Part shown: positions 1 to 52,827 of the stretch, one piece after another
How the letters are laid out: the number at the start of each line of letters is the position of its first letter
Numbering within the stretch: the stretch's first letter is position 1
NCBI GenBank assembly: GCA_913775315.1
Contig: CAJYIX010000012.1
Location: 1 to 52,827, forward strand
DNA length: 52,827 nt
Reading direction: 5' to 3'
From: an uncultured Sphingomonas sp.
Lineage (GTDB): Bacteria > Pseudomonadota > Alphaproteobacteria > Sphingomonadales > Sphingomonadaceae
Notes under the pieces: generated by a model
The model's input: the letters and a program-made list of their open reading frames with translations, nothing else
Databases searched by the model: none
What the model was told of the DNA's origin: nothing
Made by a program: the position numbers and the translations under genes

Positions 1-2
1 CC

Positions 3-842
3 GCGATCGAGCGCTGGGCCGATGCCGACACCCGCCGCCGCGGCGCGCTGATCCGGGCCGAGGCGATCTGGACGACGATGGCGGGCGCGAACGCGAGTGC
101 CGAGGCGCCGCCCGCGACCCGAGCCTCGCGTCGCGGGCTGCTGGCCGCAGGGCTCGCCGCTGTCGCGGTGCTGGGCGGCGTCGGCACCTGGATCGGCAGC
201 GAGCGCACCACCTCCTACGCGACCGAGATCGGCCAGCGGCGCCGTGTCGCGCTGGCGGACGGATCGACGATGATCCTCAACACCGCCAGCGCCTCCAGCG
301 TGGCCATGACGCCCGATCGCCGCCGCATCGACCTGTCGGCGGGCGAGGCTTGGTTCGCGGTCGCGCACGATCGCGCCCGCCCCTTCATCGTGTCGGCGGG
401 CGATATCCGGATCGAGGCGGTCGGCACCGCGTTCGCCGTGCGGCGGACCGGCGACGATGCGGAGGTGGTCGTGACCGAGGGGCGCGTCCGCGTCTGGTCG
501 GAGGCCAATCCCGCGCGATTCAGCACGCTGGACGCGGGGCAGCGCGCGGCGGTGTCGCGCGCGACCGGCGTCGCCGCGCCCGAGCGGGTCGGCGCCGGGG
601 TGGCCGACGCACTTGCCTGGCGCACCGGCGAGGTCGTGCTCGACGGCATGACGCTGGGCGATGCCGCGGCCGAGTTCAATCGCTACAGCACCCGCCAACT
701 CGCGGTCGAGGCGTCGCTGGCCGATCGCCGGATCGTCGGCCGCTTTCGCGCCGGCGACATCGACGGCTTCGCCCGCGCCGCCGCGATCGTCGCGGGCGGC
801 CGGGTCGAGCAGGCCGACGGAAAAATTCGCATCACCCGCTGA
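3..842 (+). CDS. FecR-family anti-sigma / signal transducer (5' partial)
   Basis: Transmembrane regulator of the FecI/FecR/TonB-receptor surface-signalling type. The frame is open to the window edge, and the residues before the first ATG (position 78) still look like the family's N-terminal DUF4880 region (Trp-rich, ending RAEAIWTTM), so the true start lies upstream. A membrane segment follows an Arg-rich stretch (about 120-200). Then comes the FecR periplasmic domain (ADGSTMILNTAS, then GEAWFAVAHD) and a C-terminal DUF4974/STN-like region (EVVLDGMTLGDAAAEFNRYS). It precedes a TonB receptor that carries an STN domain, which is its expected partner. The cognate FecI sigma gene should lie just outside the window. 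Family identity is strong; the ligand is not known. Confidence 0.9.
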   Translation, partial: AIERWADADTRRRGALIRAEAIWTTMAGANASAEAPPATRASRRGLLAAGLAAVAVLGGVGTWIGSERTTSYATEIGQRRRVALADGSTMILNTASASSVAMTPDRRRIDLSAGEAWFAVAHDRARPFIVSAGDIRIEAVGTAFAVRRTGDDAEVVVTEGRVRVWSEANPARFSTLDAGQRAAVSRATGVAAPERVGAGVADALAWRTGEVVLDGMTLGDAAAEFNRYSTRQLAVEASLADRRIVGRFRAGDIDGFARAAAIVAGGRVEQADGKIRITR

Positions 843-931
843 TTTGCGGACCGAGCGCGACGGAACCGCGCCCCCCGCGCGTCTAGCCCATGTCCCCGCG
901 CCAGACGGGGCGATGTCGGGAGAGGATCATC

Positions 932-3784
932 ATGCGCACGCCGTACCGGATCGGGCTCGTCCCCGCCGTCAGCCTCATCGCCCTTGCCGCACCCGCTGTC
1001 GCACAGGCGCGGCCCGCCCGCGCGTTCGAGGTGTCGGCACAGCCCGCTGCTGCCGGCATCGTCGCCTTTTCGCGCCAGGCCGGCATCCAGATCATCGCGC
1101 CGGAGGATGCGACGCGCGCGCGCCGGACGGGCGAGGTGCGCGGCCGGCTGGACGTGGCCGAGGGGCTCCGCCGCCTGATCGCCCCCACCGGCCTGCGCCT
1201 CGTCTCCTTCGACGGCAGCACCGCGGTCCTTGCCGCCGGGCAGGCCGCAGCGCAGCAGGATACCGCGCAGACCGGCGAACCCGCGCCCGCCGAGCAGGCC
1301 GCTGCCGAGCCGATGGGCGAGGACATTATCGTCACCGGCACTCGTGCGCGCGGCACCACCGTCCTCACCTCCTCCTCCGCCGTCACCGTTGCCAGCCGCG
1401 AGGACCTCGACCGCAAGGCGCCGCGGTCGACCGCACAGGCGCTCGAGCTCATTCCCGGCATCTTCGTCGAAGGGTCAGGCGGCGAGGTGTCGAACAACTT
1501 CTCGGTCCGCGGCCTGGCCGGCGGCGGGCAGCAGTTCGTGCAGGTGCAGGAAGACAGCCTGCCCGTCTTCTACATCAACGCGCTGAGCGACACGATCCTG
1601 AAGCAGGAAGTGGCGATCGACCGGCTGGAGGCGGTGCGGTCGGGCGCATCGGGCATCCTGACCGTCAACGGCGCGGGCGCGACGATCAACTTCATCACCC
1701 GCAAGCCCGATTTCGACGAAGCCAGCGGTACGTTCCAGCTGACCACCTCCAGCTTCGGCGCCGCGCGCGTCGACGCCTTCATGACCCGCCCGATCGGCGA
1801 GAATACCGCGATCGCGATTGGCGGTTTCTTCCGCAAGGACGACGGCATCCGCGATCCCGGCTACGACGCCAATCTGGGCGGCCTGCTGCGCGCCGCGATC
1901 AGCCAGCGCTGGGCGACGGGCAAGCTCACGCTGTCGGCCAAGGTCGTCGACGACCGCAACATCTTCTACGTGCCGATCCCGGTGACGGGTGTTGGCGATC
2001 CGCAGTCGATCCCCGGCCTGTCGGCGACCCACGGCCTGCTCCAGAGCCGCGACTTCGGCCGGGTGACGGTGCGAACCACGCCGACGACGGGCGCCTCATT
2101 CAAGGACATCGACCTCACCGACGGGGTCCACACCCGGTCGCAATCCTATGGCTACGACCTGACCCAGCGGTTCGGCGACGAGGTGACGTTCTTCGCGCGC
2201 GGCCGCTACACGAACTTCGGCACCAACTTCAATTCGATTTTCTCCTACGACAATTCGGCGCTTCAGCTCGCGTCCGAACGGCTGCGCTCGAACGCGACCA
2301 GCGCGCTCACCCTGCGTACCTTCGCCCCGCGCGGCGCGACCGGGCTCGGCATCCGTTATGTCGATACCGGACAGGTGATCGCGGGCGATGCCAATCTCAA
2401 TGCGATCAACGGCAACGGCTTGATCGCCGAAAGCGTGATCGGCGAGAATCGCGCCTCGGTAAAGGAGTTCAACAGCGACACCGGCATCACCTGGGACACG
2501 GGCAAGAACTCGCTGACGATCGGCGGGCTGTTCACCCGGTCCAGCCGCTACAACGACGCGGTCGGCGCCGCGACCTTCCTGACCGACGTGCAGGATCGGG
2601 CGCGCCGGGTCGACGTGGTGGCGCTGGACGCGGGCGGCCAGGTCGTCGGCTCGCTGACCGAGAACGGCTTCCTCAACTACGGCACCTTCGGCGAGGGGCC
2701 GAGCCGGGCAAAGTTTAGCTCGATCTCCGCCTATGCGACCGATCAGCTGACGCTCTGGAACAAGCTCCGCATCGAGGGCGGCATCCGGTACGAGCATTTC
2801 GTCTTCAATCGCCTCGGCGGCAATACCGTGGGCGCGGTGCCGATCGCGGGCCAGGGGACGTTCGGGCCGGGCTGCGCGATCGTGCAGGACAATGACAACA
2901 TCATCGCCAACAACTGCATCGCCCAGTTCGGCGGCGGCAGCTTCGACGGCACCTATTCGCGCCAGCGCCGCGTGTTCGACAAGATCGCCTGGACGATCGG
3001 CGCCAACTATCTCCTGACCGAACGGTTCGCCGTCTATGGCCGCTATGCGACGGGCTTCCAGGCGCAGGAGCAGAACGAGCCCACCGACCTGCGCTTCGCG
3101 GAGGCGGGCCTTCGCTACTCAAGCCCGCTGGTGCAGGCGTCGGTCACCGGCTTCTACACCAACTTCCTCGACTATCCGCAGTCGCGCGACGTGCAGACGA
3201 CGGTCAATGGCACCACCGTCACGCAGCAGCTGACCGCCAATTCGGGGATCAAGGTCTATGGCGGCGAGTTCGACGTGACGGTCCGCCCCACCGGCTGGTT
3301 CCGCCTGTCGGCGGTGGGCGTCATCCAGGATTCGAAGATCAGCATCCGCTCGCTCTCGGCCTTCCAGAACGGCAACCCGATCGACGTCAACCAGATCGCC
3401 CAGGCGCTGCGCGATCAGGTGAACGGCTTCGACGGCAACAAGCCCGAGCGGACGCCCGCGGTGAACGTCACCGTCACCCCCGCAATCGTCCTGCCCGGCG
3501 GGCGCGGCGAAATCTATGCCAGCTGGAAGCGGATCGGGAAGATCTATGCCGACGTGTCCAACTCGCTCGAGCTGCCGGGCTATGACCTGTTTTCGGCAGG
3601 CGTCATGTTCAAGCTCACCGACGACGTGACGTTCAACGCCTCGGTCGAGAATATCGGCGACACGATCGGCCTGACGGAGGGCAATCCGCGCGGCGGCTTC
3701 GTCGAGAACACCGGCTCCAACTATTATTTCGCGCGGCCGGTCAACGGACGGAACGCCGTCGCCTCGCTGCGCTTCGACTTCTGA
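932..3784 (+). CDS. TonB-dependent receptor with N-terminal STN signalling domain
   Basis: Outer-membrane transporter of about 950 aa that takes up a substrate with TonB energy and probably signals to the upstream FecR. The ATG at 932 is preceded by GGGAGAGG and begins a clear signal peptide ending AVAQA; an in-frame ATG at 890 has no such site. Residues about 30-100 form the STN domain (FEVSAQPAAAGIVAFSRQAG). A TonB box-like stretch GEDIIVTGTRARG follows, then the plug (ALELIPGIFVEG, VRGLAGGG) and a long beta-barrel ending in aromatic FDF. The next two genes encode glycosidases, so the cargo is probably an oligosaccharide (inference). Transducing receptors often take iron chelates, but here the genes point to a glycan. 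Confidence 0.93.
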   Translation: MRTPYRIGLVPAVSLIALAAPAVAQARPARAFEVSAQPAAAGIVAFSRQAGIQIIAPEDATRARRTGEVRGRLDVAEGLRRLIAPTGLRLVSFDGSTAVLAAGQAAAQQDTAQTGEPAPAEQAAAEPMGEDIIVTGTRARGTTVLTSSSAVTVASREDLDRKAPRSTAQALELIPGIFVEGSGGEVSNNFSVRGLAGGGQQFVQVQEDSLPVFYINALSDTILKQEVAIDRLEAVRSGASGILTVNGAGATINFITRKPDFDEASGTFQLTTSSFGAARVDAFMTRPIGENTAIAIGGFFRKDDGIRDPGYDANLGGLLRAAISQRWATGKLTLSAKVVDDRNIFYVPIPVTGVGDPQSIPGLSATHGLLQSRDFGRVTVRTTPTTGASFKDIDLTDGVHTRSQSYGYDLTQRFGDEVTFFARGRYTNFGTNFNSIFSYDNSALQLASERLRSNATSALTLRTFAPRGATGLGIRYVDTGQVIAGDANLNAINGNGLIAESVIGENRASVKEFNSDTGITWDTGKNSLTIGGLFTRSSRYNDAVGAATFLTDVQDRARRVDVVALDAGGQVVGSLTENGFLNYGTFGEGPSRAKFSSISAYATDQLTLWNKLRIEGGIRYEHFVFNRLGGNTVGAVPIAGQGTFGPGCAIVQDNDNIIANNCIAQFGGGSFDGTYSRQRRVFDKIAWTIGANYLLTERFAVYGRYATGFQAQEQNEPTDLRFAEAGLRYSSPLVQASVTGFYTNFLDYPQSRDVQTTVNGTTVTQQLTANSGIKVYGGEFDVTVRPTGWFRLSAVGVIQDSKISIRSLSAFQNGNPIDVNQIAQALRDQVNGFDGNKPERTPAVNVTVTPAIVLPGGRGEIYASWKRIGKIYADVSNSLELPGYDLFSAGVMFKLTDDVTFNASVENIGDTIGLTEGNPRGGFVENTGSNYYFARPVNGRNAVASLRFDF

Positions 3785-3804
3785 TCCCGCGCGAAAGGTT
3801 ACGC

Positions 3805-5826
3805 ATGATCCGCTACGCCGCCGCCCTCCTGATGGTCGTCACCACCGGGGCGGCGGCCCCGATGCAGCAGGCGCCGCTCGCTTTCCAAATCGACGAGGGG
3901 CGCAACCTCAACGCCTTCGTCCGGCAGGGGCCGGTCGCCGCGCACCTGCTGCTCCGCTCGGGCGAGGAGCCGCGCATCCTCGTCGGGTTTCCCGCGGGCA
4001 ACAGCGGCGTGGCGCTGTGGTTCGAAAAGACGGCGCGGCCCGTGACATGGCGGATCGACCGGGCGCCGCGGCCCGACCAGTCGGCCGATGCGAAGGGGCG
4101 CCGGCTGAACGGCATCGTCGCTCACGTGTCGGTCGACGCCACCGAGCTACGGTTTCGTCAGGGCCTCGGCACCTCGATCCGGGTGCTGCGCGATTACGAG
4201 CTGCTGCGAAAAGCGCCGGCCGAGGTGATGGCAGCGCCCTCAACCGCGCCGGGTCTGCACGGCGGCGGCGCGTCAGTGACCTGGGCCCGCGACCGGCTGG
4301 ACGGCGCGCCGGGCTATTTCCTGCAGCTGATCGGTATCCATGGGACGGTCGTGACACAGGAAGGCCTACGCGCCGGGCCGTCGGGTCGCATCAGCCTGAT
4401 CGTCATGGCCGCGACGGGCGAGACGCCGCTGACCCCCATCGGCGGGCGCAACCTGCTCACCGACGCCACGCGGCCCGATGCGCGCGCCGCCAACGCGCTT
4501 CAGTTCCTCTCCTATCGCGAGAAGTTCCTCGCCGGATCGTGGCGGTTCGACACCTATTTCGGGCGCGACACGCTGATGAGCGTGCGGCTGCTGATGCCGG
4601 TGCTTCAGCCCGCCGCGGTCGAGGCGGGGATCGGTTCGGTCCTCGCCCGCCTGTCTCCGGGCGGCGAAGTCGCGCACGAGGAGGACATCGGCGAGTTCGC
4701 GGTGCTGCGCAACGCAAAGGAAGGCCGCGGGCCCGTCGACACGCCGATCTATGACTATGCGATGATCGACGACGACTTCATGCTCCCGCCGGTGGCGGAG
4801 GCATGGCTGACCGGCCGCGGCGCGGCCCGCGCTGCATCGTTCCTGTCCACCCGCGCGGCCAATGGGGAGCGCAACGGCGACCTGCTCGCGCGCAACTTCG
4901 CCTGGGCAGTGGGACGCACCGCCGGCTTTGCCGAACGGCCCGGGTTCGTGCGGCTGATCGCGCTCAAGGACGGGCGCCGCACCGGTCAGTGGCGCGACAG
5001 CGAGGAGGGGCTGGGCCGCGGCACCTACCCCTACGACGTCAACGCGGTCTGGGTGCCCGCCGCGCTCCACTCAATCGCCCGGCTCGCGCCGCTGCTCGCG
5101 CGCTACGGCACCCCGGCCGAGCGTGCGGCGATCGCCCGCGCCGCTGGGCAGGCGGCGGTATGGCATCGCGCCGCCCCTGCCCTGTTTGCGACCGAGCTTC
5201 CCAATGCGGCCGCACGCCGCGCCGTCACCGATTACGCGAAAAAAGCCGGCGTCCCCGCGACCGCCGCGCTTGCCAGTCTCGGCACCGCGCCGCTCGCGTT
5301 CAACGCGCTGTCACTCGATGCGAGCGGGCGACCGGTGCCCGTACTTCACTCGGACGACGGCTTCGCGCTGCTCTTCACCGATCCCGATCCCGCTGCGCTC
5401 GACCGGTCGATCGCGGCGATCGGGCGGCCCTTTCCCGCGGGCCTGTTCACCGATGTGGGGATGCTCGTCGCCAACCCCGCCTTCGCCCCCGGCGACGTGC
5501 AGCGCCGCTTCGGGCGGGAGGCGTATCACGGCACCGTCGTCTGGTCCTGGCAACAGGCGGTGATGGCCGCGGGGATCGACCGACAGCTTGCACGCCGCGA
5601 CCTGCCGCCCGCGACACGCGCGCGCCTGACCGCGCTGCGCACCCGGCTGTGGCGTGCGATCGATGCAGCGGGCGAGGTGCGCACGTCGGAGCTTTGGTCG
5701 TGGAGCTACGCGGGCGGCGGCTACCGCGTCGCCCCGTTCGGCGCATCGAGCGGCGATGCCGACGAATCGAACGCGGCGCAGCTCTGGAGCACGGTCTTCC
5801 TGGCGCTCCGTCCCCCGGCGCGGTGA
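3805..5826 (+). CDS. Secreted six-hairpin-glycosidase-like protein, family unassigned
   Basis: A 673-aa exported protein with an N-terminal signal peptide (MIRYAAALLMVVTTGAAAP). The N-terminal half looks like a beta-sandwich. The C-terminal half has features of an (alpha/alpha)6 barrel: FDTYFGRDTLMSVRLL is close to the WFGRDT motif of amylo-alpha-1,6-glucosidase-like and GH63-like enzymes, followed by acidic EDIGEF and MIDDDFMLP stretches and late Trp-rich SELWSWSYAGGGY. It lies 20 bp after the TonB receptor and overlaps the GH3 gene by 4 bp (GTGA), so the genes are co-translated. The inferred role is hydrolysis of an oligosaccharide in the periplasm. I cannot assign a CAZy family, and the catalytic acids are guesses. 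Confidence 0.7.
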   Translation: MIRYAAALLMVVTTGAAAPMQQAPLAFQIDEGRNLNAFVRQGPVAAHLLLRSGEEPRILVGFPAGNSGVALWFEKTARPVTWRIDRAPRPDQSADAKGRRLNGIVAHVSVDATELRFRQGLGTSIRVLRDYELLRKAPAEVMAAPSTAPGLHGGGASVTWARDRLDGAPGYFLQLIGIHGTVVTQEGLRAGPSGRISLIVMAATGETPLTPIGGRNLLTDATRPDARAANALQFLSYREKFLAGSWRFDTYFGRDTLMSVRLLMPVLQPAAVEAGIGSVLARLSPGGEVAHEEDIGEFAVLRNAKEGRGPVDTPIYDYAMIDDDFMLPPVAEAWLTGRGAARAASFLSTRAANGERNGDLLARNFAWAVGRTAGFAERPGFVRLIALKDGRRTGQWRDSEEGLGRGTYPYDVNAVWVPAALHSIARLAPLLARYGTPAERAAIARAAGQAAVWHRAAPALFATELPNAAARRAVTDYAKKAGVPATAALASLGTAPLAFNALSLDASGRPVPVLHSDDGFALLFTDPDPAALDRSIAAIGRPFPAGLFTDVGMLVANPAFAPGDVQRRFGREAYHGTVVWSWQQAVMAAGIDRQLARRDLPPATRARLTALRTRLWRAIDAAGEVRTSELWSWSYAGGGYRVAPFGASSGDADESNAAQLWSTVFLALRPPAR

Positions 5827-7967
5827 GCATCGATCGCCGCACCGCCCTCGGCCTGATCGGCGCCGGCACCGCCGCGCTGCCTCGCCTCGCTTATGCCGAA
5901 CGGGCGCGCATCGCCGACCTGATCGCGCGGATGACGATCGAGGAAAAGGCGGGCCAGCTTTCCTGCTTCAGCGACGAGATCCGCCCCGTCGGCACCGAGT
6001 TCAATCCGAAGGTGAACCGCACCGGCGCCGCCGAACAGCTTCGTGCGATCGAGGCCGGGCGGATAGGAATGCTCTTCAACGGCTATGGGATCGAGGGCGC
6101 GCGCGTCGCGCAGGCTGCGGCACTGCGCAGCCGCCTGCGCATCCCGCTGATCTTCGCCGCCGACGTGATCCATGGCTGCCGCATGATCTTCCCCATCCCC
6201 CTCGCCGAAGCCGCCGCCTTCGACCCCGACCTGTCGGAACGAGTCGCGCGCGGCGTCGCGGCGGAGATGCGCGCGGCCGGGCTCCACTGGACGTTCGCGC
6301 CGATGGTCGATGTCGCCCGCGACCAGCGCTGGGGCCGCGTGGCGGAGGGTGCGGGCGAGGATGTGTATCTCGGCTGCCAGCTTGCAGCCGCCCGCGTGCG
6401 CGGGTTCGCGAGCGGTGGCATCCTCGCTACACCCAAGCACTTCGCCGGCTATGCGGCGGTACGTGGCGGGATGGAATACGGTCCCGTCGACATGAGCGAG
6501 CGCGAGCTGGAGGCGATCCACCTGCCCCCCTTCGCCGCTGCGTTCGCCGCCGGCGCCGCCGCGACGATGGCGGCGTTCACCGAAGTGGGCGGCATCCCGG
6601 CGACCGCCAATCGCGACCTGCTGACCCGCCGGTTGCGCGAACGGATGCGGTTCGGCGGCGTCTGCATCGCCGACTATGACGCGGATCGCGAGCTTGTCGC
6701 GCACGGCGTCGCCCGCGACGAGGCCGACGCCGCCCGGCTCGCCATTCTCGCGGGCATCGACATGTCGATGCAGAGCGGCCTCTATAACGCGCATCTGCCC
6801 GCGCTGGTCGCCGCGGGGGCCGTGCCGATCGCGCGCGTGGACGAGGCGGTGGCGCGCGTGCTCGCGCTCAAGACCGCCGCCGGGCTGTTCGACGATCCCC
6901 ATGCGGGCCTCGCCAGACCGGCACGCGCTCCCGACCTGCGACCCCTCGCGCGGGAATCGGCGACTCGGTCGATCGTGCTGCTCCGTAACGAGGGCGGCCT
7001 GCTCCCGCTCGATCCGTCGAGGCGGATCGCCCTGATCGGGCCGTTCGCGCGCGATCAGGAGCATCTGAACGGTCCGTGGTCCTTTGCCGGCACGAACGAC
7101 GGTGTCGATCTGGCAACCGGCCTCGCCCGCATCGCACCGCATCTGGCGGTCGAGCCGGGATCGGGCATCCACGACCCGTTGCCCGGCGGGATCGAACGCG
7201 CCGTCGCTGCCACCCGCGCCGCCGATATCGTCCTGCTCTCGATCGGCGAGGGTGCGGACATGTCGGGTGAGGGCAACAGCCGGACCGAGATCACCGTCCC
7301 CGCCGCGCAGATGGCGCTGGCGGGGGCCGTCGCCGCGACCGGCAAGCCGATCGTCGTCCTACTCCGCCACGGCCGCGCGCTGGCGCTGGAGGGCGCCGTG
7401 GTCAATGCCCGCGCGATCCTCGCCACCTGGTTCCTCGGCCACGCGACGGGCGATGCGGTCGCCGATATCGTCTTCGGCCGCGCCGAGCCGACCGGCCGCC
7501 TGCCCGTCAGCTTCCCCTTCTCGACCGGGCAGCAGCCATGGAGCTACGACCGCCCGCCGACCGGCCGCCCTGCCCGCGATACCGATCCGATGGCAGCGGG
7601 TAAGGCGCACTGGCGCGACGCCCCCGATCGGGCGCGCTACGGGTTCGGCCACGGGCTTTCCTTCACCCGCTTCGAACTCGGCGCGATCGCGGTGGAAAAG
7701 ATAGGGTCCGACACGGATGTAGCGGTCGATGTCACCAACACGGGCCGCCGATCCGGGACCGCCGTCCTACAACTTTACTATCAGTCGCTCGCGGGAACGC
7801 ATGTCCGGCCAAGGCTGCAACTCGCCGCCATCACGCATCAAGCGGTCGAACCGGGCATCACGGCCCGCTGCCGGGTCAGGACGACGCTGCCGTCCGGTCC
7901 GCTCCGCCTGTGGGTCGGGGAAGCGAGCGATCGTCTCTCGCCGCCGACGGACATCCAGCAACCGTAA
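5823..7967 (+). CDS. Glycoside hydrolase family 3 beta-glucosidase-like protein
   Basis: A 714-aa GH3 enzyme expected to release terminal beta-linked sugars in the periplasm. The GTG start at 5823 overlaps the upstream stop (GTGA). It opens a Tat-like leader with paired arginines (SIDRRTALGLIGAG). Conserved GH3 features follow in order: MTIEEKAGQ at about 35-45; FAPMVDVARDQRWGR; the nucleophile Asp at about 284 in CIADYD; the C-terminal alpha/beta sandwich with the acid/base Glu region SIGEGADMSGEGNSR; and an FnIII-like tail starting near YGFGHGLSF. It is the last gene of the FecR/receptor/glycosidase block and converges on the LysR gene 10 bp away. GH3 also includes xylosidases and N-acetylglucosaminidases, so the substrate is open. 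Confidence 0.92.
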   Translation: MSIDRRTALGLIGAGTAALPRLAYAERARIADLIARMTIEEKAGQLSCFSDEIRPVGTEFNPKVNRTGAAEQLRAIEAGRIGMLFNGYGIEGARVAQAAALRSRLRIPLIFAADVIHGCRMIFPIPLAEAAAFDPDLSERVARGVAAEMRAAGLHWTFAPMVDVARDQRWGRVAEGAGEDVYLGCQLAAARVRGFASGGILATPKHFAGYAAVRGGMEYGPVDMSERELEAIHLPPFAAAFAAGAAATMAAFTEVGGIPATANRDLLTRRLRERMRFGGVCIADYDADRELVAHGVARDEADAARLAILAGIDMSMQSGLYNAHLPALVAAGAVPIARVDEAVARVLALKTAAGLFDDPHAGLARPARAPDLRPLARESATRSIVLLRNEGGLLPLDPSRRIALIGPFARDQEHLNGPWSFAGTNDGVDLATGLARIAPHLAVEPGSGIHDPLPGGIERAVAATRAADIVLLSIGEGADMSGEGNSRTEITVPAAQMALAGAVAATGKPIVVLLRHGRALALEGAVVNARAILATWFLGHATGDAVADIVFGRAEPTGRLPVSFPFSTGQQPWSYDRPPTGRPARDTDPMAAGKAHWRDAPDRARYGFGHGLSFTRFELGAIAVEKIGSDTDVAVDVTNTGRRSGTAVLQLYYQSLAGTHVRPRLQLAAITHQAVEPGITARCRVRTTLPSGPLRLWVGEASDRLSPPTDIQQP

Positions 7968-7977
7968 CGGGCGGTCG

Positions 7978-8871
7978 TTACCACACGCCCCGCCGCCCCC
8001 GTTCGCGCATCGCATCGATGAAAACGCGCACGGCCGGCATCGACGCCCGACCGGGGTCGTAGAGCAGGCTGACCGGCATGGCCGGCGGGGCGTGATCCGC
8101 CAGCACCTCGACCAGTCGGCCGCTCGCGATCTGTGCAGCCGACTGGTAGCTCAGCACATTGGCCAGCCCCACCCCCGCCTCCGCAGCGGCAAGGATCGCG
8201 TCGATGCCGTTGATGGACAGGCGCGGCAACAGCCCGGCCGCCTTCTCAGCCCGCGCGCCGAACGGCCATCCGCTACCCGCGCGCATGCCGGTGCCCATGA
8301 TACAATGATGGCCGGCAAGGTCTGCCGGATCGAGTGGTACGCCATGCGCCGCCAGATAGGCCGGGCTCGCCACGATGGTCTGGCGAACGGAGCCGATCGT
8401 CACGCTGCGCAAGCTGCTGTCGGCGAGCGCCCCGATCCGCACCGCCACGTCCACGCCCTCCTCGACGATGCGGACATTGCGGTCGAGCAGCATCATGCGC
8501 GCGCTGAGATCGGCATGGCTAGCCAGTAGCGCGTTGACGACCGGCAGCACGTGCAGCCGCCCGAACATGACCGGCGCGGTCAGATAGAGCTGTCCCCGGG
8601 GGACTGATCGGCTGCCCATGGCGATCTGCTCCGCCTCGCGAAGCTCCGCTAGAATCCGCCGCGCCCGATCGAGCAGTCCCGCCCCGTCGTCGGTCAGCGA
8701 CACCGCTCGCGTCGAGCGATGAAACAGCGTCACGCCCAGATGACGCTCCAGCGCCGCGACCGCGCGCGTGACCGCGGGCGGCGACAGGCCCAGCGCGCGC
8801 GCCGCCGCCGCGAAGCCGCGCTGGTCGGCCACCGCGACGAACACGGACAGGCTTTCGAAGCGATCCATCAT
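7978..8871 (-). CDS. LysR-family transcriptional regulator
   Basis: A 297-aa LysR regulator. The winged helix is at residues about 1-62 (FVAVADQRGFAAAARALGLSPPAVTRAVAALERHLGVTLFHRSTR). The effector-binding domain follows and contains the usual PRGQLYLTAPVMFGRLHVLP segment. It is divergent from the flavin-binding PPOX-fold gene at 8933 with a 61-bp gap, the standard LysR arrangement, so that gene and the VOC gene behind it are the likely targets. The effector is unknown. A good identification at family level only. Confidence 0.93.
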   Translation of the reverse strand: MMDRFESLSVFVAVADQRGFAAAARALGLSPPAVTRAVAALERHLGVTLFHRSTRAVSLTDDGAGLLDRARRILAELREAEQIAMGSRSVPRGQLYLTAPVMFGRLHVLPVVNALLASHADLSARMMLLDRNVRIVEEGVDVAVRIGALADSSLRSVTIGSVRQTIVASPAYLAAHGVPLDPADLAGHHCIMGTGMRAGSGWPFGARAEKAAGLLPRLSINGIDAILAAAEAGVGLANVLSYQSAAQIASGRLVEVLADHAPPAMPVSLLYDPGRASMPAVRVFIDAMRERGRRGVW

Positions 8872-8932
8872 TCCTCGATGCGCAATAGTAAATACCGTTC
8901 GTCACTGATTATCACAGCGACAGCAACGCGCC

Positions 8933-9550
8933 ATGTCGTTGGCCATGGCACAGACCTATCTCCACACGCTCTTCGGCCCCCGTGCTCGTGCAATGCAGGC
9001 GGTTGCGGGATCGCGCGCCGCCTATGCCCGCATGGAAGCCGGCGAGGGGCCGCTTGACGTACTCACGCCGCGGGAACTCGACTTCATCGCTGCCCGCGAC
9101 AGCTTATATATGGCGAGCATTTCCGAGCATGGCTGGCCCTATGTCCAGCATCGCGGCGGGCCGGCGGGGTTCCTGCGGCATGTCGAGGGCAATCGCATCG
9201 GGTTCGCCGACTATCGCGGCAACCGGCAATATCTGTCCGCCGCGCATGTCGCGGGCGACGACCGGATCGCGCTGTTCCTGATGGACTATCCAAACCGCCG
9301 GCGCCTGAAGATCATCGGCCATGCGCAGGCGAGCGACGACCCTGCAGTCATCGCGGCGCTGATGCCGCCCGGCCATGTGGCCGAACCGGAACGCGCCTTT
9401 CTGATCGACGTGGTCGGATTCGACTGGAACTGCCCGCAACACATCACCCCGCGGTTCACCGAGGCGGAAATGCGCCGCGCCTCCCAGCCGCTGATCGACG
9501 AAATCGAGGTGCTGCGGGCTCGCATCGCGGAACTGGAAGGGAAAGCATAA
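8933..9550 (+). CDS. Pyridoxamine 5'-phosphate oxidase-fold flavin-binding protein
   Basis: A 205-aa protein of the PNPOx-like split-barrel family. The N-terminal stretch LTPRELDFIAARDSLYMASISEHGWPYVQHRGGPAGFL and the YRGNRQYLSAAHVAGDDRIALFLMDYPNRRRLKIIGHA segment are characteristic of the small FMN-binding general-stress type. The C-terminus ends in a short coiled helix (IDEIEVLRARIAELEGKA). An alternative start is ATG 8945; neither start has a strong ribosome site. It is divergent from LysR and overlaps the next ATG by 1 base (TAATG). It is probably an FMN- or F420-type redox protein acting on a small molecule; the substrate is unknown. Confidence 0.85.
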   Translation: MSLAMAQTYLHTLFGPRARAMQAVAGSRAAYARMEAGEGPLDVLTPRELDFIAARDSLYMASISEHGWPYVQHRGGPAGFLRHVEGNRIGFADYRGNRQYLSAAHVAGDDRIALFLMDYPNRRRLKIIGHAQASDDPAVIAALMPPGHVAEPERAFLIDVVGFDWNCPQHITPRFTEAEMRRASQPLIDEIEVLRARIAELEGKA

Positions 9551-9960
9551 TGACTGCCAAGCTCACCAACGGCGTCCATCATGTCGGCCTGACTGTGCCC
9601 GACCTAGATCAGGCGCGCGGCTTCTTCTGCGGCACGCTAGGGTTCGAGGAAATAGGCGGCGTGCCCGATTATCCCTCGATCTTCGTCTCGGACGGCGCGA
9701 TCCTGTTGACCCTGTGGCGCGCCGCCGACCCGCCGACCGCCCGAGCCTTCGACCGGCGCGCCAATATCGGGCTCCACCACCTTTCGCTCTCGGTCGCCGA
9801 CGATGCGGCGCTCGCGGCGGCGTGGGATGCGGTGACAGCGCATCCCGGGGTGGTGGTCGATGCGCCGCCCGGCCCGATCGCGCCCGGATCGACGTCGCGC
9901 CATTTCCTCGTCTTCATCCCGGGCGGCATCCGCCTCGAGTTCGCCACTCCCTTCGCCTGA
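9550..9960 (+). CDS. VOC (glyoxalase/dioxygenase) superfamily protein
   Basis: A 136-aa protein of the vicinal-oxygen-chelate fold. It has two beta-alpha-beta-beta-beta repeats: HHVGLTVPDLDQARGFFCGTLGFEE at about 10-35 and [19 protein letters not shown] at about 75-95, ending GGIRLEFATPFA. The potential metal ligands are the histidines at the start of each repeat and the late Glu (LEF). Its start overlaps the preceding stop, so it is in the LysR-linked operon. Such proteins include lactoylglutathione lyases, extradiol dioxygenases and resistance proteins; nothing here decides between them. Confidence 0.85.
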   Translation: MTAKLTNGVHHVGLTVPDLDQARGFFCGTLGFEEIGGVPDYPSIFVSDGAILLTLWRAADPPTARAFDRRANIGLHHLSLSVADDAALAAAWDAVTAHPGVVVDAPPGPIAPGSTSRHFLVFIPGGIRLEFATPFA

Positions 9961-9973
9961 AAGGATCGACCCG

Positions 9974-10173
9974 ATGTCGCGACCGCCCCTGCCCCCCTTC
10001 ACCCATGAAACCGCGCTGCAAAAAGTGCGCGCCGCCTAGGATGGCTGGAACAGCCGCGATCCCGCGCGTGTCGCGCTTGCCTACACCCCGGACAGCCAGT
10101 GGCGGAACCGGTCCGCCTTTCTTCAGGGGCGGCCGGCCGACGCCCGGAGGATCATCCGGGGCTGGATGCGCTG
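9974..10173 (+). pseudogene. Remnant of a DUF1348 (NTF2-like) gene with an in-frame stop
   Basis: Starting at ATG 9974, 13 bp after the VOC gene, the frame reads MSRPPLPPFTHETALQKVRAA, then TAG at 10037, then [20 protein letters not shown] and [11 protein letters not shown]. This matches the start of the DUF1348/NTF2-like family, where I recall the stop position normally being an acidic residue (AEDGWN), so a GAG to TAG change is the simplest explanation. Resemblance ends after about residue 60, and the family's conserved C-terminal half is missing before the dehydrogenase gene begins. It is therefore both nonsense-mutated and 3'-truncated. The end coordinate is approximate. Confidence 0.75.
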
Positions 10174-10230
10174 GGGCTGTAGCCTCGGTTCGTGGCACTC
10201 ACGCCGATCCCGAAGCCAAGAGACCGCGCG

Positions 10231-11241
10231 TCAGATCGCGCCGATCGCCTTGATGACCGCGCTTTGCCCCGCGATCAGTTCGGGGAACCGCGCGGGCGCC
10301 TCGTCGAGGGCGAAGCTGTGCGAATGGAGCGCCGCGAGCGGGACCCTGCCCGCGCGGACGGCGGCGATGACGTGCTCGAAATCGGCGCGCGTCGCGTTCC
10401 GCGAGCCGAGCAGCGTCGTCTCCCGCTTGTGGAATTCGGGATCGTTGAAGGCGATGTCGGCCGCGACGATGCTGACGAGGACATAGGCACCGCCATGCGC
10501 GACATAGCCGAAACCCGCCGCCATCGCCTGTGGATTGCCGGTCGCGTCGAAGACTGCGTCGTAGAACTCGCCCTCGGTCGCGGCGGCCAGCCGATCGGCC
10601 AGCCCCGCATCGGCGACCTCGCCCCGGTCCAGCCCCGCTGCCGCAAGACCCAGCGCCAGCCGATCGGCGTCGCGATCGACCAGCGTCACCTGCGCCCCGG
10701 CAAGGCGGGCGAAGATGCCCGTCGCCAGCCCGATCGGTCCGGCCCCGACTACCAACACCCGCTCGCCCCCGGTCAGCGCGGCACGGCGCTTGGCGTGGGC
10801 GCCGATGGCGAGGAACTCGATCATTGCCGCCTGATCCAGCGTCAGTCCCTCGGTCGGCAGCACATAGGCTTCCGGCACCGACAGATATTCGGCCATGCCG
10901 CCGTCGACATGGACGCCCAATACCCGGATCCGCACGCAGCAATTGGGCTTGCCCTTGCGACAGGCGATGCAGGCCCCGCAGGCAAGATAGGGAATGACCG
11001 TTACCACCTGACCCGGTGCCAGCGGCGACCCGGCGTCCGCCGCCTCGACCTTGCCGGCCAGTTCGTGGCCCATGACGCGCGGATAGCTCAGATAGGGCTG
11101 GTTGCCGCCATAGATGTGATAATCGGTGCCGCAGATGCCCACGCGGCGGATGCGGATCAGCACTTCGCCCGGCTGCCGCTCGGGCCGCGGTCGCTCGGCA
11201 AGGCTGAGGACGCCGGGCCGGTCGCAGACGATCGTCTTCAT
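10231..11241 (-). CDS. Zinc-dependent alcohol/polyol dehydrogenase (MDR family)
   Basis: A 336-aa medium-chain dehydrogenase. The catalytic-zinc motif is [26 protein letters not shown] with GHE near residue 60. The structural-zinc cysteines follow in [15 protein letters not shown]. The Rossmann motif [12 protein letters not shown] is at about 165, with an acidic VDRD after the second strand, which suggests NAD. It overlaps the upstream transporter by ATGA. The pairing with a FucP-type symporter and a GntR/FCD regulator suggests oxidation of a sugar acid or deoxysugar-derived polyol (L-galactonate/L-gulonate-type or fucose-type chemistry). That assignment is inference; the family is certain. 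Confidence 0.9.
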
Positions 11242-12500
11242 GCCGTCACTCCCACCGGCCGGCGCGCGCGCAGCGCGAAGAACAGCACCGCGACGAAACA
11301 GCCCGCGGGCACCAGCATCGCCGCCGCGATGCCGAAGCGGTCGGACACGAAGCCCATGAGCCCGGTCAGCACCGCCCCGCCGATGATCGCCATGATGATG
11401 AGCGACGCACCCGTCCGGGCAAGCGGGCCCAGCCCCTCCATCCCGAGCGCGAAGATCGTCGGAAACTGGATCGACATGAAGAAGCTGGCCGCGACCAGCG
11501 CATAGATCCCGGCACTGCCCGGTGCGAACCAGGCGACCAGCGTGAGCGCGAAGCTGATCGCCGCGAACATCGCGAGCAACCGCGCCGGCGCGATCCGCGT
11601 CATCAGCGCCGAGCCCGCGAACCGGCCGACCCCGAACAGCAGCAAGCTGGCGAACAGGAAATCGGCGGCGCTCGCCTCGGTCGTCCCCGGCGTGCCCGCC
11701 TGGACATAGCGGATGGTGTAGCTCCAGAGCCCCACTTGCGCCCCCACATAGAAGAACTGCGCCGCCGCCGCGCCGAGCAGGCGTGGGCGACGCAGCACGT
11801 CGACGAAGCGGCCGCCGCTCCCCTCGAACTCGCGCGCCGAATGCTGCGGAAATCGGATCAGCAGCGCGGCGATCGCGAATCCCAGCACGACAAGACCGAT
11901 GACCAGATAAGGCCCCTGCACCGCCAGCACCGCTTCGCGATAGACCGCCGTCTGCTGCGCGGCGGGCATCGCGGCGATCGCGGCATCGTCGTGCGCGACC
12001 TTGCCGAGGATGAAGTACTTGCCGATCGCGACCCCGGCGAGCGTGCCGACCGGATTGGCCGCCTGTGCCCAGTTCAGCCGCCGCGCCGCACCCGCCGGGT
12101 CGCCGATCTCGGTCATCAGCGGATTGGCGGAGGTTTCGAGGAAGGCCAGGCCACAGGCGATGACGAACAGCGCGGCGAGGAAATAGTGATATTCGCCGAA
12201 CTGCGCCGCGGGATAGAAGAGTGTCGCGCCCGCGGCATAGAGCAACAGCCCGGCGACGATCGCGGGCTTGTACCCGCGCGCGCGCGTCAGCATCGCCGCC
12301 GGGACCGCGAACAGGAAATAGCCGAGATAGAAGACCTGCTGGACGAAGCTCGTCTCGAAATCGCTGAGGACGAACGCCTTCCTGAACTGCGCGATCAGGA
12401 TGTCGTTGAGGTTGTTGGCCATGCCCCACAGGAAGAACAGGCAGACCGTGAGGATCAGCGCGGGTCGCAGCGCCGCCGCGGGAGGCGTGCGCTCGGTCAT
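11238..12500 (-). CDS. FucP-type sugar:H+ symporter (MFS)
   Basis: A 420-aa major-facilitator permease with about 12 hydrophobic segments. Family features of the L-fucose/hexose symporters are visible: an N-terminal FFLWGMANNLNDILIAQFRKAF, then GYFLFAVPAAML, then FLETSANPLMTEIGDPAGAARRLNWAQAANPVG. The last of these is the hallmark segment of FucP/GluP/NagP proteins. It imports a sugar across the inner membrane for the dehydrogenase that follows at an ATGA overlap. Its own ATG has no clear ribosome site but sits on the stop of an 18-codon upstream ORF, so its translation may be coupled to that leader. Confidence 0.9.
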   Translation of the reverse strand: MTERTPPAAALRPALILTVCLFFLWGMANNLNDILIAQFRKAFVLSDFETSFVQQVFYLGYFLFAVPAAMLTRARGYKPAIVAGLLLYAAGATLFYPAAQFGEYHYFLAALFVIACGLAFLETSANPLMTEIGDPAGAARRLNWAQAANPVGTLAGVAIGKYFILGKVAHDDAAIAAMPAAQQTAVYREAVLAVQGPYLVIGLVVLGFAIAALLIRFPQHSAREFEGSGGRFVDVLRRPRLLGAAAAQFFYVGAQVGLWSYTIRYVQAGTPGTTEASAADFLFASLLLFGVGRFAGSALMTRIAPARLLAMFAAISFALTLVAWFAPGSAGIYALVAASFFMSIQFPTIFALGMEGLGPLARTGASLIIMAIIGGAVLTGLMGFVSDRFGIAAAMLVPAGCFVAVLFFALRARRPVGVTA

Positions 12501-12553
12501 GCGCCTGCTGCGCTCGTACGCGCGCCGCCGCGATCCAAAGGCTCGCCCGTCAT
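12497..12553 (-). CDS. 18-codon upstream ORF, possible leader peptide
   Basis: A short ORF (MTGEPLDRGGARTSAAGA) directly before the FucP-type gene. Its ATG has a strong purine-rich ribosome site (GGGGAGAGG, about 3 bp upstream), whereas the symporter ATG has none. Its TGA overlaps the symporter ATG as ATGA. It may exist only to load ribosomes for coupled translation of the transporter, or it may be a chance ORF; the peptide has no recognisable domain. Confidence 0.35.
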   Translation of the reverse strand: MTGEPLDRGGARTSAAGA

Positions 12554-12640
12554 TCGCCTCTCCCCGGCCCCATGCGCTTGCATGATCGCCCCTCCCGCCG
12601 GTACCGACCGGCCCGTCCGCGTCATTGGGTGCGGCAACTC

Positions 12641-12650
12641 ATCAGACAAG
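12641..12650. promoter_or_regulatory. Candidate GntR/FCD operator half-site between FucP operon and regulator
   Basis: On the minus strand this reads CTTGTCTGAT, a half-palindrome of the TTGTC-type seen in FadR-subfamily operators. Two looser copies follow (TCCGACAGG near 12668 and TCGGATAAG near 12701). The position between a divergent transporter operon and its regulator fits an operator, but the match is weak and unproven. Confidence 0.25.
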
Positions 12651-12730
12651 TCAATGCAGGGTGATCCGACAGGTTTCGATTGCCGATGCGAGGGTTTCGT
12701 CGGATAAGCCTGCGGTCTGACGGGGTGGAG

Positions 12731-13516
12731 ATGATGGCGCGACGGGATGAGCGGACTGGCGGCGCCCCCAGCACGCGCTTGTACCGACATGTCATCGACG
12801 TGCTGCGTGCCGAGATCGAAGGCGCCGTACTCCGACCCGGCGATCGACTGCCCTCCGAAAAGCGACTGGTCGAACGCTTCAACGTCAGCCGGCTGACGAT
12901 CCGCGAGGCGGTGATCGGGCTCGAGATCCTCGGGCTGGTCGAACCGCGGCATGGCTCGGGCGTTTTCGTGTGCAGCAACAGGGTCGGCCAGGCCGCGCAG
13001 ACCGGCGGCCTCGACATCGGCCCCGTCGAACTGATCGAGGCGCGCCGGATCGTCGAGGTCCAGACCGCAGCGCTCGCCGCGCTGGAGGCGACCGACGAAC
13101 AGATCGCCGCGATGCGCGATATCCTCGCCGACATGGACAAGGAGGAGCGCGCCGAGGGCAATGCCGAGTGGATCGCCGACCGCGATTTCCACCTCACCAT
13201 CGCGCGGGCGTCGCAGAATGCGGTGCTGGCGATGATGGTCGAGGCGATGTGGGACCTGCGCCGCCGATCGCGATTGTCGCACGAGATGCTGGAGCGGATC
13301 GCACGCGCCGGACAGACCCCGCGCATCGCCGACCATCACCGCATCCTGGAGGCGATCGAGAAGCGCGATCCGGCCGCGGCGCGGCGGGCGATGCGCGCGC
13401 ATCTCGACCGGGTGATGGCCGACCTGCTCGACTTTACCGAGCTCGAGGCGAAGGCACGCGTGTCGACCGAGATTGCCGATCGGCGCGAAACCGCAAGGCG
13501 CCGCGCCGCGATCTGA
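12731..13516 (+). CDS. GntR-family regulator, FCD (FadR) subfamily
   Basis: A regulator of about 261 aa. The winged helix-turn-helix lies near the N-terminus (STRLYRHVIDVLRAEIEGAVLRPGDRLPSEKRLVERFNVSRLTIREAVIGLEILGLVEPRHGSGVFV). The all-helical FCD ligand domain follows, with DRDFHLTIARASQNAVL, and HHRILEAIEKRDPAAARRAMRAHL near the end; Asp and His residues in these motifs usually bind a metal and a sugar acid. I chose ATG 12731 (or 12734) next to a GGTGGAG purine run. ATG 12680 is also in frame but has no ribosome site. It is divergent from the FucP/dehydrogenase operon, its probable target. Confidence 0.9.
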   Translation: MMARRDERTGGAPSTRLYRHVIDVLRAEIEGAVLRPGDRLPSEKRLVERFNVSRLTIREAVIGLEILGLVEPRHGSGVFVCSNRVGQAAQTGGLDIGPVELIEARRIVEVQTAALAALEATDEQIAAMRDILADMDKEERAEGNAEWIADRDFHLTIARASQNAVLAMMVEAMWDLRRRSRLSHEMLERIARAGQTPRIADHHRILEAIEKRDPAAARRAMRAHLDRVMADLLDFTELEAKARVSTEIADRRETARRRAAI

Positions 13517-13535
13517 CCGCCTTGCGTCAGATGGG

Positions 13536-14465
13536 TCAGCCGGCGACACGGACGCGTGGAAGCCGGTCGATCGGTTCGACGACGATGTCCCGAAACCAGG
13601 TTTCGGCCCCTTCCGACTGCAGCTGGATCCGCCCGTGCGTCAGCGGTACGCGGCGGCCGTCGGGTGCGATCGTCGCGAGGTCGCGGACTTCCGCCACCGG
13701 TACGCCGTTGACGACATGCACCGCGCGGTCGCCGACGACATAGAGGTCGAGCGTGTTCCACTGCCCCACCGGCCGCTCGGCATCGTTCGCCGCCTCGACG
13801 TTCCAGGTGGGCGTGCCGTTGACGATGTCGATCGTCCGCCCGCCCGCGCGGTAGCGCAGGTGCGGGGCGATGATCCCGGGGTCGAACGCGACCGTCGTAC
13901 GCCCGCGCAGCCTGCCACCGACCGCGACGATCATGCCGGTCGATCCGGTCATGATCTCGAACTCGGTCGAGGGTTGCCAGGTGCCGAACACTTCCCCCGG
14001 CTGCCCATGGCTGTGATAGAGCAGGCCGTTGTTGCGTGGCTGCTTTTTGCGCGGGGCGTACGTCCTGCCGCCCCATTTGAACTGGAGCCGCAGGTGATAG
14101 TCGGACAGGTCCGCGCGGTGGATCAGGCTGCCCCAGGTCTCGCCCTTCACCCAGATCGCGGGCCGGCCGTCAATCGAGCGGACGGCGAAGTCGCCGCCGG
14201 TGTCGCGCGACCGCCCGATTGGCCGTGCATCGGGGCCGGCATTATAGGTGATCGCCGGGTCGGCATAACCGAGCCACGCCTGCCAACCGTCGAGCGTGCG
14301 GCCGTCGAACAGCGCGATCGGCCTCCCGGTCGCCTTCGGGATATCGGTCAGCGTCAGGCGCTGCGGCGTCGTGGCCGGATCGCCGGCGATCGCGTGCGCC
14401 GCGTCGATCGATTGCTGCGCGGATGCGGGCGCTGCGAGCGCCAGCAGTGCGACGAGCGCCCTCAT
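13536..14465 (-). CDS. Secreted DUF1080 protein (3-keto-glycoside hydrolase/lyase fold), copy 1
   Basis: A 309-aa exported protein of the DUF1080 (3-keto-disaccharide hydrolase) family, a concanavalin-like sandwich that acts on sugars pre-oxidised at C3. The signal peptide is MRALVALLALAAPASA. The family entry motif ALFDGRTLDGWQAW is at about residue 50. Later conserved parts are NNGLLYHSHG, STEFEIMTG, WNTLDLYVVGDRAVHVVNG and GRIQLQSEGAETWFRDI. The start at 14465 overlaps the oxidoreductase stop by ATGA. It is the last gene of the GH31/GH35-like/oxidoreductase operon, so it probably cleaves or rearranges a 3-keto-glycoside made by its neighbour. Substrate not known. Confidence 0.85.
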   Translation of the reverse strand: MRALVALLALAAPASAQQSIDAAHAIAGDPATTPQRLTLTDIPKATGRPIALFDGRTLDGWQAWLGYADPAITYNAGPDARPIGRSRDTGGDFAVRSIDGRPAIWVKGETWGSLIHRADLSDYHLRLQFKWGGRTYAPRKKQPRNNGLLYHSHGQPGEVFGTWQPSTEFEIMTGSTGMIVAVGGRLRGRTTVAFDPGIIAPHLRYRAGGRTIDIVNGTPTWNVEAANDAERPVGQWNTLDLYVVGDRAVHVVNGVPVAEVRDLATIAPDGRRVPLTHGRIQLQSEGAETWFRDIVVEPIDRLPRVRVAG

Positions 14466-15778
14466 CGCGCGGCCAGTCGATAGGGCGCACGGTAGCGCGG
14501 GGCGATGAGCGCATTGGCCCCCGCGTCGTTTCCGAACCGGCCCGCCCGCGCATCCCATTCGACGCGGCGGCCGGTGCGATAGGCGACATTGCCCATCTGG
14601 CAGACGATCGCCGTCGCCGCCGCCTCACCGATCGGACAGGCGGGGGTGCGCGAGCGATCCTTGATGCAGGCGACGAAGTCGGCGGTATGTCCGACGAGAC
14701 CGTCGTCGCGGCCGGGGGTCACCGGCACCGCGGGGCTCAGCGGCTTGCCGTCGCTCGTCTCCGCGATCACCTGCCACCCGCCGCGGTCGACGACGACGGT
14801 GCCGCGCTCACCAATAAAGGCGACGCCGTGGTCGCGCCCGCCATAGGGGCCCTGCCCGATCCCCACCGCATGCTCCCATTCGAGCAGGTGGTCGCCGAAG
14901 TCGAAGATCGCGGTCTGCGTGTCGGGCGTCTCCATCGCGGAGTCAGGGTATCCGAACGGCCCGCCGATCGAGGTGACCGCGCGCGGCACGTCCGCCTTCA
15001 TCCCCATGCGGGCGATGTCGATCAGGTGGACGCCCCAGTCGGTCATCAGCCCGCCGGCATAGTCCCAGTACCAGCGCCAGCTGAAATGAAAGCGGTTGGG
15101 ATTGAAGACGCGCGCGGGCGCGGGGCCGAGCCAGCGATCGTAATTGACGCCCGCGGGTGCCGGCCCGTCGGGCTGCGGGGCGACGCGCTTCATCCAGCCC
15201 ATATAGGCCCATGCCTTGACCTTGCGCACGCGGCCGACCTTACCCGACTGCACGTGCGCGATCGCGTCGGCCCAGTGGCGGGCGCTGCGTTGCCATTGCC
15301 CCACCTGCACGACGCCGCCGTGCCGCGCCTGCGCCGCGACCATCGCGCGGCATTCGGCGATCGAGTTGCCGAGCGGCTTCTCGCAATAGGCGTGCTTGCC
15401 CGCCGACAGCGCGTCGATCAGTTGCAGCGCGTGCCAGTGATCGGGCGTCGCGATGATGACGGCATCGACGGAAGGATCGTCCAGCATTCGGCGGTAATCG
15501 TCATAGAGGCGCGGATTATGCCCCGCCGCGCGCAGCTCAGCCCCGCGGTCCGCCAGCACGCGCGCATCGACGTCGGCAAGCGCGACGGGGACGACGTCGC
15601 CCCCCTTCATCATCGCCTGAAGGTCGCTCCAGCCCATCCCCTTGCAGCCGATGACGCCGACCTGAAGCTTGTCGCTGGCCGCGACCCGGCGGCGTGCCTG
15701 GGCAAGGGCGGGACCCGCGATCAGCGAAGCGGCGAGGCCCCCGGCGATCAGCCCGCGGCGATCGATCCCTCCGGTCAT
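14462..15778 (-). CDS. Gfo/Idh/MocA-family oxidoreductase with Tat leader
   Basis: A 438-aa exported oxidoreductase. The N-terminus is Tat-like (DRRGLIAGGLAASLIAG). The NAD(P)-binding motif VGVIGCKGMG follows at about residue 40, then VDAVIIATPDHWHALQ and the family lysine motif YCEKPLG. A C-terminal substrate domain holds RWYWDYAGGLMTDWGVHLIDIA. Exported Gfo/Idh/MocA enzymes are known to interconvert sugar hydroxyl and 3-keto groups, sometimes with tightly held NAD. Here it lies between a GH35-like enzyme (15-bp gap) and DUF1080 (ATGA overlap), which fits a 3-keto-glycoside route. Regiospecificity is inferred from context only. Confidence 0.9.
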   Translation of the reverse strand: MTGGIDRRGLIAGGLAASLIAGPALAQARRRVAASDKLQVGVIGCKGMGWSDLQAMMKGGDVVPVALADVDARVLADRGAELRAAGHNPRLYDDYRRMLDDPSVDAVIIATPDHWHALQLIDALSAGKHAYCEKPLGNSIAECRAMVAAQARHGGVVQVGQWQRSARHWADAIAHVQSGKVGRVRKVKAWAYMGWMKRVAPQPDGPAPAGVNYDRWLGPAPARVFNPNRFHFSWRWYWDYAGGLMTDWGVHLIDIARMGMKADVPRAVTSIGGPFGYPDSAMETPDTQTAIFDFGDHLLEWEHAVGIGQGPYGGRDHGVAFIGERGTVVVDRGGWQVIAETSDGKPLSPAVPVTPGRDDGLVGHTADFVACIKDRSRTPACPIGEAAATAIVCQMGNVAYRTGRRVEWDARAGRFGNDAGANALIAPRYRAPYRLAAR

Positions 15779-15793
15779 TCCCCTCTCCCCCGG

Positions 15794-17395
15794 TCAGCGA
15801 TAGGTGCCCATCGTCACGCGCAGCATCACAGGTTCGCCCGTGAAATTAAAGCCATAGTCGGTCTGGTCGCCGTTCCACAGCCGCGTCGTCACCCATTTGC
15901 CGGCGACGAAGCCGCCTTGTTCGGCGCGGATAATTTCCCCCGCCTCCCCCTTCGCCGGCGCGGCGAGCGAGAGGCGAGCGCGGACGTTCGCGCCGGCGAT
16001 CAGAAAGGTGTCGGGGGCGATCTGCGCGGCGACCAGGCCGCCCACCGGCCGGTCGGCGTCGGGGTGCGCGGCGGTCGGCAGCCATTTGCTCCATTCGGCC
16101 TCGCCCATCTGCCACTGGCCGTATTCGGCGGCGATCTTCCAGCGGCCCATGACCACTGACTGCTCCGGCATGTCCTTGGCGGTGCCCCAGGTCGGATGAT
16201 CGCGCGCAATCCGCGCCCAGTCCGAGGCCATCGGCGCGAACAGCTTGTAGGGCGCGGCGAACGCCTCGATCACCCCGCCGTCGAAGCTCTTGGCGCCGAG
16301 CGGATAGTTGAAGAAGCCGGTCGCATCCATGCCGAACGGGGCGAAGCCGATCGCCCCCTTGCCCAGCGCCGGCCAGAAGAAGCGCGCATAGTCGGCGGCG
16401 TTGCCGATCTCGGGCACCATCAGCGCATTGTCGGGGCGCGCATATTTGTCGAGGAAGGCGGCGACGTCCGCTGCCTTGCGATTGTAGATGTCAGGCGCGA
16501 GCAGGTCGATGTGCGGGGCCGCCGCCTTCCAAACCGGGATCACGTTCCAGTTCGGGCCGCCCGACGGGCCGACCTCGCCCCCCTCGTCGGTGAACGCGCT
16601 GCCGAGGGCGGCGTTGACGTACATGGGAAGCGGCTTTGCCGCCTTGCCCGCCGCCGCGATCGCATCGACGTAGCGGGCAAGGTGCCAGGTCTGGAAGAAC
16701 TGCCCGGCGCGCTTGCCGAACACCGCCTCCCACGTCCCCGGCTGCACTTTCAGCGCACGGACGAGCTCGGCGGGGACCGGGCCGCGGAACAGCTTGTCGG
16801 CGGCGTAGTCGCGGGCGAGGCGGTAGCTGCCCGCCTCGTTCTCGACCTGCACCATGATGACGGTGTTCTGCGCATCGTTCTTCGCCAGATGCGTCATTAG
16901 CGCCACGAAGGCGCGGCGGTCGGCGGCGAGCGTCTCGGTCCCGTGCGGGCTCAGCGCATAGTGCGCGCTGCCGTCCGCCGTCCGCATCCGCGGGAACCGC
17001 TTGCCATCGCGCTTCACCCATTCGGGCGCGTAGCTCGCCCCGGTATTCTTCCACGTCCCGAACCACAGGAGGACGAGCCGTTTGTCGTGCGCCCGCGCCT
17101 CCGCGAGCAGCGTGTCGACGAAGGCGAAGTCGAACCGGCCTTCGACGGGCTCGACCTGCTCCCAGGCGATCGGCATTTCGAGCGTATTGGCGTGCATCGA
17201 TTCGACCACCGGCCACACCTTTGGCAGCGCGGCGGGATAGTTGGACGAGTTGTTCGCCTGTGCGCCGAGCATCAGGAACGGCTTGCCGTCGACGATCAGC
17301 GCGTGGCGGCCGTCCCTGCTTTCGAGGCGCGGCAGCGGGTTTTGCTGCGCAGCAATCGGCGACGCGATCAGCGCGAGCGCGAGCAGCGCCCTCAC
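15794..17395 (-). CDS. GH35-like beta-galactosidase-type glycosidase (DUF5597-type C-terminus)
   Basis: A 533-aa secreted TIM-barrel glycosidase with signal peptide MRALLALALIASPIAA. Clan GH-A features are PFLMLGAQANNSS, NTLEMPIAWEQVEPVEGRFDF, the acid/base Glu in VQVENEAGSY at about 195, and a likely nucleophile Glu in MVPEIGN at about 325. The C-terminal beta domain ends in a tail that resembles DUF5597 (YGFNFTGEPVMLRVTMG). It overlaps the GH31 stop by ATGA. Inferred role: removal of a beta-linked, probably galactosyl, unit in the periplasm. It is shorter than classical multi-domain GH35 enzymes. Confidence 0.82.
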   Translation of the reverse strand: MRALLALALIASPIAAQQNPLPRLESRDGRHALIVDGKPFLMLGAQANNSSNYPAALPKVWPVVESMHANTLEMPIAWEQVEPVEGRFDFAFVDTLLAEARAHDKRLVLLWFGTWKNTGASYAPEWVKRDGKRFPRMRTADGSAHYALSPHGTETLAADRRAFVALMTHLAKNDAQNTVIMVQVENEAGSYRLARDYAADKLFRGPVPAELVRALKVQPGTWEAVFGKRAGQFFQTWHLARYVDAIAAAGKAAKPLPMYVNAALGSAFTDEGGEVGPSGGPNWNVIPVWKAAAPHIDLLAPDIYNRKAADVAAFLDKYARPDNALMVPEIGNAADYARFFWPALGKGAIGFAPFGMDATGFFNYPLGAKSFDGGVIEAFAAPYKLFAPMASDWARIARDHPTWGTAKDMPEQSVVMGRWKIAAEYGQWQMGEAEWSKWLPTAAHPDADRPVGGLVAAQIAPDTFLIAGANVRARLSLAAPAKGEAGEIIRAEQGGFVAGKWVTTRLWNGDQTDYGFNFTGEPVMLRVTMGTYR

Positions 17396-19713
17396 TGCCC
17401 GCGCACCACTTCGACCAGCGACGCGGCGTCCTGCCCAGTCGGCAGACGCCCGCTCGCCGACAGCCGGCCGGTCGCGTCGTTCCAGACGAGCTCGGCCTTC
17501 CTGCCCCCGCCGCGTTGATAGGCATTGGTGATGCCGTCATCGTCGTAGAGCGTGAAGCGCGCGTCGCGGCCGGGATAGACCCGGATCGCGGTCAGCGCCT
17601 GCTGCTCACTCGTGTTCTTCACCGCCGCGCCCACCGGCACGATCGACCCCGCGCGCACGAACAGCGGCATCCGCTCGATCGGTGCCGCCGCCTCGATCGT
17701 CTGGCCGCCGGTGTAGCGCTTGCTCGTCCAGTAGTCGTACCAGTCGGCGCCGGCGGGCAGGTAGACCGACCGGCTCGTCCGCCCCTGCTCGACGACGGGC
17801 GCGACGAGGAAGGCGGGGCCGAACATATACTGGTCGCGAATGTCGGCGACCTTGGGATCGCTGCCGAAGTCCATGAACAGCGCGCGCATGAACGGCGCCC
17901 CGCCCTCGTACGTCTGCCGCCCCAGCGAATAGAGGTACGGGATCATCGCGTAACGCAGCCGCAGCCAGTCGGCGAGGATCGGCTCGGCCGCTGCGCCATA
18001 TTCCCAGATCGCAGTCGCCGGCCGCTGGCCGTGGATGCGCAGCGTCGGCGTAAAGCTGTTATACTGGAACCAGCGGACGAACAGCTCGGGATAGTCGCGG
18101 TAATCCGGCCCCATGGCCGTGGCGCCGGCGGGATCGACCAGCACCGGCCGCTCCGCCTTCGGCCCGTTCGGCCACTGCCAACCGCCGGTATCGCTGCTGG
18201 TATAGGCGATGCCGCTCGCCGCCATGTTGAGCGTCGCGGGCACCTGCCGCCTGAGCGCTTCCCAGCTGGCATGCACGTCGGCGGTCCAGAAGATCGCGCC
18301 CGACGCCTGCGCGCCGGTGTAGGCCGCGCGCGCGAGGATCAGGTTGCGGAAATCTGGCCGGTCCTTCGCCGACCCCTCCGCCACGCCGGCGGTGTGTACG
18401 AGCGGGAAGAGATTGTAGAAGCGGTCGCCCGACCCGATCGAATATTGCTTCCCCGCGGGCACCAGATCCGGCTCGGTCTCGTCGAGCCAAAACCAGTCGA
18501 AGCCCTCGCTCGCCAGATTGTCGCGGATCCTGCCCCAGAACCACTGGCGCGCGTCGGGGTTGGTGCTGTCGATCAGCGCGCCCGCGCGGTCCGACCGGAT
18601 GGCGAGGCCGTAAGCCGGTTCTCCGTCCGGGTCCTTCAGGAACCAGCCCTTCGAGGCGAGCAGGTCGTAATAGCGCCCCTCCCGCTCGTATCGGGGCCAG
18701 ACCGACAGCATCGTGTGGAGCCCGCGCGCGTGCAGCTCGCGGTTCATGCCGGCGGGATCTGGGAAGGCGGTGCGGTCGATGTCCATCTGGCCCATCCGGG
18801 TCCAGTGGAACCAGTCGAGCACCATCACGTCGAGCGGCAGGTTACGCTTCGCATAACCGTTGGCGATGCCCATCAGCTCGCCCTGCGTCTCGTACCGCGC
18901 CTTGGACTGGATCAGCCCGAACGCGGCCTTGGGCGGGAGCGGCGTGCGGCCGGTCAGCCTGGCGTAGCCGGCGTAGAGTTCGTCGGTCGTCTTGCCCGTG
19001 ACGATGAAGAACGACACCCGCTCGCCCACGCGCGACTGGAACTGCGTCTTGTCGTTGATCCCCGGCGACACCGTCGTGACCGAGGGGTTGTCCCACAGGA
19101 TCGCATAGCCCTTGTCGGTGACGAGGAAGGGCACGCACACCGTCTCGCCGGTCGGCGCATCGTAATTGTGGCGACAGTCGATCGTCCGCCCGCGAAGGTC
19201 GAGCGCACCCTCCTGGTTCTGCCCCAGCCCATAATAATGCGTGCCCCGCGGTTCGGCGAAGGTCGCACCGATGCGGAACGTCTTCTCGCCGCTCACCTCG
19301 TGCGGGGCGAGTTCCCAGCCGGTCATCGCCGTGATCTCGCGCCCGTCCGCGCCCTTTACCGCGATCGACACCGGCGGCAGCGAGGGGACGAAGTAGCGCT
19401 CCATCTGGCTCGGCGCCTTGGGCCAAGGCTGCGCGTTCACCGTCACCGACAGATCGCCCGAACTGTACGTATCGCCCGCCGCATCGGCGCGGTGCGTCCA
19501 ACCGGCGGGTACCGGCTTGCCGCTGATCCCGTAACCCGGCCCCTTCTCGATCTCCTTGGAATCGAGTGCGATCGTCACATGGACGATGCCGGGGCCATAG
19601 GGCTCGATCGCCACCCGGCTGCCGTTGCGGTCGAGCATCGGAAAGGTCTGCGCTTCGGCCGCACTCGCCGCCAGGAGGGACATGCCGGCGAGAAGAAGGG
19701 GGCGAAGCATCAT
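17392..19713 (-). CDS. Glycoside hydrolase family 31 (alpha-glucosidase/alpha-xylosidase type)
   Basis: A 773-aa exported GH31 enzyme. The signal peptide ends ASAAEA. The N-terminal sandwich carries HYYGLGQNQEGALDLRG. The barrel holds AFGLIQSKARYETQGEL, LDVMVLDWFHW, the catalytic Asp in FDWFWLDETEPD at about residue 420, and the later FWTADVHASWEALRRQ and SSDTGGWQWPNG segments. C-terminal sandwich domains follow (GPAFLVAPVVEQGRTSRSVYLPAG). It is the first gene of a four-gene minus-strand operon, and its start is preceded by a candidate palindromic operator (19,734-19,756). The substrate may be an alpha-glucoside, alpha-xyloside or alpha-galactoside. Confidence 0.93.
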   Translation of the reverse strand: MMLRPLLLAGMSLLAASAAEAQTFPMLDRNGSRVAIEPYGPGIVHVTIALDSKEIEKGPGYGISGKPVPAGWTHRADAAGDTYSSGDLSVTVNAQPWPKAPSQMERYFVPSLPPVSIAVKGADGREITAMTGWELAPHEVSGEKTFRIGATFAEPRGTHYYGLGQNQEGALDLRGRTIDCRHNYDAPTGETVCVPFLVTDKGYAILWDNPSVTTVSPGINDKTQFQSRVGERVSFFIVTGKTTDELYAGYARLTGRTPLPPKAAFGLIQSKARYETQGELMGIANGYAKRNLPLDVMVLDWFHWTRMGQMDIDRTAFPDPAGMNRELHARGLHTMLSVWPRYEREGRYYDLLASKGWFLKDPDGEPAYGLAIRSDRAGALIDSTNPDARQWFWGRIRDNLASEGFDWFWLDETEPDLVPAGKQYSIGSGDRFYNLFPLVHTAGVAEGSAKDRPDFRNLILARAAYTGAQASGAIFWTADVHASWEALRRQVPATLNMAASGIAYTSSDTGGWQWPNGPKAERPVLVDPAGATAMGPDYRDYPELFVRWFQYNSFTPTLRIHGQRPATAIWEYGAAAEPILADWLRLRYAMIPYLYSLGRQTYEGGAPFMRALFMDFGSDPKVADIRDQYMFGPAFLVAPVVEQGRTSRSVYLPAGADWYDYWTSKRYTGGQTIEAAAPIERMPLFVRAGSIVPVGAAVKNTSEQQALTAIRVYPGRDARFTLYDDDGITNAYQRGGGRKAELVWNDATGRLSASGRLPTGQDAASLVEVVRGQ

Positions 19714-19733
19714 CGGCGCATCCTGTCCTGAAC

Positions 19734-19756
19734 CTTTTTGCGAGCGGTAACAAAAG
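19734..19756. promoter_or_regulatory. Imperfect 23-bp palindrome upstream of the GH31 operon
   Basis: The 23 bases starting CTTTTTGCGAGCGGTAAC and ending AAAAG form an imperfect palindrome (CTTTT/AAAAG outer arms) containing GGTAAC, a half-site common in LacI-type operators. It lies 21 bp before the GH31 start codon. It differs from the CAATCGATTG sites, so if real it belongs to another regulator, not obviously encoded here. Confidence 0.25.
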
Positions 19757-19830
19757 CCGGCACGGTTCGAAAGGACGGCTGTTCGCGTGGAGCACCTTTG
19801 ATCGGATCGGTACGGGCGGGCGGTGTCCGG

Positions 19831-21120
19831 TTAGCTCCTCCCCGCCTCCCCCGGCTCGTAGTCCGCGGCGTTTCGCGCCGCGAGCCGCGCGGCGAACGGG
19901 CGAGCGACGAGGTTCCACCCCGTCAGCAGCGCCAGCCCGCTCGCGAACACCGCGCCGAGGACGATGCTCCACCGCGTATCGCCCAACCCCTCGGCCAGCG
20001 CCGCCATCGCGAGTGGGGCCAGCACCGCGGACAGGCAGGTAAAGAACAGGAGCAAGCCCGCGACCGCGCCGTGACGGCACTTGTCGAAGCAACTGATCCC
20101 CGTCGAGTTGATCGTCGGATAGAGCACCGACATGAACAGCCCGGTGGCGGGCAGCGCAAAGGTTGCGACGCCGCGGCCGCCGATCACGGACAGCCAGAAC
20201 AGCACCGCCATCGCGCCGCTGCAGATCGCGAGCACCGTGCTCCACTCGAACCGCCCGAGCAGCCAGACGCCAACGAAGCGCCCGCCGGCGCGCAGCACGA
20301 AGAAGATCGACACCGCATAGAGCGCCAGCCACGCCCACTCGCCCTTATAGTCGGCGAGATAGGTGGGCGCCCAGACATAGATCGCCGCCTCCGCCGCGAC
20401 GTAGAGCATCAGCGCGGCGGCAAAGAAGATCGCGGTCGGATCGCCAATCAGGCGCAGTGCCTCGCCCGTCTGCGGTCGTTCGGCGGGTGCGGCGACCGGC
20501 TGCGGAAAGCGCGCGAACACAGTGCCGAGCACGAGCAGCCCGCACAGCATCGCCGCGACCAGATAGACCCATTTCCAGCTCGCCCCGCCCTGTAGCAGTG
20601 CCGCTACCAGCGCCGGGCCGACGATCGCGCCGACGCCGAAAAACCCCTCGACCAGGTTCATCGTCGCGGCGTGCTCGCGCGTCGAACGGGTCAGGTCGCC
20701 GATCAGCGCGAGTGCGCCCGCCTTGAAGATGCCGATGCCGAGGCCGGAGACGAACAGCAGGAAGGTGAAGAAGAGGAAATCATGCCCTGCCGCGAACAGC
20801 GCCGAGCCGAGCCCGAACAGCGCAAGACCGATGAGGATCGTCGGCTTGCGCCCGATCCGGTCGGCAAGGAAGCCAAGCGCGATCGCCGAGAGGCCGATCC
20901 CCGACATTGTCGCATATTGGAACGACCCGCCCGCGGTCAGCCCAAGGCCGAATTCGCGGATCACCTCCGGAATGACGGTGCCGACCGAATCGGTGGTCAT
21001 CGCGAACATCGCGAACATGAGGAAGACCAGCGCCTTGAGCAGGACCGGCGCTCGATCCTGCACGATCCGGTGGCCGCCGACCGACGATGCCTGCGAAGCC
21101 ACGCCCTGATAGCCGCTCAT
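19831..21120 (-). CDS. MFS sugar transporter
   Basis: A 429-aa permease with about 12 membrane segments. The ATG at 21120 follows GGTGGAGAGG by 3 bp; upstream in-frame codons to 21168 lack a site. MFS loop motifs are LADRIGRKPTILIGLALFG after helix 2 and a second-half GGRFVGVWLLGRFEW. It shares a 116-bp divergent region with the GH68 gene, and a CAATCGATTG palindrome lies in the middle, so both genes are probably repressed by the LacI protein at 22,367. It is likely to import sucrose, fructose or a related product into the cytoplasm (inference from GH68 and LacI). Confidence 0.88.
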   Translation of the reverse strand: MSGYQGVASQASSVGGHRIVQDRAPVLLKALVFLMFAMFAMTTDSVGTVIPEVIREFGLGLTAGGSFQYATMSGIGLSAIALGFLADRIGRKPTILIGLALFGLGSALFAAGHDFLFFTFLLFVSGLGIGIFKAGALALIGDLTRSTREHAATMNLVEGFFGVGAIVGPALVAALLQGGASWKWVYLVAAMLCGLLVLGTVFARFPQPVAAPAERPQTGEALRLIGDPTAIFFAAALMLYVAAEAAIYVWAPTYLADYKGEWAWLALYAVSIFFVLRAGGRFVGVWLLGRFEWSTVLAICSGAMAVLFWLSVIGGRGVATFALPATGLFMSVLYPTINSTGISCFDKCRHGAVAGLLLFFTCLSAVLAPLAMAALAEGLGDTRWSIVLGAVFASGLALLTGWNLVARPFAARLAARNAADYEPGEAGRS

Positions 21121-21170
21121 GCCCTCTCCACCCTTGATTTGGTCGCAGGCTAGGCGGTTTCGCGCCATGA

Positions 21171-21184
21171 TGCAATCGATTGTT
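21171..21184. promoter_or_regulatory. LacI-type operator between MFS and GH68 genes
   Basis: TGCAATCGATTGTT contains the perfect 10-bp palindrome CAATCGATTG (21,173-21,182) with the central CG typical of LacI-family operators. The same core recurs twice upstream of the TonB-receptor operon that ends in a lacI gene. It lies about 52 bp before each of the two divergent start codons. Confidence 0.75.
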
Positions 21185-21236
21185 GAAACAGATCCGGCTT
21201 TGCGCCAAGGTGGCAGTCATCGCTTTGGGGGAGGAT

Positions 21237-22370
21237 ATGACCGTGGCTCGAACGCACCCGCTCGCCGGGGTCTGGTCTGCGGATGCCGCCCGGCTTGCCG
21301 CAGCGCAGCCGGATGCCGCGATCGCGCCGTTCGCTGCCCCCCCGCGCGATCCGGGGCTTCCCGATCTCGACCTGTGGGACATGTGGCATCTGACGGAAGC
21401 CGATGGCTCGACGGTGTTCGACGGCGGGCGAAGCTGGTGGTTCTTCCTCGCGACGCCCCGCTTTCCCGATCCGGAGGCACGGCACGACCATGCGCGTATC
21501 CGCCTGCTGAGCCACGGCGAGGGCGGCTGGCGCGATCATGGCTGGACGTTCGAACCGGGGTTCACCCCGGGTAGCCGCGAATGGTCGGGATCGGCGGTGC
21601 GGACGACCAACGGCAGCGTCCGGCAATTTTTCACCGCCGCCGGTCGCCGGGGCGAGCCGACGACATTCGAGCAGCGGTTGTTCGAAACGCGCGCGCCCTT
21701 CGCGATCGTCGACGGCGAGCCGCGCTTCGGCGCGTGGAGCCCGCCGGTCGAATGCGTGGTTGCCGATGGCGCGCATTACGCGGTCGCGCGCGACGCCGCT
21801 GCGGCTCCCACGGGCATCAAGGGCTTTCGCGATCCGGGCTATTTCCGCGATCCCGCCGATGGCCGCGAATATCTGTTGTTCACCGCCAATGCCGGCGGCG
21901 CCGACCGATTTCCCGACGGCGTGATCGGGGCGGCGACGGCGAGCGGCGACGGCTGGTCGCTGCTGCCGCCGATCGTGTCGGCGGTGGGCACCAACAGCGA
22001 GTTGGAGCGGCCGCACGTCGTCGTCCATGCCGGCCGCTATTATCTGTTCTGGTCGACGCACGCGCATCGCTTCGCGGCCGGCATCGGCGCACCCTCCGGC
22101 CTCTATGCGATGGTCGCCGAGCGGATCGGCGGGCCTTGGCGACCGGTCAACGGATCGGGGCTGGTGGCCGCGAACCCCGGATCGGCGCCGGTCCAGGCCT
22201 ATTGCTGGTGGGTGACGGACGAGCTTCGCGTCGCGAGCTTCGTCAATTACTGGCGCGGCGGCCCTGCGACGGAGCCCGAAACGCCCGAGGCACGGCGCGC
22301 GGCGTTCGGCGGCGTTCCGGCGCCCTTCTTCGACCTCGTCATCGACGGCGACCGGATCGCCATTGCCTAA
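21237..22370 (+). CDS. GH68 levansucrase/invertase-type enzyme
   Basis: A 377-aa GH68 five-bladed-propeller enzyme acting on sucrose or fructans. The nucleophile Asp48 lies in LDLWDMW. EWSGSAVR follows, then the stabiliser RDP motif with Asp199 (GFRDPGYF), and the acid/base Glu257 in SELERPH. The ATG at 21237 follows GGGGGAGGAT. No signal peptide is visible (MTVARTHPLAGVW). It is therefore either cytoplasmic or exported by a non-classical route, as reported for Zymomonas GH68 enzymes. It is divergent from an MFS gene over a LacI operator, and its end overlaps the convergent lacI end by 4 bp. At under 400 aa it lacks Gram-positive-type extensions. Confidence 0.9.
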   Translation: MTVARTHPLAGVWSADAARLAAAQPDAAIAPFAAPPRDPGLPDLDLWDMWHLTEADGSTVFDGGRSWWFFLATPRFPDPEARHDHARIRLLSHGEGGWRDHGWTFEPGFTPGSREWSGSAVRTTNGSVRQFFTAAGRRGEPTTFEQRLFETRAPFAIVDGEPRFGAWSPPVECVVADGAHYAVARDAAAAPTGIKGFRDPGYFRDPADGREYLLFTANAGGADRFPDGVIGAATASGDGWSLLPPIVSAVGTNSELERPHVVVHAGRYYLFWSTHAHRFAAGIGAPSGLYAMVAERIGGPWRPVNGSGLVAANPGSAPVQAYCWWVTDELRVASFVNYWRGGPATEPETPEARRAAFGGVPAPFFDLVIDGDRIAIA

Positions 22371-23398
22371 GCACTGTCGCGCGGCACCAGTATCGGCGGC
22401 ATCTCGACCGAGGGGGCGTCCGCGCCGCCGATCCGGGCGAACAGCGCGTCGACCATCGCGCGCGCGCCGGTGACGAGGTCCTGTCGCACCGTCGTCAGGC
22501 GCGGCACGATGCTCTCGGACAGCGGCAGGTCGTCGAAGCCGGTGACGGCGATGCGGCCGGGCACCGATATGCCGCGATCGACCAGCGCGCGGATTGTCCG
22601 CATTGCGATCACGTCGGACGCCGCGGCGATGCCATCGACTTCGGGCGGCAGCGCATCGACATGGCCCGCGATCTCGTCGGCCATGATGTCGGAGGCGAGG
22701 TGCGTATCGAGTTGCAGCGGCGGCGGTAGACCCGCCGCGGCCAGCGCATCGCAGACGCCGCGATGTCGCTCGATCAGTTCGAGCGTCCGCACCTCCCCCA
22801 GGAAAGCGAGCCGGCGGCAGCCGCGTTCGATCAGCCGATCGGCGGCAAGCCGCCCGCCCATGCGGTTATCGACGCCGACCGCGCAATGCACCTGTCCGGG
22901 CAGCGCGCTGCCCCAGACGACCAGCGGGCGATAAGTCGCGGCGACGCGCTCGATCGCCTCGAACTGGTCCGACTGACCGATCAGCAGCACGCCGTCGAGC
23001 ATGCCCGAGGTGACGATCCGCTCCAGCCAGTCGTCGGCATCGGGAATGATGCGCGACAGCATCAGGTCGTACCCATTCTCGGTCAGCGCATCGGCGAGGT
23101 GACCGAGGATCGTCATGAAGAACGGGTCGGACAGATGCTGGCGCCGCTCGTGCCCCAGCGGCACGACCACGCCGATGACGCCGGTCCGCTGCGTGCGCAG
23201 GCGACGCGCCATCTGGTTGGGACGAAAGCCGTGCTCGTCGGCCAGCTTCTGGATCCGCTCGCGCGTTTCGGCGCTGATGAGCTCCTTGCCTGCCAGCGCA
23301 CGCGACACGGTGCCCGCCGTCACCCCCGCCAGCCGCGCGAGATCGGCGAGCGTGCGGACCCGCGGCGTCGTTCCTTCTGGATCGTTGGTCTTGGTCAT
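22367..23398 (-). CDS. LacI-family repressor, predicted regulator of the GH68/TonB-receptor regulon
   Basis: A 343-aa LacI repressor. The DNA-binding helix-turn-helix is at residues about 15-40 (RTLADLARLAGVTAGTVSRALAG), with the hinge helix NQMARRLRTQRTGVIGVVVP. The periplasmic-binding-protein-like sensor domain follows (DGVLLIGQSD, GVDNRMGGRLAADRLIERGCRRLAFLG, VTGFDDLPLSESIVPRLTTVRQD). It is the last gene of the receptor/halogenase/oxygenase operon (ATGA overlap with the oxygenase). CAATCGATTG-type boxes occur at the head of its own operon and between the MFS and GH68 genes, so autoregulation is likely. The inducer is presumably a fructoside or its metabolite. Confidence 0.92.
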   Translation of the reverse strand: MTKTNDPEGTTPRVRTLADLARLAGVTAGTVSRALAGKELISAETRERIQKLADEHGFRPNQMARRLRTQRTGVIGVVVPLGHERRQHLSDPFFMTILGHLADALTENGYDLMLSRIIPDADDWLERIVTSGMLDGVLLIGQSDQFEAIERVAATYRPLVVWGSALPGQVHCAVGVDNRMGGRLAADRLIERGCRRLAFLGEVRTLELIERHRGVCDALAAAGLPPPLQLDTHLASDIMADEIAGHVDALPPEVDGIAAASDVIAMRTIRALVDRGISVPGRIAVTGFDDLPLSESIVPRLTTVRQDLVTGARAMVDALFARIGGADAPSVEMPPILVPRDSA

Positions 23399-24759
23399 CC
23401 ACCCCGCCTTGCCGCAGGTACGATATCAAACGCAATGTTGAGCCGCTCGCCGAATGTGAACGGTAACGTCGAATGCCAAAGCGTTGAAGGAAAAAGGACA
23501 AGCCGCCCCACCACCGGACGGACGACGCGGCGCGGGGGCAGGTCGAGACCGAGCTCGGGCGGCGGCACGCCGAGCGCCAAGGCGCCCTCCTCCGCGTCCG
23601 GCAGCGCGACGTAGAAGGCCGAGCTCAGCCAGCCGGCCGGATGCGTGTGCGGCACGTTGCGCCCGCCGCCCGAGAGGCGCACCGACCAGCTGCCCGCTAG
23701 CCGCAGTGGCCCGCGCGGGCGCCCGAGCAGCGGGTGCGGCGGATCGGGCGGCGGCAGTTGCGCGACATGCGCCTCCACCGCCGCCATCAGCGCGGCGCGG
23801 GTCCGCTCGAGGATCGGTTCGTGGCGGAGCAGGACCGAGCGATCGGTCTGCGTGCCCCCGCGCACCGACTGTTCGCCATAGGGCGCGCGGGCGGTATGGA
23901 GCGACCGCAGTGTCTCGGCCAACTCGCCCATCTCGGCATCGGACAGCGCCACCGGGTATTCGCCGACAAGCTGCGGATCGCCCTCCAGCCACTCGGCCGC
24001 CGGATCGTCGAGCAGCCGCCACGCCAGCGCCAGATAGGGCCAAGCAAGCATCGCCGCCGGCCCGCCCAACATCGCCAGCGCACTGCCGCGGGCACCTGCC
24101 CAATCCCCCTCACGCAGGGCGAAGCGGATGCGGCAGATCGACAGGCCGGCATCGTCGATGCCCGTCGTGAGGCCAAGCAGACGGCGGGCCTCGTCCCGAT
24201 CGGTGTCGCGCTCGACCGCCATGAACGTCTCGGCAAGCAGCAACCCGCGTGTCTCGCCGATCGCAGTGCGCGCCCGGTCGAGGATCGTCCGTGCCGCTGG
24301 CCAGTCGCGCTGCTGCGCCACCGCGGCGAACCAGGCGAGCCACAGCGCGGCGTTGCCGGGCACCGCCTCGACCCCGGCGCGATAGCCCGCAAACGGATCG
24401 CCCAGCCCATGTGTCCAGCGCAGCGTCGCCAGTACCCGCTGCCCGTCCAGCCAGTCGGGCGCCGCGGCGACCGCATCGGCCAGCAGCGCCTCCCCCCGCT
24501 CGGGCGCCCCCTCCGCCGCGAGTGCCAGTACCTCATTGCGCAACAGGTCGCGATCGCCGGGGGCAAGTGCCCGCGCCGCTGCAAACAGCGTGGCGGCGGC
24601 AAGCCCGCGTTCGAATTGGATCTGCGCCAGGCAGCGCACGACCATCGGGTCGCGCGGCGCCAGCGCATACGCGCGGGTGAAGGCGGCGTCGGCCTCGCCC
24701 ATCCGCTCTTCGCCTCGCAAAGCCATGCCCCGGCCGATGAGCGCGGCAACGTCGCTCAC
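23395..24759 (-). CDS. TPR protein fused to a 2OG-Fe(II) oxygenase-like domain
   Basis: A 454-aa protein. The GTG start at 24759 overlaps the halogenase stop (GTGA). Residues 1 to about 250 are helical TPR-like repeats (MGEADAAFTRAYALAPRDPMVVRCLAQIQFERG, and later units). The C-terminal 200 residues look like the putative 2OG-Fe(II) oxygenase family: GRNVPHTHPAGWLSSAFYVALPD gives the first metal His pair, and LVLFPSTLWHSTLPF followed by RLNIAFDIVP gives the distal His and Arg. The usual HxD is written HTH here. Homologous proteins are common beside TonB receptors and flavin halogenases in sphingomonads. The target is unknown; hydroxylation of a peptide or protein held by the TPR is plausible. 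Confidence 0.8.
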   Translation of the reverse strand: MSDVAALIGRGMALRGEERMGEADAAFTRAYALAPRDPMVVRCLAQIQFERGLAAATLFAAARALAPGDRDLLRNEVLALAAEGAPERGEALLADAVAAAPDWLDGQRVLATLRWTHGLGDPFAGYRAGVEAVPGNAALWLAWFAAVAQQRDWPAARTILDRARTAIGETRGLLLAETFMAVERDTDRDEARRLLGLTTGIDDAGLSICRIRFALREGDWAGARGSALAMLGGPAAMLAWPYLALAWRLLDDPAAEWLEGDPQLVGEYPVALSDAEMGELAETLRSLHTARAPYGEQSVRGGTQTDRSVLLRHEPILERTRAALMAAVEAHVAQLPPPDPPHPLLGRPRGPLRLAGSWSVRLSGGGRNVPHTHPAGWLSSAFYVALPDAEEGALALGVPPPELGLDLPPRRVVRPVVGRLVLFPSTLWHSTLPFTFGERLNIAFDIVPAARRGG

Positions 24760-26264
24760 GCCGTCACCCGGCAGTTGCGCTCGATGAACTCGGCATGGGT
24801 CGGCACGCGCGCCGCCTCCGCCGCCATCGCCGCGCGCAGCTTCGCCAGCCAGCCGCGCGCATCGACGCTGCGGTGATCGAGCAGCGGATCGAGGCCGTCG
24901 GGAAAATTGAGCTGACCGATATGGACGGCGAGCCAGCTCGGCGGCGCGAACAGGTCCATCTCGCGCGCCACCAGCCGGCCGTGGCGGCGGAAATGATCGA
25001 GCTTGAGCTTCAGCGTGTCGGGCACGTCCATCGCCGCGCAGTATCGCCACAGCTCCGCATCGGTCCGCTCGGTCAGCTTGTAGTGGAGGATCAGGAAGTC
25101 GCGGATCCGCTCGGTCTCGATTCCGGTAACGCGGTTGAACTCGTCGATCGTCGCGGGGTCGAAATCACGGTCGGGGAACAGCGCCAAGAGCTTCGAGATG
25201 CCCGCCTGAATGAGGTGGATCGAGGTCGATTCGAGCGGCTCCAGAAAGCCCGACGACAGGCCGATCGCGACGACGTTGCGATTCCACGCCAGCCGCCGCC
25301 GCCCGGTAACGAAGCGCAAATGCCGCGGATCGGCCAGCGCCGGTGCGTCGAGCCGCCCGAGCAGCGCCGCCGCCGCCGCATCGTCGCTAAGGTGCGCGCT
25401 GCAATAGACATAGCCGTTGCCGGTGCGATGCTGAAGCGGGATGCGCCACTGCCACCCCGCATCTCGCGCGGTCGAGCGGGTATAGGGGATCGGCGCCTCG
25501 ACCCGCGCGGACGGCACCGCGACCGCACGGTCGCAGGGCAGCCAGTGCGTCCACTCCTCGTACCCGGTCGCCAGCGCCCCCTCGATCAGCAACCCGCGAA
25601 AGCCCGAGCAGTCGACGAACAGATCGGCATCGATCGCGCGCCCGTCCGCCAGCGCCACCCGCTCGATATGCCCGCTTTCGCCGGCGAGCGCGACGTGGCC
25701 GACCTTGCCCTCGACCCGGACGACGCCCTTTGCCTCCGCATAGCGGCGCAGGAAGCGGGCATAGAGCCCGGCGTCAAAGTGGAAGGCATAGTCGTAGGTC
25801 GACAGGACGCTGCGCTGGTCGGAGCTGGGCGGCGCGAACCGGCCCGCGCGGGCGAGGTGCCAAGCCATCGAATGCTCGTCGAGAGAGGCGCCCTCCCCCT
25901 CTGCCCTTGCGCGCAGCCAGTGCTGGTGCAGCGGCACGATGTCGAAGTTGCGGCCGTGCGGGCCGAAGGGATGGAAATAGCGGTGCCCGACCCGCGCCCA
26001 GTCGACGAACTCGATGCCGAGCTTGAACGTCCCCTGCGTCTCGGCGACGAACTGCCGCTCGTCGAGCCCAAGCGTGTCGTTGAAGATGCGGATCGGCGGG
26101 ATCGTCGCCTCGCCCACGCCGACGGTGCCGATCTCGTCGGACTCCACCAGCGTGATCGTCGTCCCGTGTTGGAGCGCTTGTGCCAATGCCGCGGCGGTCA
26201 TCCATCCCGCCGTGCCGCCGCCGACGATCGCCACCGATCGAATGCGCCGGTCGTTGCCGCTCAT
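24756..26264 (-). CDS. Flavin-dependent tryptophan halogenase-like protein
   Basis: A 502-aa flavoprotein of the tryptophan-halogenase family. The FAD motif is GGGTAGW at residues 15-21. GEATIPPI follows, then the position of the catalytic lysine (K81 in TFKLGIEF). The halogenase motif WxWxIP appears as WQWRIP, and a C-terminal GLSSGFLEPLESTSIHLIQ segment is conserved in the family. Length is close to PrnA-type enzymes. It lies 78 bp behind the TonB receptor, separated by a strong hairpin, and overlaps the oxygenase gene. Halogenase homologues of this type recur in TonB-receptor carbohydrate loci of Xanthomonas, Caulobacter and sphingomonads. Their natural substrate is unsettled. Confidence 0.92.
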   Translation of the reverse strand: MSGNDRRIRSVAIVGGGTAGWMTAAALAQALQHGTTITLVESDEIGTVGVGEATIPPIRIFNDTLGLDERQFVAETQGTFKLGIEFVDWARVGHRYFHPFGPHGRNFDIVPLHQHWLRARAEGEGASLDEHSMAWHLARAGRFAPPSSDQRSVLSTYDYAFHFDAGLYARFLRRYAEAKGVVRVEGKVGHVALAGESGHIERVALADGRAIDADLFVDCSGFRGLLIEGALATGYEEWTHWLPCDRAVAVPSARVEAPIPYTRSTARDAGWQWRIPLQHRTGNGYVYCSAHLSDDAAAAALLGRLDAPALADPRHLRFVTGRRRLAWNRNVVAIGLSSGFLEPLESTSIHLIQAGISKLLALFPDRDFDPATIDEFNRVTGIETERIRDFLILHYKLTERTDAELWRYCAAMDVPDTLKLKLDHFRRHGRLVAREMDLFAPPSWLAVHIGQLNFPDGLDPLLDHRSVDARGWLAKLRAAMAAEAARVPTHAEFIERNCRVTA

Positions 26265-26301
26265 GCCGCCCTCTCCTTCGGCGTCATGGTTAGGATAAAG
26301 C

Positions 26302-26332
26302 GCGGGCGGGTGCCAAGCCGGCGCCCGCCCGC
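26302..26332 (-). terminator. Intercistronic GC hairpin between TonB receptor and halogenase
   Basis: A 13-bp stem (GCGGGCGGGTGCC at 26,302-26,314 pairing with GGCGCCCGCCCGC at 26,320-26,332, one G-T pair) with a 5-base loop. On the coding strand it is followed only by TTTAT, so it is more likely a partial terminator or mRNA-stabilising element than a full stop. It would set receptor mRNA above the downstream halogenase, oxygenase and repressor mRNA. Confidence 0.5.
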
Positions 26333-26342
26333 GAGGCAGGGG

Positions 26343-28898
26343 TCAGAAGTTGAAGCGGACCGAGCCGGTGAAGGTGCGGCCGAGCGCCGGCTGTCCGCTA
26401 ATCACCGTCGGGGTGACGGTCGGATCGGCGACGCCGCCATTGCCGCGCAGGTCGAAGGTGTCGAACAGGTTGTAGACGTTGACGCCGAGCTCGACGTTGC
26501 GGATCGGCGACACCGTCGCGTTGGCGTTGAAGATCGCCTTGCCCGGATACTCGCGGCCGACATCGTCAGTGGCGCTGGTCTGGCCGGTCATGGCAAGGCC
26601 CAGCCCGACGATCTCCGCCACCCGGTAATTGGCGACGACGTTGTAGGTGAGGTCGGGCAGGTTCGGTGAGCGGGTATAGTCCGCTGCGCCGGTATTGAGC
26701 CGCTTGGCCTGGGTATAGGTCGCGTTGGTAAACAGCGAGAACGGCCCGCTGTCGAAGGTGCCCGTCCACTCGAGGCCCTGCGACTTGAACTTCGCATCGA
26801 TGATGCACCCGCCCGCACCGCCCGGGCAGCGCGTCGCCGACAGCTCGAACGTGCTCTGCTTGAAATTGGCCTTGAGCAGCGAGAGCTGGACCGAATAGCG
26901 CCCGAAGCTGAAGCGGCCCTGGTTCTTCACGCCGATCTCGTACTGGTTGACGAAATCGACCGAGGGGGTGAGGCCGTCGGCAGCGCAACCGTTGGTCCCG
27001 GCCCGCGCATCGGCGCTGTTGCACAGGTCGCCGTCGCGCGAGAATTTGCCGCCGAAGGTCTGACGATCGCTGTTGAACCGCCCGCCGCGCGACGCGCGCG
27101 CGAAGATGTTGGTGTTGACGCTGGGCTTGAACCCGCCGCCCACGGTCCAGCTGGTGTAGTTGCGCCGATAGTCGAGGACCTCGACCGGGCCGTTGGCGGT
27201 GATCGTCGGGATGCGCACGCCGCCCGAATTGACGAAGAACTCGGCCCCGCCCGCGCGGCCGCTGCCGCTGGCCTTCACCGACTCGAACCGGACGCTGCCG
27301 TCGATCTGGAACTGGTCGCCGGTCAGGTCGAGCCCGACATAGGGCGCCGTGTTCTTGTACGAATAGTCGTAGTCGCGGCTGCAGCAGCTGCCCCAGTTGT
27401 TGTTGTAACCCGAGATGCCCTCCTGCGTCAGCTTCGCGCCCGCCGCATCATAGAGATCGAGCTGCGCCGGATTGTCGCCCGATACCTCGCGCAGCGAGCG
27501 GTCGACGTGCCAGTCCATCGCGATCTTCTGATTCATGTAGAACAGGCCCGCGCGTGCGGTAAGGCGGCCGAAGCTCCCTGCGTCGAACTTGCCCGACAGG
27601 CCGAGGTCGTTGGCGAAGCTGCCCACGTCGCGGATGTTGGTGCGGACGTTGACGTTGTTGTCGACATAGGTGCCGGTATAGGCCTGCCCCGCGCGCGGCC
27701 CGTTGGCGTAGCGGATCGAGGCCACCCGGGCATAGGGAACGCCGTTCAACGTGAGCTGCGACCCGATCACGCTGGCGCGCGTCGCGACGTTCAGGAAGGG
27801 CGAAGTGAACGCACCGTCCATCGCGGTGTAACGGGCATTGTTGTCGATCGTGAAGTGATCGCCCCAGTCATAGTGAAACTGCGCCTGGATCGCCTGCGTG
27901 TTCGTGGTGATGCCGTCCATTGGCACGCGGCGCAGCGTGCTGTCGCGGTCGTAAATCAGGAAGTCGCGATTGTAGATCGAGTAGTTCGACGCGCGCCGCC
28001 CGTCGAAGCCCGGAAACGGCTTCACGTTGCTGACATCGAGGCCGTTGATCGTCGCGAGTGCCGGGGCGCCGGTATAATTCGGCTCGCGCGTGTCGGCGAG
28101 CTTGAAGAGCACACGGACATAGCCGTTGCCGTCGTCAAAATCCTGGGTGACGTTGCCCTTCACCTGATAGCTGTCGCTGGCCCGGTAATCGGCGCGCAGC
28201 GGACCCTTGCCGGTGCGATAGAAGCCGCCGATGTGGAAGCGCGTCGTCTCGCCGATCGGTGCGCCGTAGCGGAAATCGACGCGCTGCTCGTTATAGCCGA
28301 TGCCCTGATTGAACGCGACGTAACCGCCCGCCTGCTCGCCATAATGGCTGATGTAGTTGATGACCGCGCCCGGCGCCTGCGACGCGAATGTAGCCGCACC
28401 GCCGCCGCGCACCGCCTGCACGTCGGCGACCGAGGCGTCGAAGCGGGTCCAATAGTCGTTGTTGCCGAACTGCATGTCGCCGAACAGCACGGTGGGTAGC
28501 CCGTCCTCCTGCAACTGGACAAAGGGCGAGCCGCCGGTCGCGACCGGCAGGCCACGCACCGCGATGTTCGAATTGCCGCCCGGGCCGGCGGTGCCCGCGA
28601 CCTGGATGCCGGGGATCAGGCGCAGCGCCTCCGATTCCGAGCTCGGGCGGAAGGTTTGGATCGTGTCGGCGGAGATGGTGGTGACCGAAACCGAACTGTC
28701 GAGCTGCCGCTTGTCGCGTCCCGATGCGGTGACGACGATATCGTCGAGCGCACCCTGATCGGCGTCGGTGGTGCTCGGCTGTCCCGCTTGCGCATCGATC
28801 GGTGCGGGGGGCACGGTGGCGGTCTGGGCAAGGGCGGGCGCGCTTCCCGCGGCGACCCCGATCAGCGACGTGCAAGCGAGCAGCAGCGTACGGTTCAA
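26343..28898 (-). CDS. TonB-dependent receptor of the predicted sucrose/fructan regulon
   Basis: An outer-membrane receptor of 851 aa. The best start is TTG at 28898, 5 bp after GGGGAGG and directly before a signal peptide (NRTLLLACTSLIGVAAGSAPALAQ). Upstream ATG codons in frame lie on or beyond the operators. The TonB box is LDDIVVTASG. The plug follows (ALRLIPGIQVAG, NIAVRGLP, VQAVRGGGAATFASQAPGAVINYI), then a barrel ending in FTGSVRFNF. It contains two cysteine-bearing loops (GSCCSRDYDYS and the CNSADARAGTNGC region). It heads the operon with halogenase, TPR-oxygenase and LacI, preceded by two LacI-type boxes. Likely cargo is a fructoside such as sucrose or levan oligomers. Confidence 0.92.
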   Translation of the reverse strand: MNRTLLLACTSLIGVAAGSAPALAQTATVPPAPIDAQAGQPSTTDADQGALDDIVVTASGRDKRQLDSSVSVTTISADTIQTFRPSSESEALRLIPGIQVAGTAGPGGNSNIAVRGLPVATGGSPFVQLQEDGLPTVLFGDMQFGNNDYWTRFDASVADVQAVRGGGAATFASQAPGAVINYISHYGEQAGGYVAFNQGIGYNEQRVDFRYGAPIGETTRFHIGGFYRTGKGPLRADYRASDSYQVKGNVTQDFDDGNGYVRVLFKLADTREPNYTGAPALATINGLDVSNVKPFPGFDGRRASNYSIYNRDFLIYDRDSTLRRVPMDGITTNTQAIQAQFHYDWGDHFTIDNNARYTAMDGAFTSPFLNVATRASVIGSQLTLNGVPYARVASIRYANGPRAGQAYTGTYVDNNVNVRTNIRDVGSFANDLGLSGKFDAGSFGRLTARAGLFYMNQKIAMDWHVDRSLREVSGDNPAQLDLYDAAGAKLTQEGISGYNNNWGSCCSRDYDYSYKNTAPYVGLDLTGDQFQIDGSVRFESVKASGSGRAGGAEFFVNSGGVRIPTITANGPVEVLDYRRNYTSWTVGGGFKPSVNTNIFARASRGGRFNSDRQTFGGKFSRDGDLCNSADARAGTNGCAADGLTPSVDFVNQYEIGVKNQGRFSFGRYSVQLSLLKANFKQSTFELSATRCPGGAGGCIIDAKFKSQGLEWTGTFDSGPFSLFTNATYTQAKRLNTGAADYTRSPNLPDLTYNVVANYRVAEIVGLGLAMTGQTSATDDVGREYPGKAIFNANATVSPIRNVELGVNVYNLFDTFDLRGNGGVADPTVTPTVISGQPALGRTFTGSVRFNF

Positions 28899-28960
28899 GA
28901 CAACCTCCCCATTTCGCGGACCATCGTCGGTGGTCCCGGCGTTGAGGATCAACATAGCTA

Positions 28961-28986
28961 TGCAATCGATTTCCTGCAATCGATTG
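28961..28986. promoter_or_regulatory. Tandem LacI-type operators upstream of the TonB-receptor operon
   Basis: Two copies of the box lie 14 bp apart: TGCAATCGATTT (28,961-28,972) and TGCAATCGATTG (28,975-28,986). The second has the perfect CAATCGATTG palindrome, the first has one base changed. They sit 63-88 bp before the TTG start of the receptor gene and match the box between the MFS and GH68 genes. Confidence 0.75.
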
Positions 28987-29048
28987 TTCGTGCGGCCGAT
29001 GACCCTTTGGGATGATCGCCGGGCACGACTTTGCGAGCCTGGAACGCA

Positions 29049-29082
29049 AAAAGCCCCCACCGATGGCTCGGCAGGGGCTTTT
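29049..29082 (-). terminator. Rho-independent terminator of the GMC/DUF1080 operon
   Basis: Arms AAAAGCCCC (29,049-29,057) and GGGGCTTTT (29,074-29,082) enclose a second small CCGA/TCGG pairing. On the minus strand the hairpin is followed by a T-run. It lies 22 bp past the stop of the gluconate-dehydrogenase-subunit-like gene and insulates that operon from the receptor operon downstream. Confidence 0.8.
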
Positions 29083-29104
29083 CAGGTTGCCTCGTAGTCT
29101 GCGG

Positions 29105-29800
29105 CTAGGCGGGCGTCAGCTTGAGCGTCGCAAGGAGCGCGGACAGGTGGGCCAGCGCCTCCTGCGACGGGCCGGGATAGGGCCCCTCGGTCGGCTGGTC
29201 GCCGATATAGCCCATGTCCGCCTTCCCCTCGGGCAGGGTATAGAAGCCGAGCACGAGCAGCCCGCGCATCCGGTCCATGAACCGGACGGGCATCTCCATC
29301 GCGCCTGCGGGGGCCGCGGTGCAGAGCGTATCGAGCAGCCCGCCGCGCGTTTTCGCGTCCAGCGCCGTGAACCGCTTGCGATACTGCGCCTCGCCCTGCC
29401 GGTCGAGCCAGGTCAGGCCGCCGAGGATCAGTGCCCGGTCGGCCTGCTGCGCCGGATAGGGCGAACTGATCCATTCGTCGACGAACGCGCCGATGCCGAG
29501 CTTAGCGGCGCTCGGCGACACCTCGTCGGCGGGCAGGATCATGTCAGCCAGCAGGTCGACCGATGCGCGCTGCGCCGGGGTCAGCGTCAGCGGCCAGACG
29601 ACCTTCGGCTCCATCAGCGTCGGATCGCGGCCATAGCCCTTCGTCGGCGGCAGCGGCGGGACCGGTCCCGGCCAGTCCGCGACCACGGGCAGCGGCGCCC
29701 CCTCCCCCGCCGCCGCGCCCGCTTCGGGGGCGAGCCGGGCGAACGGCAGGGCAGCGGCGGCCATCATCCACTGCATCGTCGTGCGGCGCGACAGCGTCAT
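29105..29800 (-). CDS. Gluconate 2-dehydrogenase subunit 3-family protein (Tat-exported)
   Basis: A 231-aa small partner subunit of a GMC-type dehydrogenase. The Tat leader has SRRTTMQWMMAAAALPFA. The family core is LTLTPAQRASVDLLADMILPADEVSPSAAKLGIGAFVDEWIS and later LLDTLCTAAP. The C-terminal region MRGLLVLGFYTLPEGKADMGYIGD is typical of subunits paired with glucoside 3-dehydrogenases. It overlaps the GMC gene by ATGA. It probably carries the catalytic subunit across the membrane by hitch-hiking on its Tat signal, since the GMC protein has no signal of its own. Confidence 0.88.
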   Translation of the reverse strand: MTLSRRTTMQWMMAAAALPFARLAPEAGAAAGEGAPLPVVADWPGPVPPLPPTKGYGRDPTLMEPKVVWPLTLTPAQRASVDLLADMILPADEVSPSAAKLGIGAFVDEWISSPYPAQQADRALILGGLTWLDRQGEAQYRKRFTALDAKTRGGLLDTLCTAAPAGAMEMPVRFMDRMRGLLVLGFYTLPEGKADMGYIGDQPTEGPYPGPSQEALAHLSALLATLKLTPA

Positions 29801-31497
29801 GCGAAAGCTCCCGACTTGAAGCGCGCGGCCAGCCGCTCGGACGAGCGCAGCGCCAGCGCGAGGATGGTGAGCGTCGGGTTCTTGTGCGCGCCCGAGGCGA
29901 AGATCGCGCCGTCCATCAACACCAGATTATCGACGTCCCATGCCTGACCATAGCCGTCGACCACCGACGATCGTTTGTCCGCGCCCATCCGCGCGGTGCC
30001 GAGTTCGTGAATGATCTCACCGCCCGCAGCCATGATCTTTTCGGGCGGCAGGGTCGGATCGTCCAAGATGCGGCCGCCCATCCGCGTGAAGATCGCGTGC
30101 GCCGTCTTTCGGCCGTGCGCGACCTGATTGATCTCGTTCCGCGAAAACTTGAACGCGAAGCGCAGGACCGGGATGCCGAACCGGTCCTTCACCCCCGGAT
30201 CGATCTCGCAATAGGTGTCCTTGTTGGGGATCATCTCCCCGCGCAGCGCCATGCCGATCGTTGCGCCCGACGCCTGCCGCACCGCTTTCTTGAGGTCGGC
30301 GCCCCAGACGCGCGGCAGGACGTTCGACGACGGCACGCCGAACCGCCCCCACACCTCAAAATGATAGCCGCGCGCGAAATCGAGCTCGCCGCGCTTCTGC
30401 TGCTCGTAGAGCCAGAACGGGATGTAGATGTGCTGCCCGCCGATCCCGTCCTCGTTATAGCGCGGTCGTCCGGCAAGGCCGGGGATGTAGGCGGTGAACG
30501 ACGCCCCCGTCGAATCGGTCAGGTTGCGGCCAAGCTCACCCGAAGAATTGGCAAGGCCCCGGCCCGGCGTGCCGGAATTGAGGAGCAGCCGCGTCGTCTC
30601 GCCGGTGCCGGCGGCCAGCACGACCGCCTTCGCCCGCACCTGATGCCGCATGCCGGTCTTGCGATCGACATATTCGACGCCGGTCGCGCGGCCCGCCTTG
30701 TCGGTGAGCACACGGCTGACCATCGCGTCGGTCTGGACCGTCAGCTTCCCCGTCGCCTTCGCCTGGGGCAGGAAGGAGGTCGTCGTCTGGAACATCGCCC
30801 CGATCGTGCAGCCGCGCGTGCAGGGCGAGGCGTTGTAGCAGGCGGCGCGCGGCGCGACCGGGTCGGGCATGTCGCGCGTCAGCACCGCGGTGTGCGCCGC
30901 GCGGACGGGAATGCCCATGCTCTCGGCCGTCGCCTTGATGAGCATTTCGGGGATGCGGGGCTTGGGCGGCGGCATCAGGCACTCGGCGGGCGAGTCCGGG
31001 TGATTCTCCAGCCCGATCGGGCCGCCGTTGACGCCGATCATCTTCTCGACCCGGTCATAGAAGGGCGCCACGTCGTCATAGGAAATCGGCCAGTCGACGC
31101 CGAGCCCGTCGCGGGAGAAGGGCTTGAAGTCGTACGCGCCCCAGCGCGGCACGTGGCGGCCCCAATGGTTGGTCCGTCCGCCCAGCATCCGCGGGCGCCA
31201 CCATTTGAAATCGCTGCCGGGCGCGGAGGTATAGGGCTCGCCCGTCACTTCCCAGCCGCCGTCGACCGTCGCGTCGAAATAGCCGAACGGCTTGTCCGGC
31301 GTGCCGCTGCCGCGCAGCGGCGCGTCGCTTTCCGGCGCGAGCATGTTGACTTCCGCCTGCGGGTCGTAGTCGCGCCCCGCCTCCAGCATCAGGCAACGCA
31401 GCCCCGCCTTGGTCAGGGTATAGGCGGCCATGCCGCCCGCGGCCCCCGATCCGACGATGACGACGTCGGCGGGTGCGGTTTCCGGTCCGGGGGTCAT
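29797..31497 (-). CDS. GMC-family FAD oxidoreductase (glucoside 3-dehydrogenase type)
   Basis: A 566-aa flavoprotein. The ATG at 31497 overlaps the DUF1080 stop. The FAD-binding motif VVIVGSGAAGGMAAYTL is at about residues 11-27, the second GMC signature is GGRTNHWGRH, and the C-terminal active-site region reads IIHELGTARMG and then ASGAHKNPTLTILALALRSSE. There are cysteines in CYNASPCTRGC. Together with the subunit-3-like protein it matches the catalytic/small subunit pair of pyranoside 3-dehydrogenases, which oxidise the C3 hydroxyl of a sugar. The adjacent DUF1080 gene supports this. The exact sugar and electron acceptor (no cytochrome subunit is encoded here) are unknown. Confidence 0.9.
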   Translation of the reverse strand: MTPGPETAPADVVIVGSGAAGGMAAYTLTKAGLRCLMLEAGRDYDPQAEVNMLAPESDAPLRGSGTPDKPFGYFDATVDGGWEVTGEPYTSAPGSDFKWWRPRMLGGRTNHWGRHVPRWGAYDFKPFSRDGLGVDWPISYDDVAPFYDRVEKMIGVNGGPIGLENHPDSPAECLMPPPKPRIPEMLIKATAESMGIPVRAAHTAVLTRDMPDPVAPRAACYNASPCTRGCTIGAMFQTTTSFLPQAKATGKLTVQTDAMVSRVLTDKAGRATGVEYVDRKTGMRHQVRAKAVVLAAGTGETTRLLLNSGTPGRGLANSSGELGRNLTDSTGASFTAYIPGLAGRPRYNEDGIGGQHIYIPFWLYEQQKRGELDFARGYHFEVWGRFGVPSSNVLPRVWGADLKKAVRQASGATIGMALRGEMIPNKDTYCEIDPGVKDRFGIPVLRFAFKFSRNEINQVAHGRKTAHAIFTRMGGRILDDPTLPPEKIMAAGGEIIHELGTARMGADKRSSVVDGYGQAWDVDNLVLMDGAIFASGAHKNPTLTILALALRSSERLAARFKSGAFA

Positions 31498-32246
31498 GGC
31501 TTGTCCACAATGGCGCTCGGCCCGATGGGGCGAAGCTTGATGTTGCGATAGGCGACGGGTTCGCCGTGATCCTGCAGTGCGATGACGCCGCTGCCGAAGG
31601 TGCCGAAATGCGGCATCTTCGCGAACTTCGATTTTGCGACGCGCGCGCGCCACGCATCGTCGCCATAGCTGACGTCGGCGGTCATCACCCCGTTCAGCCA
31701 CTGGCGGATACGGCCCGGCTGGACCAGCAGCCGCGCATGGTTCCAGCTCCCCGCCGGCCGCGCCGCACCCGCCGGGGGCACGGTCATGTCGTAGAGCGCA
31801 CCGGCCCGGTGCGAGGGGATCTTGCCATCCGGATGGCCGGCATCGTCGAGCACCTGCATCTCCAGCCCGGTTTCATAGACCTGCTCCGTATCGGCCAGAT
31901 TGCGCGCCAGATAGAGGACGCCGCTGTTGCCGCCCTTCGCCGTCTTCCAGTCGAGGGTGAGTTCGAACGCGCCATAGCGCCCGGCGGTGACGAGGTCGGT
32001 GCCGCTCATCTGCCCATCGGCCTTGACGAGTTCGATCGTCCCGTCCCTCACCCGCCACGTCGGCGGCGGGGCGCCCCCGGCAAAGGATCGCCAGCCCGAC
32101 AGGTCCCGACCGTCGAACAGCAATGTCCAGCCGGCCTTGCGCTCGGCGGCGGTCAGGCGGTTCGTGGCCGGCGCCTGCGCGTCCGCGGCGACGCCCATCG
32201 GCAGGAGGAGCAGGCTCGCCAGCGCGGCCCGCAGGGGGTTGGACAT
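31494..32246 (-). CDS. Secreted DUF1080 protein (3-keto-glycoside hydrolase/lyase fold), copy 2
   Basis: A 250-aa exported DUF1080 protein. The signal peptide ends GVAADAQA. The entry motif is GWTLLFDGRDLSGWRSF. Further family segments are GQMSGTDLVTAGRYGAFELTLDWKTAKGGNSGVLYLA, YETGLEMQVLDD, SWNHARLLVQPGRIRQWLNGV and GVIALQDHGEPVAYRNIKLRP. It starts the three-gene operon with GMC dehydrogenase and its small subunit, so it should act on a C3-oxidised glycoside. It is distinct from copy 1 (shorter, with different loops), suggesting a different aglycone or linkage. Confidence 0.88.
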   Translation of the reverse strand: MSNPLRAALASLLLLPMGVAADAQAPATNRLTAAERKAGWTLLFDGRDLSGWRSFAGGAPPPTWRVRDGTIELVKADGQMSGTDLVTAGRYGAFELTLDWKTAKGGNSGVLYLARNLADTEQVYETGLEMQVLDDAGHPDGKIPSHRAGALYDMTVPPAGAARPAGSWNHARLLVQPGRIRQWLNGVMTADVSYGDDAWRARVAKSKFAKMPHFGTFGSGVIALQDHGEPVAYRNIKLRPIGPSAIVDKP

Positions 32247-32339
32247 CCATGTCTCCCGGTCCGGCGCCCGGCGGGGCGCTCAATCTCAAGACCGGGTGAT
32301 CGCAGCGAATCGCCGCGTTTTCAATCGCCGAGCGTGTGC

Positions 32340-32368
32340 GGGGCCGTCCGGCTCCCTCGGCCGGCCCC
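32340..32368. terminator. GC-rich hairpin after the PRC-like gene
   Basis: Arms GGGGCCGTCCG and CGGCCGGCCCC (one mismatch, 7-base loop) lie 10 bp past the stop of the minus-strand Gly/Ser-rich gene. There is no T-run, so it may be a factor-dependent stop or mRNA end protector only. Confidence 0.35.
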
Positions 32369-32377
32369 GCCTCGCCC

Positions 32378-33184
32378 TCAGTCCGCCGCCTCGCGCTTCA
32401 CCTCGCTACGCTTCATCGCCGAGACGAGGACGCTGCCCTCGCCCGAGAAATTGGCGGCAGGAAGCGTCGCCACGCGGTCGCCGACCTGGACGAGCACGGC
32501 GCGAACGCGGCCGTCGGCCTCGCTGCGCACGTCGCGAACGGTCCCGATCACCCGGTCCTTTGCATCGACGACGGTCATGCCGGGCTGCACGTCGAAACTG
32601 CCCGCACCCGCCGCCGCGGCGCTGCCCGCCAGCGCCAGCATCCCGTTGCCGGCCCCGGCGCTGCCGGCGGCAGTACCGCTCGCGCCGCCCGCGGCGTTCG
32701 CCGCGCCGCTGCCCACAGCATCGCGCGTCTGCCGAAGCATATCGCGCCCGCGGTTCGCCAGCCCGCGCGCCTCGCCGACAGCGCCGGTCGCGGTCGAACG
32801 GACGGCGTCGGTACCGATCAGCTGCGCATCGACCGCGCCGGCGCCGCTGCCCGAGCCGCGCGTCGCCGCGCTGCCGCCGCCGATCGGCGAGCGCCCGTCG
32901 ATGAGCGTGCCACCCTCGCCCGACGCACTGCCGCCCGCGCGGACGCGGCCGCTGCGCCGATCGACCTGGCGGTCGGTCCGCAGCTCGCCGCTGCCGGTGC
33001 GCCGCAGCGTGCTTTCGGTCATCGTTCCGGGCGAGCGCAGCGAACCGCCCAGGCTGCCACCAAGTGACCCGCCAAGGCTGCCACCTAGCCCGCCGCCCCC
33101 GCCGCCGCCGAGCAACTGCGCCGAGGCAGGCGCGGCGAGCGTCGTCAGCGCGAGCGCCGCCGTCGTGAACAGAATGGAACGCAT
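32378..33184 (-). CDS. Exported Gly/Ser-rich protein with a C-terminal PRC-barrel-like domain
   Basis: A 268-aa protein. The signal peptide ends APASAQ. A glycine run and four copies of GGSL then lie at about residues 24-48. A low-complexity Ala/Gly/Ser-rich middle follows to about 195. The C-terminal 65 residues (FDVQPGMTVVDAKDRVIGTVRDVRSEADGRVRAVLVQVGDRVATLPAANFSGEG) resemble a PRC-barrel. It lies behind the S8 protease gene with a 90-bp gap that contains two AT-rich CTAGAAAAA repeats. Function unknown; a cell-envelope or surface-attached role is a guess. Confidence 0.65.
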   Translation of the reverse strand: MRSILFTTAALALTTLAAPASAQLLGGGGGGGLGGSLGGSLGGSLGGSLRSPGTMTESTLRRTGSGELRTDRQVDRRSGRVRAGGSASGEGGTLIDGRSPIGGGSAATRGSGSGAGAVDAQLIGTDAVRSTATGAVGEARGLANRGRDMLRQTRDAVGSGAANAAGGASGTAAGSAGAGNGMLALAGSAAAAGAGSFDVQPGMTVVDAKDRVIGTVRDVRSEADGRVRAVLVQVGDRVATLPAANFSGEGSVLVSAMKRSEVKREAAD

Positions 33185-33274
33185 CTCTTGTCTCCTCTCA
33201 GCTTCGAGAGGGGAACGGCGCCCGGTGCCCGCTTAATCCCGGCGCGCGAACTTTTTTTCTAGCGCCAGCTTTTT

Positions 33275-34432
33275 CTAGCTGCCCGGCACGCACGCACCGC
33301 AGACGAGCCCGCGGCCATAGCCGCGCCCCGCCGCCGCCTCGGCATCGACGCGCGCGCGGCCGACCGCGGCAAGCCGCGCGGCGACGAGCGGTGCGGCAAA
33401 GGAGGTGCCGCGCACCGGCCGCATCCGCCCCCGCGCATCGGGCGCGGCGAACCCGGCGCCGGGCGCGGCGTAATCGAGATGGCTCGCGCGCCCCGCCTCG
33501 ATCAGAACACGGCCGCGCCCGTCGACGCCCGTCACCGCGACGACGCCGGGATAGGATGCGGGATAGGCGGGCGGCGCGGCAGGCCCGTCATTGCCCACCG
33601 CCGCGACGATCGTCATCCCCCGCGCCTGCGCCGCCGCGACGACACGCGCCAGGAGCGGATTGGGCGGCCCCACGAGGCTGATCGACACGGTGCCCACGCC
33701 CGAGCGGACGAGCCAGCCGATCGCGCGCGCGATCGCGACCGCGCCGCCGCCCGCCGGATCCCTGCCATAGACATCCGCGGCGGCCACGCGCGCGCCGGGC
33801 GCGCCGCGACCGATCAGCCAGGCGATCGCGCTGCCGTGATCGCTCGGCCGCGGCGCGCCGTCGGCGAAGCCCTGTTGCCGCACACCGGCATTAGCGACTC
33901 CGCCGTCGATCATGCCAACCACCGGCCCCGCCGCCGTCGCCGAAGCAGAGGAAGGCATCGCAATCGGCACTGCGAGCCCCCCGCTCTCGAAATGGATCAC
34001 GTCGGCGGCGATCGACGGCGCCTGTCGCCGCGCCCGGGCCAGCGCCCTGTCCAGCCGGAGCCCCGCCGGTACCGCCAGGCGCGCATAGCCGACACCCAGC
34101 CCCTCGACTTCTTCGCGCTCGATCAGGCGAAAGCCGTCACGCGACAGCGCGGCGACAGCCTCGTCGGTCGGGTCGGTCAGCACCACCTCGCCCGCGACCG
34201 CCGCATCGCCGCGGTCGTCGCGCACGACGCGCCCGCCGCTCGACCGGACGAGCGCGGCGATCCGGTCGACCCGCGCCGCCGCCAGCATCCGCGGCGCGGC
34301 ATCGGCCACCCGGTCGACGGCGCCCAGCACCTGCCCCGGCAGTGCGCCGATCCGGGGCGGCAGCGCGGGCAGCAGCTGCGCGCTCGCCGGGGCCGCGGCG
34401 GCGAGCAGGAGGGCGAAGAGGCGGCGTGTCAT
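33275..34432 (-). CDS. Secreted S8 (subtilisin-like) serine protease
   Basis: A 385-aa exported protease. The signal peptide begins MTRRLFALLLAAAAPASA. The N-terminal pro-region is at about 20-165. The catalytic triad is recognisable: Asp in VVGMIDGGVA, His in PSDHGSAIAWLIGRG, the oxyanion Asn in IVAAVGNDGP, and Ser in VRGTSFAAPLVAARL. It ends in GLVCGACVPGS with two cysteines. It is divergent from an ECF sigma factor across a perfect 13-bp inverted repeat, so it is probably a target of that sigma, perhaps acting in the stress pathway it belongs to. Confidence 0.9.
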   Translation of the reverse strand: MTRRLFALLLAAAAPASAQLLPALPPRIGALPGQVLGAVDRVADAAPRMLAAARVDRIAALVRSSGGRVVRDDRGDAAVAGEVVLTDPTDEAVAALSRDGFRLIEREEVEGLGVGYARLAVPAGLRLDRALARARRQAPSIAADVIHFESGGLAVPIAMPSSASATAAGPVVGMIDGGVANAGVRQQGFADGAPRPSDHGSAIAWLIGRGAPGARVAAADVYGRDPAGGGAVAIARAIGWLVRSGVGTVSISLVGPPNPLLARVVAAAQARGMTIVAAVGNDGPAAPPAYPASYPGVVAVTGVDGRGRVLIEAGRASHLDYAAPGAGFAAPDARGRMRPVRGTSFAAPLVAARLAAVGRARVDAEAAAGRGYGRGLVCGACVPGS

Positions 34433-34468
34433 CCCAATCCTTCTTGACGCACATGATCGCGCTGTCAC

Positions 34469-34502
34469 GGGATGAAACGGACGATCCCATCCGTTTCATC
34501 CC
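34469..34502. promoter_or_regulatory. Perfect 13-bp inverted repeat between S8 protease and ECF sigma genes
   Basis: GGGATGAAACGGA (34,469-34,481) and TCCGTTTCATCCC (34,490-34,502) are exact reverse complements separated by 8 bases. Each arm contains TGAAAC, an ECF-type -35-like element, reading towards a different divergent gene: the plus arm lies about 50 bp before the sigma start, the minus arm about 60 bp before the protease start. A symmetric, bidirectional sigma-controlled promoter is the simplest reading; a repressor operator is the alternative. Confidence 0.6.
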
Positions 34503-34526
34503 CATGCCCGACCCCAAGGACCCCCG

Positions 34527-35015
34527 TTGAGTTTCGAGCGCGACCTGACCGCCCTGCTGCCGCGCCTGCGCCGCTTCGCGCATGCGCTGGCGCGCGACGC
34601 GGCCGATGCCGACGACCTGACACAGGTGGCGGTGGAGCGCGCACTGGTCGCGCGGGCGAGCTTTACGGCGGGGACGCGGATGGACAGCTGGATGTACCGG
34701 ATCATGCGAAACGCCTGGATCGACACCGCGCGGATGCGCCGACGCGCCGCCCAGACCTTCGTCGCGGCGGAAGCGGGGGCCGAGGTCGGCGACGCGGGCG
34801 ACCGCGCGATCGAGGCGCGGGTCGAACTCGATCGCGTCGGCCGCGCGATGGCGACGCTGCCCGACGAACAGCGAGAGGCGGTGGCGCTCGTGCTGGTCGA
34901 GGGGCTGGCCTACAAGGAGGCGGCCGCCGTGCTCGACATTCCGATGGGTACGCTCACCTCGCGCCTCGTCCGGGGGCGGGCGGCATTGATGACGAAATTG
35001 GGAGAAGCGGCATGA
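34527..35015 (+). CDS. ECF-family RNA polymerase sigma factor
   Basis: A 162-aa group 4 sigma factor. The region 2 core is LRRFAHALARDAADADDLTQVAVERALVARASF, with SWMYRIMRNAWIDTARM. The region 4 helix-turn-helix is LPDEQREAVALVLVEGLAYKEAAAVLDIPMGTLTSRLVRGRAAL. The start appears to be TTG at 34527, 6 bp after AAGGA. Its stop overlaps the next ATG (ATGA) of a membrane protein that looks like its anti-sigma. It probably transcribes its own operon and the divergent S8 gene from the inverted repeat. Confidence 0.92.
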   Translation: MSFERDLTALLPRLRRFAHALARDAADADDLTQVAVERALVARASFTAGTRMDSWMYRIMRNAWIDTARMRRRAAQTFVAAEAGAEVGDAGDRAIEARVELDRVGRAMATLPDEQREAVALVLVEGLAYKEAAAVLDIPMGTLTSRLVRGRAALMTKLGEAA

Positions 35016-35692
35016 CGATCGATCGCGAGACGCTGATGGCCTATGCCGATGGCGAGTGCGACCCGCTGACCACGCGCCGTGTCGAACGCGCGATCGCCGC
35101 CGACCCCGCGCTGGCGGCGGAGGTGGAGGCGCAGCGTGCGCTCCGGGCGCGGATCGGCGCGGCCTTTGCGCCGATCGCCGCCGGGCCGGTGCCGCCGCGG
35201 ATTGCCGAGCTCGCCGCGTCCAATGTCGTCGCCTTCCCCGCCCGCCCGAAGCGCCGCTTCCCCGCCGGCTGGGTGGGGGCCGCCGCCGCCAGCCTCGTCC
35301 TCGGCCTCATGATCGGTCGTGGGATCGCGCCGGGCGGCCCCATCGAGGCAGGCCCCGGCGGCCTCGTCGCGCGCGGCACGCTGGCGCGCGCGCTCGACAC
35401 GCAGCCGGGCAGCGACGGCGCGGCCAGCGGCGTCCGGATGCTCGCCAGCTTCAAGGCGGCGGACGGCGGCTATTGCCGTGTCTTCGCGGGCAGCGCGACG
35501 AGCGGCATCGCCTGCCGCGACGGCGATGCCTGGACGCTGCGCCGCACCGCCTCGGGCCGGGCGGAGGGCGGCGCCTATCGCCAGGCGGGGTCGGCCGATG
35601 CCGGGCTGATGGCGGCGGCGCAGGACATGATGGCCGGCCAGCCGCTCGACCGCGCGGGCGAAGCCGCGGCGATCCGGCAGGGCTGGCGCTGA
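35012..35692 (+). CDS. Membrane anti-sigma factor (partner of the ECF sigma)
   Basis: A 226-aa protein starting on the sigma stop. The N-terminal 65 residues form an anti-sigma-type helical domain (RETLMAYADGECDPLTTRRVERAIAADPALAAEVEAQ), but the zinc motif HxxxCxxC of ZAS anti-sigmas is absent. One membrane segment follows (WVGAAAASLVLGLMIGRGIA at about 85-105). The remaining part is periplasmic and has cysteines in GYCRVFAGSATSGIACRDG. It probably holds the sigma at the membrane and releases it on an envelope signal; a role for the divergent secreted protease in that step is speculation. Confidence 0.8.
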   Translation: MTIDRETLMAYADGECDPLTTRRVERAIAADPALAAEVEAQRALRARIGAAFAPIAAGPVPPRIAELAASNVVAFPARPKRRFPAGWVGAAAASLVLGLMIGRGIAPGGPIEAGPGGLVARGTLARALDTQPGSDGAASGVRMLASFKAADGGYCRVFAGSATSGIACRDGDAWTLRRTASGRAEGGAYRQAGSADAGLMAAAQDMMAGQPLDRAGEAAAIRQGWR

Positions 35693-35745
35693 CGCCCCCG
35701 GCCGCGGTTGCCCAGCGGGTGGAGGAGCGGCTAGATGACCTCCGA

Positions 35746-36309
35746 ATGACAAGCACCATGCCCGCCAAGCTCTACCTGTCGGCCGATCGCCTGCTGGCCG
35801 ATTCCTTCCGCCTCGCCAATCTCGTCCACGACTCGGGGTTTCGCCCCAGCCATATCGTCGGGATCTGGCGCGGCGGCGCGCCGGTGGGCATCGCGGTGCA
35901 GGAACTGCTCGAATATCGCGGCGTCCAAAGCGACCATATCGCGATCCGCACCGCGTCCTATACCGGCATCGACCAGCAGGAGCCGAAGGTGCGGATCTAC
36001 GGCCTCGGCCATCTGATCGATGTGCTCGATCCGGAGGACCGGCTGCTCCTGATCGACGACGTGTTCGACACCGGGCGCTCGATCCGCGCGGTCATTGCCG
36101 AACTGCGCCAGCGGTGCCGCAGGAACATGCCCGACGACGTCCGGGTCGCGACCGTCTATTACAAGCCGTCGCGGAACGTGACCGAGCTTACGCCCGATTA
36201 CTTCGTCCACGAGACGAGCGACTGGCTGATCTTCCCGCACGAGATCAACGGCCTAACCGAGGACGAGATCCGGGCGCACAAGCAAGGCGCAGAGTTCATC
36301 CTGCGCTGA
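35746..36309 (+). CDS. Phosphoribosyltransferase (purine/hypoxanthine type)
   Basis: A 187-aa PRTase. The PRPP-binding motif LLLIDDVFDTGRSI is at about residue 105, preceded by the alpha/beta core (IVGIWRGGAPVGIAVQELL) and the flexible-loop region IAIRTASYTGIDQQE. This arrangement resembles archaeal-like and XGPRT-type proteins. The start may be ATG 35746 or 35758; GGAGGAGCGG lies 15 bp before the first. It stands alone between the sigma operon and a convergent ABC permease gene. Base specificity is not visible; purine salvage is the usual role. Confidence 0.87.
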   Translation: MTSTMPAKLYLSADRLLADSFRLANLVHDSGFRPSHIVGIWRGGAPVGIAVQELLEYRGVQSDHIAIRTASYTGIDQQEPKVRIYGLGHLIDVLDPEDRLLLIDDVFDTGRSIRAVIAELRQRCRRNMPDDVRVATVYYKPSRNVTELTPDYFVHETSDWLIFPHEINGLTEDEIRAHKQGAEFILR

Positions 36310-36315
36310 CGCCGG

Positions 36316-38826
36316 CTACTCGTACCGAAGCGCCCGGACCGGGCTGGTCCGCGCCACACGCCATGCGTGGCTTGCGACGGTCAGCACGGCGATTGCCATC
36401 GCGAGGCACCCGGCGACCAGGAACGGCACCGGCGTCAGCGCGATCCGCTGGTCGAACCCGTTCAGCCAGTCGCGCATCAGCCACCACGCGACCGGCCAGG
36501 CGATCAGGTTGGCGATCAGGACGGGCCGACTGAACTGCCAGACGAGCAGCCGCACGATATCGACCGTGCGCGCGCCCAGCACCTTGCGGATGCCGATCTC
36601 CTTGGTCCGCCGTTCGGCGGTGAAGGCCGCGAGCCCGAACAGGCCGAGGCAGCCGATGACCACCGCAAGGATCGCGAATGCAGCGAACAGCTGTCCCCGC
36701 GCCGCTTCCCGGTCGTATAGCTCGCGCACGATGTCGTCGGCATAGCGCGCAGCGAACGGCACCTGCGGAATGTTGCGCTTCCAGATGCTCTCCGCCGCCT
36801 CCCGCACCGCGGCCGGATCGCCCTCGTACCGCACGACCAGACTGTCGAAGCCGCTGCGCTGCATGTTGTACATGATCGGCTGCAAGGGATCGCGGATCGA
36901 GCGGAAGCGCGCATCCTCGACAACGCCGACAATCGTGATCGGCACGCGCCCGAACTCGTCGAGCGAGAGGCTGGCGTACAGCGCCTTGCCGATCGCATCG
37001 GCGGGGTTGGCGAAGCCGAGGCGCCGCGCCGCTTCCCGCGTCACGACCACGTTCGCGCCGCGCTGCGCGAATGCCTGCTCCGCGGCGCGGTCGAGCGGAT
37101 AGGACGTCGTCGCATCATCGCGCCCGATGCTCTCGGAAAAGTCGCGCCCGGCGAGGATCTTCATCCCCATCGCGCGAAAGAACCCTGGCTCGACGCCGTA
37201 GCGCCCGACATCGACCTGATCGCCCGCGCTCGGGCCCGTATAGATCGCGCTGATCGAATTATTGTCGGGATCGACCGCGATCTGGGTGCGCGCCGCGGCG
37301 ACGACGCCGGACACGCGGCGCAGCTGCTCGGCCACCTGCTGGTCGCGGCCGTCGACGCCCTTGTAGCCGATATTGCCGATCTGGAGCAGGCCGTCGCGGA
37401 CATAGCCGGCATCGGCGGTGCGCGCATAGGCGGTCTGGGCATAGATAACCGCGGTGCAGATGATGAGCCCGATCGACACCGCGAACTGGCCGATGACGAG
37501 CGCGCTGCGCAGCCGCCCGGACCCCTGCGCATCGGCGGCGGACTTGTTCGCCTTCAGGATCTTTGCCGGCTCGAACCGGGCGAGATAGAAGGCAGGATAC
37601 AGCCCGGCCAGCAGGCCCACGACCAGCGTCAGCAGGACGATGCAGCCGAGCCAGCCGTCGCTGCCCAGATAGTGAAGCTGCATGTCCGCCTTGAGGAAAG
37701 CGTTGAACGACGGCAGCAACAGCTCGACCGCAGCGAGCGCCAGCAGCATCGCGATCGCGGTCACCAGCACCGCCTCGGTCAGGAACTGCGCGATCAGCTG
37801 GCCGCGGCTGGCGCCCAGCACCTTGCGCAGCGCCACCTCTCGCGCACGCTGCGACGCGCGGGCGGTGGCGAGGTTGGTGAAGTTGACGCACGCCATGCCG
37901 AGGATAAGGAACGCGATCACCGCAAAGGTGGCGACGGTTTCTCGGTCGTTGCCCGGCGTCGGCCCGCTGTTCTGCGCCTCGCCCAGATGCACGTCGGGCA
38001 GCGCGACGAGGCGATAGTCCTGATAGTCGCCGGGATTCACCCGCCGCCCGCCGCCCGGATAGTCGGGGATGTTGCGCTTCTCCCAGGCCGGCATCCGCGA
38101 CATGATGAGCGCGGCGTCCGCGGGCGCGCGCAGGCGATAGAAGTTCCAGCCCGACTGGCTGTCCCACGCCGTCAACTGGTCGCGGCGGTCGGCGAACTGC
38201 GCCTCCAGGTCGAAGCGCGCGACGGCGCCCGCGCTGAAGCTCGAATTGCGCGGCCAGTCCCTGAACACGGCGGTGACGCGGTAGTCGACCGGGCCGTTGT
38301 TATCGACGATCGTCAGCGTCCGGCCGGTGGGGTCGACATCGCCGAACCGCCGCTTCGCCTCGCTTTCGCTCAGCGCGATCGAATGCGCGTCGGGCAGCGC
38401 GGTCGCCGCCGATCCGCGCACGAACGGCACGTCCATGATCTCGAACAGATTGCCGTCGGCCATGCGCAGATTCTGGATCTGGCTCGCCTGCCCGTCCTGG
38501 ATCACGACGGGCGAGAAGCCGCGGACCCAGACATGGCGCTCGACCTGGTCGGGATAATCCTTCGCCAGCGCACGCCCCGCGACGATCGAACTTACCTGCA
38601 GCTTCATCTCCTCGCCGCCGGTCTCGGTCGCCGCATAAAAGGTCTGGAGCTGAAAGGCTCTGTCCGCCCCCGGCATCCAGCGGTCGTAACCCGCCTCGTA
38701 CCGGACGTAGAGCAGGATCAGCAGGCACGCCGCCAGCCCGAGCGCGAGCCCGGCGATGTTGATCGCGGCATAGACCCGGCTCTTGGCGAGCGCGCGAAGG
38801 CCGACGAGAAGATAGTTGCGCCACAT
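36316..38826 (-). CDS. MacB/FtsX-type ABC transporter permease
   Basis: An 836-aa inner-membrane permease with two FtsX-type modules. The first membrane helix is in the N-terminal IAGLALGLAACLLILLYVRYE, followed by a MacB-like periplasmic domain to about 290. Helix groups follow (FAVIAFLILGMACVNFTNLATARASQRAREVALRKVLGASRGQLIAQFLTEA) and the second copy (FAAFAILAVVIGCLGLFGLAAFTAERRTKEIGIRKVLGARTVDIV). The repeated RxKEIxIRKVLGA/REVALRKVLGA loops couple to the ATPase. It lies 31 bp behind the ATPase gene. Probably exports a peptide, lipid or antimicrobial using mechanotransmission. Confidence 0.9.
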   Translation of the reverse strand: MWRNYLLVGLRALAKSRVYAAINIAGLALGLAACLLILLYVRYEAGYDRWMPGADRAFQLQTFYAATETGGEEMKLQVSSIVAGRALAKDYPDQVERHVWVRGFSPVVIQDGQASQIQNLRMADGNLFEIMDVPFVRGSAATALPDAHSIALSESEAKRRFGDVDPTGRTLTIVDNNGPVDYRVTAVFRDWPRNSSFSAGAVARFDLEAQFADRRDQLTAWDSQSGWNFYRLRAPADAALIMSRMPAWEKRNIPDYPGGGRRVNPGDYQDYRLVALPDVHLGEAQNSGPTPGNDRETVATFAVIAFLILGMACVNFTNLATARASQRAREVALRKVLGASRGQLIAQFLTEAVLVTAIAMLLALAAVELLLPSFNAFLKADMQLHYLGSDGWLGCIVLLTLVVGLLAGLYPAFYLARFEPAKILKANKSAADAQGSGRLRSALVIGQFAVSIGLIICTAVIYAQTAYARTADAGYVRDGLLQIGNIGYKGVDGRDQQVAEQLRRVSGVVAAARTQIAVDPDNNSISAIYTGPSAGDQVDVGRYGVEPGFFRAMGMKILAGRDFSESIGRDDATTSYPLDRAAEQAFAQRGANVVVTREAARRLGFANPADAIGKALYASLSLDEFGRVPITIVGVVEDARFRSIRDPLQPIMYNMQRSGFDSLVVRYEGDPAAVREAAESIWKRNIPQVPFAARYADDIVRELYDREAARGQLFAAFAILAVVIGCLGLFGLAAFTAERRTKEIGIRKVLGARTVDIVRLLVWQFSRPVLIANLIAWPVAWWLMRDWLNGFDQRIALTPVPFLVAGCLAMAIAVLTVASHAWRVARTSPVRALRYE

Positions 38827-38857
38827 GATGGACGGCTCCGGAAATCTGGCGGGAGGA

Positions 38858-39544
38858 TCAGGCGGCGCGGCGGCGTTCCTGAAGGATGCGGCCGTCGAGC
38901 ATGTTGACGATGCGACCGGCATAGTCGGCGTGCGCGGGCGAGTGCGTGACCATCACGATCGTCGCGCCCTCTGCGTTCAGTGATTGCAGCATCCGCATCA
39001 CTTCCTCGCCATGTGCGGTGTCGAGGTTGCCGGTCGGCTCGTCGGCGAGGATCAGCTTGGGCTCGGCCACCAGCGCGCGGGCGACCGCCACGCGCTGCTG
39101 CTGCCCACCCGACAGCTGGCTGGGCCGGTGGCGCGCGCGATGGCCGATGCCGACCCGGTCCATCACCGCATCGGTCCGCGCCCGCCGCTCGGCCGCGGGC
39201 ACCGCGTGATAGAGAAGCGCCAGCTCGATATTCTCGCGCACGGTCAGTTCGTCGACCAGGTTGAAGCTCTGAAAGATGAAGCCGAGGCTCGCCTTGCGCA
39301 TCGCAGACAGCTGCGCCTCGCCCAGCGTCGCCACTTCCTGTCCGTCGAAGACGTACGAGCCGCTCGACGGGCGATCGAGCATGCCGATCAGGTTGAGGAG
39401 CGTCGACTTGCCGCAGCCCGACGGGCCCATGATCGCGACGAACTCGCCCGCCCCCACGTCGAGGTCGATGGCGTCGAGCGCGGTCGTCTCGACGGTGTCG
39501 GTCTGATAGACGCGGGACAGTTGGCGCATCTGAAGCATGGTCAT
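38858..39544 (-). CDS. ABC transporter ATP-binding protein (MacB/LolD type)
   Basis: A 228-aa nucleotide-binding subunit. Walker A is GPSGCGKST at about residue 40, the signature is [19 protein letters not shown], and Walker B is [12 protein letters not shown], followed by the switch His in VMVTHSPAH. The GNLD-containing Walker B is typical of the LolD/MacB/FtsE group, in agreement with the FtsX-type permease downstream. The start overlaps the adaptor stop (ATGA). It powers the export system; substrate unknown. Confidence 0.93.
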
Positions 39545-40845
39545 TCCTTTGCCGAGGAGAGGTCGAGCCGATCCTTGTCGGCGAACCCGGTATAGGGAGA
39601 GGTGATGACGCGCTCGCCGGGGTCGAGCCCGTCGAGCACCTCGATCGAGGCCGCGTTACGGCGGCCGAGGCGCACGGGGCGCTTGACCGCGCTCCGGCCA
39701 TCGGCGGCGACGACGAAGACATAGCGCCCGCCGCTTTCGGCATAGAAGGCGCCGTTGGGGATCAGCCGCGCGGGCGCCGGATCGCCGAGCGTCAGCCGCG
39801 CCTGAAGCGTCTGCCCGCGCGAGATGCCGGCGGGCTCGGCGCCGGTGAATTGCAGGTCGATCTGGAACTGGCCATTGGCGACCTGCGGATAGATTTTCGA
39901 CACGCGCGCCGGATAGCTGCGCCCGCCCAGTTCCACCGCGGCCTTCTGATCGAGGACGATGCGGCCGAGATAGAATTCGTCCACCCCGGCCATCAGCTTG
40001 TTGCGCCCGGGGCTGTCGACCTGGCCGATCCGCTCGCCGCGCGGCAGGCTCTGTCCCACCTGAAGGTCGAAGCCGGAGAGCTTGCCCGCCACCGGCGCGC
40101 GAAGATTGAGCGCAGCGAGATTGGCGCGGGCGATGTCGAGGCCGGCGCGCATCGATCCAATCGAGGCGCGCTGCTGCGACAACTGGCTCGATTGCAACCG
40201 CTCGTCGTTCGACTGGCTGCGCGCGACGGCGGCAAGGCGGCGCTGCTCGTAGCGATACTGGTCGGTGGTGTCGGCAAAGACGCGGCCGGCGACGAAGCCC
40301 TTTTGCGCCAGCGGCGACTCCCGCTCGTACTGCCGCTTCGCGCGCTGGAGTCCGAGCTGGGCCTCCAGCAGCGCGCGCTCGTTGGCGAGGCGCGTTTGCG
40401 ACAGCGCCAGTTCCTGGCTGCGCATGTTGTTGATCTGCTGCTCCACCTCGGTCTGGCGTGCGAGCGTGGAGAGTTGCAGTTCGGCGTTCGACAGTTCGAC
40501 GATCGGCTGGCCGGCGGTCAGCACCGCGCCGTCCTCGACCAGGATCTTTTCCACGCGCCCACCCTCGATCGCGTCGAGATAGACGGTGAACAATGGCGTC
40601 ACCCGCGCGCGCAGCGGGATGAAGTCGTCGAAGCTGCCGTTAGTCACGGTTGCGATCGTCAGCCGGTCGGTCGCGACCGTCTGGCTGTCGCCGCGCGGGG
40701 CATAGAGCCAGAAGACGAGCGCGGCGAGGGCCAGCGCGGCAGCAGCGGCCACGCCCCACGCCCAACGCGGCAGGCGCCGCTTCGCCACCACGCGGTCCAT
40801 CGCCCCGCCCGTCGCGGGCCGGTCGATCGTGTGGGCGCCGCTCAC
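39541..40845 (-). CDS. MacA/HlyD-type periplasmic adaptor protein
   Basis: A 434-aa membrane-fusion protein. I place the start at GTG 40845 because it overlaps the stop of the 66-codon ORF (GTGA) and follows a GGGGGGTGG run; ATG 40800 is the alternative. One membrane helix (WAWGVAAAAALALAALVFWLY) is at about residues 30-50. The lipoyl-like half (GGRVEKILVEDGAVLTAGQPIVELSN) follows, then a long coiled coil (about 105-240), the second lipoyl half (LRAPVAGKLSGFDLQVGQSLPRGERIG), and beta-barrel and proximal domains ending in LDGLDPGERVITSPY. It links the ABC permease to an outer-membrane factor not encoded here. Confidence 0.9.
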   Translation of the reverse strand: MSGAHTIDRPATGGAMDRVVAKRRLPRWAWGVAAAAALALAALVFWLYAPRGDSQTVATDRLTIATVTNGSFDDFIPLRARVTPLFTVYLDAIEGGRVEKILVEDGAVLTAGQPIVELSNAELQLSTLARQTEVEQQINNMRSQELALSQTRLANERALLEAQLGLQRAKRQYERESPLAQKGFVAGRVFADTTDQYRYEQRRLAAVARSQSNDERLQSSQLSQQRASIGSMRAGLDIARANLAALNLRAPVAGKLSGFDLQVGQSLPRGERIGQVDSPGRNKLMAGVDEFYLGRIVLDQKAAVELGGRSYPARVSKIYPQVANGQFQIDLQFTGAEPAGISRGQTLQARLTLGDPAPARLIPNGAFYAESGGRYVFVVAADGRSAVKRPVRLGRRNAASIEVLDGLDPGERVITSPYTGFADKDRLDLSSAKE

Positions 40846-41042
40846 AGCCACCCCCCAACCCATTGTCCGATTTCGAACAGCGCTGTCCGATTGCGAACAG
40901 CCTTGCCCCCGCCGCTGATCGAAAGCGTCAGCGACGCAATATCAAGCCGGACCGCCCATGGCGCCGGGGTCGCCACAGGCAGCGACCACGCCGCGCCTAC
41001 CAGCAAGGCGATCAGGATGGGCAGCATGCGATCGGATTTCAT
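40842..41042 (-). CDS. 66-aa small exported/membrane protein heading the MacAB operon
   Basis: A short ORF missed by length filters. The ATG at 41042 is the only in-frame start downstream of the predicted sigma-54 transcription start (about 41,072). The product has a hydrophobic N-terminus (MLPILIALLVGAAWSLPVATPAPWA), then IASLTLSISGGGKAVRNRTALFEIGQWVGGWL. Its stop overlaps the adaptor GTG by 4 bp. It carries two 17-bp imperfect palindromes within its C-terminal codons. I know no family for it. It may be a real accessory peptide or a translated leader. Confidence 0.6.
   Translation of the reverse strand: MKSDRMLPILIALLVGAAWSLPVATPAPWAVRLDIASLTLSISGGGKAVRNRTALFEIGQWVGGWL
40864..40900. promoter_or_regulatory. 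Tandem 17-bp palindromes, candidate sigma-54 activator sites
   Basis: TGTCCGATTTCGAACAG (40,864-40,880) and TGTCCGATTGCGAACAG (40,884-40,900) differ by one base and repeat every 20 bp, about two helix turns. Each is an imperfect dyad, TGTCCG pairing with CGAACA. They lie about 185-220 bp from the minus-strand sigma-54 promoter and about 225-260 bp upstream of the plus-strand one, which suits enhancer binding by the adjacent NtrC-type regulator. They are also coding sequence. Confidence 0.55.
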
Positions 41043-41082
41043 CGTCCGTCTTTCTCGGGGAGCAGAGCCATGCCGCCGAACT

Positions 41083-41099
41083 AGCAGCTTCCGTGCCAA
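41083..41099 (-). promoter_or_regulatory. Sigma-54 promoter for the small-ORF/MacAB operon
   Basis: Minus strand TTGGCACGGAAGCTGCT. It has the -24 GG and -12 GC at the canonical spacing and the full TTGGCACG element; it differs from the ideal TTGGCACGNNNNTTGCT at a single base. Transcription would start near 41,072, about 30 bp before the 66-codon ORF. Confidence 0.8.
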
Positions 41100-41124
41100 G
41101 CCTTTCCGAAGGCACGTTTCCCGG

Positions 41125-41141
41125 TTGGCACGGCTTTTGTG
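41125..41141 (+). promoter_or_regulatory. Sigma-54 promoter for the response regulator/kinase operon
   Basis: TTGGCACGGCTTTTGTG matches the -24 TTGGCACG element exactly; the -12 dinucleotide is GT in place of GC at the right spacing. It lies about 54 bp before the regulator ATG, suggesting positive autoregulation. Confidence 0.65.
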
Positions 41142-41194
41142 TGTGCGATCCCGGACGGCCGCTGTACGAATGCGGTCGGAACAGCCGGGGGGTT

Positions 41195-42566
<1,372 letters not shown>

Positions 42567-42577
<11 letters not shown>

Positions 42578-43883
42578 TCTCCGCTTCACCGCGATCGCGC
42601 TCGGCTGGGCGTTGCTGCTTGCTGCCGGCGTCGCGGCGCTGGTCGCGGGGTGGGAGCGGGGCGGCGGGGCAGCGACGCTCGTCGTCGCGGCGTTGGCGGC
42701 GGCCGGGGGGCTCGCCGGCCTGCTGCGCCACGCGGCGCGCACCAACCGCGCGCTTGCCGATCTGGTCGAGGCGCTGCGCCGCGGCGATGCCTCGACCCGG
42801 ATGCCTCGCGCCGGTGGGTCGAGCTTCGCCGCGCTCGCCGACGCGCTCAACGGGGCGATGCGTGATCTCGATCGAACGCGCTCCCGCGATGCCGGGGAAA
42901 TCCGCTTCCTCGAGGGGCTGATTGACGACATGCCCGTCGCGCTCCTCGTGATCGAGGGGGGCCGCATCCGCCTTGCCAATCGCGCGACGCGCGCGCTGTT
43001 CGGCATCGCAGCGGCAGGCGACATCGACCGCCTCGCCGCGACCGGCGCGCCCCTTGCCGCGATCCTGTCGGGCGAGCCCGGTGGCGGCGAGCCGATCCCG
43101 CTCGACCTTCCCGCCGGCACGCAGCGCGCGATCGTGCGCGCGGCCGACCTCACCCGTGCCGGTGTGCCGGTTCGCGCGGTGCTGGTCGAGCCGATCCAGC
43201 ACGCGCTCGACCGGGCGGAGACGGGCGCCCAGACCGCGATGGTCCGCGTGCTGACGCACGAGATCCTCAATTCGCTGACCCCGATCGTCTCGCTCGCCGG
43301 GACAGCGGCGGTCCTGCTGGGTGAGGATCCGGTCGAGCTGGCCGACGCGCGGCTGGCGGTCGGCACGCTCGCGCGCCGGGCCGAATCGACGCGCCGCTTC
43401 ATCGACAATTACCGCAAGGTCGCCCGCCCCCTCGTCGCCCGCCGCCGCCGGTTCGCGGCACAGGCCTTCGCCGATGAACTCGCGCGGCTGTTCGCGGTCG
43501 AGTGGGTTGAGCATCGCCTCGACTGCGAGATCGAGCGCGACCTGGCGATCGACGCCGACCCCGATCTGCTGGCCCAGGCGCTCATCAATCTGCTGCGCAA
43601 CGCCGGACAGGCCAGCGACCTGCCGGGCCACCGCTACGTCCGGCTGCGGATCGCCGAGGCGGAGGGCGGCGTCGCGATCGAGGTCGAGGACGACGGCCCC
43701 GGCATCGCCGAGGCGCTGCGCGGCGACGTGCTCCTCCCCTTCTTCACGACCAAGGCCGAGGGATCGGGCATCGGCCTTCACCTCGCCCGGCAGGTCGCGG
43801 TCGCGCATGGCGGCCGGATCGAGATCGCCAGCGGCGCGGCGGGCGGCGCGCTGATCCGGCTCACCGGACTGACGGCCGGATAG
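42567..43883 (+). CDS. Membrane histidine kinase partner of the NtrC-type regulator
   Basis: A 438-aa sensor kinase. Two membrane segments lie at about 8-28 and 34-54 with almost no periplasmic loop, so it probably senses within the membrane. A HAMP-like helix follows (LADLVEALRRGDASTRMP), then a PAS-like region (LIDDMPVALLVIEGGRIRLANRATRALFG). The phospho-acceptor His231 is in VLTHEILNSLTPIVS. The ATPase boxes are LINLLRNAGQAS (N), EDDGPGI (G1) and GSGIGLHLARQVAVAHGG (G2). It overlaps the regulator gene. Together they are predicted to sense an envelope or antibiotic stress and turn on the divergent ABC exporter. Confidence 0.92.
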
Positions 43884-43959
43884 GCGGCGGTATTCGCCGG
43901 CTTTTTCTGGCCGGATCGCCGTTTCCCCGGCATAGCGGGTCCAGACGGGAGGAGCGGAC

Positions 43960-45309
43960 ATGCACGACGGGCGACCACCGATCGACGGGGCGGCGACCAC
44001 CGCAGGGGGCGAGCGCGTCCTGCGGCGGATCAGCCGGCGGCTGATGCCGCTGCTCTTCATCCTCTATCTCCTCGCCTATATCGACCGCCAGAACGTCTCC
44101 TATGCCAAGCTCGAGATGGTGGACGCGCTGGGCCTGTCGGAGGCGGCCTATGGGCTGGGGGCGAGCCTGTTCTTCCTCGGCTATTTTCTCTTCGAGGCGC
44201 CGTCGAGCGTCATCCTCGCGCGCGTCGGCGCGCGGGTGTGGTTCGCGCGGATCCTCGGCACCTGGGGCCTCATCACGATCGCGCTCGGCTTCACGCGCGA
44301 CGCCACGATGTTCTACGTGCTGCGCTTCCTGCTCGGCGTGGCGGAGGCCGGGTTCTTTCCCGGCGTCCTATTCGTCCTGACGCTCTGGTACCCACAGGCG
44401 CGGCGCGCGCAGATGGTCGGGTGGTTCATGATCGCCAGCGCGGTCGCCAACGCGGTCGGGTCGCTGATCGGCGGCGCGCTGCTCGAGATGGGCGGGCTCT
44501 GGGGGCTTGCCGGCTGGCAGTGGATCTTCGTCGCGACGGGCATCCCGGCGATGCTGATGACCCCCGTCGTGCTGCTCGCGTTGCCGAGCCGGCCCGAGGA
44601 TGCCCGCTTCCTCAGTTCGGCGGACAAGGCATGGCTGGCCGACACGCTGGCGGCCGAGCCGGCACAGGTGGTGGAGGGATCCGCCTGGCGCGCGATGGTC
44701 GATCCCGACGTCCTGCGGCTGGCCGCGCTCTATTTCGCCATGCCGCTCGGGGCATACGGCCTCAGCTATTGGCTGCCGACGATCGTTCGCGGGTTTGGCG
44801 CGACCGACCTTCAGAACGGGCTGCTCAACATCGTGCCCTGGGGCTGTGTCGGGCTCGCGCTCTGGGCGCTGCCGCGCCACGCCGCGCGATACGGGGCGAG
44901 CCGCTGGCATATCGTCGGGCCGATGCTCGTCGCGGCGGCGGCGCTGGTGGGCAGTGTTGTGCTGCCCGGCGCTTCGATCAAGTTCGCCTGCCTGTGCGTG
45001 GCCGCCGCGGCGGTGTTCGCGGGGCAACCGATGTTCTGGAGCGTTCCGCAGCGGCTGCTGACCGGCGCCCATGCCGCCGCGGGCCTCGCCGCGATCAACT
45101 CGATCGGCAATCTCGGCGGTTTCGCCGCGCAGAATGCGGTGCCGGCGATCCGCGATGCGACCGGCAGCAATCTGGCGCCGATGGCGCTGCTGTCGTTCGT
45201 CCTCACCCTGTCGGCCGCGGGGTTCTTCCTGCTGTTGCCCCGGATCGAGCGTAGCCGGTCACCCGCGCACCAGAAGCCGGCGCGCCAGCCTCGAGCGCGG
45301 CAGGGCTGA
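43960..45309 (+). CDS. MFS transporter, anion:cation symporter (ACS) type
   Basis: A 449-aa permease. The N-terminal helix signature LMPLLFILYLLAYIDRQNVSYAKLEM is the ACS family hallmark, followed by FFLGYFLFEAPSSVILARVGARVWFARI, and EAGFFPGVLFVLTLWYPQARRAQMVGWFM in helix 4-5. The ATG is preceded by GGAGGAGCGG. These proteins import organic acids such as quinate, phthalate, tartrate or hexuronates. It is monocistronic and converges on the NYN gene. The nearby shikimate-dehydrogenase remnant might hint at a lost quinate/shikimate locus, but that link is weak. Confidence 0.9.
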   Translation: MHDGRPPIDGAATTAGGERVLRRISRRLMPLLFILYLLAYIDRQNVSYAKLEMVDALGLSEAAYGLGASLFFLGYFLFEAPSSVILARVGARVWFARILGTWGLITIALGFTRDATMFYVLRFLLGVAEAGFFPGVLFVLTLWYPQARRAQMVGWFMIASAVANAVGSLIGGALLEMGGLWGLAGWQWIFVATGIPAMLMTPVVLLALPSRPEDARFLSSADKAWLADTLAAEPAQVVEGSAWRAMVDPDVLRLAALYFAMPLGAYGLSYWLPTIVRGFGATDLQNGLLNIVPWGCVGLALWALPRHAARYGASRWHIVGPMLVAAAALVGSVVLPGASIKFACLCVAAAAVFAGQPMFWSVPQRLLTGAHAAAGLAAINSIGNLGGFAAQNAVPAIRDATGSNLAPMALLSFVLTLSAAGFFLLLPRIERSRSPAHQKPARQPRARQG

Positions 45310-45311
45310 AG

Positions 45312-46139
45312 TCAGAATCGGGGTGACGGGGTCCGGTCCTTGTTACGCCGATCGGCGACGTAGCTCTGCCCGTTTTCCTCCGCGCGGACGATGTCGAACA
45401 GACCCACCGATTCGAACAGCTTCGAAAAATTGCGCGCGCCGTAATTCCGGGGATCGATCGGCGCCTGCCGCTTGACGGCGTTCCCCGCCGCACCGAGGGG
45501 CGCCCAGCCATCCTCGCCCGCCGTCGCCTGTACGGCGCCCCTCAAGACCTCGACGAGCTTCGCGTCCTGGCTCAGCGGCTTGGCGGGCTTGGCCTCGCTC
45601 GCGTCGGACCGGGCGGGCTTCGCCGTGGAGGGTAATGCGGCCGGCGCGGCAGGCTCAGGCTTGCCGGCGGGATTGTCCTCCTCCCCCAGCCGGTCGAGAT
45701 AGAGAAAGGTCGTGCACGCGTTGACGAACGGATCGGGCGTCTTGCGCTCACCGAAGCCATAGACGTCGTGCCCGTTCGCGCGAAGCTGCATCACCAGCGG
45801 CGTGAAGTCCGCATCACTCGACGCGATGCAGAACGCATCCAGCTTCTGGGTGTAAAGCAGCTCCATCGCATCGATGACCAGGGCGATGTCGGTCGCGTTC
45901 TTGCCCTTCGAATAGCTGAATTGCTGGATCGGCCGGATGGCATGCTCGTGCAGCTTGCCGGTCCAGCCCTTCAACCCGGTGCTGGTCCAATCGCCATAAG
46001 CACGCCGGATATTGGCAACGCCGTATTTGGAAAGCTCGGCCAGCATGGCGGCGATCTTGCCGTGCGAGACATTGTCCGCGTCGATCAGCAGGGCGATGCT
46101 TCGATCCGACGAGCGGGTGATGGAGGGGTTCACGATCAT
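45312..46139 (-). CDS. NYN-domain RNase-like protein with C-terminal OST-HTH/LOTUS domain
   Basis: A 275-aa protein. The start is ATG 46139 after GAGAGAGG; an upstream in-frame ATG at 46229 has no site. The N-terminal NYN/PIN-like nuclease domain shows IALLIDADNVSHGKIAAMLAEL, RRAYGDWTS, KNATDIALVIDAMELLY, and DAFCIASSDADFTPLVMQLRANGHDVYGFG, with the acidic residues expected to hold a metal. A Pro/Ala-rich linker (about 160-200) leads to a LOTUS-like domain (LVEVLRGAVQATAGEDGWAPLGAAGNAVKRQAP, NYGARNFSKLFESVGLFDI) thought to bind RNA. Related NYN proteins (Limkain-b1 type) are predicted RNases; the target is unknown. Confidence 0.88.
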   Translation of the reverse strand: MIVNPSITRSSDRSIALLIDADNVSHGKIAAMLAELSKYGVANIRRAYGDWTSTGLKGWTGKLHEHAIRPIQQFSYSKGKNATDIALVIDAMELLYTQKLDAFCIASSDADFTPLVMQLRANGHDVYGFGERKTPDPFVNACTTFLYLDRLGEEDNPAGKPEPAAPAALPSTAKPARSDASEAKPAKPLSQDAKLVEVLRGAVQATAGEDGWAPLGAAGNAVKRQAPIDPRNYGARNFSKLFESVGLFDIVRAEENGQSYVADRRNKDRTPSPRF

Positions 46140-46720
46140 GCCCGCCTCTCTCTCACGTTCGGTGATCGAGGTCGAGCGAAGCAAGCCGTCCATTCCGCTT
46201 GAGTCCGATGGCTCTTGCTGGGATTGCATCGAGGATCGCCGTCGAAGCCGTCGACGGATCGCTCGACCGCCGCCAGCAAGCGACCCGAAGCTGCCCGCCG
46301 ATCACCGCAAAGGCGAGCGGGATGTCGATTGCCGGCCCGCGTGGCTTCTCGAACAGCGCGACCGGTTGCGCTTCGGGCATCGCGGGTCCGACCACCGCGA
46401 TGGCAGGATGACCGACCACAACACCGACATGACCGGCTTTCGCAGCAGCGTCGCCGACGGCCTGCCCGGCGCCGATTTCGACTGCGTGCTGCAACTGGGC
46501 GCTGGCGGGGCCGGCGCCGCGGTGGCCGCGGCACTGATCGACCTGGGCACGAGGCGGCTCGAAATCTGCGACGTCGATCCCGCCCGGGCAGAAGCACTAG
46601 CGCAGCGCCTTCAGGCCCGCGCGGCGAGCGCTGATCGAAACTTCAACCTCTTCGACCCGATCACTGGAACGCGGCCGACGTTGCCGGCGGCCATACACGT
46701 TGGTATTCGTCGCACCCATA
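46140..46720. other. 581-bp stretch without an intact gene
   Basis: Between the NYN start and the esterase start no complete gene is visible. It contains the shikimate-dehydrogenase fragment described separately (46,390-46,630). The 5' part (46,140-46,390) has open frames on both strands, but none with a recognisable domain or ribosome site. It may also hold the NYN promoter. Confidence 0.6.
46390..46630 (+). pseudogene. Internal fragment of a shikimate dehydrogenase-like gene
   Basis: The plus frame reads DHRDGRMTDHNTDMTGFRSS, then VADGLPGADFDCVLQLGAGG, then AGAAVAAALIDLGTRRLEIC and DVDPARAEALAQRLQAR. This is the hinge and NADP-binding start of AroE/YdiB-type enzymes: the HNTD segment and the GAGGAGAAV Rossmann turn are both present. 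Neither the N-terminal substrate domain nor the C-terminal half follows in any frame I can see, so this is a relic of about 80 codons. Boundaries are approximate. Confidence 0.65.
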
Positions 46721-47617
46721 ATGATGCAACGACATGTGCGCCCGGCCCTCGTCATCCTGCTCGGGTCGCTGATCGGGGCGTGCTCGCCGCTCACCACCTT
46801 CGATCGGCTGGTGCCGAAGGATCGCGGCGGCGAACGCGTCGCCAGCGATCTCGCCTACGGCCCGGACGCGCGCCAGCGGCTGGACGTCTATGCACCCCGG
46901 GGCAAGTGCACGGCGCCGCGGCCGGTGGTGGTGTTCTTCTATGGCGGCAGCTGGAACAGCGGGACGCGCCGCGGCTATGCGTTCGTCGGCCGCGCACTCG
47001 CGGCGCGCGGCTTCGTCACCGTCGTGCCGGACTACCGGCTGGTGCCCGAGGTCCGCTACCCCGCCTTTGTCCAGGATGGCGCCGCGGCCGTGCGGTGGGC
47101 GACCGAGCATGCCGGCGCCTATTGCGGCGACGGCAGGTCGATCGTGCTGATGGGCCACTCGGCCGGCGCCTATATCGCCGCGATGCTGGCCGTCGATCCG
47201 CGCTGGCTAAGGCACGCGCGATCCGCCGTGAAGGGGCTGGTCGGCCTCGCCGGCCCGTATGACTTCGCGCCGTTCGACGTCGAGGCGAGCCGTGCCGCCT
47301 TCGGCCAAGCACCGGACCCGGCCGATACGCAGCCGGTGACCTTTGCGGGAGCGGGCGATCCTCCCGCGCTTCTCCTCTACGGGACCGCCGATACGGTCGT
47401 GCTCCCGCGCAACAGCGAGGCGCTGGCCGCCCGGCTGCGCGCGGGGGGCGTGGCGGTCGACAGCCGCGCCTATCCCAAGCTCGGTCATGTCGGAATCGTG
47501 CTCGCCCTCGCCCGTCCCTTTCGAGGCCGCGCGCCGGTGCTCGACGATATTTCCACCTTCATCCGCCAGGTCACGCATGGCGTCCCAGCAACGGGCGTCG
47601 TAAACGGGACGGAGTGA
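46721..47617 (+). CDS. Alpha/beta-hydrolase esterase, probable lipoprotein
   Basis: A protein of about 298 aa. The start is ATG 46721 or 46724; ATG 46700 is less likely because the hydrophobic signal begins at MQRHVRPALVILLGSLIGAC, ending in a lipobox-like Cys. The esterase core has an oxyanion region FFYGGSWNSG (YGG in place of HGG), the nucleophile Ser in MGHSAGAYIAAM at about 145, Asp in LLYGTADTVVLP, and His in KLGHVGIVLAL. It resembles kynurenine formamidase/carboxylesterase-type proteins. It follows the shikimate-dehydrogenase relic and precedes DUF427. Substrate not known. Confidence 0.87.
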   Translation: MMQRHVRPALVILLGSLIGACSPLTTFDRLVPKDRGGERVASDLAYGPDARQRLDVYAPRGKCTAPRPVVVFFYGGSWNSGTRRGYAFVGRALAARGFVTVVPDYRLVPEVRYPAFVQDGAAAVRWATEHAGAYCGDGRSIVLMGHSAGAYIAAMLAVDPRWLRHARSAVKGLVGLAGPYDFAPFDVEASRAAFGQAPDPADTQPVTFAGAGDPPALLLYGTADTVVLPRNSEALAARLRAGGVAVDSRAYPKLGHVGIVLALARPFRGRAPVLDDISTFIRQVTHGVPATGVVNGTE

Positions 47618-47675
47618 ACCGGCAGCGGCAAAAGGGCGCGACCCGACTGACCGATGCGGCATCAGGAGAACGGAC

Positions 47676-47957
47676 GTGGTCGAAGCTCGATGGAACGGCG
47701 CATTGATTGCGCGCAGCGACGATACCGTGATCGTCGAAAGCAACCATTATTTCCCAGCCGACAGCGTCGACGCGACCGTCCTTCAGCCCAGCAGCAAGAC
47801 AACGATCTGCCCCTGGAAGGGGACGGCCCATTATTACAGCCTGCACGTGGGCGGGGCGGAGAACACAGACGCCGCGTGGTACTATCCCGAGCCCAAGGCA
47901 GCGGCCGAGGAAATTCGCGGCCGCATCGCGTTCTGGAAGGGCGTGACGGTAAGCTAG
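47676..47957 (+). CDS. DUF427 domain protein
   Basis: A 93-aa cytoplasmic protein starting at GTG 47676, 6 bp after AGGAGAA. It covers nearly the whole DUF427 family: ARWNGALIARSDDTVIVESNHYFPADSV, TTICPWKGTAHYYSLHVGG, and DAAWYYPEPKAAAEEIRGRIAFWKGV. DUF427 proteins are small beta-barrel proteins of uncertain role. It follows the esterase gene by 58 bp. Confidence 0.9.
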   Translation: MVEARWNGALIARSDDTVIVESNHYFPADSVDATVLQPSSKTTICPWKGTAHYYSLHVGGAENTDAAWYYPEPKAAAEEIRGRIAFWKGVTVS

Positions 47958-47984
47958 CTGAATTGACCAGCCGGGACCGCGCCC

Positions 47985-48007
47985 GCGCACCGATCGTGGC
48001 GGTGCGC
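47985..48007. terminator. Weak hairpin between DUF427 and radical SAM genes
   Basis: GCGCACCG and CGGTGCGC form an 8-bp stem with a 7-base loop, in the 130-bp gap between two convergent genes. No T-run is present; it may be a bidirectional stop. Confidence 0.3.
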
Positions 48008-48087
48008 GATGTGCCGTGCGTGCGGCGGATCGATGCGACGTGAAGGCGCCGAGGGCCGGAACCACCGCAAGACCGTCGTACGCGGCC

Positions 48088-49071
48088 TCAAGCCACCAGC
48101 GGCGCCATGGGTTCGAACTTGGCGAATTGCTGGGTGCTCGGGCAATCGGCGCAGTCGCGGTGCGCACGGGTGCGCTGATGCGATATCAGGCGCTGCGGCA
48201 GGGTACCGAGATCTTCCGGGCTTCGCAGATCGTCCACCCGGACCCCGAAATGCTCGGGCGCGAAGCTGCACGGGACGATCCGCCCAGCTTCATCGACGAA
48301 CAGGAAGGTTTCGGCCACCCGGCAATCGGTGATGGGAAGCGCTCTTCCCGCCACGCTGTCCTCGAACCGCTGTAGATGGGCAGCGCCGCCGACCAGCCGC
48401 GTCCCCATCCGGGCAAGCTCGGCGCGTAGTCGCGACACTTCTTCCACCAGACGCGCGACGTCGCCGGGCCGCAGGCGATGGCCGGGATAGAATTCGGGCC
48501 GGTCGCGCCCGCCCAGCTGATTGAAGCTGATTTCGTCGACGCCCCATCCCGCAAGCGTGCGGCACAAGGACGCGAACCCGGCGACGTTGTCGTGCATCAG
48601 CACGATGTTGACCCGGACCCGGAGCGGCGCGCCTGCCGCGTCGCGTTCGGCCACCAGCGCGGGCACCGTCCGGGCGAGCTTTGCGAACGCGCCGGGCCGG
48701 CCGCGCATGGCATCGTGAAAGTCGGCGGCACCGTCGACGCTGATCGTCACCTCGCGATAGCGTTGGACCAGCTCGGCGCGCACCTGCGACGAACCCAGGC
48801 GGGTGCCGGTGGTTATCAGGCTGAGGTCGACACCGCGCGCGGCGGCACGCGCGTCCAGTTTGGCGCGCGGCCCCCACAGCAAGGGCTCGCCGCCAAGCCA
48901 GCTCAGCAGCACGGGCCGCCCGGTCGCCGTCCGCCACGCGCCGAGCAGGTCGATGAACCCCGCGACGCGGTCCGGGTCCACTTCCTCGCGCGGTATTTCA
49001 AGCCGTTTGTCGTAGGCGCAGAACGGGCAGGCCAGATTGCAATGGTTAGAGACGCGCCACAGAACGATCAT
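48088..49071 (-). CDS. Radical SAM protein linked to NAD-salvage genes
   Basis: A 327-aa radical SAM enzyme. The iron-sulfur site is CNLACPFC near residue 12, followed by the SAM motif region LSWLGGEPLLWG and the beta-strand segment VTISVDGAADFHDAMRG. The C-terminal third has more cysteines (DCRVAETFLFVDEAGRIVPCSF and HRDCADCPST) resembling a SPASM/Twitch region for extra clusters. The ATG at 49071 overlaps the nicotinamidase-like stop. No small precursor peptide is visible beside it. Its role in or near NAD metabolism is unknown; co-regulation with the nicotinamidase gene is the main clue. Confidence 0.87.
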   Translation of the reverse strand: MIVLWRVSNHCNLACPFCAYDKRLEIPREEVDPDRVAGFIDLLGAWRTATGRPVLLSWLGGEPLLWGPRAKLDARAAARGVDLSLITTGTRLGSSQVRAELVQRYREVTISVDGAADFHDAMRGRPGAFAKLARTVPALVAERDAAGAPLRVRVNIVLMHDNVAGFASLCRTLAGWGVDEISFNQLGGRDRPEFYPGHRLRPGDVARLVEEVSRLRAELARMGTRLVGGAAHLQRFEDSVAGRALPITDCRVAETFLFVDEAGRIVPCSFAPEHFGVRVDDLRSPEDLGTLPQRLISHQRTRAHRDCADCPSTQQFAKFEPMAPLVA

Positions 49072-49661
49072 GCCGGCGCACCCAGTCGCACCGGCGCGGT
49101 CACGAAATCCTCGGCGACGACCTGCTCGATCGCCCGCGCGATTCCGCGGGTCAGCCCCGCCGGCACCTCGACCGCGAAGCCGCGCGCCACCAGACCCTCG
49201 ATCGCCCAGCGCACGCAGTAATCGGCCGCGACGCCGATCACCGCCACCTCTCGCACGCCGCGCGCATGCAGCGCCGCGAAGAACGCATCGCGGCCCTCGG
49301 CCCCGCCCGTGGCGACCGCCTCGATCACGACGTCGGTCTCCGCCCACATATCGAACACGCCCTTTTCGAGCCGATAGACCGCAATCCCCGGATCGACCGC
49401 GGCGAAATCGAGCATGTTCGCCCAGCCCGGCGTGCCACGCACGCAGTGAAGCGGAAACTGATCGGCCTCGGCCGAGGCCGGATAGGTGTCGGCCGAATGG
49501 GTGTCGAACGTGAACAGCACCCCGGCGGTGTCCGACGGCCGAAGCGAGGCGAGCCAGTGCTGCATCGGCGCGACCAGCGTCTCGGCCCCGGCGACGGCCA
49601 GCGCCCCGTCCGCTGTCATGAAATCGGCCTGTGTATCCACCACGATCACGAAGCGCCGCAT
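49068..49661 (-). CDS. pncA: Isochorismatase-family hydrolase, nicotinamidase (PncA)-like
   Basis: A 197-aa cysteine hydrolase predicted to convert nicotinamide to nicotinate. The catalytic triad is Asp9 in VVDTQADFM, Lys in RLEKGVFD and Cys in VAADYCVRWA. The metal-binding segment DTHSADTYP with a later His (FPLHC) is also present. The ATG at 49661 follows GGGAG; a longer reading to 49700 would run into the promoter. It faces the NrtR-like regulator across a 59-bp gap, and a nicotinate phosphoribosyltransferase lies beside that regulator. This makes the nicotinamidase call likely over other isochorismatase hydrolases. Confidence 0.85.
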   Translation of the reverse strand: MRRFVIVVDTQADFMTADGALAVAGAETLVAPMQHWLASLRPSDTAGVLFTFDTHSADTYPASAEADQFPLHCVRGTPGWANMLDFAAVDPGIAVYRLEKGVFDMWAETDVVIEAVATGGAEGRDAFFAALHARGVREVAVIGVAADYCVRWAIEGLVARGFAVEVPAGLTRGIARAIEQVVAEDFVTAPVRLGAPA

Positions 49662-49685
49662 CGTCGCATCTCCCACCAGTCCGCC

Positions 49686-49712
49686 TTGACATATTCGCAC
49701 TTCGCATATAAG
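49686..49712 (+). promoter_or_regulatory. Promoter between pncA-like and nrtR-like genes
   Basis: TTGACA (49,686-49,691) and TATAAG (49,707-49,712) are 15 bp apart, 8 bp before the regulator's ATG. The transcript could thus be nearly leaderless; only a weak AAGTAAAG precedes the ATG. The region is AT-rich for this genome and has interrupted symmetry (ATATTCGC and GCATAT), a plausible NrtR operator. Confidence 0.5.
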
Positions 49713-49720
49713 TAAAGTGC

Positions 49721-50449
49721 ATGACGGATATAAGAGACGATGCGTTCTTCGGTGATTATGACCCGGCGGCGTATGCCCGCCCGTCGGTCACGGTCGATCT
49801 CGTGCTGCTCGGCATCCGTCGCGGGCGGCTGTCGGCACTGCTGATGCGGCGCGAGCAGCCGCCACAGGCCGGCCGCTGGGCCCTGCCCGGCGGCTTCGTC
49901 GCGATCGACGAAAGCCTCGACGCCGCCGCGGCGCGCGTGCTTCGCGACAAGGTGGGTCTCGACGGTGCCCATCTCGAGCAGCTCTACAGTTTCGGGGCGG
50001 TCGATCGCGATCCGCGGATGCGGATCATCACCATCGCCTATCTGGCATTGCTGCGCGAGGAACAGGTCGAGGCGGCCGTGCGCGCGGGTCGGGTCGCCGT
50101 TGCCGCGCTGGAGGGCGATCCGGCGACAGCGATCGGCGAGGATCGGATTACCCTGCCGCTCGCCTTCGACCACCGAACGATCCTGACGCTCGCGCGTGAT
50201 CGGCTACGCGGCAAGATCGATTATTCGGACCTCGCCTTTGCCTTCCTGCCCCCGCGCTTCACGCTGCGTGCGCTTCAGGACGTGCATGAGGCGGTGTTAG
50301 GCACGCCGCTCAACAAGCCCGCTTTCCGCCGCCGCATGCTTGATCGAGGCTGGCTGGTGGCGACGGGCCTGCGCGAGGACGAGGCATCGCATCGCCCCGC
50401 CGAACTCTTCACCCTCGGCGGCGCCCGCCGACCGGCCCGGAGCCAGTGA
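49721..50449 (+). CDS. nrtR: NrtR-like Nudix-related transcriptional regulator of NAD metabolism
   Basis: A 242-aa regulator of the NrtR type: an N-terminal Nudix-fold sensor for ADP-ribose-like ligands and a C-terminal winged helix. The Nudix box reads [20 protein letters not shown]; the catalytic REUXEEXGU glutamates are replaced (RVLRDKVGL), as expected for regulators that no longer hydrolyse. The C-terminal part ([38 protein letters not shown]) is the DNA-binding winged helix. It overlaps the phosphoribosyltransferase gene and is divergent from the nicotinamidase gene, so it most likely represses both. Confidence 0.88.
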
Positions 50450-51753
50450 TGGTCTATACCGATATCGCAACGCGCACCTATGATCACGGCTGGCGGCTGG
50501 ACCCGATCGTGCGCAGCCTGCTGGACACCGATTTCTACAAGCTGCTGATGCTCCAGCTCATCTGGCGGCTCCACCGGGACACGCACGCGACCTTCGCGCT
50601 CATCAATCGCACCCGCTCGGTCCGTCTCGCCGACGTGATTGACGAGGGCGAGTTGCGCGCACAGCTCGATCACGCGCGCACGCTGCGGCTGGGCAAGAAG
50701 GAGCTGATCTGGCTCGCCGGCAACAGTTTCTATGGCAAGGCACGGATGTTCGACCCCGACTTCCTCGCCTGGCTCAAGGACTTCCAATTGCCCGAATACG
50801 ACCTGCGCGTCGTAGACGGCCAGTTCGAACTGCACTTCGCCGGACCGTGGACGCACACCACGATGTGGGAGATCCCGGCGCTGTCGATCATCAACGAGCT
50901 GCGCGCCCGCGCAGGCATGGCGGGCAAGGACCGCTTCGCGCTCGATATCCTCTATGCTCGCGCCAAGACCCGGCTGTGGGACAAGGTCGAGCGGCTGCGC
51001 CGGCTGCCCGACCTCGTGCTGTCGGATTTCGGCACGCGCCGGCGACACGGTTTCCTGTGGCAGCGCTGGTGCGTTGAAGCGGTCAAGGAGGGGCTCGGCG
51101 ATCGCTTCATCGGCACCTCGAACGTGCTGCTGGCGATGGACAGCGATCTCGAGGCGATCGGCACCAATGCGCACGAATTGCCGATGGTGCTCGCCGCGCT
51201 GGCGCAAGACGATGCCGCGCTGGCCGCGGCGCCCTATCGCGTGCTCGACGAGTGGCGGCGCACCTATGACGGCAATCTCCTGATCGCCCTCCCCGATGCG
51301 TTCGGGACGACGGCGTTCCTGCGCGACGCGCCCGAATGGGTCGCGGACTGGACGGGCTTCCGCCCCGACAGTGCGCCGCCGATCGCGGGCGGCGAGCAAA
51401 TCCTAGAATGGTGGTGCGCCCGCGGCCGCGACCCGCGCGAGAAGCTGCTGATCTTCTCAGACGGAATGGATGTCGATTCGATCGAGGCAACCTACGCTCA
51501 TTTCCACGGCCGTGTGCGCACCAGCTTCGGCTGGGGTACCAACCTGACCAACGACTTTCGCGACTGCGATCCCGACGGCGGTGCGGGCCTCGCGCCGATA
51601 TCGTTGGTCTGCAAGGTCGTGAGCGCCGACGGTCGGCCGGCAGTCAAGCTCTCCGACAATCCCGCAAAGGCCACCGGCGAACCCAAGGAGATCGAGCGCT
51701 ACCTTCGCGTCTTCGGCAACGCGGATCGCGGCGTTCAGCCTGTCCTCGTCTGA
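50449..51753 (+). CDS. pncB: Nicotinate phosphoribosyltransferase
   Basis: A 434-aa enzyme of the Preiss-Handler NAD route, making nicotinate mononucleotide from nicotinate and PRPP. Family segments are [20 protein letters not shown] at the N-terminus, [45 protein letters not shown] and [35 protein letters not shown]. Length fits bacterial PncB. The start is ATG 50449 (sharing one base with the NrtR stop); GTG 50446 is equally possible. With PncA it completes nicotinamide salvage under the NrtR-like regulator. Confidence 0.93.
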
Positions 51754-52447
51754 CCGCTTATCACGACGCAGCTTTGTCGGCGTCAGGCCCGCTCTCGCCG
51801 TCCGGACGACCGCTACCGGCCAATAGGTTGGCTGCCGATCAGAGCGCCTGCTGGTAATTTTCCCGTCTGTCGGCGCCAATGACGCTGCGTCGGCCATCGA
51901 GCGGTGACGGGACGATCCCCGAAACCAGCCATCCGTTCGACTATGCCAGCCGCCGATACGGCTTCCCCGGCCGTGTATCGTCGAGACGCCCCGAGACGAG
52001 CCGTGCGAACCGCAAGTCGTTCGCATCGTGGCCGCTATGGACCCGCAGGTCACGCCAGTGACGCTCGAGGCCAAGTGACGTTTAGGTCGACGACGCGCCG
52101 ACCAGCGCGAACAGATTCGTGGCGATGGCGAGACTGACCTAATCGGCCAGTACCGTGGCGCCGAGCGCAAGCACTGCCGCCTCCGCGATCCGCGTTTCTC
52201 CTCTCAGGACCGGGAGCAAACGAGCGCTGCGGCGCAGCCGAACAACACTTCGAGCGCGGCGAGAACGGGCGTGGATCATTGGGTGCTCGCGCGTGTTTGT
52301 CACCGCGGCCCCCGACCGGGAGTGCGGCCTCGCGCGAAGCTGCGGCACCATGTCGTCGAAAGCCGCGCGCGCGATGCCGACATCGACCGCAACGTGGAGG
52401 GCGTCCCGGAGCGGAGGTAGTCGCCCTAATGGCGTTTGCCATGAACG
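51754..52447. other. 694-bp stretch without an intact gene; decayed coding traces
   Basis: No intact gene is recognisable between pncB and the tRNA terminator. On the minus strand, from about 52,240 down to 51,945, pieces separated by stops read like a lost protein. They include EAAVLALGATVLAD, then VSLAIATNLFALVGA, then ERHWRDLRVHSG and GKPYRRLA. I do not recognise the family, and the in-frame stops suggest a pseudogene or chance. The 51,754-51,940 part shows nothing. Confidence 0.4.
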
Positions 52448-52485
52448 AAAACAGCCCCTCTCGCAGTGGCGAGAGGGGCTGTTTT
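52448..52485 (-). terminator. Rho-independent terminator of the rRNA operon
   Basis: Perfect 17-bp arms (AAAACAGCCCCTCTCGC at 52,448-52,464 and GCGAGAGGGGCTGTTTT at 52,469-52,485) with a 4-base loop. It lies 8 bp past the tRNA-Met 3' end and has T-runs on both strands, so it can also stop transcription from the left. Confidence 0.93.
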
Positions 52486-52492
52486 ATATCGT

Positions 52493-52569
<77 letters not shown>

Positions 52570-52730
52570 CCAAGAGTGTTTGACGAGATTGTGGTGGACC
52601 GGAGCCGTGAGGCTCCGCAAGGCCGACTGGCCGTCGCGCCTTATTGGCGCGGAAGCCAAAACCGCGGAGCGGCTGCCGGCGCTTGAGGCCACAAAATTGC
52701 GAATGGGTTTCCCTGTCTCACCGCCTTCAA
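52570..52730 (-). other. 5S-tRNA spacer of the rRNA operon
   Basis: 161 bp between initiator tRNA and 5S rRNA with no gene. It contains the short inverted pairing CCGTGAGGCTCCGCAAGG near 52,604-52,621 and is presumably removed during rRNA processing. Confidence 0.6.
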
Positions 52731-52827
52731 TGCCTGGCGACGACCTACTCTTCCAGCGCTTGAGCGTTAGTACCATCGGCGCAGTCTGGTTTCACGGCCG
52801 AGTTCGGGATGGGATCGGGTGGGTCAC
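52731..52827 (-). rRNA. 5S ribosomal RNA (5' end outside window)
   Basis: The minus strand carries the 3' part of 5S rRNA. It includes the helix/loop segments CCCGAACTCGG, GATGGTACTAACGCTCAAGC and GAAGAGTAGGTCGTCGCCAGG. About 97 bases are present, and the 5' end together with 23S and 16S lies beyond the right edge. The exact 3' end (52,731-52,733) is approximate. Confidence 0.93.

Follow-up and report, generated by a model that had tools for sequence, protein, structure and literature searches.

The stretch of DNA analysed here, 52,827 nucleotides from an uncultured Sphingomonas sp. (the window), contains genes for a TonB-dependent receptor, an MFS transporter, a GH68 enzyme, a halogenase, an oxygenase and a LacI-family regulator, with a palindrome recurring between them. 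Are these genes joined by one repressor, and which sugar would they serve? Our analyses make it quite probable that a sphingomonad LacI-family sucrose repressor uses the box GCAATCGATTGC as its operator and governs the receptor operon, the MFS and GH68 genes, and further units on an unlinked contig (C41).

Genes and boxes of the window locus

Profile matches confirm the families that the initial annotation had assigned to the six genes (Table 1), although the signal for the TPR part of the oxygenase is weak, a match to the TPR region of O-GlcNAc transferase at E 0.001. The repressor has a LacI-type HTH and a sugar-binding domain (PF00356, PF13377 and PF00532 above cut-off). For GH68, the best solved match is 7bj4 (E 6.8e-65), and the acidic residues D48, D199 and E257, which we take to be catalytic, are conserved in 62/62 alignment rows. 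No signal peptide is visible by eye in this enzyme, which by appearance is cytoplasmic and situated behind an importer. The closest solved relative of the halogenase (HAL1) is 6frl (BrvH, E 6.7e-156); K81, W271, W273 and E342 are present in 32/32 HAL1 rows, and these positions presumably include the catalytic Lys and the WxWxIP motif of flavin-dependent halogenases.

Table 1 Features of the predicted sucrose locus in the window.
Feature	Position	Strand	Basis or remark
MFS transporter	19831..21120	-	PF07690 (MFS_1); start shifted inward by eye from 21168
Promoter-like pair, MFS	21147..21175	-	TTGCAT, 17 bp, TAGCCT
Predicted operator TGCAATCGATTGTT	21171..21184	+	between divergent MFS and GH68 genes
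GH68 enzyme	21237..22370	+	PF02435 (Glyco_hydro_68), 170.8 bits
LacI-family repressor	22367..23398	-	PF00356; last gene of receptor operon
Putative 2OG-Fe(II) oxygenase, weak TPR-like N-terminal part	23395..24759	-	PF13759 (2OG-FeII_Oxy_5)
BrvH-type flavin-dependent halogenase HAL1	24756..26264	-	PF04820 (Trp_halogenase)
TonB-dependent receptor TBDT1	26343..28898	-	PF00593 and PF07715; TTG start
Promoter-like pair, receptor operon	28951..28979	-	TTGCAG, 17 bp, TATGTT; weak consensus match
Predicted second, degenerate operator TGCAATCGATTTCC	28961..28974	+	14 bp from the other receptor-operon operator
Predicted operator TGCAATCGATTGTT	28975..28988	+	upstream of receptor operon
Probable terminator, inverted repeat AAAAAGCCCC...GGGGCTTTT	29048..29082	.	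read by eye

The palindrome CAATCGATTG occurs as two exact copies in the window (21173-21182 and 28977-28986), and a one-base variant, CAATCGATTT, sits at 28963-28972, all precisely where the initial annotation had placed them. The boxes at 28963 and 28977 fall within an over-long listed ORF, and that at 21173 lies just outside the listed MFS gene. Judged by eye from Shine-Dalgarno spacing, the likely starts are 21120(-) for MFS, 21237(+) for GH68 and a TTG at 28898(-) for the receptor, so that all three boxes come to lie in 5' non-coding DNA, likely that of promoters. The promoter-like pairs were selected for their pattern and because two or three close relatives conserve them; the MFS hexamer TAGCCT is also present in the relatives' loci L093 and L094. 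A sigma-70 scan listed no promoter at any of the boxes. The inverted repeat, which the terminator scan did not list, separates the receptor operon from the upstream gluconate_2-dh3/GMC genes.

In 100 dinucleotide shuffles of the window, the exact 10-mer has a mean count of 0.07 and never reaches the observed two (0/100), while the 14-mer TGCAATCGATTGTT, also present twice, appears in none. At ≤2 mismatches, 16 boxes are found against 22.2 expected, that is, there is no enrichment, and the claim therefore rests on the near-exact copies. Genome-wide (3.25 Mb), the 14-mer is found at only three places, all in promoters of regulon-type units, and the 10-mer has one more copy beyond the window, at C41:42551. 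The earlier reading that no other full copy exists thus holds for the window but not for the genome; copies are indeed few, but they are not confined to two promoters. The degenerate operator, retained in L093 and L094, falls between the -35-like and -10-like hexamers, within the spacer. The spacing of the twin sites is 14 bp here and 23-24 bp in relatives, close to the peaks of 13 and 22 bp reported for paired LacI-family sites in the passages of PMC4052901 on site spacing.

The third copy of the 14-mer lies on contig C41, flanked on one side by a second TonB receptor with its two halogenases and on the other by a divergent GH13 glucosidase, and the box is present at ≤1 mismatch in 6/6 orthologous loci of this receptor. 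This shows that the regulon is not self-contained, as had been proposed. No LacI gene was found on C41.

Conservation of the box among relatives

LacI orthologs are present in 33 of 61 genomes of the genus: every one of the 22 that have this GH68, each of the 10 that have amylosucrase, and G039. GH68 and amylosucrase never occur together in any of the 61 genomes, and the source genome lacks amylosucrase. The box GCAATCGATTGC is found at ≤1 mismatch in 21/22 GH68 loci and 10/10 amylosucrase loci, seven of the latter having been fetched for having the box and the other three by protein. Among GH68 loci retrieved through their protein (n = 57), sites at ≤1 mismatch number 117; a single dinucleotide shuffle gives 4, and the reversed box gives none. 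These sites are spread over 50/57 loci; the other seven are L045, L099, L102, L107, L109, L118 and L130, some of which are cut by contig ends. Many leaf isolates of Sphingomonas are among the loci found. In Sphingomonas yantingensis DSM 27244, the proteins of the locus share 90-99% identity with those of the window.

The box is also placed at particular promoters. It stands upstream of TBDT1 in 37/40 cases at ≤1 mismatch (39/40 at ≤2), and upstream of MFSb in 27/53 (43/53 at ≤2), while none of 16 neighbouring GH31, GH35, GMC, gluconate_2-dh3 and 3-keto-disaccharide hydrolase genes has it. Since the genomes are related, these locus counts are not independent events.

Overall, a LacI and a conserved palindromic promoter site co-occur, as expected of a LacI-family regulon. 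We have directly observed the operator sequence, its placement and conservation, its co-occurrence with LacI, and the alternation of GH68 with amylosucrase. In the relatives' loci the two enzymes are exchanged with a same-family LacI and the same box, which supports both the proposal that a single LacI regulon unites the receptor operon with the divergent MFS and GH68 genes and that of a sux-like layout in which GH68 replaces amylosucrase. That is, two unrelated sucrose-cleaving enzymes are swapped within one regulatory frame, and many relatives share a conserved operator and regulator predicted to serve the use of sucrose in Sphingomonas.

Sucrose as the probable substrate

In the preferred model, LacI dimers, the product of the final gene in the receptor operon, would in the absence of sugar occupy operators overlapping the -35 region or the spacer. 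Three units would thereby be kept low, i.e., (1) receptor-halogenase-oxygenase-lacI, (2) MFS, and (3) GH68, and the same operator would act on the two unlinked units, the second receptor with its two halogenases and the divergent GH13 glucosidase. On entry of sucrose, or of an oligosaccharide that contains it, LacI would release the operators; the receptor would move the sugar over the outer membrane and MFS over the inner one, and GH68 would cleave it in the cytoplasm. We infer LacI binding, repression, sucrose as inducer and the direction of the GH68 reaction; the comparative pattern points to sucrose and raffinose-type sugars as substrates. Levan or fructan, suggested earlier, finds no support, because GH68 has no visible signal peptide and the only two GH32 matches in the source genome are weak (23.0 and 19.4 bits, cut-off 22.1), neither being on contig C12 or C41.

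The inducer or cargo may possibly be a larger sucrose-containing compound rather than free sucrose, though we consider this unlikely. It could be a raffinose-family sugar, as a GH36 alpha-galactosidase adjoins GH68 in many loci, or an acylated or aromatic sucrose, with the halogenase and oxygenase acting on the moiety that is not sugar, in line with the same box at several units of esterase-rich loci and with HAL1 accompanying one group of receptors. However, the window regulon as drawn contains no GH36 and no esterase, and for the amylosucrase loci sucrose on its own is an adequate expected substrate. No paper on bacterial use of acylsucroses or acylsugars was found among the matches listed, which cover subscription literature thinly.

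A halogenase in the predicted regulon

Near-perfect boxes lie upstream of 14 of the 29 halogenase genes examined, 9 of these boxes being common with the receptor. Judged from sequence, the BrvH-type halogenase is a regular, though unexpected, member of the predicted regulon. As it is put under a predicted sucrose switch, the role of the receptor-linked halogenase becomes testable by growth with and without sucrose.

The receptor also differs with the halogenase. Where the fetched locus carries HAL1, position 503 (frame 26343-28901, motif GYNxxWGxCC) is Trp in 24/24 receptors; where HAL1 is missing, it is Phe in 18/18, four of these receptors being nested among HAL1-bearing kin. In the receptor model (mean pLDDT 71.1), Trp503 belongs to a long loop, 473-507, which is probably outside the cell and has pLDDT <50 at 500-505. 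We have considered Trp503 as a halogenation site and rejected it: five columns (P, Y, Q, N, W), rather than one, are fixed in HAL1-bearing receptors and never hold that residue in the others. Given the location and low pLDDT of the loop, it is simpler to suppose that Trp503 contacts the cargo. Moreover, two changes on the receptor tree suffice to explain the halogenase label, and hence its association with the receptor carries little independent evidence. It is doubtful that sucrose scavenging includes a dedicated, sucrose-induced halogenation or flavin oxidation coupled to the receptor, acting on the aromatic part of a sucrose conjugate imported by that receptor or on the receptor itself.

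No literature was found that links tryptophan halogenase, TonB-dependent receptor, LacI and sucrose (subscription literature being thinly covered) or that combines any three of halogenase, SapC, TonB-dependent receptor and LacI; papers pairing tryptophan halogenase with TonB-dependent include none on sugar regulons, by their listing and the start of their abstracts.

Which regulator reads the box

The source genome carries eight LacI genes. In the recognition helix, a small second residue is usual among the orthologs; paralogs of the genome mostly differ, yet L140 (VA) and L136 (QS) show one as well, so the helix does not set the C12 LacI apart. A different paralog might read some or all boxes, above all the one on C41 with no LacI of its own; the contig-edge paralog (C32, L140) even resembles the orthologs at two recognition-helix positions. 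We regard this as quite improbable, since the presence of the C12-type LacI matches the box loci in 32/32 genomes with GH68 or amylosucrase and in 6/6 with the C41-type receptor.

In the LacI-bearing genomes, 16 of 81 exact 11-mer sites are outside these loci; the 28 genomes without LacI hold 31, about one each. Isolated boxes at 12 loci, placed with a home-made gene caller, are inside genes in nine cases and between them in three (L047, L048 and L064). We take them as background, except that L048 may be a real site. Such background, together with the lack of enrichment at ≤2 mismatches, could suggest chance palindromes or a purpose besides sugar regulation, which is hardly credible as the boxes cluster at these loci and are conserved at the same promoters across species.

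Comparison with known systems

Among halogenases, BrvH of Brevundimonas came from metagenome mining and was assayed with indole, although its authors doubt that this is the natural substrate (PMC5945002). Its gene, too, has a second halogenase gene upstream; the passages on BrvH mention no sugar regulon, unlike the predicted one of HAL1. The window GH68 has the profile of its family, as well as the conserved D, D and E, in common with levansucrases and beta-fructofuranosidases of GH68, but unlike them appears cytoplasmic, behind an importer. Searches on GH68 with TonB-dependent and Sphingomonas gave a genome announcement only, with subscription literature thinly covered, and those on levansucrase with TonB-dependent, Sphingomonas and sucrose gave none.

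Comparative genomics of the LacI family, in the part concerned with sucrose, describes 11 non-orthologous groups, including SuxR and ScrR (PMC4052901); a term search of its main text finds no sphingomonad, halogenase or TonB. As in the regulons described there, we see a central-CG palindrome near promoters, similarly spaced paired sites and a regulator encoded with its targets.

The closest layout is the sux locus of Xanthomonas campestris, with suxA (receptor), suxB (amylosucrase), suxC (MFS) and suxR (LacI), where, in the account of PMC1790865 as far as it concerns regulation, SuxR represses and sucrose induces. Both loci unite a TonB receptor, an MFS transporter, a sucrose-cleaving enzyme and a LacI-family regulator. 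In the window, however, the cleaving enzyme is GH68 instead of amylosucrase, a halogenase and a 2OG oxygenase are added, and the box also stands at an unlinked second receptor/GH13 locus. Because LacI co-occurs with GH68 or amylosucrase and the box is common to both, the window locus is, on its predicted functions, the sphingomonad counterpart of sux with GH68 as the cleaver, the two being likened by their gene families.

Occurrence of the box and promoter layout

The initial annotation had placed two exact copies of a palindromic candidate operator (the box) and one variant in the window, and all three have been found where it put them. The two copies of the exact 10-mer exceed the chance expectation of 0.07, and the 14-mer TGCAATCGATTGTT has two copies in the window and none in 100 shuffles; at up to two mismatches, the box shows no excess over chance within the window. 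In the 3.25-Mb genome CAATCGATTG has three copies, and TGCAATCGATTGTT coincides with the same three places.

Coordinates of features in the window
Feature	Position	Basis or remark
GH31, GH35-like and Gfo/Idh-like genes	14462-19713	last two named by eye
MFS start	21120	ribosome-binding site by eye
Box, perfect	21173-21182	
GH68 start	21237	ribosome-binding site by eye
Receptor start, TTG	28898	ribosome-binding site by eye
Box, variant	28963-28972	
Box, perfect	28977-28986	
Inverted repeat	29048-29082	
Gluconate_2-dh3, GMC oxidoreductase and 3-keto-disaccharide hydrolase genes	29105-32246	in series

With these starts, every box in the window therefore lies in a leader or a promoter. At the receptor promoter, TTGCAG is part of the perfect box and is spaced 17 bp from TATGTT, and the variant box falls within this spacer; in the MFS promoter the box supplies TTGCAT, 17 bp from TAGCCT. 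This TAGCCT is unchanged in loci L093 and L094 although the spacer differs, and the receptor hexamer is less constant (TATGTT, TATGTG, TATGGC). A sigma-70 scan lists neither the receptor nor the MFS hexamer pair, both being weak consensus matches. The geometry of the box relative to these promoter-like hexamers suits a putative repressor site.

Gene order in the receptor operon is receptor, halogenase, oxygenase, lacI; the first gap is 78 bp, the next two junctions are 4-bp overlaps, and GH68 and lacI are convergent. The inverted repeat is a probable boundary between this operon and the genes directly upstream, which look like a glucoside 3-oxidation cluster and have no box upstream in the window. 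Behind the MFS gene, the GH31 and following genes lie on the same strand; since the terminator scan lists none in the 118-bp gap after MFS, read-through into them from the MFS box promoter is possible.

A third copy outside the window

The third copy, at C41:42551 (C41 is another contig of the same genome), is flanked on one strand by a second TonB receptor gene, which two halogenase genes follow, and on the other by the gene for a GH13 glucosidase. The glucosidase has a signal-peptide-like start, and its closest solved relatives are an alpha-glucosyltransferase, an alpha-glucosidase and a sucrose isomerase. None of the eight LacI genes in the genome was found on C41. Six of the 61 genomes have an ortholog of this second receptor type (TBDT2, at least 75% identity). 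Each of these orthologs has an upstream box with no more than one mismatch, and each of the six genomes also encodes the C12-type LacI, i.e., that encoded by the last gene of the receptor operon. A distant seventh receptor (G003, 38% identity; L092) is without a box. Given the third copy and this conserved pairing of box and LacI, the regulon is not self-contained, contrary to the initial annotation. We also observed a near-box GCAATCGTTTGC at L001 5654 on C41, 103 bp from the first box and inside the GH13 gene start, which is retained in S. yantingensis (L074, L087) and is possibly a looping partner.

Distribution of the box and its genes

Among the 61 genomes (the window's genome and 60 of its genus), 22 have a GH68 ortholog and 10 an amylosucrase, and none has both; the probability of this zero overlap by chance is 0.007, with kinship ignored. 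At a cut-off of at least 45% identity, chosen once the identities were seen to drop from 45% to 40%, LacI orthologs occur in 33 genomes, namely all 32 with GH68 or amylosucrase plus G039. Close to its LacI gene, G039 has homologs of the receptor, the halogenase, GH13 and GH31, and twin boxes precede the receptor. Of the 22 GH68 loci, 21 carry a box within one mismatch (exception L045), as do all ten amylosucrase loci, seven of which were fetched via the exact box and three by protein. The genomes hold 112 distinct exact 11-mer sites. Of the 81 in LacI-positive genomes, 65 have a gene for GH68, amylosucrase, LacI or TBDT2 at most 16 kb away and 16 do not; the remaining 31 are scattered across the 28 LacI-negative genomes.

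A protein-led scan of named relatives gave 41 loci, filed as 37 Sphingomonas, one Novosphingobium, one Caulobacteraceae bin, one Microvirga and one Arthrobacter; the last two may be mislabelled, and at least five (L093, L095, L098, L108, L124) were already within the genome survey. In a set of 57 GH68 loci, which omits L026, L030, L031, L036, L040 and L093 and has S. spermidinifaciens twice (L027, L095), 50 carry one or more boxes within one mismatch, and 33 of these loci carry at least two. Sites within one mismatch number 117, versus 4 for one shuffle and 0 for the reversed box.

We then counted boxes upstream of each gene type, leaving aside 19 repeat or overlapping loci, seven LacI paralog loci, windows running off the contig, partial matches below 60% of length, and receptor or LacI matches below 31% identity. 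Within one and two mismatches, respectively, the box precedes 37 and 39 of 40 receptors of the window type (TBDT1), 27 and 43 of 53 MFSb genes (the ten without it are mostly internal to amylosucrase operons), 14 and 16 of 29 genes for the BrvH-type halogenase (HAL1), and 9 and 10 of 57 LacI genes. It also precedes 7/9 MFS genes of the window type, 7/8 TBDT2 and 4/4 C41-type GH13 genes, and 12/55 GH68 genes, GH68 being usually operon-internal. None of 16 GH31, GH35, GMC, gluconate_2-dh3 and 3-keto-disaccharide hydrolase genes has it. At L048 8276 (G009), a perfect intergenic box stands right before a GH36-cluster gene followed by a TonB receptor, perhaps a further regulon member.

The halogenase and the receptor

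The closest solved protein to HAL1 is BrvH, whose authors doubt indole as its natural substrate (PMC5945002). Nine of the 14 HAL1 genes boxed within one mismatch have the box in a divergent promoter common to the receptor, and five, from closely related loci (L114, L116, L119, L121, L122), have a box distinct from the receptor's. The 13 boxless genes comprise six behind the receptor on the same strand (window included), one behind MFS (L027), five upstream of the receptor (L028, L029, L036, L123, L128; L036 and L128 with a near box lacking the central CG), and a distant 41% homolog (L033).

HAL1 is in the fetched locus for 24 of 42 receptors and not in the fetched locus for 18, a label that changes twice on the receptor tree. 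Five receptor columns, one of them a Trp, perfectly split the two groups, and this Trp lies in a long low-confidence loop of the structure model. We saw the 2OG oxygenase at no more than three loci, those of the window, of S. yantingensis and of one uncultured relative. In the left part of L056 and L057, receptor, SapC, Cupin_8 and halogenase genes adjoin the amylosucrase locus, and are another receptor-linked group of oxidising enzymes.

Substrate and comparison with the sux locus

Three acidic residues of GH68 that have a catalytic role are conserved in 62/62 rows; the sequence fits hydrolysis and polymerisation alike. Fructan, which the initial annotation had considered beside sucrose, is unsupported as substrate. 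Several comparisons point to sucrose. Among solved structures, 9r8i (an amylosucrase), 3cze and 3czk (both sucrose hydrolases) are nearest to the amylosucrase of L056, a locus without GH68, and the remaining nine amylosucrases share 49-94% identity with that of L056. In many loci, among them L029, L032, L036, L100 and L112, a GH36 alpha-galactosidase lies between MFS and GH68 or right after GH68; as expected for raffinose-family sugars, it would release sucrose from raffinose. An esterase-rich variant (L038, L039, L041, L043, L044, L067-L070, L085, L132) combines GH68 and genes of the ROK-family kinase, GDSL lipase, Abhydrolase_3, BD-FAE, carboxylesterase and ceramidase-like types; in G026, G053, G019 and G057 it has 5 to 7 exact 11-mer sites in ~20 kb. 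This variant reads like acylated sucrose use, e.g., of plant sucrose esters.

In Xanthomonas, the sux locus is repressed by SuxR and induced by sucrose (PMC1790865). The core of the initial idea, a sux-like LacI regulon, holds and has gained comparative support. Compared with the Xanthomonas locus, the window system is predicted to be of the sux type for sucrose, in a variant that uses GH68 and is controlled through a conserved putative operator, with the puzzling halogenase as an apparently regular member.
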